In this document: positions 1 to 64,000 of the stretch, piece by piece
How positions within the stretch are numbered: position 1 is the stretch's first letter
Layout: the number at the start of each line of letters is the position of its first letter
DNA from: Legionella micdadei
GTDB lineage: Bacteria > Pseudomonadota > Gammaproteobacteria > Legionellales > Legionellaceae
Direction: 5' to 3'
NCBI RefSeq assembly: GCF_000953635.1
Contig: NZ_LN614830.1
Span: forward strand, 2,657,001-2,721,000
Length of the DNA stretch: 64,000 bases
The notes under the pieces: model-generated
Told to the model about the DNA's origin: nothing
Seen by the model: only the letters and a program-made list of their open reading frames with translations
Database searches by the model: none
Made by a program: the position numbers and the translations under genes

Positions 1-49
1 AATAAAAACCGTTTAAATAAAGCAGATAAACTAAAAAGCTCGCACCCAT
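1..49 (-). CDS. Partial unknown membrane protein (5' end only)
   Basis: An ATG at 49-47 on the minus strand follows a GGGAG ribosome-binding sequence at good spacing and opens a frame that runs off the left edge. Only 16 codons are visible and they are hydrophobic (MGASFLVYLLYLNGFY). The gene would lie about 60 bp downstream of aas on the same strand and could be co-transcribed. The family cannot be named from this fragment. Confidence 0.4.
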   Translation of the reverse strand, partial: MGASFLVYLLYLNGFY

Positions 50-109
50 TCTAACTCCCGGGTTCTGGGGATAAACCGAGAAACCGTGGCTGTACCGGTA
101 AATCCGTTA

Positions 110-2335
110 CTAAGAAAGATTTGTTTCAGCTGATGAGGAATCAGGAAAAAAAGTAGTTAAATCACGTTCCAAAGACGGATAATCTATTTTCCCTGAAGCT
201 AAAACTGGAATTTTAACATTAGGTAAAACTGTCTGAGGAACAAGTAGTTCTGGGTATTTTTGTGCATGCACATGATGGATAAAAGCCGATTTGCTTGCTT
301 TAGCATATTCTGAAAAGAGTATAATTTGCTCCCCCTTACGAGGGCATTTTCTGCTGAGAGCCGCATGGAGTTGCTCCGGCCATAAAGTGGAGGCAATAGA
401 CTCAATGACAGATAAGGAAATCATTTCCCCCCCTAGCTTAGCAAACCGCTTTATTCTGCCTATAATAGATAAGAAACCTTCGTCATCTTCGACAACAATA
501 TCCCCCGTAGCATACCACCCGTCATTTTCAATTGGGTTTGCTTTATCAGGGGTTAAATAAGCAGACATGACATTCGGACCGCGAATAACCAATCTACCTC
601 CCTCAGCTATTCCCTCAACAGGCTCAATTCGATATTCGATAGAAGGCAGAACCAATCCTACACTATCTGCCCTGGAGGCTAAGGGACAGTTCAGTGAAAT
701 CACAGGGGAGGCTTCTGTTGCCCCATAACCTTCATAGATTTGCACATTAAAGGTTTCCCGCCAGTAGTGCATCGTTTCAGATCTAACCTTCTCAGCTCCG
801 GCAAAAATATACCTTAGCGAACTGAAATCCTTAGGTCCTGCCGCCCTGGCGTACCCTGTCAAAAAAGTATCCGTTGCAAAAAAAATCGTTGCTTTAGTTT
901 CATGAACAAGACCTGAAATTATTTTAAAATGCAAAGGAGAGGGATAGAAAAAACAGGAGTTCCCGGCGACCAGCGGTACAATGGTCCCGGCAGTTAAGCC
1001 AAAAAAATGAAAAATCGGTAATGCATTAAAAAAGATATCCTGAAGAGCAAAATCCACACGCGACATCATTTGATAACAATTTGCCAAAATGTTTTTGTGA
1101 GTTAGCGCTACTCCTTTAGGCACACCTTCTGATCCAGAAGTAAACAGCACTAAAGCAGAGGTATCAGGCTTAACGACCCCACTTACTAAGCGATAGGTCA
1201 GGCTTGGCAAAGTACTTTTTAATAATCCAGCAAACTTACGCGCCAGATTAATTTTGGGCGCAAAATCCTCAAGAAATCTTACCATAAATCCAGCTTTGTC
1301 CAATTCTTCAACTAATGTCTCAAGTTTTGCTGTCTGGATAAATTGGCGGGAAGTATAAATGGTTTTAATGCCCGCTGCTTGACAGACAGAATAGAGATTA
1401 TAAAAACCACTGCTAAAATTGAGCATGGCAGGAATTCGTCGATATGCCTGTAAAGCAAAAAAACTGACAGCGCCGGCAATAGTGGTCGGCATCATCACAC
1501 CCACCATCTCCGATGGTTGAGTTTCACTTTTAAACTGCCTTCCCAAGATAAAACATCGAGCAATAAACTGACGAAAAGAGATAGGCTGCCGGTTGTAATC
1601 TTCAATCCATGAACCTTGACTGTAGGCGTGTTTTGCACCTTGAAGTATCGCAGCAAAAAGGGATTGCTCCGTATTAAAATTGAGGAAAGCCATTTCACTA
1701 AGTAACAAAAATAACCTTCTACCCCAGCTCTTTTCATCTTTGTGTTGGGCATTTAAGGAGAGGCTCTCCATAAGATGAAGGGTAATTTTTGGAAAGAAAT
1801 AGATTGCATGTTTCTCTTTAGCAAGAGAGAAAAAACTATGCTGCGCCCCTTCTATACGAATAGGTCTTACTTCTCTCCCTAATTGCCGTAAGACAAAGCC
1901 GTAATCATCAAAACTTTTGACCTCATTTTTAAATTCTTGTGGAAATAACACCCATGATTTGTTTTCAGCTTCGATCGTTTTAATAAGTCTTTGCTTGGTT
2001 GATGATTGAGACAAATCCAGAAAAACCACTTCTGCAAATAATTTTAGAACCTTAACCCACAATTTATCATGCAACTGTGGTTCTAAAACAAAATTTAAGC
2101 GTTCAGGTAAAAATAAAGCGAGTAAGAGAGGATCAATCACAGAAGTACAATTGGCAATGATAATAGACGATTCTTTAAGCATCGTTCCCCTAATCTTTAC
2201 CCGGAACCATTGGGCAAGAGTGAATTGAAACAACCACTGTACCGGTTTAACTAGGAGCTTCTGCCACTCTTTTCTTAACATGGTTTTAAAATCCCTTAGG
2301 GGGTTAAAAATTTTATACTCATTTAGAAGAATCAT
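110..2335 (-). CDS. aas: Aas-like fused acyltransferase/acyl-ACP synthetase, acyltransferase domain degenerate
   Basis: The whole length resembles E. coli Aas, the inner-membrane enzyme that reacylates lysophosphatidylethanolamine. An N-terminal PlsC-like domain (about residues 30-220) is fused to an AMP-binding acyl-acyl-carrier-protein synthetase domain (about 255-740). The synthetase half looks intact: FTSGSEGVPKG near residue 400, then YGATEASPV, YATGDIV and the C-terminal LASGKIDY lysine. The acyltransferase half does not. The HX4D motif reads NCTSVID (Cys63 for His) and the FPEG motif reads FPQE (about 131-134). An in-frame upstream start at 2440 would overlap the divergent gene; the chosen ATG at 2335 has GGGAGG ten bases upstream. 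The product is probably an acyl-activating enzyme only. Confidence 0.85.
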   Translation of the reverse strand: MILLNEYKIFNPLRDFKTMLRKEWQKLLVKPVQWLFQFTLAQWFRVKIRGTMLKESSIIIANCTSVIDPLLLALFLPERLNFVLEPQLHDKLWVKVLKLFAEVVFLDLSQSSTKQRLIKTIEAENKSWVLFPQEFKNEVKSFDDYGFVLRQLGREVRPIRIEGAQHSFFSLAKEKHAIYFFPKITLHLMESLSLNAQHKDEKSWGRRLFLLLSEMAFLNFNTEQSLFAAILQGAKHAYSQGSWIEDYNRQPISFRQFIARCFILGRQFKSETQPSEMVGVMMPTTIAGAVSFFALQAYRRIPAMLNFSSGFYNLYSVCQAAGIKTIYTSRQFIQTAKLETLVEELDKAGFMVRFLEDFAPKINLARKFAGLLKSTLPSLTYRLVSGVVKPDTSALVLFTSGSEGVPKGVALTHKNILANCYQMMSRVDFALQDIFFNALPIFHFFGLTAGTIVPLVAGNSCFFYPSPLHFKIISGLVHETKATIFFATDTFLTGYARAAGPKDFSSLRYIFAGAEKVRSETMHYWRETFNVQIYEGYGATEASPVISLNCPLASRADSVGLVLPSIEYRIEPVEGIAEGGRLVIRGPNVMSAYLTPDKANPIENDGWYATGDIVVEDDEGFLSIIGRIKRFAKLGGEMISLSVIESIASTLWPEQLHAALSRKCPRKGEQIILFSEYAKASKSAFIHHVHAQKYPELLVPQTVLPNVKIPVLASGKIDYPSLERDLTTFFPDSSSAETNLS

Positions 2336-2402
2336 TGCAATACAGCCTCCCTGAAGCAATCCCTGCTTGCCCAAATTACCCTGGTGTAATAAAGTGTGAG
2401 CC

Positions 2403-3191
2403 ATGTGCCTTAAAAACCAATTTCTAAAGACATTTTGCATCCTAGCGGTACTGATTGCTAGTGCAATTATTTTTCAAGAGAAAGCGCCGATTATTCTTAG
2501 TAGTATTAAAGGACTAGGTTGGTTAGCGCCTATCCTTTTTCTACTGATATATTGCTTGGCTACTATTCTCCTGTTACCCACCATGGTTTTGACACTCGCT
2601 GGAGGCGCCTTATTCGGCCCATTACTCGGAACCCTTTTCAATCTGATAGGGGCTACACTCGGGGCAGCTTGTGCCTTTTGCATTAGCCGTCATCTAGCCA
2701 TTGATTGGTTAGCCGCTAAACGAGGGCCAAAACTAAATAAATTAATATCCGGGGTAGAGCGCGGAGGCTGGCAATTTGTTGCTTTACTGCGCCTCGTACC
2801 CATCGTGCCCTTTAACTTAGTTAACTATGGTTTAGGCATTACTCAAATTAAGTTTAGTCACTATATTCTGACTACGTTCATCTTTTTAACACCGGCTGAA
2901 ATTATCTACACTTACTGCGGCCACGCAGGTATGGATGCGCTCACCCACCCCACCCCCCTTTATAAAAACACTAGCATTCTTGTTCTCTGCCTCTTAGCCT
3001 TAGCATTCTTAGGGTATAAATTTTTTAAACACTCCCAACGGAATAGCTCATTCCCTTTGGTTTCTCACGATTTGATTACGGGATCTAAGGATAACGATGG
3101 ATTAGCGGATCCGTCTGACATGCTGCGCGAAACTGAAAAGGGGAGAGAACATACCCTATCCCCCCACAACAACTTCTGCAAAAAGGATTAG
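2403..3191 (+). CDS. TVP38/TMEM64 (VTT/DedA-type) membrane protein
   Basis: This is a 262-residue multi-pass inner-membrane protein of the VTT (SNARE-associated, DedA-like) family. Hydrophobic segments lie near residues 8-25, 37-60, 65-95, 120-135, 150-175 and 190-208. The family signature is visible: a glycine-rich GGALFGPLLGT stretch, then FVALLRLVPIVPFNLVNYGLG with the conserved LR.VP..PFNL core. Family members are linked to lipid or undecaprenyl-phosphate scrambling, but this protein's role is unknown. The C-terminal 55 residues are polar and cytoplasmic-like. It is divergent from aas, and its stop overlaps the stop of the convergent pabC by three bases. Confidence 0.8.
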   Translation: MCLKNQFLKTFCILAVLIASAIIFQEKAPIILSSIKGLGWLAPILFLLIYCLATILLLPTMVLTLAGGALFGPLLGTLFNLIGATLGAACAFCISRHLAIDWLAAKRGPKLNKLISGVERGGWQFVALLRLVPIVPFNLVNYGLGITQIKFSHYILTTFIFLTPAEIIYTYCGHAGMDALTHPTPLYKNTSILVLCLLALAFLGYKFFKHSQRNSSFPLVSHDLITGSKDNDGLADPSDMLRETEKGREHTLSPHNNFCKKD

Positions 3192-4006
3192 TCGTACTCT
3201 TCAAGCATTAAAAAACGGCTTAATGTCTCTAAAATTGGGTGTTTTACGGTGTAAGCATGATTATCAAAGGTACGAACAGGCCGGATACCTTGTAGGGCAT
3301 TGCATGTGAACGCTGCCTCTGCTTCGATCAAATTATCCTTGCGTAATTCCAATTCAAGGCAAGGAATTCCCTGTTTTTTACTTAGAAACAATAGTCGCTC
3401 TCGTATGATTCCAGGTAAAACACCACTGTGTAAGGGAGGGGTAATCAATTGATTGTTTTTTATGATAAAAAAATTAGCAACTGTGGTTTCTGTCGCATGA
3501 TTTTGAAAATTAAAAAATAAAACATCATCAAAACCAGCTGATTGTGCATACCGAAGCGCAATAATCGCTTCTAAGTAATTTATCGATTTCAATTGAAAAG
3601 TAGGATTTTTTGCATCGCGTTGCCAGGGCGCACTCATAAGAGAAAGTGGTTGAGGACTTCGAGTGTATGGGAATGCGGTAAGAATAAGGGTTGTTTCCTT
3701 ACTACGCGCTGAAAGGCCGCGTGGAGCCCTACCGCTACTTAGAATGGCTTTAATCCCCCCTTCTTGAATGGCATGTAATTTAATGCATTCATTGAGCTTT
3801 TCAAACCATACTTCAAAAGAAATATCAAAAGTTAAACCTAAGAAAGAGGCAGATTTTTTCAACCGTTGCCAGTGAGCCTCTGGAAAGCAAGGCTTATTTT
3901 TAACCACTCGTAATGTTTCGAAAAGGCCTTCACCTAAAAAGATGCGATCATCAGCTGTAAAACACAGGTTGGCATCATGTTCCTGAACCATTACGAGCGT
4001 TGACAT
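3188..4006 (-). CDS. pabC: Aminodeoxychorismate lyase (class IV aminotransferase)
   Basis: This is a fold-type IV PLP enzyme of 272 residues, the length expected for PabC. PabC splits 4-amino-4-deoxychorismate into p-aminobenzoate and pyruvate for folate synthesis. Visible signatures are GEGLFETLRV near the N-terminus, the PLP-binding lysine in LKSINYLE (about residue 138), the ATETTVANFF block that follows, and LPGIIRERLL. Branched-chain or D-amino-acid aminotransferases share this fold, so PabC is chosen on length and N-terminal motif. It lies six bases downstream of the PA3496-like gene on the same strand. The folate enzyme Fau is encoded just beyond, divergently. Confidence 0.8.
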   Translation of the reverse strand: MSTLVMVQEHDANLCFTADDRIFLGEGLFETLRVVKNKPCFPEAHWQRLKKSASFLGLTFDISFEVWFEKLNECIKLHAIQEGGIKAILSSGRAPRGLSARSKETTLILTAFPYTRSPQPLSLMSAPWQRDAKNPTFQLKSINYLEAIIALRYAQSAGFDDVLFFNFQNHATETTVANFFIIKNNQLITPPLHSGVLPGIIRERLLFLSKKQGIPCLELELRKDNLIEAEAAFTCNALQGIRPVRTFDNHAYTVKHPILETLSRFLMLEEYD

Positions 4007-4011
4007 TTAGT

Positions 4012-4200
4012 TTAATAATCGTCAAAGTCGTCTTTAAGCTCGGCTTCCAAGCGCATATCATCTAGCTTGTTTTCGAGGCGTCGACGTGCATCCATCGTAT
4101 AAATTTCATCAGGTATGTCAATATCAACATCCTCATCCAGAGAACCGGCAAATACATCACTTTCAACAAGATCGTCATCTTCTTCAAATATATCGCTCAT
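4012..4200 (-). CDS. PA3496-like small acidic protein
   Basis: This 62-residue, very acidic protein has an N-terminal half rich in Asp and Glu. Its C-terminal block DARRRLENKLDDMRLEAEL is typical of the PA3496 family of short gammaproteobacterial proteins, sometimes labelled putative envelope integrity proteins. There is no signal peptide or membrane segment. It appears to lead a two-gene unit with pabC. The biochemical role is unknown. Confidence 0.7.
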   Translation of the reverse strand: MSDIFEEDDDLVESDVFAGSLDEDVDIDIPDEIYTMDARRRLENKLDDMRLEAELKDDFDDY

Positions 4201-4232
4201 TGTACTCTCTCAAGTCAAGGTTAGTTAATCAC

Positions 4233-4395
4233 GCTTTAGGCCGGTCCCTAAAATCTTGCCAGGAGCGAAAAAGCGCAAAATAGGAGTAAGAATTGCGTTC
4301 GATCAAGGAATAGCCAACTCTATCAAACGCGATTTTTACCAAATTTGGCGCTTTGAAACCCGTCAAAAACTTTAGGGGCATTGCCCTAGACAAGC
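4233..4395 (+). ncRNA. Candidate 6S-like structured RNA (ssrS position)
   Basis: The 325-bp gene-free stretch 4201-4525 holds a long imperfect inverted repeat spanning about 163 nt. From the base: GCTT...TAGG (4233-4240) pairs with CCTA...AAGC (4385-4395), CCCTAAA with TTTAGGG, and AAAGCGC with GCGCTTT. A 12-bp helix pairs GTAAGAATTGCG (from about 4294) with CGCGATTTTTAC (from about 4328). That helix contains two G-U pairs that form only in RNA read from the plus strand. A long rod with a central bubble directly upstream of fau is the classical size and place of 6S RNA in gammaproteobacteria. No 6S sequence motif was recognised, so identity rests on shape and synteny. Confidence 0.45.
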
Positions 4396-4525
4396 ACCAA
4401 TAATTTTGCCGTATATACCTTATTTTTTTTATTATGCCTAGATCTTTTAAAAAATTCTCCTCATCCAACTTGAACTTAGGTATTTATCTGGGCAATAATC
4501 GACGAAAAGTGAAAAAAATCAAACT

Positions 4526-5110
4526 ATGCCCAACCGCTTTAAGCTTGCCCTCAGACGAAGTTGTCGACAAATTCGCGAAAATTTACCGCTTGAATATCAG
4601 CATACAGCCTCTGCTAGAGTGTGCACGCGAATTCGTGGTATGCATGAATATCGACATGCAAAACGAATTGCTCTTTATCAAGCAACACGAGGAGAAATTA
4701 GCCTAAACGCGTTATGGAATTCAGCACCCCTGCAAGGCAAATTTTGTTATTTCCCAGTTCTTAGAGAAAACAAAACCTTGTTATTTTTACCTGCCACACC
4801 AGCAACCCCTTTCGTAAAGAATCGCTATGGCATTGACGAACCTGATGTAGATACATCACAAGCCATAGAGCCTAAATCACTCGATATCATTTTCATGCCG
4901 CTCGTTGTTTTCGATCATTACGGTACGCGTCTTGGTATGGGAGCAGGCTATTATGATCGGACTTTGGCTAAAGAAGATCATCCCATGCTTGTTGGCGTTG
5001 CTTATGAGTTTCAACGCTACCCGTATATCGAACCCCATACCTGGGATATTCCGCTTACAGCGGTGGTGACTGAAAAGACAGTTCATTGGAGTAAAATAAA
5101 AAATGACTAA
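4526..5110 (+). CDS. fau: 5-formyltetrahydrofolate cyclo-ligase
   Basis: This 194-residue protein matches the ygfA/fau family, which converts 5-formyltetrahydrofolate to 5,10-methenyltetrahydrofolate using ATP. It shows an N-terminal basic helix (LRRSCRQIRENL), the NRYGIDEP segment, IIFMPLVVFDHYGTRLGMGAGYYDR with its glycine-rich substrate loop, and GVAYEFQ. The last eight bases overlap the start of the EVE-domain gene, so the two are probably translationally coupled. The structured stretch upstream is the usual site of 6S RNA. Confidence 0.9.
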   Translation: MPNRFKLALRRSCRQIRENLPLEYQHTASARVCTRIRGMHEYRHAKRIALYQATRGEISLNALWNSAPLQGKFCYFPVLRENKTLLFLPATPATPFVKNRYGIDEPDVDTSQAIEPKSLDIIFMPLVVFDHYGTRLGMGAGYYDRTLAKEDHPMLVGVAYEFQRYPYIEPHTWDIPLTAVVTEKTVHWSKIKND

Positions 5111-5570
5111 ATATTGGTTAATGAAATCTGAGCCTTCTTGTTTTAGCATTGATGATTTACGTACCTCACCCCAGCAAACAACACATTGGGATGGTGTACG
5201 TAATTACCAAGCCCGTAATTTCATAAATAATATGACGGTGGGCGATCAGGTCTTATTTTATCATTCTAATTGTAATCCTCCGGGGATTATCGGCATCGCA
5301 GAAGTCGTCAGCAAACCCTACCCTGACTATACTGCCTTTGATCCAGATAGCGAGCACCCCGATCCCAAAAGCACTCCCGACAATCCAAGATGGTATATGG
5401 TAGACATCCGTTTTAAAGAGAAATTTAAAGAAATTATTCCGCTTGATACTTTAAAGCGATACCCTCAACTTGAAAAGATGCCTTTAGTTCGTAAAGGTAA
5501 CCGTTTGTCTGTTCTGCCTGTTACTCAAGATGAATGGTTATTCATTACCCAAGAGCTTACTGTTGGGTAG
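5103..5570 (+). CDS. EVE domain protein
   Basis: This 155-residue protein is a single EVE domain (thymocyte nuclear protein 1 type), a PUA-like fold expected to bind modified bases in DNA or RNA. Family hallmarks seen: YWLMKSEP at the start, WDGVRNYQARNF, GDQVLFYHSN, GIIGIAEVV and the late PLVRKGNRLSVLPV. It overlaps fau by eight bases. Nothing near it suggests a restriction-type role, so this is probably the common housekeeping copy. Confidence 0.85.
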   Translation: MTKYWLMKSEPSCFSIDDLRTSPQQTTHWDGVRNYQARNFINNMTVGDQVLFYHSNCNPPGIIGIAEVVSKPYPDYTAFDPDSEHPDPKSTPDNPRWYMVDIRFKEKFKEIIPLDTLKRYPQLEKMPLVRKGNRLSVLPVTQDEWLFITQELTVG

Positions 5571-5657
5571 CAATTCGCGCCACACATCGAAACACTCTCA
5601 TCTAGATCTGAATTTTTGGGTAACGAAAAGTTACCCAAGAAATGTAGCACTTTTGTC

Positions 5658-5996
5658 TCAAAGCGCGTCGACCCCTACCTCTCCTGTTCTTATCCTCACT
5701 ACTTGCTGCAACTCATAAACAAAAATCTTACCATCCCCAATTTTACCGGTATAAGCGGCTTTGCAGATAGCATCAATTGCTGCTTCGACCATATCATCTG
5801 ACAAAGCAAGTTCAATCTTTATTTTTGGTAAAAAATCAACGACATACTCTGCCCCACGATAAAGCTCTGTGTGCCCTTTTTGCCTACCAAACCCCCGCGT
5901 TTCCGAGATGGTTATACCGGGTACACCAATTTCCATCAGTGCTTCGTGTACATCATCCAGCTTAAAAGGCTTAATAATGGCAGTAAGCATTTTCAT
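5658..5996 (-). CDS. glnB: PII nitrogen regulatory protein (GlnB/GlnK)
   Basis: From the ATG at 5996 the product is 112 residues, exactly the usual PII length. The RBS AAGGA lies six bases upstream; an ATG at 6014 is only a frame extension. PII proteins sense 2-oxoglutarate, ATP and ADP and control glutamine synthetase and AmtB. Signatures: IIKPFKLDDVHEAL, GFGRQKGHTELYRGAEY with the uridylylated T-loop tyrosine, and TGKIGDGKIFV with RIRTGE. There is no amtB next to it, and GlnB cannot be separated from GlnK by sequence alone. Confidence 0.92.
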   Translation of the reverse strand: MKMLTAIIKPFKLDDVHEALMEIGVPGITISETRGFGRQKGHTELYRGAEYVVDFLPKIKIELALSDDMVEAAIDAICKAAYTGKIGDGKIFVYELQQVVRIRTGEVGVDAL

Positions 5997-6032
5997 AGTC
6001 ATTCCTTCTCTCATTAGTTGGATGCAAAGCCA

Positions 6033-7268
6033 TCAATAAAACCGATCAGGGCTAAATGGCAATGGATTCGTGATTGTGTCTTGCCCTGTCATCATTTCGG
6101 CAAGTAAACGACCCGTAACTGGCCCTAACGTCAATCCGTGATGAGCATGCCCAAATGCAAACCAAAGTCCATCATGGAGAGGTGCTTTACCAATAATAGG
6201 AAGCATATCGGGTGTGCATGGCCTACTTCCCATCCAAGGCAATTCTTCCAAGCGATGAGTGATGGGGAACAGTGTTCGGGCGATAGGCTCTACTGAGTCA
6301 AGTTGTACAGGCGTTTTTCTTGAATCACGTTTTGCAAATTCTGCTCCAGTAGTTAAACGAACACCTCGCGTCATCGGAGTTACCAAGTAGCCATTTTCAA
6401 TATCGAGCACCGGATGGGTAAGTTGCGCATTCGGCTTTGTATTGTAATGCATGTGGTACCCACGCTTGACCGCAAATGGAAAACGATACCCAAATCGAGA
6501 GCTCAAAACATCAGACCAGGGACCTAATGAGATGACTGCCGAATCCGCTTGAATTTGGCCATCCCTTGTCTTAAGGCACCATTGATCCGTTAGAGTAAAC
6601 GCGTCGCCAAAAAAGAACCGTCCCCCCATGCGCGTAAAGTGGTTTGCGTAGGCATTAACTAACGCTCCCGGATCACTGACAGACTCTGATTCCGTATAGC
6701 GAAGTGCACCTAATAAAGTTTGGTCAAGATCAGGTTCAATGCGGCGCAATGAAGCCGGATCCAAATTTTCAAACTGAATGCCGTAGTCTTTTTGGCATTG
6801 TTCAGCGAAACGTGTTTCTTTGTCTTGCGTTTTCGCTGTTCTAAATACTTTGAGCCATCCGTCTGACCGAAATAAATATTTAGCCCCAGCGACCTCAGCT
6901 AAAGCATGGTGTTCCCTAACACTATGCTGAATTAGCGTTGCATACGAACGGGCAATTTCAGCATGTCGCTGAGGATGCGAGTGAAACCAGTATTTCCACA
7001 GAAAGGGGGCGAGCTTTAATAGGGATCTTAGATGGTACCTCACTTCAGGTGAGCGGTTAAATGCATATTTAATTAAGGAAGTAACCTCTCTTGGGAACGG
7101 GTACGGGTACACTCCTTCCCGTTGAATTAATCCAGCGTTGCCAAATGAAGTTTCGCTTCCAGGTGCTTTTAAATCAATCAAAGCCACCGAACGCCCTCTC
7201 ATTTGCAAATGGATGGCAACCGATACCCCAACGATTCCGCCCCCCAGTACCATGGCATCAAATTTCAT
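6033..7268 (-). CDS. DadA-like FAD-dependent D-amino acid dehydrogenase
   Basis: This is a DAO-family flavoprotein of about 411 residues. The N-terminal FAD fold is KFDAMVLGGGIVGVSVAIHL, followed by an acidic strand end (LIDLK), and the C-terminal FAD block is LPIIGKAPLHDGLWFAFGHAHHGLTLGP. It most resembles DadA, which oxidises D-amino acids to keto acids with electrons passed to the respiratory chain, but glycine or hydroxyproline oxidases share the layout. GGAGG at 7285-7281 serves either the GTG at 7271 (nine bases) or the ATG at 7268. The ATG is preferred because family members start M-x-x-D just before the nucleotide fold. Confidence 0.8.
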   Translation of the reverse strand: MKFDAMVLGGGIVGVSVAIHLQMRGRSVALIDLKAPGSETSFGNAGLIQREGVYPYPFPREVTSLIKYAFNRSPEVRYHLRSLLKLAPFLWKYWFHSHPQRHAEIARSYATLIQHSVREHHALAEVAGAKYLFRSDGWLKVFRTAKTQDKETRFAEQCQKDYGIQFENLDPASLRRIEPDLDQTLLGALRYTESESVSDPGALVNAYANHFTRMGGRFFFGDAFTLTDQWCLKTRDGQIQADSAVISLGPWSDVLSSRFGYRFPFAVKRGYHMHYNTKPNAQLTHPVLDIENGYLVTPMTRGVRLTTGAEFAKRDSRKTPVQLDSVEPIARTLFPITHRLEELPWMGSRPCTPDMLPIIGKAPLHDGLWFAFGHAHHGLTLGPVTGRLLAEMMTGQDTITNPLPFSPDRFY

Positions 7269-7407
7269 CACTTGAAACTGCCTCCTTTTCATGAGAATGG
7301 CTTCATTCTATGTGAGATTGATTGCTATTGTAAATTCGATTTGTTTTTATTAATATCAATTAAAATATAACCTATTTGTTAATTAACCAACCTCAAAGGT
7401 GGAAATC

Positions 7408-7659
7408 ATGGCAAAGGAACAACGTGACTCATCTTTACCTATCCCCATTCCTCGAAGAAAGGATTTTGATCTTTCGAAGGAAACTACTTTTTTCTCCTCG
7501 CCTAGACAAGAGTTTTTCTTTTCTCCTCGAGAAGAAAAGAGGGCAAAAGCCAGAAAGGATGCAGCAAGATTGATGGAAGAAGGCTTAGCTGACATGAAAA
7601 GCAGGGCAAATCAAACCACAGAAACTACACAACCAGTTAAAAGTGCAACAAAATTGTAA
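7408..7659 (+). CDS. Small basic hypothetical protein
   Basis: An 83-residue reading frame preceded by AAAGGTGG five bases before its ATG. The product is charged and has no signal peptide or membrane segment. The first half is rich in Pro, Phe and Arg, with a repeated FFSSPRQE / FFFSPREE element around residues 27-44. The second half (EEKRAKARKDAARLMEEGLADMK) should form an amphipathic helix. No family was recognised. Its stop codon abuts an inverted-repeat element. Confidence 0.6.
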   Translation: MAKEQRDSSLPIPIPRRKDFDLSKETTFFSSPRQEFFFSPREEKRAKARKDAARLMEEGLADMKSRANQTTETTQPVKSATKL

Positions 7660-7806
7660 CCCACTTTCCGCCGTAGAGTTTATTTTGTTTGGATGAGGCA
7701 AAAATGATTCAATCAGCTCGGTTTATACGCTAACAAACGAACAGAGGAAGATCTCTTTTAACGAAGTCTAAACAAAAATAAACTACTGCAGAATGTGGGT
7801 TGTAAT
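7655..7806. repeat. MITE-like element with about 40-bp inverted ends
   Basis: The left end (7655-7697, AACCCACTTTCCGCCGTAG then GTTTATTTTGTTTGGA) is repeated in inverted form at the right end (about 7764-7806, which reversed gives AACCCACATTCTGCAG then GTTTATTTTTGTTTAGA). Roughly three quarters of positions match over 40 bases. The interior is about 65 bp and has no coding frame. A third, single copy of the same end lies at 31253-31290. The arrangement suggests a small non-autonomous transposable element or a hairpin-forming dispersed repeat. Confidence 0.6.
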
Positions 7807-7895
7807 TAACAGGCCAGTGAATTTAACAATTCTAGTAGAATTAATAGATAACCATTGCTAGACTGTCGCGATAGTCGCGCACAGGGAGACCCGTT

Positions 7896-8165
7896 ATGTT
7901 TGACCCAAAACAATTTGATGATTTGGCTAAGAAGCTTTTTGCCAGTTTACCCGGAAGCTTCCAAAATTTCGAAAATGAGATTCAACAAAAATTTAAGGAA
8001 ATTCTTCAGGCTACTTTCGCGCGTATGGATTTGGTCACTCGGGAGGAATTTGACGTACAAATGAAAGTATTGGCAAGAACCCGCGAAAAATTAGATGCAT
8101 TACAAAAACAAGTTGATGCCTTACTGGTACAAAAATCAGCAAAGAAAACGGATGAGCGGCAGTAG
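7896..8165 (+). CDS. ubiK: Ubiquinone biosynthesis accessory factor UbiK
   Basis: This 89-residue protein is of the YqiC/UbiK (BMFP) family, a soluble trimeric coiled-coil protein that helps assemble the late ubiquinone biosynthesis complex with UbiJ. The N-terminus MFDPKQFDDLAKKLFASLP and the C-terminal coiled coil (TREEFDVQMKVLARTREKL followed by ALQKQVDALL) fit the family in sequence and length. It is preceded by CAGGGAG and followed after 57 bp by comM on the same strand. Confidence 0.88.
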   Translation: MFDPKQFDDLAKKLFASLPGSFQNFENEIQQKFKEILQATFARMDLVTREEFDVQMKVLARTREKLDALQKQVDALLVQKSAKKTDERQ

Positions 8166-8222
8166 AGGCTGAAAGTCATCCCAGTAAAATAGCCTTGTCC
8201 AATCTTAAAATCAGGAAGAAAA

Positions 8223-9740
8223 ATGAATCTCGCATTTAGCAAAACGCGCTCTGCCGTCGGTATTCAGGCACAGCCCGTCTCAGTTGAAGTCCATTTATCA
8301 AACGGGTTACCCAGTTTTACTATCGTTGGACTGGCTGAAACCGCCGTAAAAGAAAGCAAGGATCGTGTACGCAGTGCAATCCTAAATAGCCAGTTTGATT
8401 TTCCCTGCCGTAAAATCACGGTCAATTTAGCACCCGCCGATTTACCTAAGTCAGGCAGCGGCTTCGATTTGCCTATAGCCATTGGTATTCTTGCCGCCTC
8501 TGGACAAATTTCTTCACAAAAACTCGCTTCACATGAATTTATTGGCGAGCTGGCATTAAGCGGTAATCTACGAGGCATATCAGCAATCATCCCCGTGGTT
8601 CTTGCTGCCCATCGGGATAAACAATTATTGGTCATCGCCGCGGCTAATGCAGAAGAAGCTTCTCTTGCCGGGCAGGACGGTGTCTATGTTGCCAATAATC
8701 TTCGCGAGGTCTGTAGTTATTTATGCCAGGATACGCCATTGCAACCCCTACCCCCCAAGCCAGATGCTTATCATTCTGGGAATGAATTGGATTGGTCCGA
8801 TGTTAAGGGGCAACATCATGCTAAATTAGCCTTAGAAATAGCTGCCTGTGGAGGTCATAGCGTTTTATTATGCGGCCCCCCAGGCAGTGGTAAGACTATG
8901 CTAGCTAAACGTTTCAATACGCTATTACCCCAATTGACCGAAGAGGAGGCTCTGGAATGTGCAGCGATAAATTCAATTCATGGACGGCAACTTGATTTCC
9001 ACAAATGGCGTTGCCCTCCTTTCCGCTCACCACATCACACTGCGTCACCCGTTGCGCTTGTGGGTGGCGGTAACCCCCCTAAACCCGGTGACATTTCCCT
9101 CGCCCATCACGGTGTTTTATTTCTCGATGAACTACCTGAGTTCCATAGACATGTTCTAGAAACCCTTCGCGAGCCCTTAGAATCAGGCCATATTTGCATC
9201 TCCAGAGCTGCAGTGCAGACGGATTTTCCGGCAAAATTCCAACTTATCGCAGCCATGAATCCTTGCCCTTGCGGTCAGTGGGGGAATCCTCAAGCCGACT
9301 GCTTATGTACACCTGAGCGAATTAACCGTTATTTGGCAAAATTATCTGCCCCTTTACTGGATAGAATCGATATGCAAATCAATGTTCAAGCGCTTCCTCA
9401 ATCGGAGTTGATTAAGCCTCACGAACATGGAGGGACACAAAGTGATGAGATAAGGCAATTCGTTACAAAAACTCGGTTAATACAACTGGAACGCCAAAAC
9501 TGCATCAATGCTCAATTAAGTGTGAAGGATTGTGAGCGTATTTGCGAATTAAAAGACGAAGAACGACAATTTCTAAGCTATGCACTAGATCGCCTTAAAT
9601 TATCAGCTCGCGCCTATCACCGCCTTCTTAAAGTAGCGAGAACTATTGCAGATATGAATGGATTAGCACGAGTAGAACTTAGTTGCTTACAACAGTCACT
9701 ATCGTTTAAGCAGACGATTAAGCAGCAAAGTAAAGAATAA
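8223..9740 (+). CDS. comM: YifB/ComM AAA+ Mg-chelatase-like ATPase
   Basis: The 505-residue protein has the three-part ComM layout: an N-terminal Lon-like domain (about 1-170, with the KESKDRVRSAI and PADLPKSGSGFDLPIA signatures), a Mg-chelatase-type AAA+ core (Walker A GPPGSGKT near residue 220, Walker B LFLDELPEF, sensor MNPCPCG), and a C-terminal winged region (LSARAYHRLLKVARTIAD). ComM is a hexameric helicase that promotes branch migration during natural transformation. Two Cys pairs (PCPCG and DCLC) could bind zinc. It may be co-transcribed with ubiK. Confidence 0.93.
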   Translation: MNLAFSKTRSAVGIQAQPVSVEVHLSNGLPSFTIVGLAETAVKESKDRVRSAILNSQFDFPCRKITVNLAPADLPKSGSGFDLPIAIGILAASGQISSQKLASHEFIGELALSGNLRGISAIIPVVLAAHRDKQLLVIAAANAEEASLAGQDGVYVANNLREVCSYLCQDTPLQPLPPKPDAYHSGNELDWSDVKGQHHAKLALEIAACGGHSVLLCGPPGSGKTMLAKRFNTLLPQLTEEEALECAAINSIHGRQLDFHKWRCPPFRSPHHTASPVALVGGGNPPKPGDISLAHHGVLFLDELPEFHRHVLETLREPLESGHICISRAAVQTDFPAKFQLIAAMNPCPCGQWGNPQADCLCTPERINRYLAKLSAPLLDRIDMQINVQALPQSELIKPHEHGGTQSDEIRQFVTKTRLIQLERQNCINAQLSVKDCERICELKDEERQFLSYALDRLKLSARAYHRLLKVARTIADMNGLARVELSCLQQSLSFKQTIKQQSKE

Positions 9741-9821
9741 ATTCTAAAGCCTTCTTTGTAACGAAAGAGATTCATTACTGGGTTGGATGAATTTATATTC
9801 ACATCAGTGAGTAACTTTAAT

Positions 9822-10646
9822 TTATGATGATTTTAATGCCCTATCTAATTGGAATTGATCTGACGGAATAGCAGGACTCAAAAGTTGAGTATCGTCTTTC
9901 GATTTTGATAATAATTTTTTGGCAGGTTTAACACAAATAACAGCATCAAAATTATGGCTCCCGTAGAATCCTTCTAAGGCAATGTTCGGTAATTTGTTTT
10001 GTGGATTTTTATGTAGATGATTTCCCCCTTCATCATAGATAAAGATAGAAACAGTATCCCTTTGTTCATTTAAAGCGGTTTTTAATCCCATGATAGATTT
10101 AGGCCCATACTCCAGTTGACTATTGGGATGCAGGTCTACTATGTGTGCTGCTCCTCCTAGAAAAATAGCAACCACATTTTCTTGCTTAAAAATATCACCA
10201 TCAAAAACATTTTCAAAAACAGGATTTGCTGTACGTATTCGGTTGATACAGGTTGAGATAATGATGGAGCTATAACCTGTAAGTTCGTTTTCAGCGGCTA
10301 TTATTGGGATTCCAGAAATTATCGCTTTTTTAGCAAGCTCCGAATACATATTTATATTTAAATTTTGGGGTTCAACAAAAGGGCATTTTTTGAATATAGC
10401 CTCCAAATCAGATGTAAAGTTTTTATTTTTAACCCCTTCATCAATTTTAATCTGGTCTTTTATCGATATGTGCTCTAGTATGAGAATCACTTTCCTATCA
10501 CAAATAAAAACCCCTTGTTCGATTTCCTCCAACAGGTCAATCAAGGCTTCCTTGGGTGTGTAATCAAAATGATCCTCTGCAATAAGAATTTTTTTAACGG
10601 CTGGATTTATTAAAAACGACTTTATCATCTCAACAACTTTAGACAT
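9822..10646 (-). CDS. Unknown protein, possible TIKI/ChaN/TraB-like fold
   Basis: No close family was recognised in this 274-residue protein. The order of motifs recalls the TIKI/TraB/ChaN/erythromycin-esterase superfamily: a strand ending in an acidic-His signature (ILIAEDHFDY, about 20-29), a second acidic strand (VILILEHI), IPIIAAENE (about 114-122), an arginine helix (CINRIRTAN) and a late FLGGAAHIVDL (about 163-173). In that superfamily the early E-x-H and late G-x-x-H residues form a metal or haem site. There is no signal peptide. The lone location beside an effector-like gene makes a secreted effector possible. AAGGA precedes the ATG by nine bases. Confidence 0.5.
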   Translation of the reverse strand: MSKVVEMIKSFLINPAVKKILIAEDHFDYTPKEALIDLLEEIEQGVFICDRKVILILEHISIKDQIKIDEGVKNKNFTSDLEAIFKKCPFVEPQNLNINMYSELAKKAIISGIPIIAAENELTGYSSIIISTCINRIRTANPVFENVFDGDIFKQENVVAIFLGGAAHIVDLHPNSQLEYGPKSIMGLKTALNEQRDTVSIFIYDEGGNHLHKNPQNKLPNIALEGFYGSHNFDAVICVKPAKKLLSKSKDDTQLLSPAIPSDQFQLDRALKSS

Positions 10647-10737
10647 CCCAATTTGTCCTTATATAAACTATTCTTAACTTTTTCCCATTGAGCTTTTGGG
10701 CTTTTATTTAGTAATAATTTATTGCTATTAAATAATA

Positions 10738-10887
10738 TTTAAACCAGATATTCCACTCAAAGAAGTATTATCGTCTGTTGGAAGACAAGAGAACAACTTC
10801 AAAATAGAAAACAACGCAATGGAGATGGCAGCCGCCGAAGACATTTGGCTTTTAACAGGAAAGTTGTATCGAGATACAGAGAATTAG
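10738..10887 (+). pseudogene. 3' remnant of an unidentified gene
   Basis: Inside the 456-bp gap 10647-11102 a 49-codon frame without a start codon reads like the end of a protein: DIPLKEVLSSVGRQENN, then AMEMAAAEDIWLLTGKLY, ending in RDTEN and TAG. A stop lies just upstream in frame. The balanced residue composition differs from the AT-rich noise around it. The parent family was not recognised. The rest of the gap shows no gene. Confidence 0.4.
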
Positions 10888-11102
10888 CATTTAGATATCT
10901 TATTTTCTATAACCCCGATAGAAATTGATTGAAATTTATAAAAAATGATTTATATTGGATCTGTTTTTGTAAAAAATTATACTTCTGCAATTTATTTAAT
11001 AATGTCTTAAGACACATAAGGGCTCTTTTCGTAATTAAACAATGCAGAAACATGAATTTTGAGCGTGAGGAAGTCATAAAGGCATATTATTAGGGAAAAA
11101 TT

Positions 11103-13898
11103 ATGAATAGGGAAATGATTGAATTATTAATATCTTCCAAAAAAAATGACGAAAAAATAATAAAAAAACTTACGGTATGGTTCACAAATAATAGTTTACT
11201 AATCGATGAAAAATACCTATTTGATCGAAACGTTTTTCACCTTTTAATAAAAAAAAATAAACTCAATGTCATTGAAGCGCTTTGCTCGAATCCGAATTGG
11301 CGAAGAAAAGCGTTAGAGCCTGACAAATTCGGTAATACCATTTTGCATTATGCAATTAAAAGTTCTAAAGCAATCGACCTAGGCCGATTAATAAAATTAT
11401 TCCCAGAACTGATCAATAAACCAAATAACTCTAAGAATACACCGCTGCATGAGGCTGTTTTAGCAGAAAAAATCGATGCAGTTAAGCTTCTTTTAGAACA
11501 TCCTGCAGTTGATCGATCCATTAAAAATCATACAGAAAGTACAGCCTTAAGCTTGGCTCGTGATAGAAAAGAATTAGCACCTCTCTTTTTTTATGTTGAT
11601 CCCTCCTTAATAACTTCACTGAACTTAAAATCCCGCATAACCCCTGAAACCGTTGATGGAAATTTTAGGGCTTTCTTCCCTTTAATGTGTTCAAAAAGCC
11701 GATCCAGCCCCCGCTCGGCACTATCATCATCGCCCAGAGCTAAGGAATCTACTTCCTCTACTCTCACTCTTTTCGCCTCTAGGGCTGCTGAAAATAACCA
11801 AAAGGCGATTGAGGAAGCTGTGATCAGGGCAAGGCAATTTTTAAAACTTATTGCCCGTGCGCATCAAGAGAAAGAGTCATCTATAAAATGTCAAAACTTT
11901 CAACACGAGTTCAATGTTTTATGTGTGAGTGATCCCTTTGTCGAACATCTAAAATTAAGCAGTGAAGAGCAAACTCTGGGCACTTACGAAGTGATAAGCA
12001 ATTCCCTAAGAACATTACATCCTTTGGCTGATAAAAAATATTCTACCTATCAAAAAGAAGCTTATTACTTGCAAACATCACTCATTCCATTGCTACTTAA
12101 TAATATTCAAAGAGTTGATCTCGAACCCCGAGGAAAACCTCAAATTGACATTTCTGAAGCGACTAATGAAGAGCTACTAAACCATTTATGGCTTTTAACT
12201 GCTGGTCAATCCGATTTTGATAAACAGCGGGAGATTAACTTTGCAGTCATAAATGAAAGCGCTATTAGTTTGCTAAGCAGCTTTCCATTAGAAAAAATAT
12301 TGATTCAATTAAGAGTCTTATATTCATCTTTTGACTTTAACCAGAAATTAATTGCAAATTTCATTCTCGTCCAACTACTTCTTTATTCCGGAGTAAATGC
12401 TTTTCCTTTTGGGCCTGCATTTCACATGCAATTAAGGTTTTTCTGTAAGAAAAATGTGAATTTCAATACAGGGTTAGCCGAATTGGGTGAAGAATTAAAC
12501 ATTATTCTACAAATGGCAGCTAAACTATCTTCTGCATTATTAGATGAGCCGATAATCAGAAATTTTAGTAACTTAAATCGGCTCGTTCAATTCACTTTTG
12601 TGAGTAAATTACATTCTTTTGATCAATTAGTTGATTGTGCAATCGCATTTCCCCGTGAGGAAAGAGCAAAATACGTTCAATCTATAGCGAACGAATTAAG
12701 AATGTTGACTATGATGTTTTATCAGGAAGTGTCAATTTGTGAATTTAATAACTGTTATTGGTCGAAAGAAGAAACGAAACATCTTTCTCCATCAATTGTA
12801 AAATTCACAGACTATTTTAATAAATTAAGTTTCTATTTTATAGAAAAAATATTGAATCAACCAAGTGATAACACTAGAAACGCATTACAATTTCTAATTG
12901 AGCTATCGCAAGCCCTATGCGCTCTCGGCGAGGAGAAATACCCTGATCTTAATCATCTACAAGTTTTAGCAAGTGTGTTTAGCAGTAGTAATATTTCCAG
13001 ACTAACTGTGGAGTTAGGAAAGCTATCTACAACAGATCGAAAAACAATTGAAGAAATTTGCACAATAGCTAGCAATTTGAAAAACTATCAATATATGAGA
13101 GAAATATGCACTACACACCGGACTGCCCTGCCCTTTTTAGGCCTCTTTCTCACTGATGTCACTTTCGCCCGGGATGGGAACGAGAATGCACTGCATCGAA
13201 GAGCTGTTGTGGGGGAGATCTTAAAGACTATTCTTGAAATAAAACTAAAAATTAATTCTGAATGTCTTATTTTTGTAACCGATTTACCGCAATTTATAAA
13301 TACATATCCCTTGCCAGAAACGGGAAATTTGGAGGATAAACTCTATATTTTATCTCGCAGAATACAACCTAGAAAAACCGATCATATTGATTTTGATAAG
13401 TTGCGATCAGAAAATCCAGGGGTAGTTATTGATCAACTTTCTTCTTTTCTAAAAGAGGATATTTTGCCTAGTTCATTCTTCGATAAAAAATCACATCCTC
13501 CTAGCCAGTTTGCCGAGGTATTTATAAGCTTTTTTGAAAATTCCCTTAGTCACTTTCAAGCACAACATAATGATTCTGATGTTGCTAACTTGATGGATAA
13601 ATTCCAAAATGCTGTCGAAAATATTTTTCGGATAAATAATACTTACTATTTTCCTAAAAAGCTTTCAAGCAACCTTAATCCCATATACTACTCCGGTAGA
13701 ATACAAGAACTGAGAAAGCAGGTGCTAACTGATTCATCTCAAAATCAAAGAAAAATGACTCCAGCGAAAGTTGTTTTAACCTCAATTAAAAGAAAAAGCA
13801 TGGATCCCTTAAAAGGGTATTCTTTATTTTCATCGAAAATGGGAGATGAAAAAGAGGATAAAGCCAATTCCGCAGTGCCAACAACTGAGATTCCTTAA
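11103..13898 (+). CDS. Ankyrin-repeat RasGEF-domain protein, likely Dot/Icm effector
   Basis: This 931-residue protein has about three ankyrin repeats near residues 40-150 (GNTILHYAIKSS, KNTPLHEAVLAEKIDAVKLL), a Ser-rich linker (about 195-225), then a region resembling a RasGEF N-terminal module and CDC25-type catalytic domain (about 350-760). The clearest stretch is SSSNISRLTVELGKLS, KNYQYMREICTT and LPFLGLFLTDVTF (about 625-690), matching the core of eukaryotic Ras guanine-exchange factors. Legionella is known to carry RasGEF effectors (LegG2), and ankyrin effectors are common there. The acidic tail MGDEKEDKANSAV resembles E-block secretion signals. It stands alone with long AT-rich flanks. 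Effector status is inferred. Confidence 0.75.
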   Translation: MNREMIELLISSKKNDEKIIKKLTVWFTNNSLLIDEKYLFDRNVFHLLIKKNKLNVIEALCSNPNWRRKALEPDKFGNTILHYAIKSSKAIDLGRLIKLFPELINKPNNSKNTPLHEAVLAEKIDAVKLLLEHPAVDRSIKNHTESTALSLARDRKELAPLFFYVDPSLITSLNLKSRITPETVDGNFRAFFPLMCSKSRSSPRSALSSSPRAKESTSSTLTLFASRAAENNQKAIEEAVIRARQFLKLIARAHQEKESSIKCQNFQHEFNVLCVSDPFVEHLKLSSEEQTLGTYEVISNSLRTLHPLADKKYSTYQKEAYYLQTSLIPLLLNNIQRVDLEPRGKPQIDISEATNEELLNHLWLLTAGQSDFDKQREINFAVINESAISLLSSFPLEKILIQLRVLYSSFDFNQKLIANFILVQLLLYSGVNAFPFGPAFHMQLRFFCKKNVNFNTGLAELGEELNIILQMAAKLSSALLDEPIIRNFSNLNRLVQFTFVSKLHSFDQLVDCAIAFPREERAKYVQSIANELRMLTMMFYQEVSICEFNNCYWSKEETKHLSPSIVKFTDYFNKLSFYFIEKILNQPSDNTRNALQFLIELSQALCALGEEKYPDLNHLQVLASVFSSSNISRLTVELGKLSTTDRKTIEEICTIASNLKNYQYMREICTTHRTALPFLGLFLTDVTFARDGNENALHRRAVVGEILKTILEIKLKINSECLIFVTDLPQFINTYPLPETGNLEDKLYILSRRIQPRKTDHIDFDKLRSENPGVVIDQLSSFLKEDILPSSFFDKKSHPPSQFAEVFISFFENSLSHFQAQHNDSDVANLMDKFQNAVENIFRINNTYYFPKKLSSNLNPIYYSGRIQELRKQVLTDSSQNQRKMTPAKVVLTSIKRKSMDPLKGYSLFSSKMGDEKEDKANSAVPTTEIP

Positions 13899-13920
13899 AT
13901 TTAAAGATATTATTACCACT

Positions 13921-13944
13921 TAGGGCTTTCCGAAATAGCCCCGC
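13921..13944 (+). terminator. Hairpin after the RasGEF gene
   Basis: AGGGCT and AGCCCC around a TTCCGAAAT loop form a short stem 24 bases past the stop codon, followed by a moderately T-rich run. It could end the upstream transcript. The stem is short, so support is weak. Confidence 0.35.
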
Positions 13945-14012
13945 TATATTACTTTTATTTAAGACCGCAATATGACCTTTTGTGGTAAAACGAATAGGTG
14001 GACGTTACCTAG

Positions 14013-14621
14013 TTAGGCATTGATTTTTTTTAAAATTTCCTCGATAGGTAACCCCATTACATTGTAGTAGGACCCTTCTATTTCTTTAATAAAGGTTTCG
14101 TATACGTTCTGAATGCCATATCCTCCCGCTTTATCAAAAGGATCGCCCGAATCAATATAATTTTGTATTTGTTGCTCTGTCAGGGAGTGAAAAGTAATGG
14201 TTGTTGTCACACAATCAATCCACCACCGTTTTTCTGGTAGAAAAATAAGCGCATACCCCGTATAGACTTCATGGGAATTGCCGCTTAGCATACTTAGCAT
14301 TCTGTATGCATCTTCGGGATCGCAGGGTTTTTCTAAAATATGGCTCTGATAATACACTGTAGTATCTGCTGCCAGGATTAAATCAGCTGTGTCTCCTACT
14401 ACCTGCAGTAAAATAGTTTGCGCTTTTTCTTTTGCAAGTCGAGTGACATAGGCTTTAGCATCCTCGCCTTCTTGCTTGATTTCATCGATATTGGCGGGCT
14501 TAACCACAGCATCCAATCCGTGCTCTCGCAATATTTGCAAACGTCTTGGAGAGTTGCTAGCTAGAATTAGTCTTAAAGGATAAATAGGCTTCATAAAAAT
14601 AGGTTGCCCTTCTGAACTCAT
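14013..14621 (-). CDS. maf: Maf-type nucleoside triphosphate pyrophosphatase
   Basis: This is a Maf/Ham1-fold pyrophosphatase that hydrolyses non-canonical or excess NTPs to monophosphates. Motifs: LILASNSPRRLQILREHG, DEIK.EGEDAKAYVTRLAKEKA, the catalytic aspartate in LAADTTVYY, KPCDPEDAYRMLSMLSGNSHEVYTG, and DKAGGYGIQ near the C-terminus. The pattern fits the YhdE (dTTP/UTP) group better than YceF. From the ATG at 14621 it is 202 residues; the internal ATG at 14594 (MKPIYPLRLILAS) is equally plausible because homologs start close to the first strand. Confidence 0.88.
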   Translation of the reverse strand: MSSEGQPIFMKPIYPLRLILASNSPRRLQILREHGLDAVVKPANIDEIKQEGEDAKAYVTRLAKEKAQTILLQVVGDTADLILAADTTVYYQSHILEKPCDPEDAYRMLSMLSGNSHEVYTGYALIFLPEKRWWIDCVTTTITFHSLTEQQIQNYIDSGDPFDKAGGYGIQNVYETFIKEIEGSYYNVMGLPIEEILKKINA

Positions 14622-14740
14622 TGTTTCTTTAGAGAAAACAGCTCGTCTGCTATTTCGATGAATGATCTCCCTAAATATGAGTTACGTGTTACAGATTCGT
14701 TTACAACCCACTTTTTAATGCATTGTATTGCAAATGTAAA

Positions 14741-15058
14741 TTATTTTATCTTTTTCTTGCTGGTCCTATTGCAAATTTCTAATTCCCTAACCATTTCATT
14801 TACCATCGTTTGCAATTGTTCAATTTCAGTATCTTTGTATTTATTTACTTCTTCCATCTCTTTAAGGTTCATGAGAGCTGCATTATCAATTTCATTTTTT
14901 AATACTAGAATTGAAGAATTTAATTTATCTCTAAAGTCAGATCGTTTTTTCTGCATTTCTTTTTGGCAATCCAAACACATTTCTTCTAATTCCGAACTAA
15001 AATCAATAATGATTTTCCCTGATTTATTTTCTGGATTTTCCCTTTTTAGTAAAGACAT
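14741..15058 (-). CDS. Hypothetical coiled-coil protein
   Basis: A 105-residue lysine- and glutamate-rich protein. From residue 20 onward it is almost entirely heptad-like (SSELEEMCLDCQKEMQKK ... EIEQLQTMVNEMVRELEI), so a long coiled coil is expected. GGGAGA seven bases before the ATG at 15058 supports this start. No family was recognised. The opposite strand also carries a long frame, but its product has the low-complexity look of an antisense shadow. Confidence 0.55.
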   Translation of the reverse strand: MSLLKRENPENKSGKIIIDFSSELEEMCLDCQKEMQKKRSDFRDKLNSSILVLKNEIDNAALMNLKEMEEVNKYKDTEIEQLQTMVNEMVRELEICNRTSKKKIK

Positions 15059-15242
15059 CTTAATCTCCCGCATTAGTTATTTAATTAAAAAATGAATGAA
15101 TTAATTTTTATGATATTTATAAAATATAGACCAATTTCATCAAGAGAAATGTAGATTGTTATAAGGATTTATTTAACTCAATTATATTTCAATATAAAAG
15201 CTATACTATTTTTATCAAGTGAGCTGATGCCGGAGGGCATTG

Positions 15243-16676
15243 ATGGCTTATCATAAAGATCTGCATACCCCGACATCCAAGATTGATTATCAAGAGTTTG
15301 ATCGGCATTTATTTAAAGAAACTAGCTTGCTTGAAGAGTGGTTTATTGAAGAATATTTCATGGAGAGGGAATTAGCAATTGGCGCTGAAATTGAATTTTT
15401 CCTTCTTGATAAAGAATATAACCCTCTACCAGAAAATTTAGCTTTCATTGATCGAGTGAATCAGCCCTTTTTAATACCTGAAATCGGTGCATGGCACTTG
15501 GAAATCAATACTTCACACTTTAGTCTGTATGGCGATTGCTTTAGTTCTTTGCATAAGAATATTTTGGAGTTATGGAATCATTGTTTAAGCATTGCTAACG
15601 ATCGTAATGCTTATTTAGCTTTAATTGGAACCTTACCAACTGCTACTGAAAGATGCCATTTACCAGAATATATGACCAATAAACCAAGGTATCATATCCT
15701 CAATTCCTGCACAGCAGCCCTGTGTGGAGGACAGATATCCAAAATTCATATCGAAGGTCCTAAAGAAGCCTTGATAATGAGGCCTAAATCCTTAGTAATC
15801 AATGGCCTTATCTCAGCATTCCAAATGCACATTCAAATTGGGTTAAGCCAATCTGTGCAATACTATAATGTTGCCCAAGCACTTGCAGGGCCTATCTTGG
15901 CCATTTCTGCTAACAGCCCTTTTTTATTGGGGCATCAACTGTGGAGTGAAACGAGAATAGCTTCATTTGATCAATCCTTGACATTGCGCTTATTTGATCG
16001 TGATAGAGGATTTAAATGCTGTTTATTCGGAACTAATTATTTGCATAATTCTTTTTTCGAACTTTTCGACCAAAATTTCCAATATTTCCCTCGTCTTCTA
16101 CCCGAGGTTTTTCCTGAGTTTCCACCAGAAAAGATGTTTCATGTGAGAAGGCAAAATGGTGTGGTTTATCGTTGGAATCGCCCTGTGATTGATTTTAACC
16201 CCAATTTAAAACCACATTTACGCATCGAACACCGTGGCCCCCCTTCTGGTCCAACCATTATTGATATGATGGCAAACGCTGCTTTCTTTTATGGGCTTCT
16301 TCATTATTTTGCAATCCAATCAGTACCCATCGATCACCTCTTGCCTTTTCATGATGCAAGACGGAATTTTTTTAATGCAGCACGCTTTGGTCTTCAAGCA
16401 AAATTTAAGTGGTTTGCCAATCGCGAAGTCAATGCTCTCACTCTTCTTGAAGAATTGCTTCCCCTAGCCTATAAAGGGCTAGAAGCACTCGGTATTACTT
16501 CAGACGATATCCAGGGTTATTTAGGAATTATCAAACACCGGATAAAATCGAAAATTAACGGAAGTCAGTGGCAAAGTAATTTTATCGAAAAATATGGGAA
16601 AAATTTCTATAATTTGATGACAAGTTATTTGGAAAATCAATACCAAGAGCGTCCTATCTCTGAATGGAAAGCATAA
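15243..16676 (+). CDS. GCS2-family glutamate-cysteine ligase-like enzyme
   Basis: The 477-residue protein shows the carboxylate-amine ligase (GCS2) pattern: the early metal/substrate strand IGAEIEFFLLD (about 46-56), EIGAWHLEINTSHFSL, and a late HLRIEHRGPPSGPTIIDMMANAAFF. These enzymes join the gamma-carboxyl of glutamate to an amine, usually cysteine. The same genome has a dedicated gshA of another family at about 37 kb, so a glutathione-independent role is likely, for example an EgtA-like step or another gamma-glutamyl product. The start is the ATG at 15243, six bases after GGAGG. It leads a tight three-gene operon (gaps of 6 and 4 bases). Confidence 0.8.
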   Translation: MAYHKDLHTPTSKIDYQEFDRHLFKETSLLEEWFIEEYFMERELAIGAEIEFFLLDKEYNPLPENLAFIDRVNQPFLIPEIGAWHLEINTSHFSLYGDCFSSLHKNILELWNHCLSIANDRNAYLALIGTLPTATERCHLPEYMTNKPRYHILNSCTAALCGGQISKIHIEGPKEALIMRPKSLVINGLISAFQMHIQIGLSQSVQYYNVAQALAGPILAISANSPFLLGHQLWSETRIASFDQSLTLRLFDRDRGFKCCLFGTNYLHNSFFELFDQNFQYFPRLLPEVFPEFPPEKMFHVRRQNGVVYRWNRPVIDFNPNLKPHLRIEHRGPPSGPTIIDMMANAAFFYGLLHYFAIQSVPIDHLLPFHDARRNFFNAARFGLQAKFKWFANREVNALTLLEELLPLAYKGLEALGITSDDIQGYLGIIKHRIKSKINGSQWQSNFIEKYGKNFYNLMTSYLENQYQERPISEWKA

Positions 16677-16682
16677 GGAATA

Positions 16683-17702
16683 ATGATGAATACTTCTTCT
16701 GCTGCTAACCTTAAAAATCATCCTCTATTCATTGATTTTTCTCAAGAGGAATACTCTTTTATTCGCGAACACAGCCAAACTAAACACTTTCGAGCCGGTG
16801 AAACAATCATGTCTCAAGGCTCTTATGGGGACGAACTTTACCTACTCCAAAAAGGCAGAGTGCTCGTGTACGTTACTTTGCCCGGCGATACGCAAAAACT
16901 GGCAACGAAACTTGATAGCGGCCAAATTTTTGGGGAGGTTACCTTTCTAACACAAACACCGATTACCGCTTCAATTGTTGCTGAGAACGATTGCACTTGC
17001 TTAAGCTTTTCTCGAGAAATTTTAAATACACTTCATTTTTCCCATCCTGTCACTGCTTACAAATTCGAAACCAATATCATCCGGCAAACCCGAGAAAAAA
17101 TTATCAATCAAATTCTTCTACTTATTTCGTTACTCGGAAAAATAGCTGGACAGGCAGATATTTCATCACAACACGCGCTTCGCCTCTTTAATCATAAAGC
17201 TCAGTGTAAAAAATTACCGAACGCTAATTTAGACTTTAATTACCTTAAACAAATCCATTTTTTTTCTGCCTTACAGGAGAAAGATTTTCTTTTCTTATTA
17301 TCGTTCATGTCTTTTCGCCAATATGATCGTGGCTATCCGTTTCAATTTCTTAACTCAGTACACTCGCGGTTGTGCATTCCGTATTCAGGTGCGGTAATGA
17401 TGTTTATTAAACAAGATGAAGTATTAAATAAATCTATCGCAGTTTCCGGCATAGGCGAAATCTTTTTAGAAAATCCAACGAGTCTCTTTCCTGAATTCCA
17501 GCAATACGTGGCTTATCTCACCAGCGAAAGATCTACAATTCTAGAATTGGATTTTGATGCGTATTACAAAATTCGTGATCTTAATCCAGGCCTTTTCTTT
17601 CATATTAGCCGAGAGATAAATCATCACATTGCCCGTTTAGTTTACATTGTAAATCGGCAATTTGTCAGAATTAATTGTGAATATGAAAACTTGATAGGAT
17701 AA
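16683..17702 (+). CDS. Protein with two cyclic-nucleotide-binding-like domains
   Basis: Residues about 15-120 form a cyclic-nucleotide-binding (cNMP) beta-roll: FRAGETIMSQGSYGDELYLL, KLDSGQIFGEVTFL. The phosphate-binding cassette normally ends in an Arg that contacts the cyclic phosphate; here it reads TQTPITASIVA and the Arg is gone. A second, more diverged copy spans about 187-320. There is no helix-turn-helix, so it is not a Crp-type transcription factor. It sits between a GCS2 ligase and an amidotransferase in one operon, and may regulate or scaffold them. ATG at 16683 or 16686 is possible; AAGGA suits the second. Confidence 0.7.
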   Translation: MMNTSSAANLKNHPLFIDFSQEEYSFIREHSQTKHFRAGETIMSQGSYGDELYLLQKGRVLVYVTLPGDTQKLATKLDSGQIFGEVTFLTQTPITASIVAENDCTCLSFSREILNTLHFSHPVTAYKFETNIIRQTREKIINQILLLISLLGKIAGQADISSQHALRLFNHKAQCKKLPNANLDFNYLKQIHFFSALQEKDFLFLLSFMSFRQYDRGYPFQFLNSVHSRLCIPYSGAVMMFIKQDEVLNKSIAVSGIGEIFLENPTSLFPEFQQYVAYLTSERSTILELDFDAYYKIRDLNPGLFFHISREINHHIARLVYIVNRQFVRINCEYENLIG

Positions 17703-17706
17703 GACT

Positions 17707-18627
17707 ATGTGCAGAGTATTAATTTATCTTGGTCAAAATGAATCAAGCATTTATGACTTACTTTACGGCCCAGACAATGGTTTAGTTCACCAAAGTTATG
17801 CTCCGCAGCTCATGAAGCACATTCAAAATCTTGCCGGACTTGGATTTTGTGCTTGGTCTAAGTCATCCCATTATCCTGAAGAGCCTTATCTTTATAAAAC
17901 AACTTGCTTACCTTTTTTTGATAAAAATCTTTTTCGCTTATCAAAAAAATTAACGACCAATTGTATGGTTGCCCATGTGCGTGGAGTGGAATATAAAATA
18001 ATAGAAACCGTCTCAGAACAAAATGTCCATCCATTCAAATTCGACGATGCTCATTTCGCTTTAGCCCACAATGGCAGTTTAGCGCACATGGACCGCCTGA
18101 AAGTGGCATTGGTCAAATACATCAAACCTCAATTAATGAGCATGATTAAGGGTACAACAGACAGTGAATGGGTTTATGTGTTGTTTTTATCTCAATTTAA
18201 AGATTTCAGAGAAAATGTGCCAATGGAAGAAGCGTTTCAGGCCATTATTAACACCTTTGAAATTCTAGGAAAAGCAAGGAAAGAATGCGGCATCGAAGAG
18301 GCTTCACCCGTTAATTTATTCATTACGAATGGCGAATATCTTTTTGTTACCCGTTTTGTTTTCGACTTTGGCTGCAACACGTCTAATGTACAAAAAGCAT
18401 TCCTTGGATATCATAGTCTTTGGCTAACAGTAGGTGAGAGCTATAGTATAGTGGATGGTATTTATAAAATGCATGGAACAGGGATAAGGCGTAACATTCT
18501 TTTTGCTTCAGAACCATTGTCCACCGACCGTACAACCTGGATAGAGTTGCCTGAATATTCAATTACCCAAGCATGGATCCAAGATGAACAAGTGAAATTT
18601 AGAACGTTTGATTTAGTGGTAAATTAA
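17707..18627 (+). CDS. Class II glutamine amidotransferase (EgtC/YafJ/Dug3-like)
   Basis: This 306-residue N-terminal-nucleophile amidohydrolase begins MCRVLIYLG, with Cys2 as catalytic nucleophile after Met removal. The signatures AHVRGVEYK and NVHPFKFDDAHFALAHNGSLA match the glutamine-amidotransferase type 2 fold. No synthase domain is attached, as in YafJ, EgtC and Dug3. EgtC removes glutamate from a gamma-glutamyl intermediate in ergothioneine synthesis, and Dug3 takes part in glutathione breakdown. Pairing with a GCS2 ligase suggests linked formation and removal of a gamma-glutamyl bond. No EgtB or EgtD homolog is nearby. It ends head-to-head with the SDR gene (stops overlap). Confidence 0.8.
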   Translation: MCRVLIYLGQNESSIYDLLYGPDNGLVHQSYAPQLMKHIQNLAGLGFCAWSKSSHYPEEPYLYKTTCLPFFDKNLFRLSKKLTTNCMVAHVRGVEYKIIETVSEQNVHPFKFDDAHFALAHNGSLAHMDRLKVALVKYIKPQLMSMIKGTTDSEWVYVLFLSQFKDFRENVPMEEAFQAIINTFEILGKARKECGIEEASPVNLFITNGEYLFVTRFVFDFGCNTSNVQKAFLGYHSLWLTVGESYSIVDGIYKMHGTGIRRNILFASEPLSTDRTTWIELPEYSITQAWIQDEQVKFRTFDLVVN

Positions 18628-19343
18628 AATGCACAATCTGTGGGCATGACCACTAAATCCCTAATGCATATTTTCTGCGGTAACTTCCAACAGAACATAA
18701 TGATATCAGCTAATTCCTCTGGCATGATAAAAGTAGGATTACCTAATAGTTCGCAATATTCTTCAAAGCTAATACCCATATTGGCATGAATATTCGTCTT
18801 AATTAATCCCGGTGCAATATTCATAATTCTTACCCTATTCTTAGCTTCAGCCATCTGCAAACTCTCAGCCACACTACGAATAGCGTGTTTACTGGCATGG
18901 TAGCTGACTCCTAGAGGCCCCGGCTTTCGATCACCTATCGAGCTAATATTGATAATTGTTCCTGATTTTCTCTCAGACATATCTGACAGGACAACTTTTA
19001 TACCATTAATGACACCATTGATTAGCACTGCAATTTCATTCTCAATTTTGTCGATTGGCATATCTTTAAATTCACCAATATTAATTAGACCAGCATTGTT
19101 AATAAGGCATTCTGTTTTCCCGTATTTTTTTTCAGCATTACGAATGGCTTCTTCTAATTGTAAATAATTGGTCACGTCCACCTGAGCATAACTAATTTCG
19201 CGTCCTTTTAATTCAGGCAATGGTTCAATATGACGACTGAGCAGCAAACAGGGGTGGCCTTCTTCTGAAAAAGTATTTGCCAAAGCCCTGCCAATGCCGG
19301 CACCAGCACCTGTGATCACAACGAGAGGTTTTTTATTACTCAT
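18624..19343 (-). CDS. SDR-family oxidoreductase
   Basis: A classical short-chain dehydrogenase/reductase of 239 residues. It carries the TGAGAGIGRALA nucleotide-binding loop, LINNAGLINIG, the catalytic serine strand IINISSIG and the active-site Tyr-Lys pair in SYHASKHAIRS, then the NIAPGLIKTNIH segment. The residue after the second strand (LLSRH) is compatible with NADP. The substrate is unknown. It is convergent with the amidotransferase gene, overlapping by four bases. Confidence 0.88.
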   Translation of the reverse strand: MSNKKPLVVITGAGAGIGRALANTFSEEGHPCLLLSRHIEPLPELKGREISYAQVDVTNYLQLEEAIRNAEKKYGKTECLINNAGLINIGEFKDMPIDKIENEIAVLINGVINGIKVVLSDMSERKSGTIINISSIGDRKPGPLGVSYHASKHAIRSVAESLQMAEAKNRVRIMNIAPGLIKTNIHANMGISFEEYCELLGNPTFIMPEELADIIMFCWKLPQKICIRDLVVMPTDCAF

Positions 19344-19365
19344 ACCAAAATCCTTGTAGAGTCAA

Positions 19366-20256
19366 TTACATAATTAAAGATTCAAGAATCGCCATGCGCA
19401 TGAATACACCGTTAGTAACTTGCTGTAAAATGCAAGATTGAGGTCCATCAGCGACATCGCTATCGATTTCCACACCACGATTCATCGGCCCCGGATGCAT
19501 GATGATGGCATCAGGCTTCGCAAATCGAATTGTCTCCCGAGTCAAAGCGTATTCACGACGATACGTGGTTAAATCCATTTGTTCATTTTCTTGTAACCGC
19601 TCATGCTGAACGCGTAAGCAAATCACCACATCCGCATCAGCTAAGCCTTCTCTTAAAGAATGGGTCACTCTTCCGTAATGAATTTGCTGTGGTTGCCAGA
19701 TAGGTGGGGCAACAAGTACTAATTCGCCTATACCCACCGTTGCACAAAGACACTGCAGTGAATTGGCTACTCGCGAATGCCGGATATTTCCAATGATAGC
19801 CAATTTGAGCTGAGTTAGATTAGGCTTTTTTTCAACTATCGTCATCAAATCCAACATCGCTTGGCTAGGATGGGCGTGCTGCCCATCACCAGCATTAACA
19901 ATATGGATACCCTGTGTTAATTTTTCAGCTAGGGTATTTTGTAATCCATCTTGCCGATGTCTTATTACGAATAAATCAATCCCCATTGCGGACAAAGTTC
20001 TAATCGTATCCTCAATTGCCTCTCCCTTTGTCTCAGATGAACCTTGTAAATTAAGGTTAATTGCCATCATGGATAGCTTTTTAGCTGCAATCTCGAAACT
20101 TACACGTGTTCGCGTACTATTTTCATAAAAAAGATTGGCTACGGTGTGTTGGGGATAACTAGGATATTGGTGACTATTCTTAAAACTCAAAGCGCTTTGT
20201 AAAAGCGAATTAATTTGTTTGTCGGAAAGTTGACTGATTTCTAAAAAATGTTTCAT
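19366..20256 (-). CDS. pyrB: Aspartate carbamoyltransferase catalytic subunit
   Basis: This enzyme condenses carbamoyl phosphate with aspartate, the committed step of pyrimidine synthesis. The carbamoyl-phosphate motif FYENSTRTRVSFE, the GDGQHAHPSQAMLDL block and the late MHPGPMNRGVEID all match. The chosen ATG at 20256 (MKHFLEISQLSD) gives 296 residues, typical for PyrB; the upstream frame extension overlaps ruvX. It is the third gene of a yqgE-ruvX-pyrB unit with short gaps. No pyrI is next to it. Confidence 0.93.
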   Translation of the reverse strand: MKHFLEISQLSDKQINSLLQSALSFKNSHQYPSYPQHTVANLFYENSTRTRVSFEIAAKKLSMMAINLNLQGSSETKGEAIEDTIRTLSAMGIDLFVIRHRQDGLQNTLAEKLTQGIHIVNAGDGQHAHPSQAMLDLMTIVEKKPNLTQLKLAIIGNIRHSRVANSLQCLCATVGIGELVLVAPPIWQPQQIHYGRVTHSLREGLADADVVICLRVQHERLQENEQMDLTTYRREYALTRETIRFAKPDAIIMHPGPMNRGVEIDSDVADGPQSCILQQVTNGVFMRMAILESLIM

Positions 20257-20263
20257 GTTTCTC

Positions 20264-20680
20264 TTAGGAATGCTGCAGCCACTGCTCAAGAATAATACAG
20301 GCAGCAAAGCTGTCGATTTGAGATTGCTTGATTTTACGGTATCCGCCCTTAGCAAACAACTGAGCACGGGCTTCTACAGTAGATAATCGCTCATCAACTA
20401 AATGGACCGGTAAAGAAAATCGTTCTTCTAATTGACGGGCAAATTGTCGTGCAGCCTCAGTGGTATACAATTCACTATCATCAATACATGTGGGCAAACC
20501 TACAATCAATGCTTGTGGACGCCATTCGTTAATTATTTTCTGGACTTCAGCCCAATGAGGCATGCCTTGTTTTGCATCAAGGGTCGTTAACGGCCTAGCG
20601 CTGCAGGTGATTTGTTGGCCTACAGCCACACCAATACGCTTATAACCAAAATCAAATCCTAAATAAAAACCTTCTGGCAT
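20264..20680 (-). CDS. ruvX: RuvX/YqgF pre-16S rRNA nuclease
   Basis: A 138-residue RNase H-fold protein of the YqgF family, involved in processing the 5' end of 16S rRNA and earlier annotated as a Holliday junction resolvase. The first acidic residue lies in YLGFDFGYKRIGVAVG, the second motif is ALIVGLPTCIDDSE, and LVDERLSTVEA carries the third. It sits between yqgE and pyrB, with seven bases to the pyrB start. Confidence 0.93.
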   Translation of the reverse strand: MPEGFYLGFDFGYKRIGVAVGQQITCSARPLTTLDAKQGMPHWAEVQKIINEWRPQALIVGLPTCIDDSELYTTEAARQFARQLEERFSLPVHLVDERLSTVEARAQLFAKGGYRKIKQSQIDSFAACIILEQWLQHS

Positions 20681-20703
20681 AATTTCTCATTTATTTCAAA
20701 GAA

Positions 20704-21261
20704 TTAGGCATGGCCTGCTTGATTGGTTAATTGATTCATTTTGACGCCAATACTCAAACCCGCATACTCCCAACGCTCAGAAAAGGGTACCTCATAAAGG
20801 ATCTCAGAAGAAAAAGGACAAATCAGCCAAACATTAGCAAGCACTTCTTGCTCTAACTGGCTCTCACCCCAACCGGTGTATCCTAACGTCACTAAAGCGT
20901 CTTTGGGTCCAATGTCAGCAGCAATTGCGCGAATAATATCATTCGAAGTCGTGACCGTCACGTCATCCCGCAAAGACAAGCTCGAGCGCCAGCCGCCGAC
21001 AGGCCTGTGAATAACGAAGCCGCGCTCAGGCTGTACTGGCCCGCCAAAAAGGAGCGGCATTTGGTAGCGTTCAGTTGAAGCAGATTGGATTTGCATTTGA
21101 TCAAAAACCACACCTAACGGGAATTGCATGGGCCGATTAATCATTAAACCAACCGTACCTTGCACATGATGCTCACAAATGTAAATAACTGATCGCTCGA
21201 AATTAGGATCAGTAAGAGAGGGCATGGCTATCAGAAGATGGTTGGCCAGTGAGGAATGCAT
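20704..21261 (-). CDS. YqgE/AlgH family protein
   Basis: A 185-residue YqgE/AlgH (DUF179) protein. It starts SSLANHLLIAMPSLTDPNFERSV, followed by the conserved HHVQGTVGLMINRPM and, later, GYTGWGESQLEQEV. The biochemical role is not settled. It is the first gene of the conserved yqgE-ruvX-pyrB order seen in many gammaproteobacteria. AGGGGGC precedes the ATG by a few bases. Confidence 0.92.
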   Translation of the reverse strand: MHSSLANHLLIAMPSLTDPNFERSVIYICEHHVQGTVGLMINRPMQFPLGVVFDQMQIQSASTERYQMPLLFGGPVQPERGFVIHRPVGGWRSSLSLRDDVTVTTSNDIIRAIAADIGPKDALVTLGYTGWGESQLEQEVLANVWLICPFSSEILYEVPFSERWEYAGLSIGVKMNQLTNQAGHA

Positions 21262-21428
21262 GTCAGCCCCCTAAAATCTCACCAGATTTAATTTAAGTAT
21301 ATACTAAATAATTTGTCACAATTTGTTTAAGCAAGTTAATTTTCAACAAATAATTTCGATCAACACAAACTCCCGTTCACCACAAACAAAGTGTATACTC
21401 TGCAACTTTAAGGATAAATAAGGATATT

Positions 21429-22961
21429 TTGTTCGTGGAACCTATTGAGCTTAAAAAACGAGATGTATTCTTTCTACGTGCTTTGGAAACGGATGAACTG
21501 CTTATTCTCATTTTTACTGTCACCCTGTTCGTTTTGCTAGTGTCAGTCTATCTTTGGGATAGAAATCAAAAAAAACATACAGTCTTACGCAATTATCCCA
21601 TTATTGGCCATTTTCGCTATTTCCTTGAGTACATCGGTGTATATCTTCGGCAATACCTTTTTGCGGATGATAGACAGGAATTACCCTTCAATAGGGCAAA
21701 TCGCTCCTGGGTTTATCGGGCTGCTAAAAATGAGGATACCACTATCGGTTTTGGGTCCACACGCCCCTTACACAGCATAGGAACCGTTTATTTTGTAAGC
21801 GCTCCGTTCCCTCCTCTTGAAACGAATAAAGCCACTATTAGACCTGTTACTATAGGCCCCCACTGCCGACAGCCTTATACCTCTACCCACATTTTTAATA
21901 TTTCTGCGATGAGTTATGGCGCCATATCAAAGCCAGCCATCCAAGCTTTAGCGAGAGGGGCAAAAAAAGCAGGTTGCTGGCTTAATACTGGGGAAGGCGG
22001 AGTTTCCCCCTATCATCTTGAAGTGGGCTGCGACATTGTTGCCCAAATTGGAACAGCAAAATATGGCTTCCGTGATGCGCAAGGCAATTTATCCGATGAG
22101 CGCTTACGTGAACTAGCCGCCCATGACTGCATTAAAATGTTTGAGATTAAACTGAGCCAAGGAGCAAAACCCGGTAAAGGTGGGCTTTTGCCTGCTGTAA
22201 AAGTAACGGAAGAAGTAGCTGAAATCCGCGGAATTCCCGCTTATCAAGACTCGATTAGCCCTAATCGGCATACTGATATTGCTAATGTGGATGAGCTTTT
22301 GGATAAAATCGAGCATATTCGCCAGATAACAGGTAAACCCGTTGGATGTAAATTTGTACTCGGTAGCTATGAATGGGTTAAAGACCTTTGTTTTACAATT
22401 CATCAGCGGGGCATACAATTTGCTCCGGATTTCATTAGTTTAGATAGTGCTGATGGCGGCACTGGCGCCTCACCACAAGGCCTTATGGATTATATGGGAA
22501 TTCCTATCCAAGAATCGCTGCCTCGCCTCGTTGATATTCTGGTAACTTATAATTTGCGAGATCGAATTAAAGTCATCGCAAGCGGTAAACTCATTACCCC
22601 TGCTGAAGTGACTTGGGCGCTCTGTGCCGGAGCCGATTTTATCAATTCAGCAAGGGGATTTTTGTTTGCTTTGGGCTGTATCCAATCGATGAAATGCCAC
22701 AAAAACACTTGTCCTACTGGGATTACCACCCACAACCCTAAATTACAACACGGCTTGGTTGTAGAAGATAAAGCTGAGCGTGTTTATCATTACGCAACGA
22801 ACATGGCTCACGAAGTTGCCACGCTTTGCCATTCTTGCGGCGTTAATGAACCCAGGGAATTACAACGAAGTCATGCACGCATAGTAAGGGAAGATGGTTT
22901 CTCAGTATCTTTGGAAGAAATATTCCCCGATCAGAAACCGTTACCTGAGTATATGTTGTAA
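21429..22961 (+). CDS. Membrane-anchored FMN-binding glutamate synthase family protein
   Basis: One transmembrane helix (about residues 22-43) precedes a GltB-type FMN barrel (about 120-490). The barrel shows ISAMSYGAISKPAIQALA, GGVSPYH, EIKLSQGAKPGKGGLLP, ISLDSADGGTGASPQ and the iron-sulfur cysteines in CIQSMKCHKNTCPTG. The amidotransferase domain of true glutamate synthase is missing, as is usual for this stand-alone group. The reaction is unproven. The start is a TTG at 21429 or a GTG at 21435; AAGGA lies just upstream of both. Short palindromes follow the stop. Confidence 0.85.
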   Translation: MFVEPIELKKRDVFFLRALETDELLILIFTVTLFVLLVSVYLWDRNQKKHTVLRNYPIIGHFRYFLEYIGVYLRQYLFADDRQELPFNRANRSWVYRAAKNEDTTIGFGSTRPLHSIGTVYFVSAPFPPLETNKATIRPVTIGPHCRQPYTSTHIFNISAMSYGAISKPAIQALARGAKKAGCWLNTGEGGVSPYHLEVGCDIVAQIGTAKYGFRDAQGNLSDERLRELAAHDCIKMFEIKLSQGAKPGKGGLLPAVKVTEEVAEIRGIPAYQDSISPNRHTDIANVDELLDKIEHIRQITGKPVGCKFVLGSYEWVKDLCFTIHQRGIQFAPDFISLDSADGGTGASPQGLMDYMGIPIQESLPRLVDILVTYNLRDRIKVIASGKLITPAEVTWALCAGADFINSARGFLFALGCIQSMKCHKNTCPTGITTHNPKLQHGLVVEDKAERVYHYATNMAHEVATLCHSCGVNEPRELQRSHARIVREDGFSVSLEEIFPDQKPLPEYML

Positions 22962-22989
22962 AAGCCAACGGCTTTGCGCTCGCTCCGCT

Positions 22990-23006
22990 AGCCCGTAAAA
23001 GGGCTA
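22990..23006. terminator. Short hairpin between convergent genes
   Basis: AGCCC-GTAAAA-GGGCT forms a five-base stem in the 42-bp gap between the glutamate-synthase-like gene (+) and the HIT gene (-), next to a second stem AAAGCC-AAC-GGCTTT at 22961-22976. It could end transcription from either side. No strong T-run follows. Confidence 0.35.
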
Positions 23007-23414
23007 AACCATTATTCGCTCTCTTAAAGCTCTCACATGTTCATGAAGATCTTCCTCTGCATAAGCACAGGCAACCAAATCAGGCTGCCAAATACTATGT
23101 GGCCAGGCGCTATCATCTTTGAACCGTGCAACAACATGAATATGAAGCTGTGAAACGATATTACCTAAAGCACCAATATTTAATTTCTCGGGTTTGAAAT
23201 AATCCTGCATTATTTGAGAAATGGCTGCTATTTCTTCAGTGAGGATCTGGCGCTGAGAAGGCAATAATTGATAAATTTCTTGAATATTTTCTTCTCTGGG
23301 TACCAAAATAATCCATGGAAAATTAGCATCTTTTTTAAAATAAAGACGCGATAGAGTCCAATCCGCTAGAAAAACTGAACTTGCCTCGATACGACTATCC
23401 ACTGCAAAAACCAT
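23004..23414 (-). CDS. HIT-domain protein
   Basis: A 136-residue protein of the histidine-triad nucleotide hydrolase/transferase superfamily. The signature is LGNIVSQLHIHVVARF, where the H-x-H-x-x pattern holds the catalytic His. PWIILVPRE is the usual second strand. It is shorter than GalT and lacks other domains. The substrate is unknown; relatives act on nucleoside phosphoramidates or dinucleoside polyphosphates. Confidence 0.85.
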   Translation of the reverse strand: MVFAVDSRIEASSVFLADWTLSRLYFKKDANFPWIILVPREENIQEIYQLLPSQRQILTEEIAAISQIMQDYFKPEKLNIGALGNIVSQLHIHVVARFKDDSAWPHSIWQPDLVACAYAEEDLHEHVRALRERIMV

Positions 23415-23444
23415 GAATCACCTGTTACTATTACTATCAATTTT

Positions 23445-24287
23445 TTACTTTAACTTGGCAGCATGAAACCGCAAATGATCATCAATGAAGCTGGCAATAA
23501 AATAATAATTGTGGTCATACCCTTTCTGCCACCTCAGGTTTAAATCCACATTTGCTTTTAAACACGCAGCTTGGAAAAGTTCCGGGTTTAATTCTGTGTC
23601 CAAAAAAGGATCTTGTGTGCCCTGATCAATTAAAATGGAACCATGTGGCCATCCGTTTTTTAGAACTAACTCGCAAGCATCATGGTTTTTCCAAGTTTCC
23701 TTTTCTTCACCCAAATAGCCTTTAAATGCTTTCTGCCCCCAAGGGCACTGCGCAGGGGCACAAATAGGGGCAAAGGCCGATAAAGAACGATATTGTTCAG
23801 GCCGTTTAAGGGCTAAAGTCAATGCGCCATGCCCCCCCATTGAATGCCCAAAAATACCAGTACGTTGCTCATCAAGAGGAAAAATTTGGTTAAGTAATTG
23901 AGGTAACTCTTCTGTGATATATGTAAACATTCGATAGTGTTTAGACCAAGGCGCTTTTATCGCATCGAGATAAAACCCTGCTCCTATACCAAAATCATCA
24001 TCATCCCTGTCCCCCGGTAACTCAATGCCTCGTGGACTTGTATCAGGAACAACTAAAGCTAAACCTAATTCGGAGGCAGCTCTTTGTGAACCAGCCTTTG
24101 TAATAAAATTCTGTTCACTCGCAGTTAATCCTGACAACCAGTACAATACGGGTACTTTATGTTGTGTGGCTTGCGGGGGTAAAAATAAACCAAAGCGCAT
24201 TGTACAATTTGTTATCGCAGAGGGATGTTCATAAACATATTGCGTTCCATCAAAACAACGATGCGCTTCAATAAGTTCAAACGCCAT
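23445..24287 (-). CDS. fghA: S-formylglutathione hydrolase
   Basis: A 280-residue esterase-D type alpha/beta hydrolase that releases formate and glutathione from S-formylglutathione, the second step of glutathione-dependent formaldehyde detoxification. It shows PVLYWLSGLTASEQNFITKAG, the nucleophile elbow GHSMGGHGALT, and the catalytic Asp (LIDQGTQDPFL) and His (GYDHNYYF). It lies 15 bp downstream of the class III alcohol dehydrogenase gene, so the pathway is encoded as one operon. Confidence 0.94.
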   Translation of the reverse strand: MAFELIEAHRCFDGTQYVYEHPSAITNCTMRFGLFLPPQATQHKVPVLYWLSGLTASEQNFITKAGSQRAASELGLALVVPDTSPRGIELPGDRDDDDFGIGAGFYLDAIKAPWSKHYRMFTYITEELPQLLNQIFPLDEQRTGIFGHSMGGHGALTLALKRPEQYRSLSAFAPICAPAQCPWGQKAFKGYLGEEKETWKNHDACELVLKNGWPHGSILIDQGTQDPFLDTELNPELFQAACLKANVDLNLRWQKGYDHNYYFIASFIDDHLRFHAAKLK

Positions 24288-24302
24288 AAAATTAATTCCC
24301 TA

Positions 24303-25412
24303 TTAAAACGTTACAATTGTCCGTATCGATTCTCCCCGATGCATTAAATCAAATGCCTCATTAATTCGCTCGATAGGCAACACGTGGGTAATTAAATCAT
24401 CAATATTAATCTTTCCTTCCATATACCAATCAACTATTTTCGGCACATCCGTTCGTCCCCTAGCCCCTCCGAAAGCGCTTCCTTTCCAAACCCGGCCAGT
24501 CACTAATTGAAAAGGCCTGGTGGAAATCTCTTCACCGGCACCTGCCACACCAATGATAGTACAGACACCCCAGCCTTTATGACAACATTCCAACGCTTGC
24601 CGCATGAGGTCGACTTTTCCTACACATTCAAAGCTGTAATCCGCACCACCTTTAGTTAATTCAACGAGGTAATTGACAAGCTCGCTTCCTAATTCTTGAG
24701 GGTTAACAAAATCGGTCATACCCATTTTTTCAGCTAGGGCACGACGCTTCGGATTCACATCAACCCCGACAATCTGCTCGGCTCCCACCATACGCGCCGC
24801 TTGAATAACATTAAGGCCAATACCGCCTAAACCAAACACCACCACTTTCGACCCAACTTCTACCTTGGCAGTATAAATGACTGCCCCAATGCCAGTAGTC
24901 ACTCCGCAACCGATATAACACACTTTTTCAAATGGAGCATCTTCACGGATTTTTGCCACAGCAATTTCCGGTAATACAGTGTAATTGGCGAAAGTCGACG
25001 TTCCCATGTAGTGAAAGAGAGGTTCACCATTTACACTAAAGCGGCTACTGCCATCAGGCATCAGTCCTTTACTTTGGGTTGTACGTATTGCTTGGCAAAG
25101 ATTGGTTTTTTGTGAAAGGCAAAAGTTACATTCCCTGCATTCAGGAGTGTAAAGCGGTATAACATGATCACCAGGTTTAAGGGAAGTTACCCCAGGACCA
25201 ACCTCAACAACTACACCAGCACCTTCATGCCCCAAAATCACTGGAAATAAACCTTCTGGATCGACACCCGACAAAGTGTAGGCATCCGTATGACAAACAC
25301 CCGTCGCCTTTATCTCGATAAGTACTTCACCATCCCTTGGGCCAGCTAAATCAACCATTTCAACCGATAATGGCTCACCTACTTTATGTGCAACAGCTGC
25401 TTTAATTTGCAT
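24303..25412 (-). CDS. frmA: S-(hydroxymethyl)glutathione dehydrogenase / class III ADH
   Basis: This 369-residue zinc-dependent medium-chain dehydrogenase oxidises S-hydroxymethylglutathione to S-formylglutathione with NAD. Zinc ligands and fold motifs are clear: [29 protein letters not shown], the structural zinc loop [29 protein letters not shown] and the class-III-specific [11 protein letters not shown]. It is the first gene of the formaldehyde operon and divergent from a LysR gene that may control it. The 286-bp gap between the two should hold both promoters. Confidence 0.94.
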
Positions 25413-25698
25413 TGATAGTCCTCTTTAGATGATACATAGGATTATGATCAACATTATATAAAAAAGGAATCTTTAACTTTATGATTTTAATAATGCATTC
25501 CAAACAGGACTAGCCAGATTCCAAAAATTAACTGTAATATACTTAGGCATTATGGCTTAATATTTTTCCATTCAATAATCGAAGCAGAACCACAGTTGCT
25601 ACAAGTAACTTTTAACCCTGCAGCAAAAACCCATTAGTTACAGTTATTAATAATTAATCAAATCCTATACGTTATACTTAAATTACAGCGAATCACTC

Positions 25699-26598
25699 AT
25701 GCGTAATATAAATATGGACCTAAATCAAATTCGCGCATTTATTGCTGCCGCAGATTTTGGCTCCTTTACTTTGGCAGCTGATTTTCTTTACATCACACAA
25801 TCAGCGATTAGTAAACGCATCGCTTCTCTTGAAGCAGAAATTAAAACGCCGCTATTTATCAGAGATCATAATCGCTTAATCCTCACAGAATCAGGAAAAA
25901 TTTTCCTACCTCATGCCATAGAAGTACTACAAACAGTGCAAACCGGCATCTCATCTGTCAATCTTTTTTTAGAAAAGCAAAAAAAACCTTTAAAAGTGGG
26001 CTTGGATTTTTTAATTGGCAGCTTCATGCTTCCTGATTTTTTAGCCTCTTTTAGCCAAGGGAATCCCAATATCGACTTCTCGGTCAATTATTTATCTCCC
26101 TTAATGAGCCTAAGGGCACTGCGCAATCGAGAGATAGAGCTTTGTCTAAATTGCATTAGTAATAAAATTGTTCACGAGTTTGAATTAATCCCCCTATTTA
26201 CATTACCCTTTGTTATTAAACTATCTCGGACGCATCCGCTGATGAAGAAGGAACAAATAAGTTTAGAAGAGATATTAGAATACCCAGGCATAGTCATGCC
26301 TAAATATGCTCCGCCCCGGCAGGTATTGGATAATTTTCTTTACCGCAAAAATTTATTTCTACCTATTCAACACGAAGCTGAACCAATTTTTGCATTACTA
26401 AAACTTGCCAAATTGGGCCTTGGATGGAGCTTTATTCCAAAAAATATCATCGACAAGGATTTAGTAACAATTTATGAGCATAAGGATTTATCCATCAACT
26501 ATTTTATCATTTATCGAAAAGGACATAAGCTCAGTAATGATGCACAACGTTTTATCTCTACCCTAAAAGAGACTCAATTTTTTGAATATGACCATTAG
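25699..26598 (+). CDS. LysR-family transcriptional regulator
   Basis: A 299-residue LysR-type regulator. The N-terminal winged helix is MDLNQIRAFIAAADFGSFT, AADFLYITQSAISKRIASLE, followed by a type 2 periplasmic-binding-like effector domain (about 92-295). It is divergent from the frmA-fghA operon, the usual layout for a LysR gene and its target, so formaldehyde or a glutathione adduct may be the signal; that is inference. The ATG at 25699 or the one at 25714 could be used. Confidence 0.88.
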   Translation: MRNINMDLNQIRAFIAAADFGSFTLAADFLYITQSAISKRIASLEAEIKTPLFIRDHNRLILTESGKIFLPHAIEVLQTVQTGISSVNLFLEKQKKPLKVGLDFLIGSFMLPDFLASFSQGNPNIDFSVNYLSPLMSLRALRNREIELCLNCISNKIVHEFELIPLFTLPFVIKLSRTHPLMKKEQISLEEILEYPGIVMPKYAPPRQVLDNFLYRKNLFLPIQHEAEPIFALLKLAKLGLGWSFIPKNIIDKDLVTIYEHKDLSINYFIIYRKGHKLSNDAQRFISTLKETQFFEYDH

Positions 26599-26621
26599 GA
26601 AATGCCAACTTGCTTAAAACC

Positions 26622-26656
26622 GAGGCCTAGCATTTTGGAGTATCTTGAGTATAAGA
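26622..26656 (+). promoter_or_regulatory. Upstream motif shared with 32262-32295
   Basis: About 33 bases (GGCCTAG, then ATTTTG, then GAGTATA) upstream of the Pip homolog match a stretch at 32262-32295 upstream of the CMD-family gene at roughly 27 of 33 positions. Both lie 30-40 bases before the start codon and contain two GAGTA-like elements 9-10 bases apart. A shared regulator site or promoter is possible. Confidence 0.4.
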
Positions 26657-26690
26657 TTTAAAATCAAAAGCTAAAAATGCTGAGAGAATT

Positions 26691-27650
26691 ATGCATACCC
26701 TTTATCCAGTTATTAAGCCTTATCAATGCCATGAGTTACGTGTGAGTCAGCTTCATGTGCTTTATGTGGAGGAGATAGGAAACCCACAGGGCATACCGAT
26801 TATTGGCTTGCATTCTGGACCAGGAGCAGGGGGTGATACTCATTTACGACGCTTTTTTGATCCTCAAATCTACCGCATTGTGCTTTTTGACCAACGAGGC
26901 TGTGGGCGTTCTACCCCCCATATTGAGCTACACGACAATAACACCCAAAGCCTGTTAGAAGACATTGATACCATTCGTGATTACTTGAAAATCAACCGTT
27001 TTGTCTTATTTGGCGGCGGCTGGGGTGCTTTACTTGCCCTCCTCTATGCGCAACTTTATCCGCAGCAGGTATCTGCCTTGTTACTGCAACAAATTTTTTT
27101 AGGTAGGAAGAAAGACACCGATTGGCTTTATAAAAGCGGGACAAATCTGATTTTCCCTGATTACTGGCAAGAATTTACTAGCTTTGTACCTAATGAAGAG
27201 CAACACGACCTTCGTCGATTTTATACCCAATGCCTCCAGGGGGATAATGAGTTAGTCCGTATGTCCGCAGCGAAAAGCTGGGCCATGTGGTACGCACGTT
27301 GCAGCAGCTTACAATCACACTTATACGTCATTGAGCAATTCAGTGACCCGCATTTTGCCCTTGCGCTTGCTTGCTTGCAGTCCCATTACATTAACCATCG
27401 CTATTTTATTGAAGAAAATCAAGTTCTATCCCATATCCACAAAATTAGGCATATCCCTACTTACCTCGTTCATGGCCGCTACGATATGATATGCCCTTTA
27501 GAAGGCGCTTGGGAATTACATCAAGCTCTTCCTGCTTCAAATTTACGAATCATCAGGGATGCCGGTCATTCCGACCGAGAAATAGGGATCATTGATGCAC
27601 TCATTGATGCAAGTATAGAAATTTCACGTCAGGGTTTAGATGCATGCTAA
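26691..27650 (+). CDS. Proline iminopeptidase homolog without the catalytic serine
   Basis: A 319-residue alpha/beta hydrolase that matches proline iminopeptidase along its length: LHSGPGAGGDTHLRRFFDP, VLFDQRGCGRSTPH, and the late VHGRYDMICP and DAGHSDRE carrying the Asp and His of the triad. The nucleophile elbow should read GGSWG but reads LFGGGWGALLAL, encoded GGC GGC GGC TGG. The serine is therefore glycine and normal peptidase catalysis is not expected. The frame is otherwise intact. It overlaps dtd by seven bases, suggesting coupled translation. It may be a binding protein or an early-stage pseudogene. Confidence 0.8.
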   Translation: MHTLYPVIKPYQCHELRVSQLHVLYVEEIGNPQGIPIIGLHSGPGAGGDTHLRRFFDPQIYRIVLFDQRGCGRSTPHIELHDNNTQSLLEDIDTIRDYLKINRFVLFGGGWGALLALLYAQLYPQQVSALLLQQIFLGRKKDTDWLYKSGTNLIFPDYWQEFTSFVPNEEQHDLRRFYTQCLQGDNELVRMSAAKSWAMWYARCSSLQSHLYVIEQFSDPHFALALACLQSHYINHRYFIEENQVLSHIHKIRHIPTYLVHGRYDMICPLEGAWELHQALPASNLRIIRDAGHSDREIGIIDALIDASIEISRQGLDAC

Positions 27651-28081
27651 CTGTAATCCAGCGAGTAAGTGAAGCAAAGGTGGTTGTCAACAATGAAATC
27701 GTAGGAGAAATAGCCCACGGCTTAATGATCCTTTGTGGCTTTGAAAAAGAGGATACTGAACCTACACTTTTACGCATGTTAGAAAAATGCCTCAATTACC
27801 GTATTTTTGATGATTCCCAAGGAAAAATGAACCTAAGCCTCAAAGAGGTCAACGGAGGACTTCTACTTGTCCCCCAATTTACATTAATGGCGGATACCAA
27901 TAAGGGCTTACGTCCTAGTTTTTCTAAAGCCGCGCCACCTGAATTAGGGCAAACTTTATTTCACCGGTTGCTCGATTTAGCCAGGGAAAAATATTCCCAG
28001 GTAGCCAGTGGTCAATTCGGTGCGAATATGAAAGTCCACTTATGTAACAATGGGCCAGTCACATTTTTGCTCCAATTCTAG
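27644..28081 (+). CDS. dtd: D-aminoacyl-tRNA deacylase
   Basis: A 145-residue DTD-family protein that frees tRNA from D-amino acids. It starts MLTVIQRVSEAKVVVNNEIVGEI, has the LLLVPQFTLMADT block (homologs usually read SQFTL; here Ser is Pro) and the carboxy-terminal NNGPVTFLLQ that forms the cross-subunit Gly-cisPro pocket. It overlaps the Pip homolog by seven bases. Confidence 0.92.
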   Translation: MLTVIQRVSEAKVVVNNEIVGEIAHGLMILCGFEKEDTEPTLLRMLEKCLNYRIFDDSQGKMNLSLKEVNGGLLLVPQFTLMADTNKGLRPSFSKAAPPELGQTLFHRLLDLAREKYSQVASGQFGANMKVHLCNNGPVTFLLQF

Positions 28082-28144
28082 TAGTTCCCAAGAATATGAA
28101 AGTGGTGTAACATCAACTTTCGCATCCTAAAAAATAGAAGAATC

Positions 28145-28963
28145 ATGCGCTTAATTGCCACTCTTGCAACGATGGTCAGTTCTTTAATGCTTTGTTCCTG
28201 CCTGCATAAAGGCAACAATCCTGTTGATCCCTATGAGTCAATTAACCGCAAAATCTACAATTTCAATATGGCTTTTGACGCCACCGTATTAAAACCCCCT
28301 GCTAAAATTTATAAAGCGGTGATACCTGCCCGGGTTCGTACGAGCATAAACAATGCTTACAATAACGTGTACATGCTGCCGACAGTAGCCAGTGATCTTT
28401 TCCAAGGAGAATGGAGACAGGCGATAAAAGACAGCTGGCGTTTTTTGATTAATTCAACTATTGGTGTTGCCGGCTTTTTTGATGTTGCCGATAAAGCCTT
28501 TAGTCTACCGCCCCACTACAACGATTTCGGCTTAACCTTTGCTAAATGGGGGAAGAAAAAGTCAGTTTATATCGTTCTGCCATTTTTAGGTCCAAGTACC
28601 GTTCGCGATGCTCTGGGATTACCGCTTGATTATGCCTTTACTCCCTACCCATATTTACCGAGTGGGGTCGCAATCTATTCCATTGCAATATTGAGATATG
28701 TCGATCTGCGATCCCAATTGCTTGAAACCGATGCGATTATGAATGAAGCACTGGATAAATATGCGTTCATGCGTGATGCCTATCTACAACATCGAAATTA
28801 CTTGATCACTGGCGAACAGGCCGATACCGACGCTTCGTTGTATGTGGATGAGCAAGATGTGGGGGATTACGTGGATGAACCCGCTTCAACAAAAAAATCA
28901 GTTAAATTGAATAGTAGTAAAAATGCTGCACATCGCTCTGCACCAGCCCGAAATCCCACCTAA
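28145..28963 (+). CDS. mlaA: MlaA (VacJ) outer-membrane lipoprotein
   Basis: A 272-residue lipoprotein. A signal peptide ends in the lipobox LCSC (Cys19), then the MlaA core: NPVDPYESINRKIYNFN, NNVYMLPTVASDLFQG, INSTIGVAGFFDVA and YIVLPFLGPSTVRDA. MlaA removes misplaced phospholipids from the outer leaflet of the outer membrane and passes them to MlaC. No mlaBCDEF genes are nearby. The last 41 bases overlap trmL in another frame, and the acidic and basic tail after residue 225 is outside the conserved core. Confidence 0.92.
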   Translation: MRLIATLATMVSSLMLCSCLHKGNNPVDPYESINRKIYNFNMAFDATVLKPPAKIYKAVIPARVRTSINNAYNNVYMLPTVASDLFQGEWRQAIKDSWRFLINSTIGVAGFFDVADKAFSLPPHYNDFGLTFAKWGKKKSVYIVLPFLGPSTVRDALGLPLDYAFTPYPYLPSGVAIYSIAILRYVDLRSQLLETDAIMNEALDKYAFMRDAYLQHRNYLITGEQADTDASLYVDEQDVGDYVDEPASTKKSVKLNSSKNAAHRSAPARNPT

Positions 28964-29378
28964 TACGGGTAATATTATTCGCTTGTGCGCTAACAGTGGC
29001 GCACAACTGCATCTGATATACCCCCTAGGCTTTACGCTTGATGATAAGCGGATGCGTCGTGCCGGGCTTGATTATCAAGAATGGATTAACATTATTCATT
29101 ACTCTAATGAACAGGATTTTATAGAAAAAAACCAACAACGTCGGATTTTTGCATGTTCGACAAAAGGTCAAAAAAATTACCATGAGGTTTGTTACCAGGA
29201 CGAAGATATGCTGCTCTTCGGCGCCGAAACACGAGGACTACCGGCAGAATTGAGAGAACGCTATTCTGCCATTCGTATTCCAATGTGCCCTAATAATCGC
29301 AGCCTTAACCTATCCAATGCTGTTGCCATCATACTTTTTGAAGCCTGGCGTCAGCTTGATTTCATGGGCTGTGCTTAA
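28923..29378 (+). CDS. trmL: tRNA (cytidine(34)-2'-O)-methyltransferase
   Basis: A 151-residue SPOUT methyltransferase of the TrmL/YibK group, which methylates the 2'-O of the wobble base of tRNA-Leu isoacceptors. Signatures: HIALHQPEIPPNTGNIIRLCA, LGFTLDDKRMRRAGLDY, and the trefoil-knot motifs LLFGAETRGLP and IPMCPNNRSLNLSNAVAI. The start lies 41 bases inside mlaA. Confidence 0.92.
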   Translation: MLHIALHQPEIPPNTGNIIRLCANSGAQLHLIYPLGFTLDDKRMRRAGLDYQEWINIIHYSNEQDFIEKNQQRRIFACSTKGQKNYHEVCYQDEDMLLFGAETRGLPAELRERYSAIRIPMCPNNRSLNLSNAVAIILFEAWRQLDFMGCA

Positions 29379-29412
29379 TCTGCATGGATTTACTCACAAG
29401 TCATTTTTTATA

Positions 29413-30402
29413 CTATCCAGGCCGTATTTGAGCTATCTCATCCATTTCACGTCTGTATTGGGCTTCTTTTGAAAAAAAAGTTCGACAAAGCGGTTTTAAT
29501 CCTCCACTTAAAACGTCAGTGAATTTTTGGGAAAAATGTCGCTCAAACCAACCCGCTTGGTTGTGGGTACAAATTTCAACTATCCCTAGAATCATCTCTC
29601 TGTCAGTACTTCCCAAAGCAATTTTATCCTGAAGTTCTTGGTACAACACATGAACAGCGTTATATCTTTTAATTATTTTTAACTGTCTTGGAGTAGGCTC
29701 TTGAGAAGGAATTAGCTCTCCATGGTTATCAACTTCAATCCCTTCTAGTCTCAACTTCTCAAGTAACCGAAGCCTAAATGTTTTGACGGTTTCTTTGAGT
29801 GATTTTGCCTGTGCTACACCATGCACCAAAGGACAGGAGAAGTAAATTTTATCCACCTTGAGCTTTTCTTGCATTTGCTGAACGCTTTTGTAAAAATTGG
29901 CAAAAACGGGATCAGCCATTGCGGCTATCTGTTTTAAGAGCCCATCCTCATTTAAAGGCACTAGCATCCTGTCCATCCACTCAGATTCGCCCATATTTCT
30001 TTCCACAAGTTTAGAAAAATCTGAGTTATCTGACAGGAACCCCTGAAACTGTATCAGATTGGCAATAGACACCGAATCCACTGTCGTGCGGAAATCCCTG
30101 TCTCTTTTGATCGATAAAACAATGCTTATTAACGAAAGATAGGTAATAAGTGTATAACCTAATTCACCATTGGCAAGTTGATTATGGTATTGGATGTAGT
30201 TATATAAAAAATTAATAGCCGAAATATCATTTTCATTGATATCAGTAAGGCTTAATTCATATCCACCTAACTGGAGAAGTTCATCTGCCCCAATAGGCTC
30301 CTTTATTTGGGCATACTTTTGACTAATATAATGGGTTAATTCGAGAGCTTTGAAATAATTTCCGTCCCTCAAAGCATCCACATATTCTTGTGTGTTCATC
30401 AT
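29413..30402 (-). CDS. Unknown mostly helical protein
   Basis: A 329-residue protein with no recognised domain, signal peptide or membrane segment. Predicted content is largely alpha-helical with a hydrophobic patch near residues 80-100 (GYTLITYLSLISIVLS). AGGGA is placed for ATG at 30402 or 30399; the upstream frame to 30453 lacks a ribosome site. It stands alone with AT-rich flanks, as many Legionella effector genes do, but nothing in the sequence proves secretion. Confidence 0.6.
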   Translation of the reverse strand: MMNTQEYVDALRDGNYFKALELTHYISQKYAQIKEPIGADELLQLGGYELSLTDINENDISAINFLYNYIQYHNQLANGELGYTLITYLSLISIVLSIKRDRDFRTTVDSVSIANLIQFQGFLSDNSDFSKLVERNMGESEWMDRMLVPLNEDGLLKQIAAMADPVFANFYKSVQQMQEKLKVDKIYFSCPLVHGVAQAKSLKETVKTFRLRLLEKLRLEGIEVDNHGELIPSQEPTPRQLKIIKRYNAVHVLYQELQDKIALGSTDREMILGIVEICTHNQAGWFERHFSQKFTDVLSGGLKPLCRTFFSKEAQYRREMDEIAQIRPG

Positions 30403-30566
30403 TCGTCCCTGTTTATAATCAACTATTGATCTATTTTGACAATACAATGCCAATTAAATCAATATATAAGCAAAAAATTAGCGCATTTTATGAGGCCATT
30501 TTTAGATTTAATCAGATCAATGCACTATTCTTATAATGAGTTACAAAATTAGGAGAGATAAGAATC

Positions 30567-30797
30567 ATGCCAGAATATAGTTATAGGGGATTTATCATCT
30601 CCTATAAAATCAATGTATCCAAAGATAATTTATATAAGGCAGACGGAAAAGTGGTTAAGCAAGGGAAGGATGCCTCTGGAATTGCACAAAAATTTCATAC
30701 AGAATCCCTGACTGAAAGCGGTGCTAAAAAAGAAATCAAAAAATTAATCGAAAACTATGTCGATTTCGAATGGGAAGAATTTCATTCGATGCATTAG
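30567..30797 (+). CDS. Small hypothetical protein
   Basis: A 76-residue protein preceded by AGGAGAGA. The start PEYSYRGFIISYKINV looks like two short beta strands, followed by a basic helix (GAKKEIKKLIENYVDFEWEEF). Soluble, no signal peptide. No family could be named with confidence. Confidence 0.6.
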   Translation: MPEYSYRGFIISYKINVSKDNLYKADGKVVKQGKDASGIAQKFHTESLTESGAKKEIKKLIENYVDFEWEEFHSMH

Positions 30798-30824
30798 GAA
30801 TTGGGACAATTCTCTCGCTTCCCG

Positions 30825-30849
30825 ACGGCTTGTCCTGGAAACAAGCCGT
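30825..30849. terminator. Nine-base-pair hairpin between convergent genes
   Basis: ACGGCTTGT-CCTGGAA-ACAAGCCGT is a perfect nine-pair stem with a seven-base loop, between the small plus-strand gene (ends 30797) and the minus-strand YqjD-like gene (ends 30880). No T-run follows on either strand, so a protein-independent terminator is only possible. Confidence 0.4.
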
Positions 30850-30879
30850 GGAATGGAGACGCGAAGCCTTCTTTGCAAA

Positions 30880-31152
30880 TTATCTTCGCAACAAGCGCGC
30901 TAAAATAAAACCAATGCCAGCAGCCATCAGTAAGGATGACAGAGGACTCGAATGCACCTTTTGTACAATTTTATCGGTATGGCCTTTGACATTTTCTTGC
31001 AACTCATCAAATCGATGCCTTCCTTCATCATAAATTTGCGTACCCAATTTTTTTGCCTCGTGGTAAACGTGATCTGCTTGCTCTGCAATCTCACCACGGT
31101 GTGCTTCATGTCGATTTGGTGAATGCTTTGTTTTATCCTGTTTAGTATTCAT
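30880..31152 (-). CDS. ElaB/YqjD (DUF883) membrane-anchored protein
   Basis: A 90-residue protein with a charged, helical N-terminal region (EIAEQADHVYHEAKKLGTQI ... NVKGHTDKIVQKVHSSP) and a C-terminal tail anchor SSLLMAAGIGFILARLLRR. This is the typical DUF883/ElaB form; YqjD and relatives bind ribosomes and tether them to the inner membrane in stationary phase. The Gly-rich anchor followed by Arg-Arg is the best-conserved part. Confidence 0.8.
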   Translation of the reverse strand: MNTKQDKTKHSPNRHEAHRGEIAEQADHVYHEAKKLGTQIYDEGRHRFDELQENVKGHTDKIVQKVHSSPLSSLLMAAGIGFILARLLRR

Positions 31153-31252
31153 TTTAATATCCTTAAATAAAATGCAGTTAAATTTTATCGCTCCTTATGC
31201 TGCAACGCACAAAGTAAGTTTAGTTGCCCTCTAAGACCTTGTCCATTTCTGA

Positions 31253-31290
31253 AACCCACATTCCGCAGAGGAGTTTATTTTTGTAGGCTG
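31253..31290 (+). repeat. Single copy of the inverted-repeat end seen at 7655-7806
   Basis: AACCCACATTCCGCAG, then GAGTTTATTTTTGTAGG, closely matches both ends of the element at 7655-7806. No inverted partner was seen nearby, so this may be a solo end or a decayed copy. The rest of the 334-bp gap 31153-31486 holds only a pair of inverted GATTGCTT/AAGCAATC words about 90 bp apart and no gene. Confidence 0.5.
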
Positions 31291-31486
31291 AAACCGCAAT
31301 CACACAGCAACTAGGGGGGATTGCTTTCTCGTGGTGAATTAAGCTCATGCCTTTTACTTAGGTGTGTACGTAGGCTTTTATCAAAGGCATTGAGACTGTA
31401 GAGGCAATAAGCAATCATGCAAGAGATATTTGCATAATCACCTAGCTGGGGAAATGACTAAATATCTGTATTATGTCGGCAAAGCT

Positions 31487-31699
31487 TTATTGGTAGGCCA
31501 ATCTTTGACTTTGATCATGTTCAGGAGGGAGAGGCTCTGCACCAGGATTGGATTGTTGCACAAGGGCAGGATAATTATCCAAAAAGTTGATCCCTTCCTC
31601 AATTTCTTTTAACTGGACATCAAATAGATTACGGCCATCCACATAAAGGCTATATGCTGTTATTGCCAACATTAAGCCGGATAGAATTGTCATAGCCAC
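31487..31699 (-). CDS. Small membrane-anchored hypothetical protein
   Basis: A 70-residue protein with one N-terminal hydrophobic helix (MTILSGLMLAITAYSLYV) and a polar Pro/Glu-rich tail. TAGGAG lies seven bases before the ATG. It follows the next minus-strand gene by only 11 bases, so the two probably form an operon. No family recognised. Confidence 0.55.
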   Translation of the reverse strand: MAMTILSGLMLAITAYSLYVDGRNLFDVQLKEIEEGINFLDNYPALVQQSNPGAEPLPPEHDQSQRLAYQ

Positions 31700-31710
31700 T
31701 CCTAGAAGGG

Positions 31711-32157
31711 CTATACCGAGTGGGCCGGAGCGATAGCAGCCCCGAAAATAACGATTCCAGAAGCACTAGCGAGAAATAATAGGGAATTAGTGAATAAATT
31801 TAAGCCAGACAATAGTTTTCTACCCGTCTCTTGTACAAGATCGCTTTTTACTAGCTCAAGCCTATTGCGAATCAGATTCCTGTGCCTGGCAGGGTCGAAA
31901 TGAGGATTAGAAACTGCGTCCGCCATTGCATTTTGGATACTCCGATACAGAGAACTAATATTTAGAGAATCTGAGAGCACCCTTAATTCATGACAACTGG
32001 ATGCGATTTTCGAAGCATGTGCTTTTAACTTTAACAGAGCTATGTATTTATGCCTTTCCCCTTCCAAAATTGAGCGCTCTAACAACTTGGCTTGAATTTT
32101 CTTTTCTAATTCTGTTGAAGAGAACCGAGGAAAATAAATTCGGGTAAAAAAGAACAT
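31711..32157 (-). CDS. Hypothetical protein with C-terminal membrane segment
   Basis: A 148-residue protein. Residues about 15-110 are helical and charged (STELEKKIQAKLLERSILEG...), and residues about 118-146 are hydrophobic (LNLFTNSLLFLASASGIVIF), suggesting a tail anchor. It lies upstream of the small membrane protein at 31487 and is probably co-transcribed. No recognised family. The pair could act together at the membrane. Confidence 0.55.
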   Translation of the reverse strand: MFFFTRIYFPRFSSTELEKKIQAKLLERSILEGERHKYIALLKLKAHASKIASSCHELRVLSDSLNISSLYRSIQNAMADAVSNPHFDPARHRNLIRNRLELVKSDLVQETGRKLLSGLNLFTNSLLFLASASGIVIFGAAIAPAHSV

Positions 32158-32261
32158 ACTACTTTGCTACATTAATTAAAATGTGGCCATTTTAATCAAA
32201 AATTTTCTACTTATCAACCGCTTTATTAGTTGGATTACGTTCAGAGAAAAATGGCTGGCTA

Positions 32262-32295
32262 TGGCCTAGAATTTTGAAGTAGCTGGAGTATAGTA
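32262..32295 (+). promoter_or_regulatory. Upstream motif shared with 26622-26656
   Basis: The second copy of the GGCCTAG/ATTTTG/GAGTATA motif lies 30 bases before the CMD-family start codon, in the same orientation and a similar distance as at the Pip homolog. Both copies contain two GAGTA-like elements 9-10 bases apart. Confidence 0.4.
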
Positions 32296-32324
32296 CTGTG
32301 ATTAATCATCATTAGAGAAAAATA

Positions 32325-32831
32325 ATGAATCGCTACTCTTTTGCCGAAATTAATGCCAAAACTGCTGAACGAATCAACGAGCTTGGAGGAAAACCGATTA
32401 ATCTTTATCGAATTTTGGCAAATCAGCCCGATATGCTGGATGCTTGGTTAGAATTTGCGTATAGCCTGCGCCTTTCTGCTAAGACACCACGTAAGCTCCG
32501 GGAGTTGATGATTCTAAGGACAGCACAACTGCAAAACTCAACTTATGAATGGTATCAGCATAGAAAAATGGCTCATGCTGTGGGTGTTGACGAACATCAA
32601 ATTGCCGAATTACCCATGTGGACATCGTCTGATGCGTTTAGTGCAAAAGAAAAAGCAGCGCTAGGATTGACTGAGGCGGTCGTGCACGGCCAGGTTAATG
32701 ATGCGACCCATGCCGAAGCAGCACAGTATTTTACGGAAGCTGAGATGATTGAATTAGTCATGACAGCCAGTTTTTACGCAATGGTTCCACGGGTGCTCAA
32801 TGCATTGGATGTACAAATTGAAAAAGCGTGA
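32325..32831 (+). CDS. Carboxymuconolactone decarboxylase (CMD/AhpD-like) family protein
   Basis: A 168-residue all-helical CMD-family protein. The core RELMILRTAQLQNSTYEWYQHRKMA is the usual active-site helix of this group (pattern NCxYEWxxH), but the cysteine is serine. AhpD-type peroxidase activity with a C-x-x-C pair is therefore not expected. The rest (LTEAVVHGQV, VMTASFYAMVPRVLNAL) fits. The substrate is unknown. The upstream region carries the motif shared with the Pip homolog. Confidence 0.8.
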   Translation: MNRYSFAEINAKTAERINELGGKPINLYRILANQPDMLDAWLEFAYSLRLSAKTPRKLRELMILRTAQLQNSTYEWYQHRKMAHAVGVDEHQIAELPMWTSSDAFSAKEKAALGLTEAVVHGQVNDATHAEAAQYFTEAEMIELVMTASFYAMVPRVLNALDVQIEKA

Positions 32832-32840
32832 TTTTTCCAC

Positions 32841-32874
32841 AGTCAGATAGCCCTCCATTCGGGCCTACCTGACT
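32841..32874. terminator. Long interrupted hairpin between convergent genes
   Basis: AGTCAG pairs with CTGACT, TAG with CTA and CCC with GGG, giving a 12-pair interrupted stem in the 59-bp gap between the CMD gene and the DUF4156 lipoprotein gene. There is no clear T-run. A bidirectional terminator is likely from position. Confidence 0.45.
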
Positions 32875-32890
32875 ATCACGACGATTATCG

Positions 32891-33295
32891 CTACTCTAAA
32901 CCAATCATCTTAGGCGAGCAAACGTAAGCATTTCCTAAATTGGTGACGTTGGTCTGCTGGGAACCACCACTCACAAAACCACCATGACGATCAAAAGAAC
33001 CGCTCGTTGAACCAGTAACTCCAGCGCGATTTGTCACTAACTGAACATAGTTTGCACCTAACTTGGCTGCCTTATTCCTGAGATCATTCATTGCACCTTC
33101 TTCCAGATTGCGATTGGAAGTAAATCCACCTGTAAAGAAATTACCTTGATTGCCAACAACTTGGCCTACATATTTGCATCCTTTGGGTACAGGGTTAGGA
33201 GAAACAATGACACGGGTAGCCTGTGGATCAGTAGGAATCGCGGCGCAACCGCTTAAGATTAAGGTAATCGCTGAAATGGAAAGTAATTTTTTCAT
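32891..33295 (-). CDS. DUF4156 family lipoprotein
   Basis: A 134-residue lipoprotein whose signal peptide MKKLLSISAITLILSGC ends in the lipobox LSGC. The mature part has VPKGCKYVGQVVGNQG, NDLRNKAAKLGANYVQL and a Gly/Ser-rich segment, which fits DUF4156. The function is unknown. The ATG at 33295, with AAGG eight bases upstream, is preferred to the GTG at 33301. Cys residues at both ends of the mature domain could pair in the periplasm. Confidence 0.78.
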   Translation of the reverse strand: MKKLLSISAITLILSGCAAIPTDPQATRVIVSPNPVPKGCKYVGQVVGNQGNFFTGGFTSNRNLEEGAMNDLRNKAAKLGANYVQLVTNRAGVTGSTSGSFDRHGGFVSGGSQQTNVTNLGNAYVCSPKMIGLE

Positions 33296-33527
33296 AATCA
33301 CAACCTTATTTATTATTTTTTGAACACACTGGCATAAAAAGCCGATTGCAGGGTGATCTTAATTACTCTTTTTCATAAATACAAGAACAGAGTTTACAGA
33401 CCAGCCAGCGTGGCCCAATAAAAAATAACTCGTCCTTCCAAACGTCCGAGAAATCTCCTGATATTGGGCACGGTGTATTTTGATGTACTAGGGAAATAAA
33501 TCATCTATTCCTTTTAAAGCATGGCTT

Positions 33528-35996
33528 TCACAATTCATTCAATCTTAAAGATTGGGATAGAGTCCAAAACCCTCTCCACGGATCGGTTTTTAACGCTTGT
33601 AAACGCTTTAATACAGTACGGATCGTATAAAATGTGTCTTCATATTGTTCACTAAGTTCATCCCACCGAATGGGCGTAGCGATGGGGGCATGAATTCTGG
33701 CACGAGTTGAATAAGGTGCGATTGCTGTGGCGTCACGCTGATTGCGCAGATAATCAATAAAAATTTTTCCCTTCCGCTTAGCTTTTGTCATTTTACTGAT
33801 GTATTTTTCAGGATTTCTTTTTTCTAAAAATTCAACAAAAACACGGGTAAAGTTCTTTACTTCATCCCAGTCATATTCTGCTTTAACGGGTATAACGATA
33901 TGAAGCCCTTTTCCACCTGTTGTTTTAACAAAAGAGGTTAATTCATACTGCTGTAACTGCTCTCTAATATCAAAAGCTGCCTCAACTACCATTTTCCATT
34001 CCACATCAGGAGCGGGATCTAAATCAAAAATCAAAATATCAGGATGCTCAAGATGGTTAATCGTGCTTCCCCAAGGGTGAATCTCTAAAACGCCCATTTG
34101 CACTAAATTTAGCAATCCTTCTTTGTTATCCAAGTATAAGTATTGTTCGACTTCACCTTTTTTATTTTTAACAGGAACTTCATGTAATTTTGTCAATCCT
34201 TTATTAAGGTGTTTTTGATAAAAACATTCTTTATAGTTATTAGGACAACGTACTAAAGTTAAAGGCCGATTAAGGATGTACGGCAGAATATAATCACTAA
34301 TTTTATCGTAATAATCATAAAGATCTTGTTTGCTAATTTTATCTTCCTTATAAAGAATTTTTTCGGGACTGGACAATTTCTGAGGATTACCCATCATAGC
34401 AGGTGGCTCTGATTCGATTGATTCCAACGAGCGTTCTTTTTCTTTAATAACCTCTTGCGCTTTCTTATCCGTGCGAAGTCCTTTAAAGCTAGGATGCCTT
34501 AGTCTTCCTTCGTCGGTCCATTCTGAAAACTCTACTTCAACAATCAATTTCGGTTTTACCCAAGTTGCTGTTTTCGCTTCAGGCGGGAATTCATTGAAAG
34601 GGTTTTTTTTAATTTCAAGCGGTTTGAGTTCATTGTAAATTTCTTCTAGTGATTTATCAGTAAATCCTGTCCCGACATTCCCAATAAACACTAACTCCTT
34701 ATCTTCATTAAAAACACCTAAATAAAGCGAACCAAAATGTTTTCGAGAACCCTTTGGTTTTGTAAATCCGCCAACCACAAATTCCTGTCGCTTAGAACAT
34801 TTAATCTTAAGCCAAGATTTACTACGCTTCCCTAGGTATCGACTATCGGCCCGCTTAGACACAATCCCTTCCAGAGCAAAATCGCATGAGTGTTTAAACA
34901 TGGCTTCGCCTTGACCAACAACATGATCACTGTATTTAATGGACAATGGGGCTTCTTCGAGTATTGTGGTTAATATTTTTTTTCGCTCGATAAGGGGTAA
35001 TGAACGAAGATCATATTGTTCAAGGTATAACAGATCAAAAATATAATAAAAAAGAGAAGATTGTTTTTCTGATTTTATTGAGTTTTGCAATAATTGAAAA
35101 TTAGAGCGGCTCCTTTCGTCTAAAGCGACAATTTCGCCATCAAAAATACCATTTTCTACTGGCAATTTTTGCAAATCAGGAATGAGCTGGTGAAACTCCG
35201 TTGTCCAATCCTTTTGATTGCGGGAAACAAATCGAATCTTGTCTCCTTTTTTAAATGCAACCATGCGGTAACCATCAAATTTAATCTCATGAAGCCAATT
35301 ATCCCCTTTAGGTGGTTTGTCAACCAAAGTGGCCAATTGTGCAGAAATTGTTTTAAGAAAAGGGCTAGTCTGTAAACTTGCTTTTAATTCAGGATCAATA
35401 AAATCAGCCCTCGGGTTGGCTTTATTTTTACTCCAAACACCCTGGTAATTGCGGCTAATCTCCTCTATTGATTGATCATTTAGAACACTTCGGGGTTCTT
35501 CTTTCGTAACATCATACTCTGAGAAGGACTTGGCAAATTCATCATCATATTTAATGAGGAACCATTGATTTTGTTTAAAACGAATTAGATCCCAACGCCC
35601 TTGTATTTTTTTACCGTTGAGTTCAAAACGAAGATGGCCTTGGTGATAGGCCTCTTCCGGATCATCATCCAGCGGAACCCAATGCCCTTGATCCCAAAGC
35701 ATTACTGTTCCTCCTCCATACTCCTCTTTAGGAATAATCCCTTCAAAAGTGCCATATTCAATAGGATGATCTTCAACATGGATTGCGAGCCGCTTTACCT
35801 TAGGGTCAAGACAAGGCCCTTTAGGTACAGCCCAACTTTTAAGGACGCCTTTAAGCTCTAAACGAAAATCATAATGAAGGTGGGTTGCAGCATGTTTTTG
35901 AACAACAAAAAGAAAATGTTTGGTTTTATGCACATGCCCTTTGGGCTCTGGCGTTTTTTTAAAATCCCTTTTTTGTCGATAGCTCTCTAGGCTCAT
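33528..35996 (-). CDS. ligD: DNA ligase D (phosphoesterase-ligase-polymerase)
   Basis: An 822-residue three-domain LigD in the order phosphoesterase (about 1-190; KHAATHLHYDFRLE carries the metal-binding His and Asp), ATP-dependent ligase (about 215-520; adenylated Lys in HEIKFDGYRM), polymerase/primase (about 560-810; LIFDLDPAPDVEW, TTGGKGLHIVIP). LigD repairs double-strand breaks by end joining with Ku. No ku gene lies in this window. ATG at 35996 has AGGATA upstream. The gene lies 44 bp downstream of gshB on the same strand and may share its transcript. Confidence 0.93.
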   Translation of the reverse strand: MSLESYRQKRDFKKTPEPKGHVHKTKHFLFVVQKHAATHLHYDFRLELKGVLKSWAVPKGPCLDPKVKRLAIHVEDHPIEYGTFEGIIPKEEYGGGTVMLWDQGHWVPLDDDPEEAYHQGHLRFELNGKKIQGRWDLIRFKQNQWFLIKYDDEFAKSFSEYDVTKEEPRSVLNDQSIEEISRNYQGVWSKNKANPRADFIDPELKASLQTSPFLKTISAQLATLVDKPPKGDNWLHEIKFDGYRMVAFKKGDKIRFVSRNQKDWTTEFHQLIPDLQKLPVENGIFDGEIVALDERSRSNFQLLQNSIKSEKQSSLFYYIFDLLYLEQYDLRSLPLIERKKILTTILEEAPLSIKYSDHVVGQGEAMFKHSCDFALEGIVSKRADSRYLGKRSKSWLKIKCSKRQEFVVGGFTKPKGSRKHFGSLYLGVFNEDKELVFIGNVGTGFTDKSLEEIYNELKPLEIKKNPFNEFPPEAKTATWVKPKLIVEVEFSEWTDEGRLRHPSFKGLRTDKKAQEVIKEKERSLESIESEPPAMMGNPQKLSSPEKILYKEDKISKQDLYDYYDKISDYILPYILNRPLTLVRCPNNYKECFYQKHLNKGLTKLHEVPVKNKKGEVEQYLYLDNKEGLLNLVQMGVLEIHPWGSTINHLEHPDILIFDLDPAPDVEWKMVVEAAFDIREQLQQYELTSFVKTTGGKGLHIVIPVKAEYDWDEVKNFTRVFVEFLEKRNPEKYISKMTKAKRKGKIFIDYLRNQRDATAIAPYSTRARIHAPIATPIRWDELSEQYEDTFYTIRTVLKRLQALKTDPWRGFWTLSQSLRLNEL

Positions 35997-36040
35997 GGAG
36001 TATCCTGGTTTTCTTACTAGTATAGCCAAGAGCCAACGTT

Positions 36041-36991
36041 TTACGCCGAAACTAAATCTGCCAGGCAACGTAGATAATCACCCGCAATATCCAAATTGGT
36101 TTCGTCTGCGATTTCGCGAATACACGTCGGGCTAGTCACATTAATTTCTGTTAAATAATTTCCGATGACATCGATTCCAACGAAATAAAGCCCCATCATT
36201 CTGAGCGTAGGAGCAATTTGCTGGCAAATCCATCTATCCCTGTCAGTGAGTGGCACCACTTCTCCACGTGCTCCTGCAGCAAGATTCCCGCGCAACTCAC
36301 CCTTAGCGGGGATACGAGCCAGAGCATAAGGCACTGGCTCTCCATTGATCAATAAAATGCGTTTATCCCCCGAAGTAGTAATTTCAGGAATGTATTGCTG
36401 CGCCATAATGCTAACCGTTTGGCCTTGAGTGAGTACCTCCAAAATGACTGATAAATTTTCTGCTTTTTTATCCACATGAAAAACTGAATTTCCGCCCATT
36501 CCCTCCAATGGCTTAAAAATCACATTTTGATGTTCTTGCCAGAAACTGCGCAGACGGCTCATGTCCCGACTCACCAAAGTCTGTGGGCAACATTGAGGAA
36601 AATTGAGCGTAAAAAATTTTTCGTTAGCATCACGCAAGCTGCTTGGTTTATTCGCTACGAGTACTCCATCACGTTCGGCAAGTTGGAGGGCATAAGTGGC
36701 GTAGATGTATTCCATGTTAAACGGAGGATCTTTGCGCATTAAAATAATATCAAACTCACTTAATGGTTGCTCCCCCACTCGCCCTATCTCAGCCCAACTG
36801 CTCAATTTTTCATCCCTGACTCGAATTGAGGAGACTCGCGCATAAGCGAACCCATCCCGACAATACAATTCTTCTTGTGTAAAATAAACACAATCCCACC
36901 CAAGTGTTTGCGCACTCTTAATCATGGCAACGGTGGAATCCTTATAAGCCTTTATTTTATGAATAGGATCCATTAAGACAGCAAGTCTCAT
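36041..36991 (-). CDS. gshB: Glutathione synthetase
   Basis: This 316-residue ATP-grasp enzyme joins gamma-glutamylcysteine and glycine. It begins MRLAVLMDPIHKIKAYKDSTVAM and contains LMRKDPPFNMEYIYATY, VIFKPLEGMGGNSVF, SGDKRILLINGEPVPYALARIP and INVTSPTCIREI, all characteristic of bacterial GshB. GGAGG precedes the start; the ATG overlaps the gshA stop (TGATG), so translation is coupled to gshA. Confidence 0.95.
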   Translation of the reverse strand: MRLAVLMDPIHKIKAYKDSTVAMIKSAQTLGWDCVYFTQEELYCRDGFAYARVSSIRVRDEKLSSWAEIGRVGEQPLSEFDIILMRKDPPFNMEYIYATYALQLAERDGVLVANKPSSLRDANEKFFTLNFPQCCPQTLVSRDMSRLRSFWQEHQNVIFKPLEGMGGNSVFHVDKKAENLSVILEVLTQGQTVSIMAQQYIPEITTSGDKRILLINGEPVPYALARIPAKGELRGNLAAGARGEVVPLTDRDRWICQQIAPTLRMMGLYFVGIDVIGNYLTEINVTSPTCIREIADETNLDIAGDYLRCLADLVSA

Positions 36992-38286
36992 CATTCGCCT
37001 CCAATCGCGGCAATTTCTTTTGCTGCTGCAAGCGCTGCCAAGCGTGCAATTACGCCGTAAGCATAAAATCGATTTGGGCATTCGATGACGGCCAAATCAT
37101 TGCGCGGCATATTGCAAGCTTGGGCAAAAGCAAGCGGTTCAAAATGCATGCCTGGGGCATTGAGATTTTCATCTGTACCTCGCCCCTGGTGCACACGATA
37201 AAACCCTCCGACAACAAATTGTCCTATCATATAAACAACAGGCTCAGCAACCGCGCCATTAGGCATTGTTTCATAGGTGTATACACCTTCTTGAACCATC
37301 ACCCTATCGACTTTGCGCCCCCCTTTACTGGCAGCCATGCGCGTTCGTTGTTTACGATTGAGCTGGCGTATTTCTTCTCCATCGTGCACCATGATCACGC
37401 TCATGCCATAAGTGCCATTATCTGCCTTAACCACCACAAAAGGTCTGTCTGAGATACCATAAGTAGCGTATTTATCCCTTATCATCTCAAGTAATTGATC
37501 GACTTGGTAGGCTAAATTATCAACCCCTTCTTGCGCCATAAAATCCACACCCTCCACTGCAGTGAAATAAGGATTAATTAACCAAGGATCCATATCAACT
37601 AATTTGGCAAATTCAGAAGCAACTTCGTCAAAAAAATGGAAATGATTCGATTTAAGCCTTGACGCCCAACCTAACTTTGGTGTGGGTCTGATGGGCTGAT
37701 TTAAATTCTGTAAAATCTCAGGGATACCTGATGACAAATCATTATTTAGCAAAATCATGCAAGGCTCAAAATCTTGCAATCCGACTTTATCTTTAAAGCG
37801 CTGTAGTGGCTCCATGAGTAGGGTCTGCCCCTCATCGGTAGTGATTTCTGTTGCTGTCGTTACTTCGGGATTTAAACTGCCAATACGCACAACAAATCCT
37901 GCTTTCATAAAAATATCGCGTAAAACCCCTAAACTAAGCAAATAATACTTATTGCGCGTATGACTCTCCGGGATGAGCAAAATATTTTTGCATCTTGGCA
38001 AGTAATCAACCATTACAGATTGAGCCGCCTGAATACATAATGGCAAAAAATCACGATTCAGATTGTTAAAGCCAGCAGGAAATAAATTAGTATCAACCGG
38101 AGCTAATTTAAATCCAGCATGGCGCAAATCCACTGAGGAGGTAATGGGGGGAGGCGTTTCTTGCCATTTTTGCCGAAACCAAGATTCAATTGTAACAGTT
38201 TGTTTTAAAATTATTTTCTCTACATGGTGCAATGGGCCGCAATGGGCTGTGGTTAAATGAGGCACAGGAAAATTTTCATGATGCAT
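36991..38286 (-). CDS. gshA: Glutamate-cysteine ligase, Acidithiobacillus (GshA_ferroox) type
   Basis: A 431-residue enzyme of the GshA family first described in Acidithiobacillus ferrooxidans, different from E. coli GshA and from GCS2. Visible family features are SSVDLRHAGFKLAPVDTNLFPAGFNNL, the ATP-grasp-like FVVVKADNGTYGMSV, and the carboxy-terminal FYRVHQGRGTDENLN. It makes gamma-glutamylcysteine for the overlapping gshB. GGGGGAGA before the ATG at 38286 decides the start; the upstream frame has no site. Confidence 0.92.
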   Translation of the reverse strand: MHHENFPVPHLTTAHCGPLHHVEKIILKQTVTIESWFRQKWQETPPPITSSVDLRHAGFKLAPVDTNLFPAGFNNLNRDFLPLCIQAAQSVMVDYLPRCKNILLIPESHTRNKYYLLSLGVLRDIFMKAGFVVRIGSLNPEVTTATEITTDEGQTLLMEPLQRFKDKVGLQDFEPCMILLNNDLSSGIPEILQNLNQPIRPTPKLGWASRLKSNHFHFFDEVASEFAKLVDMDPWLINPYFTAVEGVDFMAQEGVDNLAYQVDQLLEMIRDKYATYGISDRPFVVVKADNGTYGMSVIMVHDGEEIRQLNRKQRTRMAASKGGRKVDRVMVQEGVYTYETMPNGAVAEPVVYMIGQFVVGGFYRVHQGRGTDENLNAPGMHFEPLAFAQACNMPRNDLAVIECPNRFYAYGVIARLAALAAAKEIAAIGGE

Positions 38287-38475
38287 ATTCTCTCCCCCTA
38301 ATAAGCTTATCAAGCGATGTTAACTCAGGTTAAGGGTTGAATAAACCAAAACTTGTTGCAAATTCGCTGTGTGTTCCTGTGATTTCGCTTCTCGCGAAGC
38401 TCGTCAGCAGGATGCTTTATGTCCTTTTTCTGTTATCATGGCGGCAACCGAAACGAAATACAGAGAGCATAGGAC

Positions 38476-38757
38476 ATGCTGACCGACATTATTCAACAAT
38501 ATGAGCCCCAGATTCAGACTTTTCACTATTTATTGATATTGATTAATGCTATTTTACACGTCCTTTTCGCAGGTGCTGTGGCGCGGGATGCCGGAAATCT
38601 TTACCAAATAGGTCAACGGCCCGCTTTAGTCTCAGCTGCCACCTGGGCTTTCGCCACCTTGATTGGCGGTGTAGTGACAGCAGCAGTTTACTGGTTTATC
38701 CACCATTCTACCCTGACTAGACCAATGATTAGAGAGAATCATTATGAGAGATCCTAA
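38476..38757 (+). CDS. Small two-helix membrane protein
   Basis: A 93-residue protein with two hydrophobic segments: FHYLLILINAILHVLFAGAV (about 17-36) and SAATWAFATLIGGVVTAAVY (about 53-72). Between them lies a short polar loop (ARDAGNLYQIGQRP). The function is unknown. It overlaps the following rhodanese gene by 14 bases, so both are likely in one operon. Confidence 0.7.
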   Translation: MLTDIIQQYEPQIQTFHYLLILINAILHVLFAGAVARDAGNLYQIGQRPALVSAATWAFATLIGGVVTAAVYWFIHHSTLTRPMIRENHYERS

Positions 38758-39076
38758 AATTAGCACAATTGATGTGCATGAATTAAAGAAGCGGCGTGAT
38801 GCGAACCCTGATTTGTGCTTAATTGACGTGAGAGAATTAGATGAGTGGCAAACCCTACGCATTCCCGGTGCCTTACATATCCCCAAAGACGAATTACCTG
38901 GATGCATCGAAACGGCAGTTCCCGAGCGAAATACGCCAATTTATTTACACTGCAAGGGAGGTGTCCGTTCGCTTTATGCCGCAAATTGCTTGTTAACTAT
39001 GGGATATAACGAAGTTTATTCAATTGATGGAGGGATAGTGCAGTGGGCAGCGTCGGGATATCCTATCGAAAAATAA
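38744..39076 (+). CDS. Single-domain rhodanese-like sulfurtransferase
   Basis: A 110-residue single rhodanese domain: CLIDVRELDEWQTLRIPGALHIPKDEL, then the active-site loop LHCKGGVRS, whose Cys would carry persulfide, then SIDGGIVQWAASGYP. There is no signal peptide, so it is cytosolic. It is translationally coupled to the small membrane protein upstream. The sulfur acceptor is unknown. Confidence 0.88.
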   Translation: MRDPKISTIDVHELKKRRDANPDLCLIDVRELDEWQTLRIPGALHIPKDELPGCIETAVPERNTPIYLHCKGGVRSLYAANCLLTMGYNEVYSIDGGIVQWAASGYPIEK

Positions 39077-39110
39077 ACTTAGACTAATCATAATGGCTCA
39101 GCCCCAGCCT

Positions 39111-39139
39111 TTTTTGGTACATCTTGCGAGAAAACATGG
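39111..39139 (-). repeat. Copy of a short interspersed repeat
   Basis: Read on the minus strand this holds CATGTTTTCTCGCAAGATG followed by TACCAAA. Related copies lie at 42123-42185 and 47343-47461. It lies between the rhodanese gene and a terminator-like hairpin. Confidence 0.5.
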
Positions 39140-39176
39140 AAAGCCTGTGCTATTACAACAATCTACCAGTACAATA

Positions 39177-39201
39177 GAAGGTTGGGTCAATCCCAACCTT
39201 C
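39177..39201. terminator. Hairpin terminator between convergent genes
   Basis: GAAGGTTGGG and CCCAACCTTC form a perfect ten-pair stem around a five-base loop, followed by a short T-rich stretch on the plus strand. It lies between the rhodanese gene (+) and the unknown gene ending at 39302 (-) and could stop both. Confidence 0.6.
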
Positions 39202-39207
39202 TTGGTT

Positions 39208-39342
39208 AGTGTTAAGTATAACTTAAACTACTCGTGTCTTCTTTTTGAGTATAGTGTTAAGTATAACTTAAACTACTCGTGTCTTCTTTTTGAGTATAGT
39301 GTTAAGTATAACTTAAACTACTCGTGTCTTCTTTTTGAGTAT
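39208..39342. repeat. Three exact 45-bp tandem repeats
   Basis: Three identical 45-base units start at 39208, 39253 and 39298. The last unit contains the 3' end of the minus-strand gene, including its TAA stop and the codons for TQKEDTSSLSYT. The other two repeat the same tail and stop beyond the gene. As 45 is a multiple of three, the copies stay in the gene's frame. Confidence 0.95.
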
Positions 39343-40210
39343 CGGTTTGCTTTCCATCCTCAGGCACTGAAGGAGGGAGTGTAGGTTGTGTAGCTTGGGG
39401 TTCAGGCTTTTTAGAGCTTAGAAAACCAAATATGCTGCCCAAATATGATTTCTGCTCATCAGTTGGCGCGCCCTGCGGTGCCTTAGCCTTCGTTCTTTCT
39501 AATTGCGCTAGATGCTCTTTGCGTAAGGCTTCTTCATCTTCTTCTTGCTTTTTCTTCTTATCAATTGCTTTTTGCTTTACATTTTGCTCAACCGTTATGT
39601 TCGCAGCTTCGTGAATAACGTTGTTACATAAAGTTAAGTAATAAGCAACATCCAGTCCTTCAATAGAAGAAAAAGGATCTTCTAGCTTAAATTTGCCTGT
39701 GGATTTTCCATTGTCGTAAACTTGAGATTCAATAAAAACTTTGGCAAGGTTCATGAAAAATTCCATATCATGAGAATCCATGTCATTGCCTTTTACTCTA
39801 CCAATATTGATTAGTGAGCGACGGAAAAAATCACTTCCACTGCCTAAGGCCCCTCCTTGGCACGTATAACTGGTCCCTTCAACATGCTTCGGATCTAAAA
39901 TGCTTTCACCATAGGTTTCAGTAATTTCAGCCCCGATCAGAGTAATGATGCTTGTTAGAATGTAACTTTTATCTTCTTCTTCTCGTTGAGGCTCTTCCTT
40001 GGATAAAATCTCAGCTACTTTTTTAACGAACAAAACTTGATGTTTACGGGGCTCAGGCAGAAGTTCATCCGTAAGGACTTTTCCATGCTCCAATCTTAAA
40101 AGATCAGCATTATAAAAGAACCCTATGATTTGATGACTACCTTCCTTCGGCTTACTGCCATTTAGTATCTCATCGTATGATCTTACTGCAAATTCAAATC
40201 TACCTCTCAT
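39302..40210 (-). CDS. Unknown protein with coiled-coil and acidic tail, effector candidate
   Basis: A 302-residue soluble protein with no recognised family. Residues 1-205 appear globular (RSYDEILNGSKPKEGSHQI, LIGAEITETYGESIL). A Lys/Glu coiled coil follows (about 210-245: AIDKKKKQEEDEEALRKEHL), then a Pro/Gln-rich linker and the tail DTQKEDTSSLSYT. An acidic, hydroxyl-rich end after a disordered linker is common in Dot/Icm substrates. AGGAGAG precedes the ATG. Its terminal 45 bp are triplicated downstream. Confidence 0.65.
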   Translation of the reverse strand: MRGRFEFAVRSYDEILNGSKPKEGSHQIIGFFYNADLLRLEHGKVLTDELLPEPRKHQVLFVKKVAEILSKEEPQREEEDKSYILTSIITLIGAEITETYGESILDPKHVEGTSYTCQGGALGSGSDFFRRSLINIGRVKGNDMDSHDMEFFMNLAKVFIESQVYDNGKSTGKFKLEDPFSSIEGLDVAYYLTLCNNVIHEAANITVEQNVKQKAIDKKKKQEEDEEALRKEHLAQLERTKAKAPQGAPTDEQKSYLGSIFGFLSSKKPEPQATQPTLPPSVPEDGKQTDTQKEDTSSLSYT

Positions 40211-40486
40211 TATTTCTCTCCTTAGACTCCATGAAATAGGTGGTAAATCACTTCACCGCCATCAGTGTAAACTAATTAAATTCATTCGTCATGAGTTTTC
40301 TTTAAACGAATTATCCAATTTACAACCTTATGATCGGATTAAAAAAAACATTTTTTGTCTAACTTAAAAACATCGAATAAAATCAAACTGACTTTGTTTT
40401 GGTCGCAACGAGTTTTTTTATTTGAGCTATTTACCCCTAATCAAAACTCATTTAGGATGGCGTCCATTATTTATTGCTGCGAGATC

Positions 40487-42109
40487 ATGATGAAAAAAGG
40501 GTTATTGTTGGTTCTATTAACTTTTTCCTCTGTGCTGCTTGCTAATCCCAAACCACCCAAACTTGTAGTGCAGCTGGTTGTCGATCAATTACGGGGTGAT
40601 TTAATCGAAAAATACCATCATGAATTTGGAGCAAATGGTTTTAATTATTTACTCGGCCATGGGCTTGACTACCACAATGCTCACCACCCCCATGCGAATA
40701 CTGTCACTTGCGCCGGCCATGCTACCATCGCAACAGGTTCATACCCAGCGTTGCATGGTATAGTCGATAATGAGTGGTACGATAGAAAGACAGGTCGGAA
40801 CCGTTATTGCGTAGCCGATGAGAAAAGCACTATTCTACCTACCTCACGTACACAAAAAACGTTAGAGGGACGTTCTCCACGTAACTTGGCCGCTTCTACA
40901 TTAAGCGATGAGCTTGTCCTAGCGCAAACGGGCCGGGCGTTTGCTGTTTCATTAAAAGATCGTTCTGCAATTACGTTAGCAGGCCATGCTGGCAAAGCAT
41001 TTTGGTTTGATAAAGAAAATGGCGGGTTTGTTACAAGCCAACATTACTACTCAGCCTACCCACAATGGGTCATCGAATGGAATAACCATTACAAGCCCAA
41101 AGATGAGACCTGGAATTTAAGCCAACAAGCTAACCACTACCATTTTGCCAAAGCACCTCGCTTTATAAATCGATTTCCCGGTTTCGGCCAAGAGTTTCCG
41201 CATCATTTAGGCGCTCCCGACTCGTCGGAATATTATAAATTTTTATCAATGAGCCCCCTTGCTGATGAGCTTACAGCCGATTTTGCTATCACTCTCTTAA
41301 CTAAGGAAAACTTAGGTAAGTCAAATGGCAAAACTGATTATCTGGCAATTAGTTTTTCTGCTGTTGATGCAATTGGACATCAGTTTGGCCCGAATAGCCT
41401 GGAGTCAGAAGATAATTTACTTCGTCTAGATAAAACCCTGGCTAAATTGTTTGCTGCCCTCGAGCAACAGGTTGGGCTACAAAATACGCTTATAGTACTC
41501 ACCGCCGATCATGGTGTAAGTGATTCACTCACTTATCTTGCGGCCCATCATGTTAATGAAAATCATTCCTTAGAAATTACGCAATTACAAAAGAAAATCG
41601 AAGAAACTTTAGCGAAACGCTATCAATTACCTCCGAATAGTTTACAAGCAGTCTCATTACCCTATATTTACCTCAATCACCAAATCATTAACGAACATCA
41701 GCTCTCAATCAGCGAGGTAAGTCATTATCTTGCAGATGTTCTGCGGCAGCAGCAAGATATATTCCAAGTTTATCCCTTGCCTTTAGTCAACGTAGAGCGC
41801 GATTGGCTTAGTGCGAAAGTCGATAAAATGGCTTTTCCAAAACGTTCAGGAGATCTTTATTTGGTTCCTCCACCTTACCAAGCCTCAGCCGATAAAAACG
41901 AACAGAGGGGTTCTCATGGCACTCCCTGGCAATACGACAGCTATGTCCCGCTATTGTTTGCCAACCCTGCATTTAAAGCCCAACGTATAAATCATAGCGT
42001 GAGCACTACCGATATAGCTCCTACTTTAGCTGCTGTGCTAGCGGTCAAATTACCTTCAGCCGCTGTGGGACACCCGCTTTCAGAGGTCTTACATGAGCTT
42101 GAGAAGTAA
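40487..42109 (+). CDS. Exported alkaline phosphatase superfamily (PafA/NPP-like) enzyme
   Basis: About 540 residues after a signal peptide (MKKGLLLVLLTFSSVLLANP). The fold is that of type I phosphodiesterase/PafA alkaline phosphatase: LVVQLVVDQLRGDLI with the first metal Asp, the nucleophile Thr in ANTVTCAGHATIATGSYP, FSAVDAIGHQFGP, LTADHGVSDS and late RGSHGTPWQYDSYVPLLF. It should hydrolyse phosphate monoesters or diesters in the periplasm. The frame extends upstream to 40355, but only the ATG pair at 40487/40490 gives a signal peptide at the N-terminus. Confidence 0.85.
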   Translation: MMKKGLLLVLLTFSSVLLANPKPPKLVVQLVVDQLRGDLIEKYHHEFGANGFNYLLGHGLDYHNAHHPHANTVTCAGHATIATGSYPALHGIVDNEWYDRKTGRNRYCVADEKSTILPTSRTQKTLEGRSPRNLAASTLSDELVLAQTGRAFAVSLKDRSAITLAGHAGKAFWFDKENGGFVTSQHYYSAYPQWVIEWNNHYKPKDETWNLSQQANHYHFAKAPRFINRFPGFGQEFPHHLGAPDSSEYYKFLSMSPLADELTADFAITLLTKENLGKSNGKTDYLAISFSAVDAIGHQFGPNSLESEDNLLRLDKTLAKLFAALEQQVGLQNTLIVLTADHGVSDSLTYLAAHHVNENHSLEITQLQKKIEETLAKRYQLPPNSLQAVSLPYIYLNHQIINEHQLSISEVSHYLADVLRQQQDIFQVYPLPLVNVERDWLSAKVDKMAFPKRSGDLYLVPPPYQASADKNEQRGSHGTPWQYDSYVPLLFANPAFKAQRINHSVSTTDIAPTLAAVLAVKLPSAAVGHPLSEVLHELEK

Positions 42110-42122
42110 TCTGAGTCTCCCC

Positions 42123-42185
42123 TGTTGGATTTAACAAAAACGGTCAATTTGAGTGCATGTTTTCTCGTAGAAAGATGTCAAAGAG
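42123..42185 (+). repeat. Interspersed repeat copy; contents of 42110-42431
   Basis: TGTTGGATTT, then CAATTTGAGT and ATGTTTTCTCG...AAGATG, resemble two adjoining copies at 47343-47461 and a partial inverted copy at 39111-39139. The remaining part of this 322-bp gap holds a short minus-strand frame (about 42193-42290) that looks faintly like the end of a ParE/RelE toxin, and no other gene. Confidence 0.5.
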
Positions 42186-42431
42186 GGCCGCTTCCCTAAT
42201 AGGGGCTGAGCTATTGCCTCGAAGGAACATAATAGACAAAACGATTTCACCCTGTTTAATCGTGTAATGAAAGATCAAATAATAAGAAGGTCGAGCCAAA
42301 GCTCAGTTTATTTTAGCGAGGGTTTTAAAGGGCATCTGGTAAAATACATGGAAGGTCATTTACCATCTTGAAATTACCCTGGGTTCTAGCTACTTTTATA
42401 AATAAAAGTTCTAAAATTACAAGAGCATGTA

Positions 42432-43286
42432 ATGGAAAATAAAGCGAAAACGTTTATCCTTTTAGCGGCGCTCACTGCTTTGCTCCTTGTTGTTGGTAAC
42501 TTGTTAGGCGGACATACAGGCTTAGTCATCGCACTCGCTTTGGCCGTCATTATGAATTTTAGTGCCTACTGGTATTCGGATCAGATTGTGTTACGGGCCT
42601 ATCAAGCACAACCTTTAGATGAAACACACCCTGTATACACTATAGTCTCTGAATTAGCTAAAAAAGCACAAATACCCATGCCCAAAGTCTACTATGTTGA
42701 TACTCCTGTGCCTAATGCTTTTGCCACAGGCCGTAATCCGGAACACGCGAGTGTTGCTGTAACCACAGGGATTTTAAGCCGCATGAATAAGGAAGAACTA
42801 GCAGGAGTACTTGCGCATGAACTCTCCCATGTTATCCATCGTGACACATTAATCAGTGCTGTAGCGGCTACAATCTCTGGGGCTATTGGTTCTTTGGCAA
42901 ACATTTTCATGTGGAGCTCGATTGCTCGCTCTTCGGAAGACGACCGGGTCAATCCAATCGCCGCTATAGCCATGACCGTACTTGCACCCTTAGCAGCAGG
43001 TTTGATTCAAATGGCAGTATCGCGTTCTTGCGAATTTGATGCGGATGCAAGTGGGGCCAAATTATGCGGGAATCCGTTGTGGTTAGCCAGTGCGTTAGCA
43101 AAACTGGAAGAAGCGAATGGCCAAGGTCAATTCCAAGCCGCTGATGAGCACCCTAATACTGCACACATGTTTATCGTGAATCCTTTGAGTGCAGCAAAAT
43201 TAACACAACTGTTTTCTACTCATCCACCTACCGAAGAACGGATTAGACGTTTGCAAGCCATGGCACGTGAAACTTGGGCAAGATGA
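42432..43286 (+). CDS. htpX: Protease HtpX
   Basis: A 284-residue M48 zinc metalloprotease of the inner membrane. Two hydrophobic segments lie at the start ([40 protein letters not shown]), then [19 protein letters not shown], the zinc motif [12 protein letters not shown] (HExxH with Ser at the variable position), two more membrane segments (about 145-200) and the third ligand in [12 protein letters not shown]. HtpX degrades misfolded membrane proteins alongside FtsH. Confidence 0.95.
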
Positions 43287-43374
43287 GGCAGAGTGGAATA
43301 GAGCAGACTTAATTGTTCAAACTATTCGAGACTGAGCCTTTATCATCAAGTCCAGCAAGAAAAGGATGCGTATT

Positions 43375-44979
43375 ATGACGTATATAAGGCCTATACTCGG
43401 ATTCACTCAAGGATTGATTGTTTATCTACTCTTTACACAAGCCCATCTTTCGGAAGCAGGTACCCTGTTTGCCCTTATCGCGCTGAATTTTCCCTTATGG
43501 GGACTACAAATTAAGCTACCCAATAAAAAAATGGTTGCCCTAGGCATAGGAATCCTTATTTCAATGGGGCTTATTTACGGTTATGCTGTTTATCATCTTA
43601 TCAACTTGATGCATGCCTCTAGTAGCTACCTGCCTTCTCTTCTAGCCTTTCAGTGCGCACTAAGTGCCTTTATCTTATTTGTATTTTATTGTGTCCTTAT
43701 GGAAGAAGGGCGTTTTCACTTTCCGTATCTCACTTTGTTTAGTGAGTTTTGGCAAATTATTTTAAAAGTGTTTTTAGGCCAACTTTTAGTCTATTTAACG
43801 TGGGCATTGTTTATCTTGGCAGCAAAGCTTTTTGAGTTGTTGGGTATTTTTTTAATCAGTAATTGGGTGTTCAGCAAACCCTTCATCTATATCATGCCTT
43901 CGTTTTTCTTTGGTATCGCAATGACCATCTTATACCGTTATGAGGATATTCTTACAAAGCTAAGAAATATTTTATTGGCGTTTTGCCGCTTCCTATACCC
44001 CATTTTCGTCGTTATTAGCTTAAGTTTTTTACTCGTCATTCCCTTTGCACATAAAATTTTTGCTGACTTTTGGCCTGTCATCGTTGGTTTAAGCATAGCC
44101 AACATTTTATTGTTTAATGGGATTTTTCAGGCTGGCTTTACTCAAGCACCTTACGCACGTTGGTTTTCAATCTTAATTTATGCTTCGTTGATTATTATTA
44201 CACTTTATTCTTTTTATATTTTGCGGTTTCCTCTCTCGGATATGAAAAATTATGGGTTCAAACCGGAAGTATTTTTACTGCTGTTATTACTTCTCTTCCT
44301 TTTTACTTATCACCTCTGTTATAGCCTCGCTGTGTTTTTCAGCACAAAACCTTGGTTATCAATGATAAGACATGCCAATACCGTTATTGCCTTAGTTATT
44401 GCAATAACTTATTTGGTTCTCGCATTACCACTTGTCGATATTGGTAAAATTTCATCAAAAGCTCAACTCTCCCGATTATTAAATAACAAGGCGATAATTA
44501 ATTCTCAAAACACTTTTAGTAACCCTGGGTATTTAGTTGGGGTAAATTTGCAAAAGGCCAATTTGGAAGGACGGGATTTGCGTAACATCAATTTTTCAGG
44601 TGCTGATTTGCGAGGGGCAAATTTAGTTAATGCAAACCTAGAAAATGCCGATTTCTCTAAAGCCAATCTAGCTGATGTGAATTTAAACAGTGCTAATTTG
44701 CAATTCGTAAAATTTAAAGAAGCCAACTTGGTTTCAGCTCAATTAAGCAGTGCCAATCTATCTTTTGCTCAGTTTGATAAAACAAATCTCACCAAAGCTA
44801 ACTTTACTGGGGCTATTTTAAAAAATTCCTGGTTTAATCAAGCGATTTTTCAGCAGACTAATTTCTCTAATGCTGATTTAAGTAACGCTTATGGTCTAGG
44901 ACAAAGTGATTTAAACAAAGCCTGTGGCAACAACGTTGCTTTACCGGAAAAATTATCAATTAAACCTTGTATGAATTAA
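43375..44979 (+). CDS. Polytopic membrane protein with C-terminal pentapeptide repeats
   Basis: The first 350 or so residues contain about ten hydrophobic helices. After these, residues about 385-510 are pentapeptide repeats: NLQKANLEGRDLRNINFSGA, DLRGANLVNANLENADFSKA and so on, with the A-(D/N)-L-x-x period that builds a right-handed square beta-helix. The order suggests a beta-helix hung on a membrane bundle. Repeats of this type can mimic DNA or mediate binding. AAAGGA eight bases before ATG 43375 supports that start. The function is unknown. Confidence 0.75.
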   Translation: MTYIRPILGFTQGLIVYLLFTQAHLSEAGTLFALIALNFPLWGLQIKLPNKKMVALGIGILISMGLIYGYAVYHLINLMHASSSYLPSLLAFQCALSAFILFVFYCVLMEEGRFHFPYLTLFSEFWQIILKVFLGQLLVYLTWALFILAAKLFELLGIFLISNWVFSKPFIYIMPSFFFGIAMTILYRYEDILTKLRNILLAFCRFLYPIFVVISLSFLLVIPFAHKIFADFWPVIVGLSIANILLFNGIFQAGFTQAPYARWFSILIYASLIIITLYSFYILRFPLSDMKNYGFKPEVFLLLLLLLFLFTYHLCYSLAVFFSTKPWLSMIRHANTVIALVIAITYLVLALPLVDIGKISSKAQLSRLLNNKAIINSQNTFSNPGYLVGVNLQKANLEGRDLRNINFSGADLRGANLVNANLENADFSKANLADVNLNSANLQFVKFKEANLVSAQLSSANLSFAQFDKTNLTKANFTGAILKNSWFNQAIFQQTNFSNADLSNAYGLGQSDLNKACGNNVALPEKLSIKPCMN

Positions 44980-45122
44980 AGCGCCGTGAGTGATACCCTA
45001 CTTCCCTAAGATTAACCCTGCCTTCTCCCTTAAAAAATATTAGGTGCTTGGGATTGATAAACTTGCGTTGAAACACCATTCTAAGGATAATTCGTTTTTT
45101 GCAGTTTAATGCTAGGTAGGGT

Positions 45123-45545
45123 ATGGGACATTTAGGCCAATTTATTACTAATCACTGGGGACTTTGGCTCGCTTTAGCTATTGTTTTAGCACTCATTTTT
45201 ATTAATGAACTGTTAACTCAAAGAAAAAAAGCGAAGGAAATCTCTCCGCAAACCGCTGTCAATTTGATCAATCACGAAAATGCTGTGGTTGTGGATTTGC
45301 GCGAGGCAGAACTTTTTCGCAAAGGTCATATCATTGATGCAGTGCGGGCGACACCTGATGATTTTACCCAGCAACGTATGGATAAATACAAAACTAAACC
45401 CATTATTCTTGTTTGCGCACGCGGTTTGCAATCTGCACAATTGGCAGCTAAATTACAAGCACAAGGCTTTTCAAAACTAATGGTTTTATCAGGAGGCATC
45501 ACCGCGTGGCAAACTGCTGAATTACCACTAGTTAAAGGGAAATAA
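45123..45545 (+). CDS. Membrane-anchored rhodanese (YibN-like)
   Basis: A 140-residue protein with one N-terminal membrane helix (GLWLALAIVLALIFINELL) followed by a rhodanese domain: INHENAVVVDLREAELFRKGHI, the active Cys in ILVCARGLQSAQ, and LSGGITAWQTAELPL. It matches YibN, whose gene commonly precedes grxC, secB and gpsA, as here. It probably carries sulfane sulfur or acts in envelope protein biogenesis. Confidence 0.88.
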   Translation: MGHLGQFITNHWGLWLALAIVLALIFINELLTQRKKAKEISPQTAVNLINHENAVVVDLREAELFRKGHIIDAVRATPDDFTQQRMDKYKTKPIILVCARGLQSAQLAAKLQAQGFSKLMVLSGGITAWQTAELPLVKGK

Positions 45546-45549
45546 AATT

Positions 45550-45804
45550 ATGGCAACAGTGATTATGTACAGTACCGCTTATTGTCCGTATTGTCGTCTA
45601 GCCAGGGAATTGCTGGAAAAAAAAGGGGTGACATACACTGACATCCGCATTGACGAAGATCCCAGCAAGCGTGATGAAATGATTGCTAAAAGCGGCAGGA
45701 CAACTGTACCACAAATATTCATAAACAGTCAGCATATTGGCGGCTGTGATGATATGTATGCCCTGGACGATCAGGGGCGGTTAGATGAACTTTTACGAAA
45801 ATAG
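45550..45804 (+). CDS. grxC: Glutaredoxin 3
   Basis: An 84-residue dithiol glutaredoxin that uses glutathione to reduce disulfides. It has MYSTAYCPYCRLARELLEKK with the CPYC active site, TTVPQIFINSQHIGGCDD with the cis-proline and glutathione-binding GGCDD. It is the second gene of the yibN-grxC-secB-gpsA operon, four bases after the rhodanese gene. Confidence 0.95.
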   Translation: MATVIMYSTAYCPYCRLARELLEKKGVTYTDIRIDEDPSKRDEMIAKSGRTTVPQIFINSQHIGGCDDMYALDDQGRLDELLRK

Positions 45805-45812
45805 GAACAAAC

Positions 45813-46292
45813 ATGTCAGAACAAGCAAATAACCAACAGGAAGCGCAATTCATGATTCAGCGCATCTATGTAAAGGATTCTTCTTTTGAAGCACCAGGCA
45901 CCCCTGCAATTTTTCAGCAAAAGTGGGATCCTGAACTCACTCTGGATTTAAACACACAAAACGTTGAATTAGAAAAAGGCGTGTATGAAGTCGTCCTAAC
46001 CGTCACTGCTACAGTGAAAAATCAAAATAACATCGCGTTCTTAGCTGAAGTTAAGCAAGCAGGTATTTTCACCATCGAAGGCGCTCCAGTTGACCAGCTC
46101 GATCATTTACTAGGCAGCTTCTGCCCAAGCATTCTTTACCCTTATGCGCGAGAAACAATTACATCACAAGTTATTCATGGCAGTTTCCCACAATTAGTAT
46201 TGGCGCCTATTAACTTTGATGCGTTGTACGTGCAACAGCTCGAAGATAAAAAGAAGGCTAAGCAAAAAGAGGCTGAAGAGACTACGCACTAA
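45813..46292 (+). CDS. secB: Protein-export chaperone SecB
   Basis: A 159-residue homolog of SecB, the cytosolic tetrameric chaperone that keeps preproteins unfolded and delivers them to SecA. Matches include FMIQRIYVKDSSFEAPGTPAIFQQKW, VYEVVLTVTATV, FLAEVKQAGIF and CPSILYPYARETI. It follows grxC by eight bases and ends three bases before gpsA. Confidence 0.96.
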   Translation: MSEQANNQQEAQFMIQRIYVKDSSFEAPGTPAIFQQKWDPELTLDLNTQNVELEKGVYEVVLTVTATVKNQNNIAFLAEVKQAGIFTIEGAPVDQLDHLLGSFCPSILYPYARETITSQVIHGSFPQLVLAPINFDALYVQQLEDKKKAKQKEAEETTH

Positions 46293-46295
46293 ACC

Positions 46296-47285
46296 ATGAA
46301 AAAAGGTACGGTTGCCATCCTTGGTGCCGGCTCCTGGGGCACCGCTGTTGCTATTCATGTGGCGAAAAATGGTAATCAAGTCATGCTGTGGGGACATACT
46401 CCGCAGCATGTGCAAGATATGATTAAACAGCGCTGTAACCAGCGCTACTTGCCTTCTTGCCACTTTCCTGATCTACTAGTTCCTACAATGGATCTGCACT
46501 ATTGCTTAGATCACGCTTCAGAAATAATAATTGCTGTCCCGTCTCATGCTTTTGCTGAATTATTGTCTCAACTAAACCAACCCAGACAAGGTCTGGCTTG
46601 GTTAACCAAAGGGGTCGATCCTGTTAGTCATAAATTACTGAGTAATCTCGTTTATGAACGTTGGGGGGACGACTTCCCAATTGCTGTGATCTCTGGTCCC
46701 TCTTTCGCACGTGAAGTTGCCCACTCTTTACCAACCGCACTCACATTAGCCTCTAATAATGCTATTTACCAAAACACGATCAGGGCATTACTGCATCATA
46801 ATAACTTGCGAGTTTATTTGAGTAATGATGTTATTGGTGTGCAATTGTGTGGAGCAGTAAAGAATGTCCTTGCTATCGCTTGTGGTATCAGTGATGGATT
46901 AGGTTACGGTGCTAATGCCAAAGCAGCGCTGATTACTCGAGGCTTGGCCGAAATGAAGCGTTTGGGAATAAAAATGGGAGCACGAGATGAAACGTTCATG
47001 GGGCTAGCTGGCCTTGGTGATTTGGTGCTGACATGCACCGACGATCAATCACGAAATCGACGGTTCGGGCTATTTTTAGGAAAAGGAATCCGTATTGTAG
47101 AAGCTGAACAGCAAATAGGACAAGTCGTAGAAGGAAAACATAACGCCTCACAAATCTGCTACTTAGCAAATCAATATGATGTTGAAATGCCAATATGTTC
47201 ACAGGTCAATGCGCTTTTATTGGGAAAAATTACTCCCCAACAAGCAGTAGTCAATCTTATGAGCCGCTCTCCTAGGGAAGAATAA
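46296..47285 (+). CDS. gpsA: Glycerol-3-phosphate dehydrogenase [NAD(P)+]
   Basis: A 329-residue cytosolic enzyme that reduces dihydroxyacetone phosphate to sn-glycerol-3-phosphate for phospholipid synthesis. The Rossmann motif is VAILGAGSWGTAVAIHVA; SGPSFAREVAHSLPTAL, the catalytic-lysine region GAVKNVLAIACGISDGLGYG and GLAGLGDLVLTCT follow. Last gene of the secB operon. Copies of a short repeat follow its stop. Confidence 0.96.
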   Translation: MKKGTVAILGAGSWGTAVAIHVAKNGNQVMLWGHTPQHVQDMIKQRCNQRYLPSCHFPDLLVPTMDLHYCLDHASEIIIAVPSHAFAELLSQLNQPRQGLAWLTKGVDPVSHKLLSNLVYERWGDDFPIAVISGPSFAREVAHSLPTALTLASNNAIYQNTIRALLHHNNLRVYLSNDVIGVQLCGAVKNVLAIACGISDGLGYGANAKAALITRGLAEMKRLGIKMGARDETFMGLAGLGDLVLTCTDDQSRNRRFGLFLGKGIRIVEAEQQIGQVVEGKHNASQICYLANQYDVEMPICSQVNALLLGKITPQQAVVNLMSRSPREE

Positions 47286-47342
47286 CTCATCTACTTCATC
47301 ATAGGCCTATTGCTCAGGGCTGCAAAAGATCAAGCTCCCTAA

Positions 47343-47461
47343 TGTTGGATTTGGCACAAAACAGCCAGTTTTGAGTACAGGTTGCAAGAAGACATAACAA
47401 AAGCAGCAAAGCTGCCAATTTGAGTAATTTTTGGAGATGTTTTCTCGCAAGATGCGCCAAA
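47343..47461 (+). repeat. Two adjoining copies of the interspersed repeat
   Basis: The first copy (47343-47395) begins TGTTGGATTTGGCACAAAAC and includes TTTTGAGTACA; the second (47393-47461) includes CCAATTTGAGT and GATGTTTTCTCGCAAGATG then CGCCAAA. Both resemble the copy at 42123-42185, and the second also matches 39111-39139. They fill the gap between gpsA and the large minus-strand gene. Confidence 0.55.
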
Positions 47462-47544
47462 TACGATCGTTTATTAAAGGGTTGATCTATTACTCACAAC
47501 CTGGTTCGGATAGCCGCTTAGGAATAACATTTGTCACTCAAATC

Positions 47545-50013
47545 CTAAGCTGTTGGAGGAGCTATTTTTCCCTCAATTTCCATTTTGATCCCCTCAACAA
47601 TTTCTTTAGGCTGGGGTTTGAAAAAGAAGCAACTTGCTTTTTCTAAAATAGCTTTAGTGTATTTTCTACCTTCTTGATGACCAAACTTATTCGTGCTTGC
47701 CTCTTTAATTGCCAGGAGATAGTCTTTAAGTGCAGGCTGTTTCATAAATCGAGTTGCATAGCAGGAATCTTTAGCAAACTCATACTTAAACCCGGTAAAA
47801 CCCAACGTTTTCATTAATTCTTTTTCAGGTCTAAATTGGACAGTCGGATCTAAGAAAATGATTGCCTCCTGGTCAAACTTCATATCGGGAACTTCTCGGC
47901 CCAGTATCATCAGTGCAGTCCAGATATATTGCTGCTCTATAGGATCGTCTCCCTCAATGATAATCGGATTCCCTTTTGAAGGCGCTTTATCGAAACGAGA
48001 TAAAAATTCACTCGCCATAGCAATAGCAAATTCTACTCGGCCGGTAACAAGCTCTGGATCGTCAGGATCAGGACCCTGCGGAAATTTATTTACCGTAAAT
48101 TTCACTTCGGGTACTTGCTCTGCAAGCCCACCTTCCCCATGAATCCCCGGCTCATAACTTATAGCTTGCTCTTCAATAAAGCAACCAACTGTTTTTTTAT
48201 GGGGGTTAATAGTATGCAACCGAGCCTTGCCCTCTTTTAAAGCAGGAACCGTTTTATAAGTACTTGCTCCATAAGATTTTTCTGTCAAAGAAGTGGCTTT
48301 CTCGATTTTCTCAGGGGAATAATTACCAAAAAATTGTTCTTTTTCACTTCTATCAATATCCACAAAGTTACTGGCGAAAGTTAAAAACTTAACATTAAAT
48401 TGTCCGGATTTTGCTTGCTTTAGGGTTTTCAGTATGCCTTGGCGTAAGAGAATATTGGTTGCCTTACAATCCCCAAAAAATTTCTTTTGCAAAGGCTCGT
48501 GCAAATCCAATTCAGTTTGCACTTTCTTTATCTCTTTCTCAAGATAGTTAGATCGCTGTTGAATTGCTTTTTTGTGAGACAGATTTGAGATCTCACTTAA
48601 ATCGCTGGGTAACGAAGCTAATTGATGGTTTAGTTCAATACGCAAAATTCGAAGATATTTAACAAGTACATTGCAGTTCCTCGCTAATCGTTCATAGTAG
48701 TTTTCCATTTCCGTCGCATGTTTTTTAGCGATAGTTTGGAAACCAGGGTTAAACCAATGAATGGGAGATAATTTACTTAGGGCACTCAATTCCTTCCGTA
48801 CGCTATCGTCAAGCTGCGTAACCGCATCTAAATGCTTTTTGGCTTTGTCTAATTCGCGCCCATCTTCAGCTAAAGCTTGTTGATATTCATCGCAATTTAA
48901 AAATCTAGCCCTTTGCTCCTCCCTCTGTTTAAGCAAATTTTGTTGCCTTTCTTTTGCAGCCTCAACAATCAATAAATAATCCTCTGCAAATAAGCCGCTT
49001 ATCAGCCCAGCATTAATACCTACTTCCACTAACTGATCATTGTTTTTAACCTGTTGAATTATTTCTAATAATTCATCATCTTTTATCATTGCAATTCTTG
49101 CTTTTAAAGCGGTAATTGCTTTTCTGTGCGCAATTAGCGCTGGATTATAATCTTCCTCCTCTTCCAGAGGTTCAGTCAGAATCTTCTTCTCTTGTGCCAA
49201 ACGCTGTCCTGCATCTTTGGTAGCCATTAACGAATGCTGCAGTTCTGCAATGGGTGGGCTCAAACTCTCCTTCTCTGATATGGGTGCTTTATTGCGTTTA
49301 GTTGGCTCCTCAGCCGCTTTACCTGTTGCATCTTCCGCTCCTTCTTGAGTCTTTTTGATCGTATTTTGTCTTTCAGCAAGCCTTAGCTTAGCCTGGCTAA
49401 TACAATTTTCCAGTGACTTTCTGATCTCATCAATATCCTCAGCAGGCAATTTTGCCTTCAGCTCTCGGCAGAAATCTTTGGCGTCTTCATCTGTGGTATC
49501 TTCATCATTTAAATTTGCCAAAAAAATATCGCCATACTCGAGCAGATCTTCATCGGGCGTATTGATAATTTCAAACAATATTTTCTCTTTTGAATTAGCA
49601 TTTGCCGATTCCCGGCTTTCCGAACCAACTTCTTCTTGTTCATCCCATACCAAACTATCTGGATCAGCTTCTAAGGCTTTAACCATTCTATCGAACTCTT
49701 CTTTTTTAAAAGAGTTACTTAGAGCCTCTTGCATTTTTCTCATTTTTTCTTCTATATCCATCATGGATAGCGCATGTTTTAAAACTTCCAGCCTGCCTTC
49801 TTCAGTAGAACCAATCTGCTGGATACGTTCCTTGAGTAAATTTCTTATTTCATCAAGATCCTCATCGCTTAAATTTTCTTCAATAGCTAGAAAATCTCCA
49901 CATAAACTTCTACTTTCCTCATTGCTCTCACTGATTAAAAATTTAATCCCAAGTGTTAGTATTGTTTCATCTGAGATTTGGCCGATAAGTCTTTTAATTT
50001 CTAGTTCTGTCAT
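47545..50013 (-). CDS. Large coiled-coil protein with N-terminal repeats, effector candidate
   Basis: An 822-residue, highly charged protein. Three related helical modules occur near residues 5-70 (QISDETILTLGIKFL ... SDEDLDEIRNLLKERI), 148-215 (INTPDEDLLEYGDIFLANL ... PAEDIDEIRKSLENCI) and 300-360 (MIKDDELLEIIQQV). A long coiled-coil centre follows (about 365-540). The C-terminal part (about 640-800) has a compact module with PIIIEGDDPIEQQYIWTALM, of a kind that I believe recurs in Legionella coiled-coil proteins. There is no signal peptide. A Dot/Icm substrate is the best guess; the function is unknown. The opposite strand has only antisense frames. Confidence 0.7.
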   Translation of the reverse strand: MTELEIKRLIGQISDETILTLGIKFLISESNEESRSLCGDFLAIEENLSDEDLDEIRNLLKERIQQIGSTEEGRLEVLKHALSMMDIEEKMRKMQEALSNSFKKEEFDRMVKALEADPDSLVWDEQEEVGSESRESANANSKEKILFEIINTPDEDLLEYGDIFLANLNDEDTTDEDAKDFCRELKAKLPAEDIDEIRKSLENCISQAKLRLAERQNTIKKTQEGAEDATGKAAEEPTKRNKAPISEKESLSPPIAELQHSLMATKDAGQRLAQEKKILTEPLEEEEDYNPALIAHRKAITALKARIAMIKDDELLEIIQQVKNNDQLVEVGINAGLISGLFAEDYLLIVEAAKERQQNLLKQREEQRARFLNCDEYQQALAEDGRELDKAKKHLDAVTQLDDSVRKELSALSKLSPIHWFNPGFQTIAKKHATEMENYYERLARNCNVLVKYLRILRIELNHQLASLPSDLSEISNLSHKKAIQQRSNYLEKEIKKVQTELDLHEPLQKKFFGDCKATNILLRQGILKTLKQAKSGQFNVKFLTFASNFVDIDRSEKEQFFGNYSPEKIEKATSLTEKSYGASTYKTVPALKEGKARLHTINPHKKTVGCFIEEQAISYEPGIHGEGGLAEQVPEVKFTVNKFPQGPDPDDPELVTGRVEFAIAMASEFLSRFDKAPSKGNPIIIEGDDPIEQQYIWTALMILGREVPDMKFDQEAIIFLDPTVQFRPEKELMKTLGFTGFKYEFAKDSCYATRFMKQPALKDYLLAIKEASTNKFGHQEGRKYTKAILEKASCFFFKPQPKEIVEGIKMEIEGKIAPPTA

Positions 50014-50194
50014 TTCTTGCCCCTATATTTTGATTTCATTGAATCCATTGTAACCAAATGAAATTACTTGATTATTAGGGATGCACTTAAATTTGTTCTT
50101 AGCGGAAACAACACATTTCATACCCGCTTAAGCTTAGCGTAAGGGTCTTCTGTTAACTTTAAATTTAACCATTTTGAATATTTAAGGTGCAGAA

Positions 50195-51166
50195 ATGACC
50201 AAAGATAATTTTACAAATCACTTAACTAAAGAAAATGAAGAACTAGGCAATTTATTCAACGAAATTACAGAAATTATTTCCAAGATTGAAAAAGGGCAAA
50301 TTCATGCAAAGCAACTGAATTTAATTTTAGACAAGGCAAAAATGTGCTACATAAAGTTAAATGTCAATGTGGAAGCAGTGGATGACGCTTTTAATCTTTT
50401 AATTCAGAAAAGCTGGCCCTTTTTCAAAAATAAAAATAATTTGGGCAATCAACTAGCAGTAATTCTAAATCATTTGATTACTTCTGGAAAATCTAATAAC
50501 CCTAAGTTTAAAGAGGCTTTTTTATTGCTTAGGGCTTTTTCAAGACTGAATGAAATTAATCATAATCAATATTATGATTTAGTTAATGTGCAGGTATTAA
50601 AACCAGAAGCAAGAACCCTGCAAAGGGATAAAGAATGGAAATTGATTTTAGATAAACAATGGAATTTAAGTTCCAAAGATGTTTCTAATATCTTGGATTA
50701 TAATGATCCTAAAAAGAGATGGGTAAATAAGAGAGAATTAAGAACGGCCAATGATTCATGGACGGTATATTCCTTATTAAAAGTCTGCGAAAAAGTATTA
50801 TTGCATTTAGAAGAAGCATCTTACGATCCAGCTAGTAAAGCAGCTGTGCTATGTATTGAAAAGATGATGGCAGGTTTGAACAATGCACAAAAAACCAATG
50901 CTGAGCGATTAATTGATTTTTACCGGGAGAAATCAAAGCTAAATCAAGGGAAAAAGCCATGTTCGTATTTACAAAGATCTCTAAAAGCAATCGAAGAAAC
51001 TCTAGATGCAATTTCAAACGGACTTTTTTCCAGACTCATCAAAAAGGATGTTTGGCATGATTCTAAACTTGTTGGATTTTTTAAAGCAGCAGAAAAAATT
51101 AAAGAGGATGCTGCTAATAAAGATCGTGCAATTTACTCGAGCTCTATCTTTTTACCGCCCAAATAG
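50195..51166 (+). CDS. Unknown helical protein
   Basis: A 323-residue, Lys/Asn-rich protein with no signal peptide, membrane segment or recognised domain. It is predicted to be mostly alpha-helical throughout (ENEELGNLFNEITEIISKIE ... AAEKIKEDAANKDRAIYS). AAGGTG six bases before the ATG supports the start. It is divergent from the large coiled-coil gene, with a 181-bp AT-rich gap. An effector is possible by location only. Confidence 0.6.
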   Translation: MTKDNFTNHLTKENEELGNLFNEITEIISKIEKGQIHAKQLNLILDKAKMCYIKLNVNVEAVDDAFNLLIQKSWPFFKNKNNLGNQLAVILNHLITSGKSNNPKFKEAFLLLRAFSRLNEINHNQYYDLVNVQVLKPEARTLQRDKEWKLILDKQWNLSSKDVSNILDYNDPKKRWVNKRELRTANDSWTVYSLLKVCEKVLLHLEEASYDPASKAAVLCIEKMMAGLNNAQKTNAERLIDFYREKSKLNQGKKPCSYLQRSLKAIEETLDAISNGLFSRLIKKDVWHDSKLVGFFKAAEKIKEDAANKDRAIYSSSIFLPPK

Positions 51167-51250
51167 ATTTTATTGAGCCCTATTTCAGCACACCCTTGAT
51201 TAAGCGAAGGTAATTCGATTATAGGCGCTTTAGCCCTTAACTTATAGTAC

Positions 51251-52054
51251 TTACTCTCCGCATCCCCACGGAGACCCACAACCCAAGTCAAATTGCTGTA
51301 AGTTGAGGCTACCAGGGGGGGGTGAAGGACTTTCAGACTTACATAAACTTCGAATAGGAAAAGAATACATAGTTTCACCAACCGCCTGTTCAAGCGCTTC
51401 TAACCGCTCTATAGAAGACGGATCAAGGGAAGAAAGCTCGTTCTCTTTCACATGGATACAGGGATTACATTCCAGACTCTGATGAGGTAGAAGAGTAAAC
51501 CCTGTTCTTTGAATTAATTCAGTGAATTCATGATTAGTTGTTTGCCAAAGAGGATACCATACCGTTCTTCCTTGGTACAAATCATCTTCTTGTTCAAATT
51601 CTTGCAAATTAGCATATCGTCTTGAATCACATTGACGCTTGCCGGATACAACAATGGCTTCGCAAGCCGGATCAAACTCATCTAAAAAGTCAAGCAAGGC
51701 TAGGCCTTTAAGGAAACTAGCGCACCATTGGAATTTAGGGCTAGGAAATTGTTTACGATCCATAACCATTTGTAAAAAAGTGGCTTGGGCGTTTAATGGG
51801 TGTACCTCAACTCCTTGGCTTTTTGCGTAATCAGAACAAGCAGATACTCTTTCAGCCCAAGAAGATGCAGCCCAGCCTGTATTCACGTAAACAAAATGAA
51901 TACCTGTCTTGCCCCTTTCAATTAAGGCCTGCATCACTGCTAGGGAATGATTACCGAAATTACCGATGATGATGTACTGCATTTCTCGATGAGTGTCTAA
52001 TAAGCGCTCAGTATCTACCAAGGAATTGTCACATTTGGTGCTTGCTAAAGGCAT
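51251..52054 (-). CDS. PAPS reductase-like (adenine nucleotide alpha-hydrolase) protein with altered PP-loop
   Basis: About 267 residues with the PAPS-reductase/DndC-like pattern: FVYVNTGWAASSWAERV, a mid-region basic WCASFLKGLALLDFL, IVVSGKRQCDSRRYA and a carboxy-terminal Cys pair in LECNPCIHV. The expected pyrophosphate loop SGGxDS is IGNFGNHSLAV, so ATP binding may be changed or lost. The function is unknown. Start is uncertain: ATG at 52054, or the ATG at 51982 immediately before the core (MQYIIIGNFG). It lies just outside the tRNA-Leu element. Confidence 0.65.
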   Translation of the reverse strand: MPLASTKCDNSLVDTERLLDTHREMQYIIIGNFGNHSLAVMQALIERGKTGIHFVYVNTGWAASSWAERVSACSDYAKSQGVEVHPLNAQATFLQMVMDRKQFPSPKFQWCASFLKGLALLDFLDEFDPACEAIVVSGKRQCDSRRYANLQEFEQEDDLYQGRTVWYPLWQTTNHEFTELIQRTGFTLLPHQSLECNPCIHVKENELSSLDPSSIERLEALEQAVGETMYSFPIRSLCKSESPSPPPGSLNLQQFDLGCGSPWGCGE

Positions 52055-52176
52055 TAAAAAAATGCTCACCTCGTTATACTAGGCATTTTTCAAATCTTTT
52101 GCGCAACCTTCACTCAAATCCGACTGTTCAGGTAAACATTAACGTGGGTTGCCTGAGTCATTACTGGTTTAAAGTA

Positions 52177-52193
52177 TGGTGCCCAGGGCCGGA
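52177..52193 (+). other. Distal attachment site
   Basis: TGGTGCCCAGGGCCGGA repeats the 3' end of the tRNA-Leu gene including CCA; similarity continues weakly for about seven more bases (ATCAAAC against GTCGAAC). No complete tRNA is present here. Confidence 0.85.
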
Positions 52194-52250
52194 ATCAAAC
52201 TTAAATATAACCTATTGATTTTTAATAAGATACATAATAGGGACTCGAAT

Positions 52251-52271
52251 CTTACCCAAATTCTTACCCAA
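52251..52271 (+). promoter_or_regulatory. Paired CTTACCCAA sites (putative integrase arm sites)
   Basis: Two CTTACCCAA words separated by three bases lie 58 bp inside the distal attachment site. The same pair with the same spacing and orientation lies at 61448-61468. Paired short direct repeats at both ends are typical of tyrosine-integrase arm binding. The rest of the gap between 52070 and 52359 has no gene. Confidence 0.55.
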
Positions 52272-52359
52272 CTAGAACATGATAACCGATTTGAATAGTT
52301 GCGAAAAGATGCGAACCAATAAATAATATTTAAGGGAATATCCCCTCTTCGCCAACGCG

Positions 52360-53256
52360 TTAGTCTTCTATCCATATGGAGCGATTAGACCAATTTTCAG
52401 GAAAACCCATGGCACTTACTATAATCTCGTGCTCTTTAATTAAGGCAATAAGTCGATTTCTAAAATGATTTCCAGGACAAATGATTTTTAATAAATGAAT
52501 AATCATAACCAAAGGATTGTAAAGCCTTCTCGAAGCTAAGGGGTCATTATGAAAGTTATTTATTAAATCGGATGGCTTAGAGCGTGGAACTTTCATCGTC
52601 TTCGTCATTCCTCTATTCCAAACCCTGCTATGATGGGCACATAGGTTGCGTAGGTAGGCTAAATATTCAACAAAACTGACGAGAACGGAATAATCTAACT
52701 GATAGCATCTTGCTATTCTATTACAAGGCTCACTTGCATTCATGGATTTTAACCACTTTGATAAAAGGCCGAATGACATGACTTCACAAGCCGCCCATAT
52801 AGGTGGTGCATCGGGAGAAGTATAAGTATTTTGGTAATGTTTTATAAATAGCTCATCACTTCGAGCTACTTCTTTTTGTAATTGAACAATATTTTGGCTG
52901 TGCCATTGAACATTTTTATTTAAACCTTCCACCAAGTGAGCATGAGCACCACCAACCTCAGCAAAGAAATAAGCCCACTGTGTTCTTATGGAGATTTCGA
53001 TCCGTTCTATAGCATCTAAAAGCAACAGCCTAAGCTCTCGGTCAAAAAGATATAAATTCAAAACATCTGAAAATCTGACATTTGGTTTAAAATGATGAGT
53101 TTTATTATCGTGTTGAAACGGAATCCAATAGCCTGACAAACGATAATAATTAAGGTGTTTCAGGTAATGTGCAGTATCATGCTCTACAATCAAGCCACGC
53201 TGAGATAATAATTTGACTTGCTGCTCTATAGAGAGGAAAGGCTTGTTAAACTTCAT
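52360..53256 (-). CDS. Abi_2 family abortive infection protein (HEPN RNase-like)
   Basis: A 298-residue protein of the AbiD/AbiF (Abi_2) family. Typical features: LSIEQQVKLLSQRGL, HYLKHLNYYRLSGYWIPF, LYLFDRELRLLLLDAIERIEISIRT, and the HEPN-type R-x4-H motif in YLRNLCAHHSRVWNR (about residue 205), which in relatives cuts RNA. Such proteins halt phage growth by killing or stalling the infected cell. It is the outermost cargo gene of the tRNA-Leu element. Its leader has a hairpin followed by six T residues, which may limit expression. Confidence 0.88.
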   Translation of the reverse strand: MKFNKPFLSIEQQVKLLSQRGLIVEHDTAHYLKHLNYYRLSGYWIPFQHDNKTHHFKPNVRFSDVLNLYLFDRELRLLLLDAIERIEISIRTQWAYFFAEVGGAHAHLVEGLNKNVQWHSQNIVQLQKEVARSDELFIKHYQNTYTSPDAPPIWAACEVMSFGLLSKWLKSMNASEPCNRIARCYQLDYSVLVSFVEYLAYLRNLCAHHSRVWNRGMTKTMKVPRSKPSDLINNFHNDPLASRRLYNPLVMIIHLLKIICPGNHFRNRLIALIKEHEIIVSAMGFPENWSNRSIWIED

Positions 53257-53277
53257 TTTTCCAGCTTATAAAAAAGT

Positions 53278-53323
53278 AACCCACCGGTTTGAGGATGCTC
53301 ATTGAACATAGCCTTGGTGGGTT
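53278..53323 (-). terminator. Hairpin plus T6 in the Abi_2 leader
   Basis: AACCCACC and GGTGGGTT form an eight-pair stem around a 30-base loop. On the minus strand it is followed by AC and TTTTTT, 22 bases before the Abi_2 start codon. It could attenuate read-through into the toxic gene. Read on the plus strand, the downstream side is TTCTTAATT. Confidence 0.5.
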
Positions 53324-53484
53324 TTCTTAATTACATTATCGTTTATTTTAACATTTTTTGCAATTGATTTGGATGATTACGGAAAGATACGAATCGATAG
53401 GTAGTTCCTATTTGCTGTTTATATCAGAACAAATATAATAAATATAGTCACAGCACATATTACCAAACTAATGAGAGGTTTATA

Positions 53485-53787
53485 ATGAACATCAGTGAAC
53501 CCTACACAAGCGCCTGGGCTGCAATTGCAGACACCCCAGGTGAAGCAGCTAATATGCAGGTTAAATGCCAGTTAATGAGTAAAATAGTAAAAATTATTCA
53601 ATCCAAAGGATGGACTCAATCTGAAGCCGCATCTCGTTGTGCCGTTACTCAACCTCGAATAAATAATTTACTACGTGGCCGAATGTCTCGCTTTTCTCTT
53701 GACTCATTAGTTAATATTGCTGCGGCCCTCGGGCAACAAGTTCATATAGAACTAAAGAAGCGAATTCCAGCTAATGGTGAATTATAA
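53485..53787 (+). CDS. XRE-family HTH protein (HigA-like)
   Basis: A 100-residue protein with the form of HigA-type antitoxins: N-terminal SAWAAIADTPGEAANMQVKCQLMSK, then the helix-turn-helix QSKGWTQSEAASRCAVTQPRINNLLRGRMSRFSLD. Such proteins usually sit beside a RelE/HigB-like toxin gene, but none is seen in the 228 bp upstream or just downstream. It may be an orphan antitoxin or a regulator of the neighbouring Abi_2 gene, which is divergent from it. Confidence 0.78.
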   Translation: MNISEPYTSAWAAIADTPGEAANMQVKCQLMSKIVKIIQSKGWTQSEAASRCAVTQPRINNLLRGRMSRFSLDSLVNIAAALGQQVHIELKKRIPANGEL

Positions 53788-53794
53788 TGGCCTG

Positions 53795-54571
53795 CTAAAT
53801 AAATTCTGATAAATTTATATACTTACAGTTCATTAACCTATTAGTTTCATACTTAAGGCTTCCGACCCCATAGCTCACAAAATCCTTTTCATCATCAATC
53901 AGTTGAGAACATTTAGCTGTTAAAATATTTCCATTTTTATTTGTTATTATTCGTTTTGATACATAGTTCCATGAAAATGCATTAAAACCTTTTCTAGGAT
54001 CTTTTTCTAAATGGGAAATATCAATAAATCCACAATCTCCGGTAGGTCCTAGTTGCGATATCCATTGATTTGTTACCGCATTGAATTTAAATTTTTCAGA
54101 CCAGGTTTTATCATAAATCTTGCAAGTTTGTTCTGTTTCCTGAAGGCTCTCTTTTAAAAGTGAAGCCATTCCTTCTTTAGATGGATTATCACAAAATTTT
54201 TTAAAACTTTTTATGAGCCTTTGCTTTTCTTCGGTATCCGCCTTTGAGCCATTGTTCATATCTTTGCACCATTGTTTCATAGAGCTTATTTCTGATTGTA
54301 ATTCTTGTTCACTCTGGCTGTTGAATAGCGCAATTTTCTCCCTTTCTTTTTCAGCATCATTATGCATTATTGATACCTGATGAAATGTACACTCTATATC
54401 ACCAGTGTTATTTCTAATTTCTGTGCATTCTGCTTTAAATCTAGAGTTTTCTTTATCATTAATAAACATCTGAAATGTAGGATACTCTATACCGAATATT
54501 GTTTTAGCATTATTAGCAAATAATGCAGCCGAAAAAAAGCTGGCGAACAGTAATATTAAATATGTTTTCAT
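53795..54571 (-). CDS. Exported cysteine-containing hypothetical protein (island cargo)
   Basis: A 258-residue protein with a signal peptide (MKTYLILLFASFFSAALFAN) and a mature domain holding eight cysteines, spread evenly (AEC, IEC, QWC, KFC, QTC, GDC, AKC, MNC), which suggests periplasmic disulfides. Middle part is helical and charged (NSQSEQELQSEISSMKQWC). No family recognised. AGAGG seven bases before ATG 54571 sets the start. Its stop is near the stop of the HigA-like gene. Confidence 0.65.
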   Translation of the reverse strand: MKTYLILLFASFFSAALFANNAKTIFGIEYPTFQMFINDKENSRFKAECTEIRNNTGDIECTFHQVSIMHNDAEKEREKIALFNSQSEQELQSEISSMKQWCKDMNNGSKADTEEKQRLIKSFKKFCDNPSKEGMASLLKESLQETEQTCKIYDKTWSEKFKFNAVTNQWISQLGPTGDCGFIDISHLEKDPRKGFNAFSWNYVSKRIITNKNGNILTAKCSQLIDDEKDFVSYGVGSLKYETNRLMNCKYINLSEFI

Positions 54572-54661
54572 AAACTTGCCTCTTATAAATTCAATGCACA
54601 TCCCTTTAATTGATACTCATAGTCCGTGGTTATATAGTCTTCAGGCGCATATTCTATGTGA

Positions 54662-54907
54662 ATGCGCAAAAAACATCCAGCATTAATTAAATTAGGTAAT
54701 AATATCCGAGAGCTTCGTAAGTTAAAAAACCTCTCTCAGGAAGCATTTGCTGATGAAATTGGTTTAGATCGAACCTATGTTGGTGGGATTGAGAGAGGTG
54801 AACGTAACCTCGCAGCATTAAACATAATTCGTATAGCAGTTGCGCTAGATGTGGAGGTTGGGCAGCTGTTCCCCTCAATCAACATTTTACGTGCGGAAAT
54901 CAAATAA
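54662..54907 (+). CDS. Small XRE/C-protein-like HTH regulator
   Basis: An 81-residue helix-turn-helix protein: LGNNIRELRKLKNLSQEAFADEIGLDRTYVGGIERGERN, then LNIIRIAVALDVEVGQLFP. This compact form resembles restriction-modification controller proteins and phage repressors. No restriction-modification genes are nearby. It is divergent from the secreted cargo gene and probably governs local island genes. No clear ribosome-binding site is seen. Confidence 0.78.
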   Translation: MRKKHPALIKLGNNIRELRKLKNLSQEAFADEIGLDRTYVGGIERGERNLAALNIIRIAVALDVEVGQLFPSINILRAEIK

Positions 54908-54937
54908 GAAGACACGACTTTCCCATGAATGGCTCAA

Positions 54938-55162
54938 TTATTTCCTAATAAAGCAAACTAATTGAGTGAGTTGCTTCTTAAATTCCGTAATTTTTTGGGA
55001 TAATTTTCTCACGTCAGCGCATCTACCTCCGTGCTTATAGGCATTTCTACTAACCCTCTCTTTACCTTCAGAAGTTTTAGGACCGGTTGAATATTTCCAC
55101 GGCTTCTGTTTTTTGGTTAATTGAGACTGTATCAAGCGTTCTTCCTGTGTCCATTTTCTCAA
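54938..55162 (-). CDS. Small island protein with GPKT-HGG motif
   Basis: A 74-residue basic protein with KYSTGPKTSEGKERVSRNAY followed by KHGGR, a motif seen in short proteins of prophages and integrative elements. The function is unknown. It overlaps the end of the next minus-strand gene in another frame by 86 bases and is probably the last gene of the element's core operon. Confidence 0.6.
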   Translation of the reverse strand: MRKWTQEERLIQSQLTKKQKPWKYSTGPKTSEGKERVSRNAYKHGGRCADVRKLSQKITEFKKQLTQLVCFIRK

Positions 55163-55667
55163 GATGTTTCTCCCTTACCACTTTGTTTGCAATTTTTTTT
55201 GAGTTTTCAAATTCAATGGAGCCTGAGGCTTCCTGGTTATTAATTTGTTGATTAACCGCATTATTCTGCTGCTTAACAAACATTACTCGGCGTGGGTGTT
55301 TCAACTCAGCCAAGGTAGATAATGTTTTTCGGCACTGTGATTGTGCTCTAAAAGCAATGTTTGAGATTGCCTCAACCTGATTTACCATATTAAGATCGGC
55401 TAAGTGATTGAGAGAATCATAGAAAATATAATCAAGCATTTTTGCTTGCGTCATCAATATTTGTTCTATTTCAGTTATATCGCCATCAATCACGCGCTCA
55501 GAACTCTTAGTTAGTTCATCCATGAGCGTTGGAACATCAAGTAAACGACCATGGTCATGTAGCTTATTGATTGCCATTGCTGCACTAGACAAACTATTTG
55601 TATTGTTTTTGGATCTATTAATTTTCTCTTGCCTAGACCTTTCTTCATTTAGTGATTTAATCGTCAT
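55077..55667 (-). CDS. Island hypothetical protein
   Basis: A 196-residue helical protein starting MTIKSLNEERSRQEKINRSK. No recognised domain. It has helices around AEISNIAFRAQSQCRKTLSTL-like sequence (about 115-135) and a polar C-terminus. The start ATG at 55667 overlaps the stop of the upstream gene by 11 bases, so coupled translation is likely; the longer frame to 55742 runs inside that gene. Such genes recur behind primase genes in these elements. Confidence 0.55.
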   Translation of the reverse strand: MTIKSLNEERSRQEKINRSKNNTNSLSSAAMAINKLHDHGRLLDVPTLMDELTKSSERVIDGDITEIEQILMTQAKMLDYIFYDSLNHLADLNMVNQVEAISNIAFRAQSQCRKTLSTLAELKHPRRVMFVKQQNNAVNQQINNQEASGSIEFENSKKIANKVVREKHLEKMDTGRTLDTVSINQKTEAVEIFNRS

Positions 55668-56064
55668 CTTCCATAATCTCCCTAATAAATGTATTGGCCG
55701 CAAATCTACCTTTGTTTTGCTTTCTAAAGCTTTTCTCTTCATGGCTCATAGCATCAAGCCAGCATTTGGTATATTGATTCAAGATCTCCCGGAGCTTAGA
55801 CTGCAGAAACTGTACATCTTCGTATAAGAATTCCAGCCCTGCTAATTCTGCATATTTTAAATAATTACTAAAAATATCACCTCCCGCCTGATTACCTTTG
55901 CAATTGTAGGTGAATTCTTTATATTCAACTTTTTCAGAGAAATTAAGGGAACCGGGGGAATCGCCTTGCCTCTCCTGGATTTCCAAGGTTCCCTCATCAA
56001 ATACACTAGCTGGAACCAGGGAACCCGCCAATTTCATACGAGCAACTAGATCACGCACACCCAT
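55657..56064 (-). CDS. Island hypothetical protein
   Basis: A 135-residue protein starting MGVRDLVARMKLAGSLVPAS. It contains EYKEFTYNCKGNQAGGDIF in the middle and a helical C-terminal half ending in FIREIMEDDD. No recognised domain, signal or membrane segment. It begins three bases after the displaced C-terminal frame of the DUF927 gene and overlaps the next gene, placing it in the same operon. Confidence 0.55.
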   Translation of the reverse strand: MGVRDLVARMKLAGSLVPASVFDEGTLEIQERQGDSPGSLNFSEKVEYKEFTYNCKGNQAGGDIFSNYLKYAELAGLEFLYEDVQFLQSKLREILNQYTKCWLDAMSHEEKSFRKQNKGRFAANTFIREIMEDDD

Positions 56065-56067
56065 TTC

Positions 56068-56249
56068 TTAAGCCTCATCAATTGGTAAAATCCAATACAA
56101 AGAAAGAGACTGCTTATCCAGTTTAACTTTTTTGGAATTTCTCCCTGGATCTTTATCTACAATCCACTTAGATTCATTCAACGCCCGTAATATGCAATTC
56201 AAATCAAATCCCGTGGCCGCTTCTTGGAGTGCTGATGAATTAAATAAGT
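56068..56249 (-). pseudogene. Displaced C-terminal part of the DUF927 protein
   Basis: In the neighbouring frame the sequence continues smoothly as FYLFNSSALQEAATGFDLNC, then ILRALNESKWIVDKDPGRN and ends at 56068, as expected for the natural end of the DUF927 protein. The frames join at the A4 run 56250-56253 (T4 on the coding strand); one extra T would restore a single frame. Confidence 0.75.
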
Positions 56250-57983
56250 AAAACGACCTTGTTGTGTATCTTTCCAATAACCAGCACGATCTCTGACGAC
56301 AGGTCGTTGATCAATGTTATCTCCTTGATAAGTAGCCCTTGCTTGCTCAAGCCCAGAAAATCGACTGTCTCCATGCCTATCAATAAAATGACGTATGCCC
56401 TGAAGAATTTGACGTGTTTCTGTTTGGCCTTGGCCTCTAAAATTACGCCATGAATTAAATAACTCAAGGATTGCATTTAAAGCTTCTCCTTCCTGCCATC
56501 CAGTCAAGCCATATTCAGTGGCTTTCTCACCAGCCAAAGCAATAAGAGCAAATAATCCTGCCGCTCGACTTTCCACACCGTCTGAAGTGGGAAATAAATC
56601 ACAAAACTCAGCATATATTTCAGGAAAAGAATCTTTATCCTTCAAGAGATTTTCAATAAATGCAGGACCACTTGATCCATAAAACAAGCTTGTGGCTTGT
56701 TTCATAGAGTCAGCAAAGGCTCGGCCATCACTTAATCCATGCAGATTATCAAAGACGCCATACGTACGATCAGTTGCTGGAATATTAAGTAGCCTGACTT
56801 CTTGTCCTGCTTTAATTTTCTGCCCAACCTCTTGCATATGCGCAGATAATGTCCGTTCTCCACTCGATAAAATTATTGTGCGCCACCTAAAAGAATCACG
56901 CGCTCCACCATTACGCTTAGCCCGTTGCTTCCCTTGCCCATTTGCTAACGCGTAGATGATGGCACCAATCTCACGAGGATCACATTCGCTGATTTCATCT
57001 AAGACCAGTAAGCTATCATTTAGTGCAGCTGCTGTAGCTTCCAACCCATTCGCAGTGGCACGCCAGGTACGGACATAATTGGGGCCACCCCATACGCTTG
57101 CAGCGACTTGCAATGCGGTTGTCTTTCCATGACTTGATTTGCCGATTAAATGAATACCGCCACCCCCCGCAGTTTGTTGTTTTGCTTTCAATAAAAGTGG
57201 GGCTGCAAATGCAGCTGAGACGGACAGCAGCAAAATTGGATTTCCACTACAACGAAGAGCAACTTGTTCACGCCAGCTTCGGAGATCACCTTTTTGAATG
57301 AAATCATTGTGTGCGGCATATTCTGATTGAAAACGCACATTAGCACCCCCAATAGTTTTATTCGGCATTACAAAAGATTGCCCATCACTATGCCATCCCG
57401 TACTTGAAGCAGCTGTTATGCGGCATTGAGGATTTTGTTGCATTAACCAATTATTTAAATATTTTTTTGCATCGAGATTTATTTTGACGCCCAAGTTTAA
57501 GAGTTCACCACGCATTTCATCGCCATTACCTCTTAAAAGATGCATGGGCATTGCCCACTCGCGCCATGTACCAAATGGCTGAATAAAACGTAACAACAGA
57601 CCAAACGATTCGTTAAGCTCATCAGCAGAAATTGCATCTGAATGGATGGGTGAGCACACCCAGATATCGATAGGCTTAGGTTCTTGCCCACCTGTAAAAC
57701 CATGCCAATATAAACCTGGTTGTTTTTGATGACCTTCGATTAAAAACCAATCGTCATATACCATAAAACCAGGTCGTTTGATTTCTGGTTCAGCAGATAT
57801 TTCAGGTGGAACATGATGAGGTGAAATTGCCTCTAATTTAAAACTAGAAGGATCTTGTAAATCCTCTGTGGATAAGGTTCCTTCTGTTCCCTGAATTATT
57901 TCCTCAAGGGAACCGTTGAAATGCGCAGTATCGTTGGCTATTCCCTCGGTTCCCTCAGAGATTTTTCTATCTAACTCAAACAT
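56199..57983 (-). CDS. DUF927 primase/helicase-like protein, 3' frameshift
   Basis: About 594 residues in the visible frame. It has the DUF927 ATPase seen in P4-like and plasmid replication modules: RITAASSTGWHSDGQSFVMP, Walker A in LIGKSSHGKTTALQVAAS, Walker B DSLLVLDEISECDP, and a LSSGERTLSAHM sensor region. The last 17 or so residues (about from TYLIHQHSKKRPRDLI) are out of frame; the expected end lies in the adjacent frame to 56068. ATG 57983 has GGGGGTG upstream and overlaps the primase gene by 13 bases. It probably drives replication of the element after excision. Confidence 0.85.
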   Translation of the reverse strand: MFELDRKISEGTEGIANDTAHFNGSLEEIIQGTEGTLSTEDLQDPSSFKLEAISPHHVPPEISAEPEIKRPGFMVYDDWFLIEGHQKQPGLYWHGFTGGQEPKPIDIWVCSPIHSDAISADELNESFGLLLRFIQPFGTWREWAMPMHLLRGNGDEMRGELLNLGVKINLDAKKYLNNWLMQQNPQCRITAASSTGWHSDGQSFVMPNKTIGGANVRFQSEYAAHNDFIQKGDLRSWREQVALRCSGNPILLLSVSAAFAAPLLLKAKQQTAGGGGIHLIGKSSHGKTTALQVAASVWGGPNYVRTWRATANGLEATAAALNDSLLVLDEISECDPREIGAIIYALANGQGKQRAKRNGGARDSFRWRTIILSSGERTLSAHMQEVGQKIKAGQEVRLLNIPATDRTYGVFDNLHGLSDGRAFADSMKQATSLFYGSSGPAFIENLLKDKDSFPEIYAEFCDLFPTSDGVESRAAGLFALIALAGEKATEYGLTGWQEGEALNAILELFNSWRNFRGQGQTETRQILQGIRHFIDRHGDSRFSGLEQARATYQGDNIDQRPVVRDRAGYWKDTQQGRFTYLIHQHSKKRPRDLI

Positions 57984-58888
57984 GCTACACCCCCATGATG
58001 AGCTGCAAGCCAACAACTTAAATCATTAAAATCTTTTAAGGACGTTGGTACTCCCTGAGGCCATATTGGTTTACTCAGTAACGCTCCTGAGGCAATCGCT
58101 GCATCACGCCCTTTAGTTAAACCAGGATTGTTCGGAGTTAAACGATCATCATCCGCACAGATAATCAACTCTACGTTGGGTAAGCAATAACGAATCGTTG
58201 TGGCCACCGCTTTTAAATTTCCTGCGTTGCAAGCAGCAATCACACAATAGGTTGGGTTTTTCTCAGCGAGTGTTGCACCAGTAGCGAATCCTTCACAAAT
58301 TAATATTTTTTTATCATAAGCTGGATAATACCGGACAGGTATGAAATGTTCTTTTATTGCTCCATTTGATAAAAACCGCTTTGCGCCGTGTTCATTGATA
58401 TACTGCAAACTCCATATTTTCCTGTCAAAATCGATTACAGGTAAAACAATTTCTTTACCATATTGACGGGCATAAAATGGTAATATGCGTTTTTTTAAGA
58501 GATAGGGATGATTGAGATCTGCCTTGGAATAGCCTATCCACAAATGTTCAGCATGCAAAGCGGCCTGAAGTTGTTCCTTGACCTGCATTTTCTGACGCAT
58601 CTTACAACTTGATTTGATACGCTCCACTTGTTGTTTACGTTCTGACGCACCCATATAGCCTTGCTTTTTATAACTCCATTTTAAATAACCTCCTTTTTTC
58701 CAACTGCCGTATATTCCGCATGGTACACCACCAAGATGTAATACATACCATCCATTTTTAGAGCCAGATTTATCTCCTTCAATATGAAAACGATGCAATT
58801 TCCCATCGGCAATTATTTCATTTGGGGGCGTAATTCCATTGGCTAATAACTCCGCTTGGAATTCTGGAATAATTTGATTAAAATCCAT
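57971..58888 (-). CDS. Toprim-domain primase-like protein
   Basis: A 305-residue protein. The N-terminal part (about 1-80) resembles the P4-alpha/DUF7146-type primase start (DGKLHRFHIEGDKSGSKNGW). The Toprim domain follows (about 190-300): ILICEGFATGATLAE with the catalytic Glu and LIICADDDR with the metal-binding aspartates. No intact zinc finger is visible. With the DUF927 gene, which it overlaps by 13 bases, it forms the replication module of the element. Confidence 0.85.
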   Translation of the reverse strand: MDFNQIIPEFQAELLANGITPPNEIIADGKLHRFHIEGDKSGSKNGWYVLHLGGVPCGIYGSWKKGGYLKWSYKKQGYMGASERKQQVERIKSSCKMRQKMQVKEQLQAALHAEHLWIGYSKADLNHPYLLKKRILPFYARQYGKEIVLPVIDFDRKIWSLQYINEHGAKRFLSNGAIKEHFIPVRYYPAYDKKILICEGFATGATLAEKNPTYCVIAACNAGNLKAVATTIRYCLPNVELIICADDDRLTPNNPGLTKGRDAAIASGALLSKPIWPQGVPTSLKDFNDLSCWLAAHHGGVACLS

Positions 58889-58890
58889 TT

Positions 58891-59055
58891 CTAGTTACTC
58901 CAATATAATGCTTTTTCTTGCATTTTTGTCTGAGAGCAGGCTTCATCTAATTGGCCTTGGATACATTCCTGCTCTACCCCACAACACTTTTTAACTTCAA
59001 TTATCTTTAGTTGAAATAGATTGAAAGCAAGCCAATTACTCTTTTCATGTTGCAT
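58891..59055 (-). CDS. Small cysteine-containing island protein
   Basis: A 54-residue frame from ATG 59055 (MQHEKSNWLAFNLFQLKIIE) with four cysteines including KKCCGVEQEC. It fits tightly between alpA (10 bases) and the primase gene (2 bases), which supports its being a real gene in the operon. No family recognised. Confidence 0.5.
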   Translation of the reverse strand: MQHEKSNWLAFNLFQLKIIEVKKCCGVEQECIQGQLDEACSQTKMQEKALYWSN

Positions 59056-59065
59056 AACAGGCCCC

Positions 59066-59278
59066 TCATAACAATTCATCGACTGTTGTTGGTAGGTTAT
59101 TTACCCAATCTTCAAGTTCTTTTCGAACATACATAGGGCGCTTACTACCAAGTGGAAATCTAGGTTTTGGAAAATTTGGGAGGTTGTTAAGTTCATAAAA
59201 CTTTGTTGTGCCTACACCCAATATTTCTTTTGCGTGCTTGGGGTATGCCAATAGAGGGTTTTCTGGTTTTAATTTCAT
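59066..59278 (-). CDS. AlpA family phage transcriptional regulator
   Basis: A 70-residue winged-helix/MerR-like protein: ILGVGTTKFYELNNLPNFPKPRFPLGSKRPMYVRKELEDWV is the AlpA pattern. In P4-like elements AlpA activates integrase or excision genes. It stands at the head of the replication operon, with 138 bp between it and the next gene, a likely promoter region. Confidence 0.88.
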   Translation of the reverse strand: MKLKPENPLLAYPKHAKEILGVGTTKFYELNNLPNFPKPRFPLGSKRPMYVRKELEDWVNNLPTTVDELL

Positions 59279-59416
59279 GTTCTCTCCATAAGTAATTAAA
59301 GCGTATTCGAATTACTTTTTAAGAATTCGATGAAACCATTATGAAGAGTTAAAGGGGTTACAACACGTCCCTACATTACAATGAAAAAAAACACCAGTGT
59401 ATCGTAGGGCATCTAA

Positions 59417-60202
59417 TTATTTTGACAGTAATAAAGGTGCAATTTGTTCTCGGTAGATAGGTAATAAATTTTTCCACTTGGATACATTATCATGAAACTC
59501 CATAGCCAACTCAATGAGAGCTTCAATCTTGTATAGCGCCACTAAATCATTATTTTTTGCCTTGGCATATTGTTGATAATAGTACTCAAGTGTTTTCTCT
59601 TGGATATCTAGGGAGTCTAAAAATATTTTCAAATAGGTTTTAAATTGGCTACTTTCGTAATTTTGTGTAGGGGGTGTAATGCCTAAAGCTTCAGCAATAA
59701 AAATTAATTCAAAATAAGCATGCTTAATAATCCTTTCCTTATTAAATGGGCTACCTTGTTTTCGATTAAAGTTATTTACCAATTGGTTCAATTGATCAAA
59801 ATTCCATGTAAAATGAAGAGAAGAATAATTAACGCCCAGGTATGAAAACATCACGAGCTCGTTATCAATAACCTGTTGATGAGTCTCGTCCATAAGCTTA
59901 ATAGCTTTATTCATATGTTTTATAGCCTCATTAATTTTTTGCTTCAATTTTGATAAATCCGTTTTTTCTGAAATTGTTATTAAATATTGATGAAGATGCC
60001 ATGAGCCTATAATATGCAGCAGGTGCTCTGATGTTACTTTGTATTCTGATATTTGGTTTAAGGAGACTTTGATAAATAATTGCTCCTCAAGATGAGCAGG
60101 AGTTACGGGTACATTATAATTGAGATAAGTATCTTTCTCCATTTTCTCTCTAAATATAAGCGCCTCTGATATGAGAGAAGCATCTACCCACTTGTTATCC
60201 AT
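59417..60202 (-). CDS. Unknown island protein between alpA and integrase
   Basis: A 261-residue helical protein starting MDNKWVDASLISEALIFREK. There are no signal peptide, membrane segment or recognised domain. It contains HLLHIIGSWHLHQYLITISE and a C-terminal helical half (LVALYKIEALIELAMEF). Its start overlaps the end of the integrase gene by eight bases, so it is probably co-expressed with integrase. It may be cargo such as a defence or regulatory gene; no evidence decides. Confidence 0.6.
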   Translation of the reverse strand: MDNKWVDASLISEALIFREKMEKDTYLNYNVPVTPAHLEEQLFIKVSLNQISEYKVTSEHLLHIIGSWHLHQYLITISEKTDLSKLKQKINEAIKHMNKAIKLMDETHQQVIDNELVMFSYLGVNYSSLHFTWNFDQLNQLVNNFNRKQGSPFNKERIIKHAYFELIFIAEALGITPPTQNYESSQFKTYLKIFLDSLDIQEKTLEYYYQQYAKAKNNDLVALYKIEALIELAMEFHDNVSKWKNLLPIYREQIAPLLLSK

Positions 60203-61394
60203 TATTATTCTCCATAGAGTAGGTTCGATCACTTGCACCTTGAGATAACCAATTGCTATACCATTCCACTAACTGCCTACGCTCCTGTTTAAAGTCTGCT
60301 CTTAAATACACTCCCCTAACTCCTTGCACCTTGTGTGCAAGCTGAGCCTCTATAGCATCACTCCTGAAATGACCTTGCTCATGCAAAACACTAGAAGCCA
60401 AAGAACGAAAACCATGCAAAGTATGACGATTTTTATATCCTAAAAGATGCAATAACTTGCGCGAGCTTGTTTCACTGATAGGCTGATGAGCTTTTGAGGT
60501 TGGCGAGTTAAACAAATATGGAGTAAATCCCGTCAATAATCGAAGTTCTTTTAATAGCTTTAGTACCTGTGAAGATAACGGCACCCAGTGAGGTAAACCC
60601 ATTTTCATGCGCTCCTGAGGTATATTCCATTCTCCAGAACACAAATCAAACTCACTCCATTGGGCTAGTCGCAATTCTTTAGGCCTGGTAAAAACATGAG
60701 CGAGTATTTCTATATAAAGTTTATTGATTTTGGTTGCTGTACTCTCACGAATACGATGCAATAGTTCATGAGCATCAGAAGCATTAATTGCCGGCTGATT
60801 AATAATCTTAGGTTTGGGCATTAATGCTTTGTGTAGTCCAATGAATGGGTAATTTTCAGTGAAAGAAGCACCTACTGCAAATTCAAAGATTGCTTTAAGC
60901 CTTGCAAAAATACGATGAGCAACATCATGATGTCCTTGCTCTTCATGGGGTTGTATTACATTTAATATGTCCACCTTGGTAATCTCATCAATTGCTTTAT
61001 TACCAATTAAAGGATAAATGTCTCGGGTAAGGCTTTTGCTATGGCGATTACGTGCTACCTCTTTCCACATCCCTTTATTTTTTTGAAACCACTGGTCAGC
61101 AATAATTTGAAAAGTGCTTAACGTTTTTCCAGAGTCATCATTCTTTTGTCTCGGGTCGATTTCCTTTTTAACTAACTCTCGGTAATCTGCGGCAATAGCT
61201 CGAGCCTCCCCAAGTTTTACAATCGGATATTCGCCAATCGTAATTGTTTGTGGTTTTTTATCCCATTGAAACCGAAATATAAAAACTTTTTTACCGCTAG
61301 GTCTTGCCTCAATAACTAACCCATCACAAATTGCCTTTCTCTTGGCCTTCCCATTTTCAGCTTTTAACGATTTTATCTGTGTGTCCGTCAACAT
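60195..61394 (-). CDS. int: P4-type tyrosine integrase
   Basis: A 399-residue tyrosine recombinase. N-terminal DUF4102-type arm-binding domain (LTDTQIKSLKAENGKAKRKAICDGL ... FRFQWDKKPQTITIGEYP), core-binding domain (about 95-195), catalytic domain (about 200-380) with Arg in HVFTRPKELRLAQW, the His-x-x-Arg box in TLHGFRSLASS, a late LAHKVQG and the nucleophile Tyr in GVYLRADF. ATG 61394 has GAGGT eight bases upstream. It abuts tRNA-Leu, its likely target. Confidence 0.95.
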   Translation of the reverse strand: MLTDTQIKSLKAENGKAKRKAICDGLVIEARPSGKKVFIFRFQWDKKPQTITIGEYPIVKLGEARAIAADYRELVKKEIDPRQKNDDSGKTLSTFQIIADQWFQKNKGMWKEVARNRHSKSLTRDIYPLIGNKAIDEITKVDILNVIQPHEEQGHHDVAHRIFARLKAIFEFAVGASFTENYPFIGLHKALMPKPKIINQPAINASDAHELLHRIRESTATKINKLYIEILAHVFTRPKELRLAQWSEFDLCSGEWNIPQERMKMGLPHWVPLSSQVLKLLKELRLLTGFTPYLFNSPTSKAHQPISETSSRKLLHLLGYKNRHTLHGFRSLASSVLHEQGHFRSDAIEAQLAHKVQGVRGVYLRADFKQERRQLVEWYSNWLSQGASDRTYSMENNNG

Positions 61395-61447
61395 AAACAA
61401 CTACCTCAACTAAATAGCACTCCTTGAGCCTCTTAGTAAGCCAAATG

Positions 61448-61468
61448 CTTACCCAAGATCTTACCCAA
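61448..61468 (+). promoter_or_regulatory. Paired CTTACCCAA sites beside the integrase
   Basis: Two CTTACCCAA words with a three-base spacer match the pair at 52251-52271. They lie between the integrase start and the tRNA-Leu attachment core, where arm-type sites are expected. Confidence 0.55.
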
Positions 61469-61603
61469 AGTGTGTGCGGATTAATACGAAAAATTACGTT
61501 TAGTTGAGAAGAAATTTAGGGGGGTAAATCACTATTATTGTGTTATTAATCAAGGAATTAAGTACTAATTTGAACTCTTGCGAACAATTACAAAAACTGT
61601 AAT

Positions 61604-61620
61604 TGGTGCCCAGGGCCGGA
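61604..61620 (+). other. tRNA-proximal attachment site
   Basis: TGGTGCCCAGGGCCGGA is the 3' end of the intact tRNA-Leu gene (reverse strand, with CCA) and is identical to 52177-52193. Confidence 0.85.
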
Positions 61621-61692
61621 GTCGAACCGGCACGGAGGTTTAAGCTCCGAGGGATTTTAAGTCCCTTGCGTCTACCTGTTTCGCCACCTGGG
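61604..61692 (-). tRNA. tRNA-Leu (UAA)
   Basis: On the minus strand GCCCAGG opens the acceptor stem and CCTGGGC-A-CCA closes it. The anticodon loop CTTAAAA gives anticodon UAA. A long variable arm (CTCGGAGCTTAAACCTCCG) marks a class II tRNA, and GGTTCGACTCC is the T arm. It is the integration target of the mobile element and the last of three tRNAs after pgsA. Confidence 0.95.
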
Positions 61693-61698
61693 CATATC

Positions 61699-61773
61699 TT
61701 GGAGGCTGAGGCCGGAATCGAACCGGCGTACACGGCTTTGCAGGCCGCTGCATAACCACTCTGCCACACAGCC
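61699..61773 (-). tRNA. tRNA-Cys (GCA)
   Basis: On the minus strand GGCTGTGTGGCAGAGTGG starts the acceptor and D arm, CTGCAAA carries anticodon GCA, GGTTCGATTCC is the T arm, and CAGCC-T-CCA ends it. Confidence 0.95.
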
Positions 61774-61885
61774 GAGCTATTGAATTCTACGGATTTTACC
61801 CCATGCCGTATCAGTATTCGCAATCTAATATGCAAAGCCTGGATTAGAAAGCTCCACTGGCAAATTCCAACTTTAGTCAGCCACT

Positions 61886-61912
61886 AAAAAAAAAGCGACT
61901 GTCGTCGCTTTA
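61886..61912 (-). terminator. Rho-independent terminator after tRNA-Gly
   Basis: On the minus strand AAGCGAC-GACA-GTCGCTT is a seven-pair stem followed by TTTTTTT, just after the 3' end of tRNA-Gly. It should end the pgsA/tRNA-Gly transcript, so tRNA-Cys and tRNA-Leu would need read-through or their own promoter. Confidence 0.8.
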
Positions 61913-61915
61913 ATT

Positions 61916-61991
<76 letters not shown>

Positions 61992-62031
61992 GTCTCTACG
62001 GGGTGCCATTCTACCGAAATTTAGAACGCTG

Positions 62032-62607
62032 TCAACTGGCTACATGACCTTTTTTCATTAACTGTGGCCAGGCAATACTAAGATAAATAATCATTGACCA
62101 AATAGTTAAGATTGCTGCCACATATAACATGATAAATCCCAGAACGCCCCACCAAGACTCAGCCGGCGTGAACGCAATCAATAAAAAGAGGGCAGACATC
62201 TGCAAGGTCGTTTTTATTTTGCCAATATAACTTACCGTGACACTTGCCCGGCTGCCAATCTCTGCCATCCATTCTCGCAAAGCGGAGATGACAATTTCAC
62301 GTCCCACAATCACGATTGCAGGTATAGTGATGTACCCCACGTCTTTTTCCCCCACCAAAAGGAGCAAGCTGCAAGCCACTAATAACTTATCCGCAACGGG
62401 ATCGAGAAAAGCCCCAAACGGTGAGATTTGCTCAAGCTTTCGTGCTAAATAACCATCCAGCCAGTCAGTAAAACTTGCCAAAGCAAAAATAGCTGCAGCT
62501 AAACCATGAGCCCAAGGAACAGGGAGATAAAAAACGATAATAAAGATGGGTATCAGTACAATCCGCATCAAAGTTAATAAATTGGGCAAGCTGGTTACTC
62601 TACTCAC
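62032..62607 (-). CDS. pgsA: Phosphatidylglycerophosphate synthase
   Basis: About 191 residues, a CDP-alcohol phosphatidyltransferase that makes phosphatidylglycerol phosphate from CDP-diacylglycerol and glycerol-3-phosphate. It has SLPNLLTLMRIVLIPIFI and the family motif D-G-x2-A-R-x8-G-x3-D-x3-D in FTDWLDGYLARKLEQIS, FGAFLDPVADKLLV, followed by further membrane helices. Start is probably the GTG at 62607 after AAGGGGA; a TTG at 62625 lacks a site. It is followed by tRNA-Gly. Confidence 0.93.
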   Translation of the reverse strand: MSRVTSLPNLLTLMRIVLIPIFIIVFYLPVPWAHGLAAAIFALASFTDWLDGYLARKLEQISPFGAFLDPVADKLLVACSLLLLVGEKDVGYITIPAIVIVGREIVISALREWMAEIGSRASVTVSYIGKIKTTLQMSALFLLIAFTPAESWWGVLGFIMLYVAAILTIWSMIIYLSIAWPQLMKKGHVAS

Positions 62608-62621
62608 TAAAAAATCCCCTT

Positions 62622-63275
62622 TCAATTCAATTGCAAATACTCAGCAAGCTGTTGATAATCATCAAACACAGCCAAAGCACCTGCTGCACGGAGCGCTGCT
62701 TCTTGTTGATGATAAAAATCGACCCCAATTGCATCCACACCAATGCTTTTCGCCATTTCGATATCGCTAACAGAATCACCAATCATTAACGTTTCGTGGG
62801 GACCGACCCCATAAGCATCCATAATCTCTTCCAGCATCTGCGGGCAAGGCTTTGCTGGAGCCTGGCCTGCTGAACGCGTTACCCTGAATAATTTATCTAG
62901 TCCGCTAGCATGTAAAACGCGCTGTAAAGATTGCTGTCCCTTGTTGCTAGCAATCCCCAGGTGAATACCAGCCTGATCCAGCCGCTCCGCCATTTCTTTT
63001 GCTCCGGGAATCAAATAAACTTCTGTGGTCCGAGCGACTAAAGACTGATGTACAGCGAGTAAAAGTTGTTCTTGTTGTTCTTCGTTTAAATGGGGAAAGG
63101 ATCTTTTTAAAGCGAGAACCAGTCCCAAACCAACCGATTGACGAGCTAGCTGCTCATCCAATTCACCAAACTGTAGTCGTCTAGCCTCTGTTGATACACT
63201 ATTTAATATTTGTCCTAGGATGTCGCCTAAAGTACCTTCCCAATCAAATACCACCAAGCGATATGGTTTACCCAT
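62622..63275 (-). CDS. HAD-superfamily phosphatase (phosphoglycolate phosphatase-like)
   Basis: About 217 residues. HAD motif I is VVFDWEGTLGD: the nucleophile Asp is present but the usual second Asp of DxDGT is Glu. Motif II is LGIASNKGQQSL, and motif IV IGDSVSDIEMAKSIG. The cap domain is of the helical Gph type (about 20-85). Substrate unknown; phosphoglycolate or a sugar phosphate is likely. ATG 63275 follows GAGGAG by 11 bases. It ends 14 bases before the pgsA start and follows rluC. Confidence 0.85.
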   Translation of the reverse strand: MGKPYRLVVFDWEGTLGDILGQILNSVSTEARRLQFGELDEQLARQSVGLGLVLALKRSFPHLNEEQQEQLLLAVHQSLVARTTEVYLIPGAKEMAERLDQAGIHLGIASNKGQQSLQRVLHASGLDKLFRVTRSAGQAPAKPCPQMLEEIMDAYGVGPHETLMIGDSVSDIEMAKSIGVDAIGVDFYHQQEAALRAAGALAVFDDYQQLAEYLQLN

Positions 63276-63333
63276 GAGCCAATAAACTCCTCGCACTTAG
63301 GGTCCTGTTGACAACAGATTTCACAGCTGCAAT

Positions 63334-64000
63334 TTAGCTTAATTTTTGCTTTGCGAAATCACTTGTCAAAAGACCCAATCTTTTTAGCGTCTTTGCAAAC
63401 TGCTCGTCTAAGTTTGCTTCAAATAAATAGTCATTTCCGTTCAGGTTAAATTGAATTGCCCTAGCATGCAAATAAAGTCGTGATTTTGATTCTAAACCTT
63501 CAATTGGTTCAGCCTTACTGTATTTTTGATCACCTACAATCGCATGGCCTAAATAGGCACTATGTACCCGAATTTGATGAGTACGCCCTGTTTTAGGTGA
63601 AGCTTCAACCCAACAAGCTTGTTGATAATTCTCAAGTAATTTAAAAACAGTCTGTGATGCCCTGCCCTCTTTATTTACTGTTACAATTCGCTCACCTGAC
63701 TTCAAACTATTCTTCTCAAGGGGCATATCAACGACGACAGTTTTCTTGCCCTGCCAAGGTTGATACAGCAATGCCCAATAGGTTTTATTCACCTCACGTG
63801 CTTCGAGTAGCGCGTGGATAGACCGTAACATACTGCGCTTTTTTGCAAGCAACAAGCACCCTGAAGTTTCTTTATCCAAACGATGGACTAACTCAAGGTA
63901 AGGGAGGTCATTTCGAGTCTTACGAAGAGCCTCAATAACACCTAAACTCAAACCGCTTCCGCCGTGAACGGCAATCCCTGCTGGTTTATTAATAACTAAG
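63334..64000 (-). CDS. rluC: RluC-type 23S rRNA pseudouridine synthase (5' end outside window)
   Basis: The frame is open to the right edge, so the N-terminal S4 domain is missing from view. Visible parts are VINKPAGIAVHGGSG, then the catalytic loop VHRLDKETSGCLLLAKK with the essential Asp, and PKTGRTHQIRVHSAYLGHAIVGD. RluC modifies uridines 955, 2504 and 2580 of 23S rRNA in E. coli. The HAD gene downstream often accompanies rluC. Confidence 0.92.
   Translation of the reverse strand, partial: LVINKPAGIAVHGGSGLSLGVIEALRKTRNDLPYLELVHRLDKETSGCLLLAKKRSMLRSIHALLEAREVNKTYWALLYQPWQGKKTVVVDMPLEKNSLKSGERIVTVNKEGRASQTVFKLLENYQQACWVEASPKTGRTHQIRVHSAYLGHAIVGDQKYSKAEPIEGLESKSRLYLHARAIQFNLNGNDYLFEANLDEQFAKTLKRLGLLTSDFAKQKLS

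What the first reader, a model, noticed from the sequence alone, without database searches (positions are those of the whole stretch)
15243..18627. Three-gene gamma-glutamyl module: GCS2 ligase, cNMP-like sensor, class II amidotransferase
Seen: three genes with gaps of 6 and 4 bases, preceded by a strong ribosome site. The first matches GCS2 ligases, the third matches EgtC/Dug3-type amidotransferases. A separate gshA-gshB operon lies at 36-38 kb, so glutathione synthesis does not need the GCS2 enzyme. Known: EgtA and EgtC form and remove a gamma-glutamyl group in ergothioneine synthesis, and Dug3 acts in glutathione breakdown. Inference: the operon makes or recycles an unidentified gamma-glutamyl metabolite, with the central protein as an allosteric or assembly factor. 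This is the best candidate here for an undescribed system.
Basis: partly seen in the sequence, partly recalled or inferred. Interest (0 to 1): 0.7.

Follow-up and report, generated by a model that had tools for sequence, protein, structure and literature searches.

The report
Three-gene glutamyl on-off operon
A Legionella operon joins an enzyme that probably attaches glutamate to a small molecule, an enzyme that probably removes it, and a sensor-like protein between them; the set recurs in many related bacteria, two different attaching enzymes can fill the first slot, and what it acts on is unknown.

Summary
In detail: three genes (15243-16676, 16683-17702, 17707-18627), gaps of 6 and 4 bases, GGAGGG ribosome site, separate gshA-gshB. 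The genome is a Legionella near L. maceachernii. The trio is a real unit. In 59 loci with this amidotransferase type (all 58 matches in 143 Legionellales genomes, plus one outside), the cNMP-like gene is its neighbour in 59; a GCS2-type ligase lies directly upstream in 35, in 12 contexts. Two remotely related ligases fill that slot (14 like the window's, 21 YbdK-type), following the amidotransferase clade. The central protein is two tandem cNMP-fold domains lacking the usual phosphate-binding arginine (0 of 59 in that column). Ergothioneine synthesis is unlikely: four genomes without egtB/egtD keep such an operon; two with them lack it. In 26 non-actinobacterial loci outside Legionella the ligase's relatives lie beside (19) or are fused to (4) an unrelated zinc amidohydrolase, or carry CBS domains (2). 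Best reading: ligase and hydrolase make and cleave the same gamma-glutamyl amide, gated by the sensor-like protein. Substrate and antagonism are inferred. Eight literature searches found no description.

The parts
15232..15237 (+). GGAGGG ribosome-binding site, 5 bases before the ATG
   Evidence: read directly
15243..16676 (+). Divergent GCS2-type carboxylate-amine ligase (477 aa)
   Evidence: Pfam GCS2 30 bits; profile-profile match to YbdK-type ligases 98.6%, 341 columns; model pLDDT 91.4, best fold match YbdK 1r8g
15381..15395 (+). GAEIE, the GxExE metal/ATP signature (residues 47-51)
   Evidence: G47, E49, E51 invariant in 28 of 28 aligned relatives; signature described in PMC2588565 (passage)
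16683..17702 (+). Tandem cNMP-fold (CNB) protein without catalytic or DNA-binding domain found (339 aa); proposed sensor or assembly factor
   Evidence: Pfam cNMP_binding 76.5 bits; halves homologous, 99.4%; usual phosphate-binding Arg absent in 59 of 59 at the aligned column
16782..17036 (+). First cNMP-fold domain (Pfam, residues 34-118)
17238..17642 (+). Second, degenerate cNMP-fold domain (about residues 186-320)
   Evidence: profile-profile match of the two halves
17707..18627 (+). Class II (Ntn) glutamine-amidotransferase-like protein (306 aa), proposed gamma-glutamyl amide hydrolase
   Evidence: Pfam GATase_4; C2, N41, G44, R92, N122, G123, D152 identical in 60 of 60
17710..17712 (+). 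Codon of Cys2, predicted catalytic nucleophile
   Evidence: position read; invariant in 60 of 60; role recalled from class II amidotransferases
36041..38313 (-). Context only: gshA-gshB (glutathione synthesis), separate from the trio
   Evidence: NCBIfam TIGR02049 and glutathione synthase models over cut-off

Best explanation
A co-transcribed module for regulated, reversible gamma-glutamylation of a small amine or amino-acid metabolite. Shown by comparison: the three genes are one unit, the ligase has the GCS2 fold and signature residues, the amidotransferase keeps the class II active-site residues, and the middle protein is two cNMP-fold domains. Inferred: (1) the ligase uses ATP to join the gamma-carboxylate of glutamate to the amine; (2) the amidotransferase-like protein uses Cys2 to hydrolyse that same gamma-glutamyl amide, so the two enzymes set the level of the conjugate; (3) the middle protein, having lost the usual cNMP phosphate grip, binds some other ligand, or the enzymes themselves, and biases ligation against hydrolysis. 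The identity of the substrate is not known. My odds: real functional unit about 0.95; ligase and hydrolase acting on the same bond about 0.5; CNB protein as ligand-responsive regulator rather than pure scaffold about 0.5.
For: Unit: CNB gene adjacent in 59 of 59 loci, ligase directly upstream in 35 of 59, in 12 contexts. Two remotely related ligase types in the same slot, each tied to its own amidotransferase clade: 13 of 17 window-type ligase, 21 of 37 YbdK-type, 1 of 3 window-type, as expected if ligase and hydrolase share a substrate. The ligase's relatives elsewhere are coupled to a different amide hydrolase: of 26 non-actinobacterial loci outside Legionella, 17 have an AstE/AspA-family gene directly downstream by script and 2 more (L007, L015) by inspection, 4 are fused to it, 2 carry CBS domains, 1 (L036) neither; all 23 AstE-like regions keep an HGNE motif and a later D-x-H. 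So ligase + amide hydrolase, and ligase + sensor-type domain, arose more than once with unrelated folds. Precedent: AtdA1 ligates glutamate to aniline and GAT-like AtdA2 hydrolyses the product back (PMC11335346, passages).
Against: No activity, substrate or complex is shown. 22 of 59 CNB-amidotransferase pairs have no ligase directly upstream. Lone window-type ligases exist (G005; a second copy in G009). The 61 actinobacterial relatives show no AstE-like neighbour (2 at contig edges). A class II amidotransferase could equally release ammonia from glutamine. The CNB structure prediction failed (pLDDT 36.5), so its role rests on sequence. Ligase-type sharing within clades partly reflects common descent.
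Confidence: 0.5

Rival explanations
1. Glutamine-dependent amidation: the amidotransferase releases ammonia from glutamine and passes it to the ligase, which amidates an unknown carboxylate; the CNB protein bridges or gates the two.
For: Class II active-site residues are intact; GS-fold partners with amidohydrolases exist, as in GatB/GatE (PMC2588565, passage).
Against: The ligase's relatives pair with AstE/AspA-type hydrolases (23 of 26 loci), which by recalled chemistry are not glutaminases; the CNB-amidotransferase pair often stands without an adjacent ligase (22 of 59).
Confidence: 0.2
2. Protect-process-deprotect pathway like EgtA/EgtC: the ligase caps a substrate, an unlinked enzyme changes it, and the amidotransferase removes the glutamate.
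For: Third protein's best NCBIfam match is EgtC (107.9 bits); gamma-glutamyl capping is known for ergothioneine (PMC6154287, passages).
Against: No processing gene recurs beside the trio; the 35 trios lie in 12 contexts. Recurrence of neighbours was judged only within three genes on each side.
Confidence: 0.15
3. Glutathione or gamma-glutamylcysteine turnover: the ligase supplements gamma-glutamylcysteine and the amidotransferase degrades glutathione, as Dug3 does in fungi.
For: GCS2 fold; class II amidotransferase like Dug3 (recalled; one paper on a fungal DUG3 seen in listings).
Against: gshA-gshB are present separately; no Dug1/Dug2-like partner was seen among immediate neighbours, but none was searched for in the genome.
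Confidence: 0.1
4. The trio supplies the EgtA and EgtC steps of ergothioneine synthesis.
For: egtB and egtD lie together elsewhere in the genome (L157).
Against: G010, G013, G015 and G017 have no EgtD match at E 0.001 and no EgtB match over the cut-off (remnants or weak matches only) yet keep a ligase-CNB-amidotransferase trio; G011 and G002 have EgtB over cut-off and EgtD at 283 and 294 bits (cut-off 290.9) yet lack this amidotransferase type. Another amidotransferase in the genome scores higher for EgtC (190.2 against 107.9 bits).
Confidence: 0.03

Closest known systems
EgtA/EgtC (ergothioneine synthesis)
   Same: GCS2-type ligase plus class II amidotransferase-like gamma-glutamyl hydrolase
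   Different: EgtC cut-off not met (107.9 against 218.65 bits); no EgtA model match for the window ligase; presence does not follow egtB/egtD; a CNB protein is added; EgtC chains in the PDB show only 26 bits or less
AtdA1/AtdA2 and NpaA1/NpaA2 (aniline, 1-naphthylamine)
   Same: ligase attaches glutamate to an amine and a GAT-like enzyme hydrolyses the product back (PMC11335346, passages)
   Different: the ligase is glutamine-synthetase-like (GoaS) per that paper; the cluster carries a dioxygenase and no CNB protein; I did not compare the proteins directly
YbdK family carboxylate-amine ligase
   Same: same fold; a YbdK-type enzyme fills the same slot in 21 loci; the one of those tested is over the equivalog cut-off (529 against 425 bits)
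   Different: the window's ligase does not match the YbdK equivalog and is about 21% identical to that type in the profile alignment
GCS2-like ligase coupled or fused to AstE/AspA amidohydrolase in proteobacteria (seen here; no name found)
   Same: direct relatives of the window ligase (31-38% identical) coupled to an amide hydrolase
   Different: hydrolase of another fold; no CNB gene in those loci at E 1e-10
Ligase + amidotransferase-like thiol peptidase neighbourhoods predicted by Iyer and colleagues 2008 (PMC2588565, passages)
   Same: same idea: carboxylate-amine ligase beside an amidotransferase-like peptidase, proposed for peptide metabolites
   Different: a different ligase family (example CJD_1902); no CNB protein mentioned in the passages seen

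Membership tests
GCS2 ligase family (Pfam PF04107) | score over Pfam's cut-off | tested here: met
   30 against 21 bits, though over about 50 residues
GCS2 ligase family (Pfam PF04107) | GS/GCS fold and GxExE signature | tested here: met
   1r8g, 1tt4, 2gwc, 3ig5 lead the fold search; G47, E49, E51 invariant in 28 of 28
GCS2 ligase family (Pfam PF04107) | ATP-dependent ligation at glutamate's gamma-carboxylate | not testable with these tools
   no assay
YbdK equivalog (NF010040) | equivalog cut-off | tested here: not met
   window ligase: only a 24.6-bit match to a related model (cut-off 371), none to NF010040
Class II glutamine amidotransferase (Ntn) | Cys at position 2 and conserved Arg, Asn-Gly, Asp | tested here: met
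   C2, R92, N122, G123, D152 in 60 of 60; roles recalled
EgtC (TIGR03442) | equivalog cut-off 218.65 bits | tested here: not met
   107.9 bits
EgtA/EgtC system | co-occurrence with egtB and egtD | tested here: not met
   22 genus genomes: four keep a trio without egtB/egtD, two have egtB/egtD without this amidotransferase
Canonical cyclic-nucleotide receptor | phosphate-binding cassette with Gly-Glu and Arg | tested here: not met
   no Arg in 59 of 59 at the aligned column (one row, G484, has Arg one column later); Gly in 43 and Glu in 39 of 59; the distant G789 relative keeps G, E and R; meaning of the residues recalled
Glutathione synthesis (GshA replacement) | needed because no other gshA exists | tested here: not met
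   gshA and gshB at 36-38 kb
DUG glutathione degradation | Dug1/Dug2-type partners | not tested
   not searched in the genome
Known anti-phage defence systems (PADLOC) | match to a system model | tested here: not met
   ligase and amidotransferase none; CNB protein only weak matches to cNMP domains of Pycsar proteins, best 23.5 bits

The most novel reading that the evidence does not exclude
A previously undescribed class of regulated gamma-glutamylation cycle: a ligase and an antagonistic hydrolase joined by a sensor-type domain, assembled more than once from unrelated parts (window-type GCS2 or YbdK as ligase; class II amidotransferase or AstE/AspA zinc enzyme as hydrolase; re-purposed tandem cNMP-fold protein or fused CBS domains as sensor), acting on an unknown amine metabolite.
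Probability: 0.35. Interest if true: 0.75.

Novelty: new variant of a known kind. Interest (0 to 1): 0.6.

Why it matters
YbdK and many GCS2-type ligases have no settled physiological role (recalled). A slot-for-slot swap between a YbdK-type and a divergent GCS2 ligase beside the same CNB-amidotransferase pair, and fusions of the divergent ligase to an amide hydrolase, give a concrete, testable guess for what such ligases do: make a gamma-glutamyl amide that a dedicated partner removes. It would also add a cNMP-fold protein that has lost the usual ligand grip and seems tied to an enzyme pair rather than to DNA.

Tried and rejected
Ergothioneine (EgtA/EgtC): rejected by the co-occurrence pattern in 22 genomes and by score. 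Glutathione synthesis: gshA-gshB present. Phage defence: PADLOC gave only weak cNMP-domain matches. Plain cAMP/cGMP receptor: cassette Arg missing.

Led nowhere: PDB sequence searches with the ligase, alone (one 11.5-bit match taken as chance) and as a profile (none at E 0.1); structure of the CNB protein, only two sequences usable, pLDDT 36.5, not searched further; plasmid searches gave few records, the useful one being L. adelaidensis; promoter scan no better than shuffles. Distance correlations between partners are high (ligase-amidotransferase r 0.96 in 14 and 0.87 in 21 loci), but species kinship alone could give this, so I do not lean on it. The amidotransferase tree is a quick search with a very long branch (G433) and 17 of 56 inner branches drawn open.

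Rows dropped before counts: L104 (ligase only, no amidotransferase), L194 (same plasmid as L259) and L005 (its contig has the length of the G020 contig in L103, so taken as the same genome). Among the 21 YbdK-type rows L258 is a 90-residue piece and L261 and L247 are short (265 and 337 residues); L202's CNB gene is read as two pieces and was used as found. The 80 ligase loci are the best of 131; the other 51 were not seen. Whether G491, G495, G496 and G449 (pair without adjacent ligase) hold a ligase elsewhere was not tested.
Full report
What is there. The gaps are 6 and 4 bases and a GGAGGG lies 5 bases before the first ATG. gshA and gshB are separate at 36-38 kb.

The ligase. Pfam recognises it only weakly (30 bits), but 28 relatives share G47-x-E49-x-E51 and 39 other invariant positions. 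A profile comparison ties it to YbdK-type ligases (98.6%, 341 columns, 21% identity), and its confident model (pLDDT 91.4) matches YbdK 1r8g, then plant, yeast and bacterial glutamate-cysteine ligases. It is not a YbdK by the equivalog cut-off. The genome has three other GCS2 proteins, one a YbdK over the cut-off.

The amidotransferase. Cys2 and the residues expected for glutamine or glutamyl binding are intact in 60 of 60 sequences. It scores half the EgtC cut-off. It carries N-L-A-G (one row, G433, has N-L-T-G) where the PDB's EgtC shows N-A-D-G.

The CNB protein. Pfam sees one domain; its N- and C-terminal halves align as profiles with 99.4% probability, so it is a tandem. The arginine usual in cyclic-nucleotide pockets is missing in 59 of 59 at the aligned column, with one row (G484) carrying Arg at the next column; the distant relative in G789 keeps it. 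The protein is the fastest-changing of the three (mean differences 0.59 against 0.39 and 0.33 in the 14 trios).

Conservation of the unit. A search of 143 Legionellales genomes gave 58 matches to the amidotransferase at E 1e-30, in 53 genomes and 6 of 33 genera, all in the window's family. I examined all 58 and one more in G114, another family. The CNB gene is the neighbour in 59 of 59: upstream in 58, downstream in G114, whose contig ends there. A ligase lies directly upstream of CNB, same strand, in 35: the window's type in 14, the YbdK type in 21. In 22 there is none, one is cut by a contig end and one is G114. In one of the 22 (G468) a YbdK-type gene lies on the other side, opposite strand. 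The 35 trios fall into 12 flanking contexts. In six of the eight members of one ligase-less clade the YbdK gene is 19-54 kb away on the same contig, in the other two on another contig. Outside the order, 398 genomes of the phylum gave two further matches at E 1e-30 besides the window's genome: G789 with a CNB gene overlapping the amidotransferase start and no ligase beside it, and G697 without a CNB gene but next to a poly-gamma-glutamate hydrolase family gene. A search of 385 genomes of G789's class found no other at E 1e-35.

Two ligases, two clades. In the amidotransferase tree (quick method) a 17-row clade (support 96) holds 13 window-type ligases and no YbdK, a 37-row clade (99) holds 21 YbdK types and no window type, and a 3-row clade (99) holds one window type. 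So the ligase was exchanged, or acquired separately, and then kept with its partner clade.

Ergothioneine. In 22 genus genomes EgtD matches in 18 and full-length or near full-length EgtB over cut-off in 17 (G006 shows only a fragment). G010, G013, G015 and G017 lack both apart from weak or broken EgtB matches, yet hold a trio; G011 and G002 have both and lack this amidotransferase.

Relatives of the ligase elsewhere. One search kept the best 80 of 131 loci. Among 26 non-actinobacterial loci outside Legionella (18, 8) an AstE/AspA-type amidohydrolase gene is directly downstream in 17 by script and in 2 more by inspection, fused in 4, and 2 ligases carry CBS domains (Pfam run on one, L118; the other, L081, by similarity to it). 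In 61 actinobacterial loci none was found; in 17 of the 79 loci outside Legionella an EgtC-like gene lies in the same stretch, near genes I take by eye for an egt cluster. No pair among the 26 exceeds 84% identity.

Mechanism. The simplest common denominator is a ligase with an antagonistic amide hydrolase, plus a sensor-type domain. Zinc AstE/AspA enzymes and a cysteine amidotransferase share no fold but both can cleave an amide to an amino acid or amine (recalled chemistry). AtdA1/AtdA2 show that such pairs exist (PMC11335346, passages). I therefore favour a make-and-cleave cycle over an ammonia relay, but no product is known and my odds for the shared bond are about one half.

Literature. 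Eight searches of open PMC papers returned nothing that I recognised as describing the trio or the ligase-AstE pair; I judged by titles and abstract openings and read passages of three papers. Most subscription papers are not held, so absence from print is not established. PMC2588565 predicted a similar pairing for another ligase family.

Noticed in passing
window 11103-13898 (+): 931-residue protein with ankyrin repeats and a RasGEF domain, looks like an injected effector; described only.
   Followed up: no
window 29413-30453 (-): Protein with an Lpg0393 VPS9-like domain, effector-like; described only.
   Followed up: no
window 33528-36068 (-): Full LigD-type NHEJ DNA ligase next to gshB-gshA, overlapping gshB by 28 bases.
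   Followed up: no
window 59417-61991: Tyrosine integrase (60195-61400) beside tRNA-Leu, tRNA-Cys and tRNA-Gly genes, with a DUF927 protein at 56199-58016: probably the end of an integrated element.
   Followed up: no
L081 and L118: Relatives of the window ligase fused to CBS domains, an independent coupling of ligase and sensor-type domain.
   Followed up: partly
L014, L016, L019, L115: Relatives of the window ligase fused in one reading frame to an AstE/AspA-type amidohydrolase.
   Followed up: yes
L271 6627-8189: In G697 a related amidotransferase without CNB gene sits next to a poly-gamma-glutamate hydrolase family gene.
   Followed up: partly
L111 7680-9131 and L104 7148-8578: Lone window-type ligases without CNB-amidotransferase beside them (second copy in G009, only copy in G005).
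   Followed up: partly
17 mycobacterial-type loci such as L020: The 34%-identical ligase relative lies in the same stretch as an EgtC-like gene and what look by eye like egt genes.
   Followed up: no
L113, L114 and similar: In gammaproteobacteria the ligase-AstE pair often follows a nucleotidyltransferase gene (NTP_transferase in L113), by eye MurU-like and next to an AmgK-like gene.
   Followed up: no
L202 5430-6462: The CNB gene of G015 reads as two pieces, a break or an assembly error in that draft.
   Followed up: no
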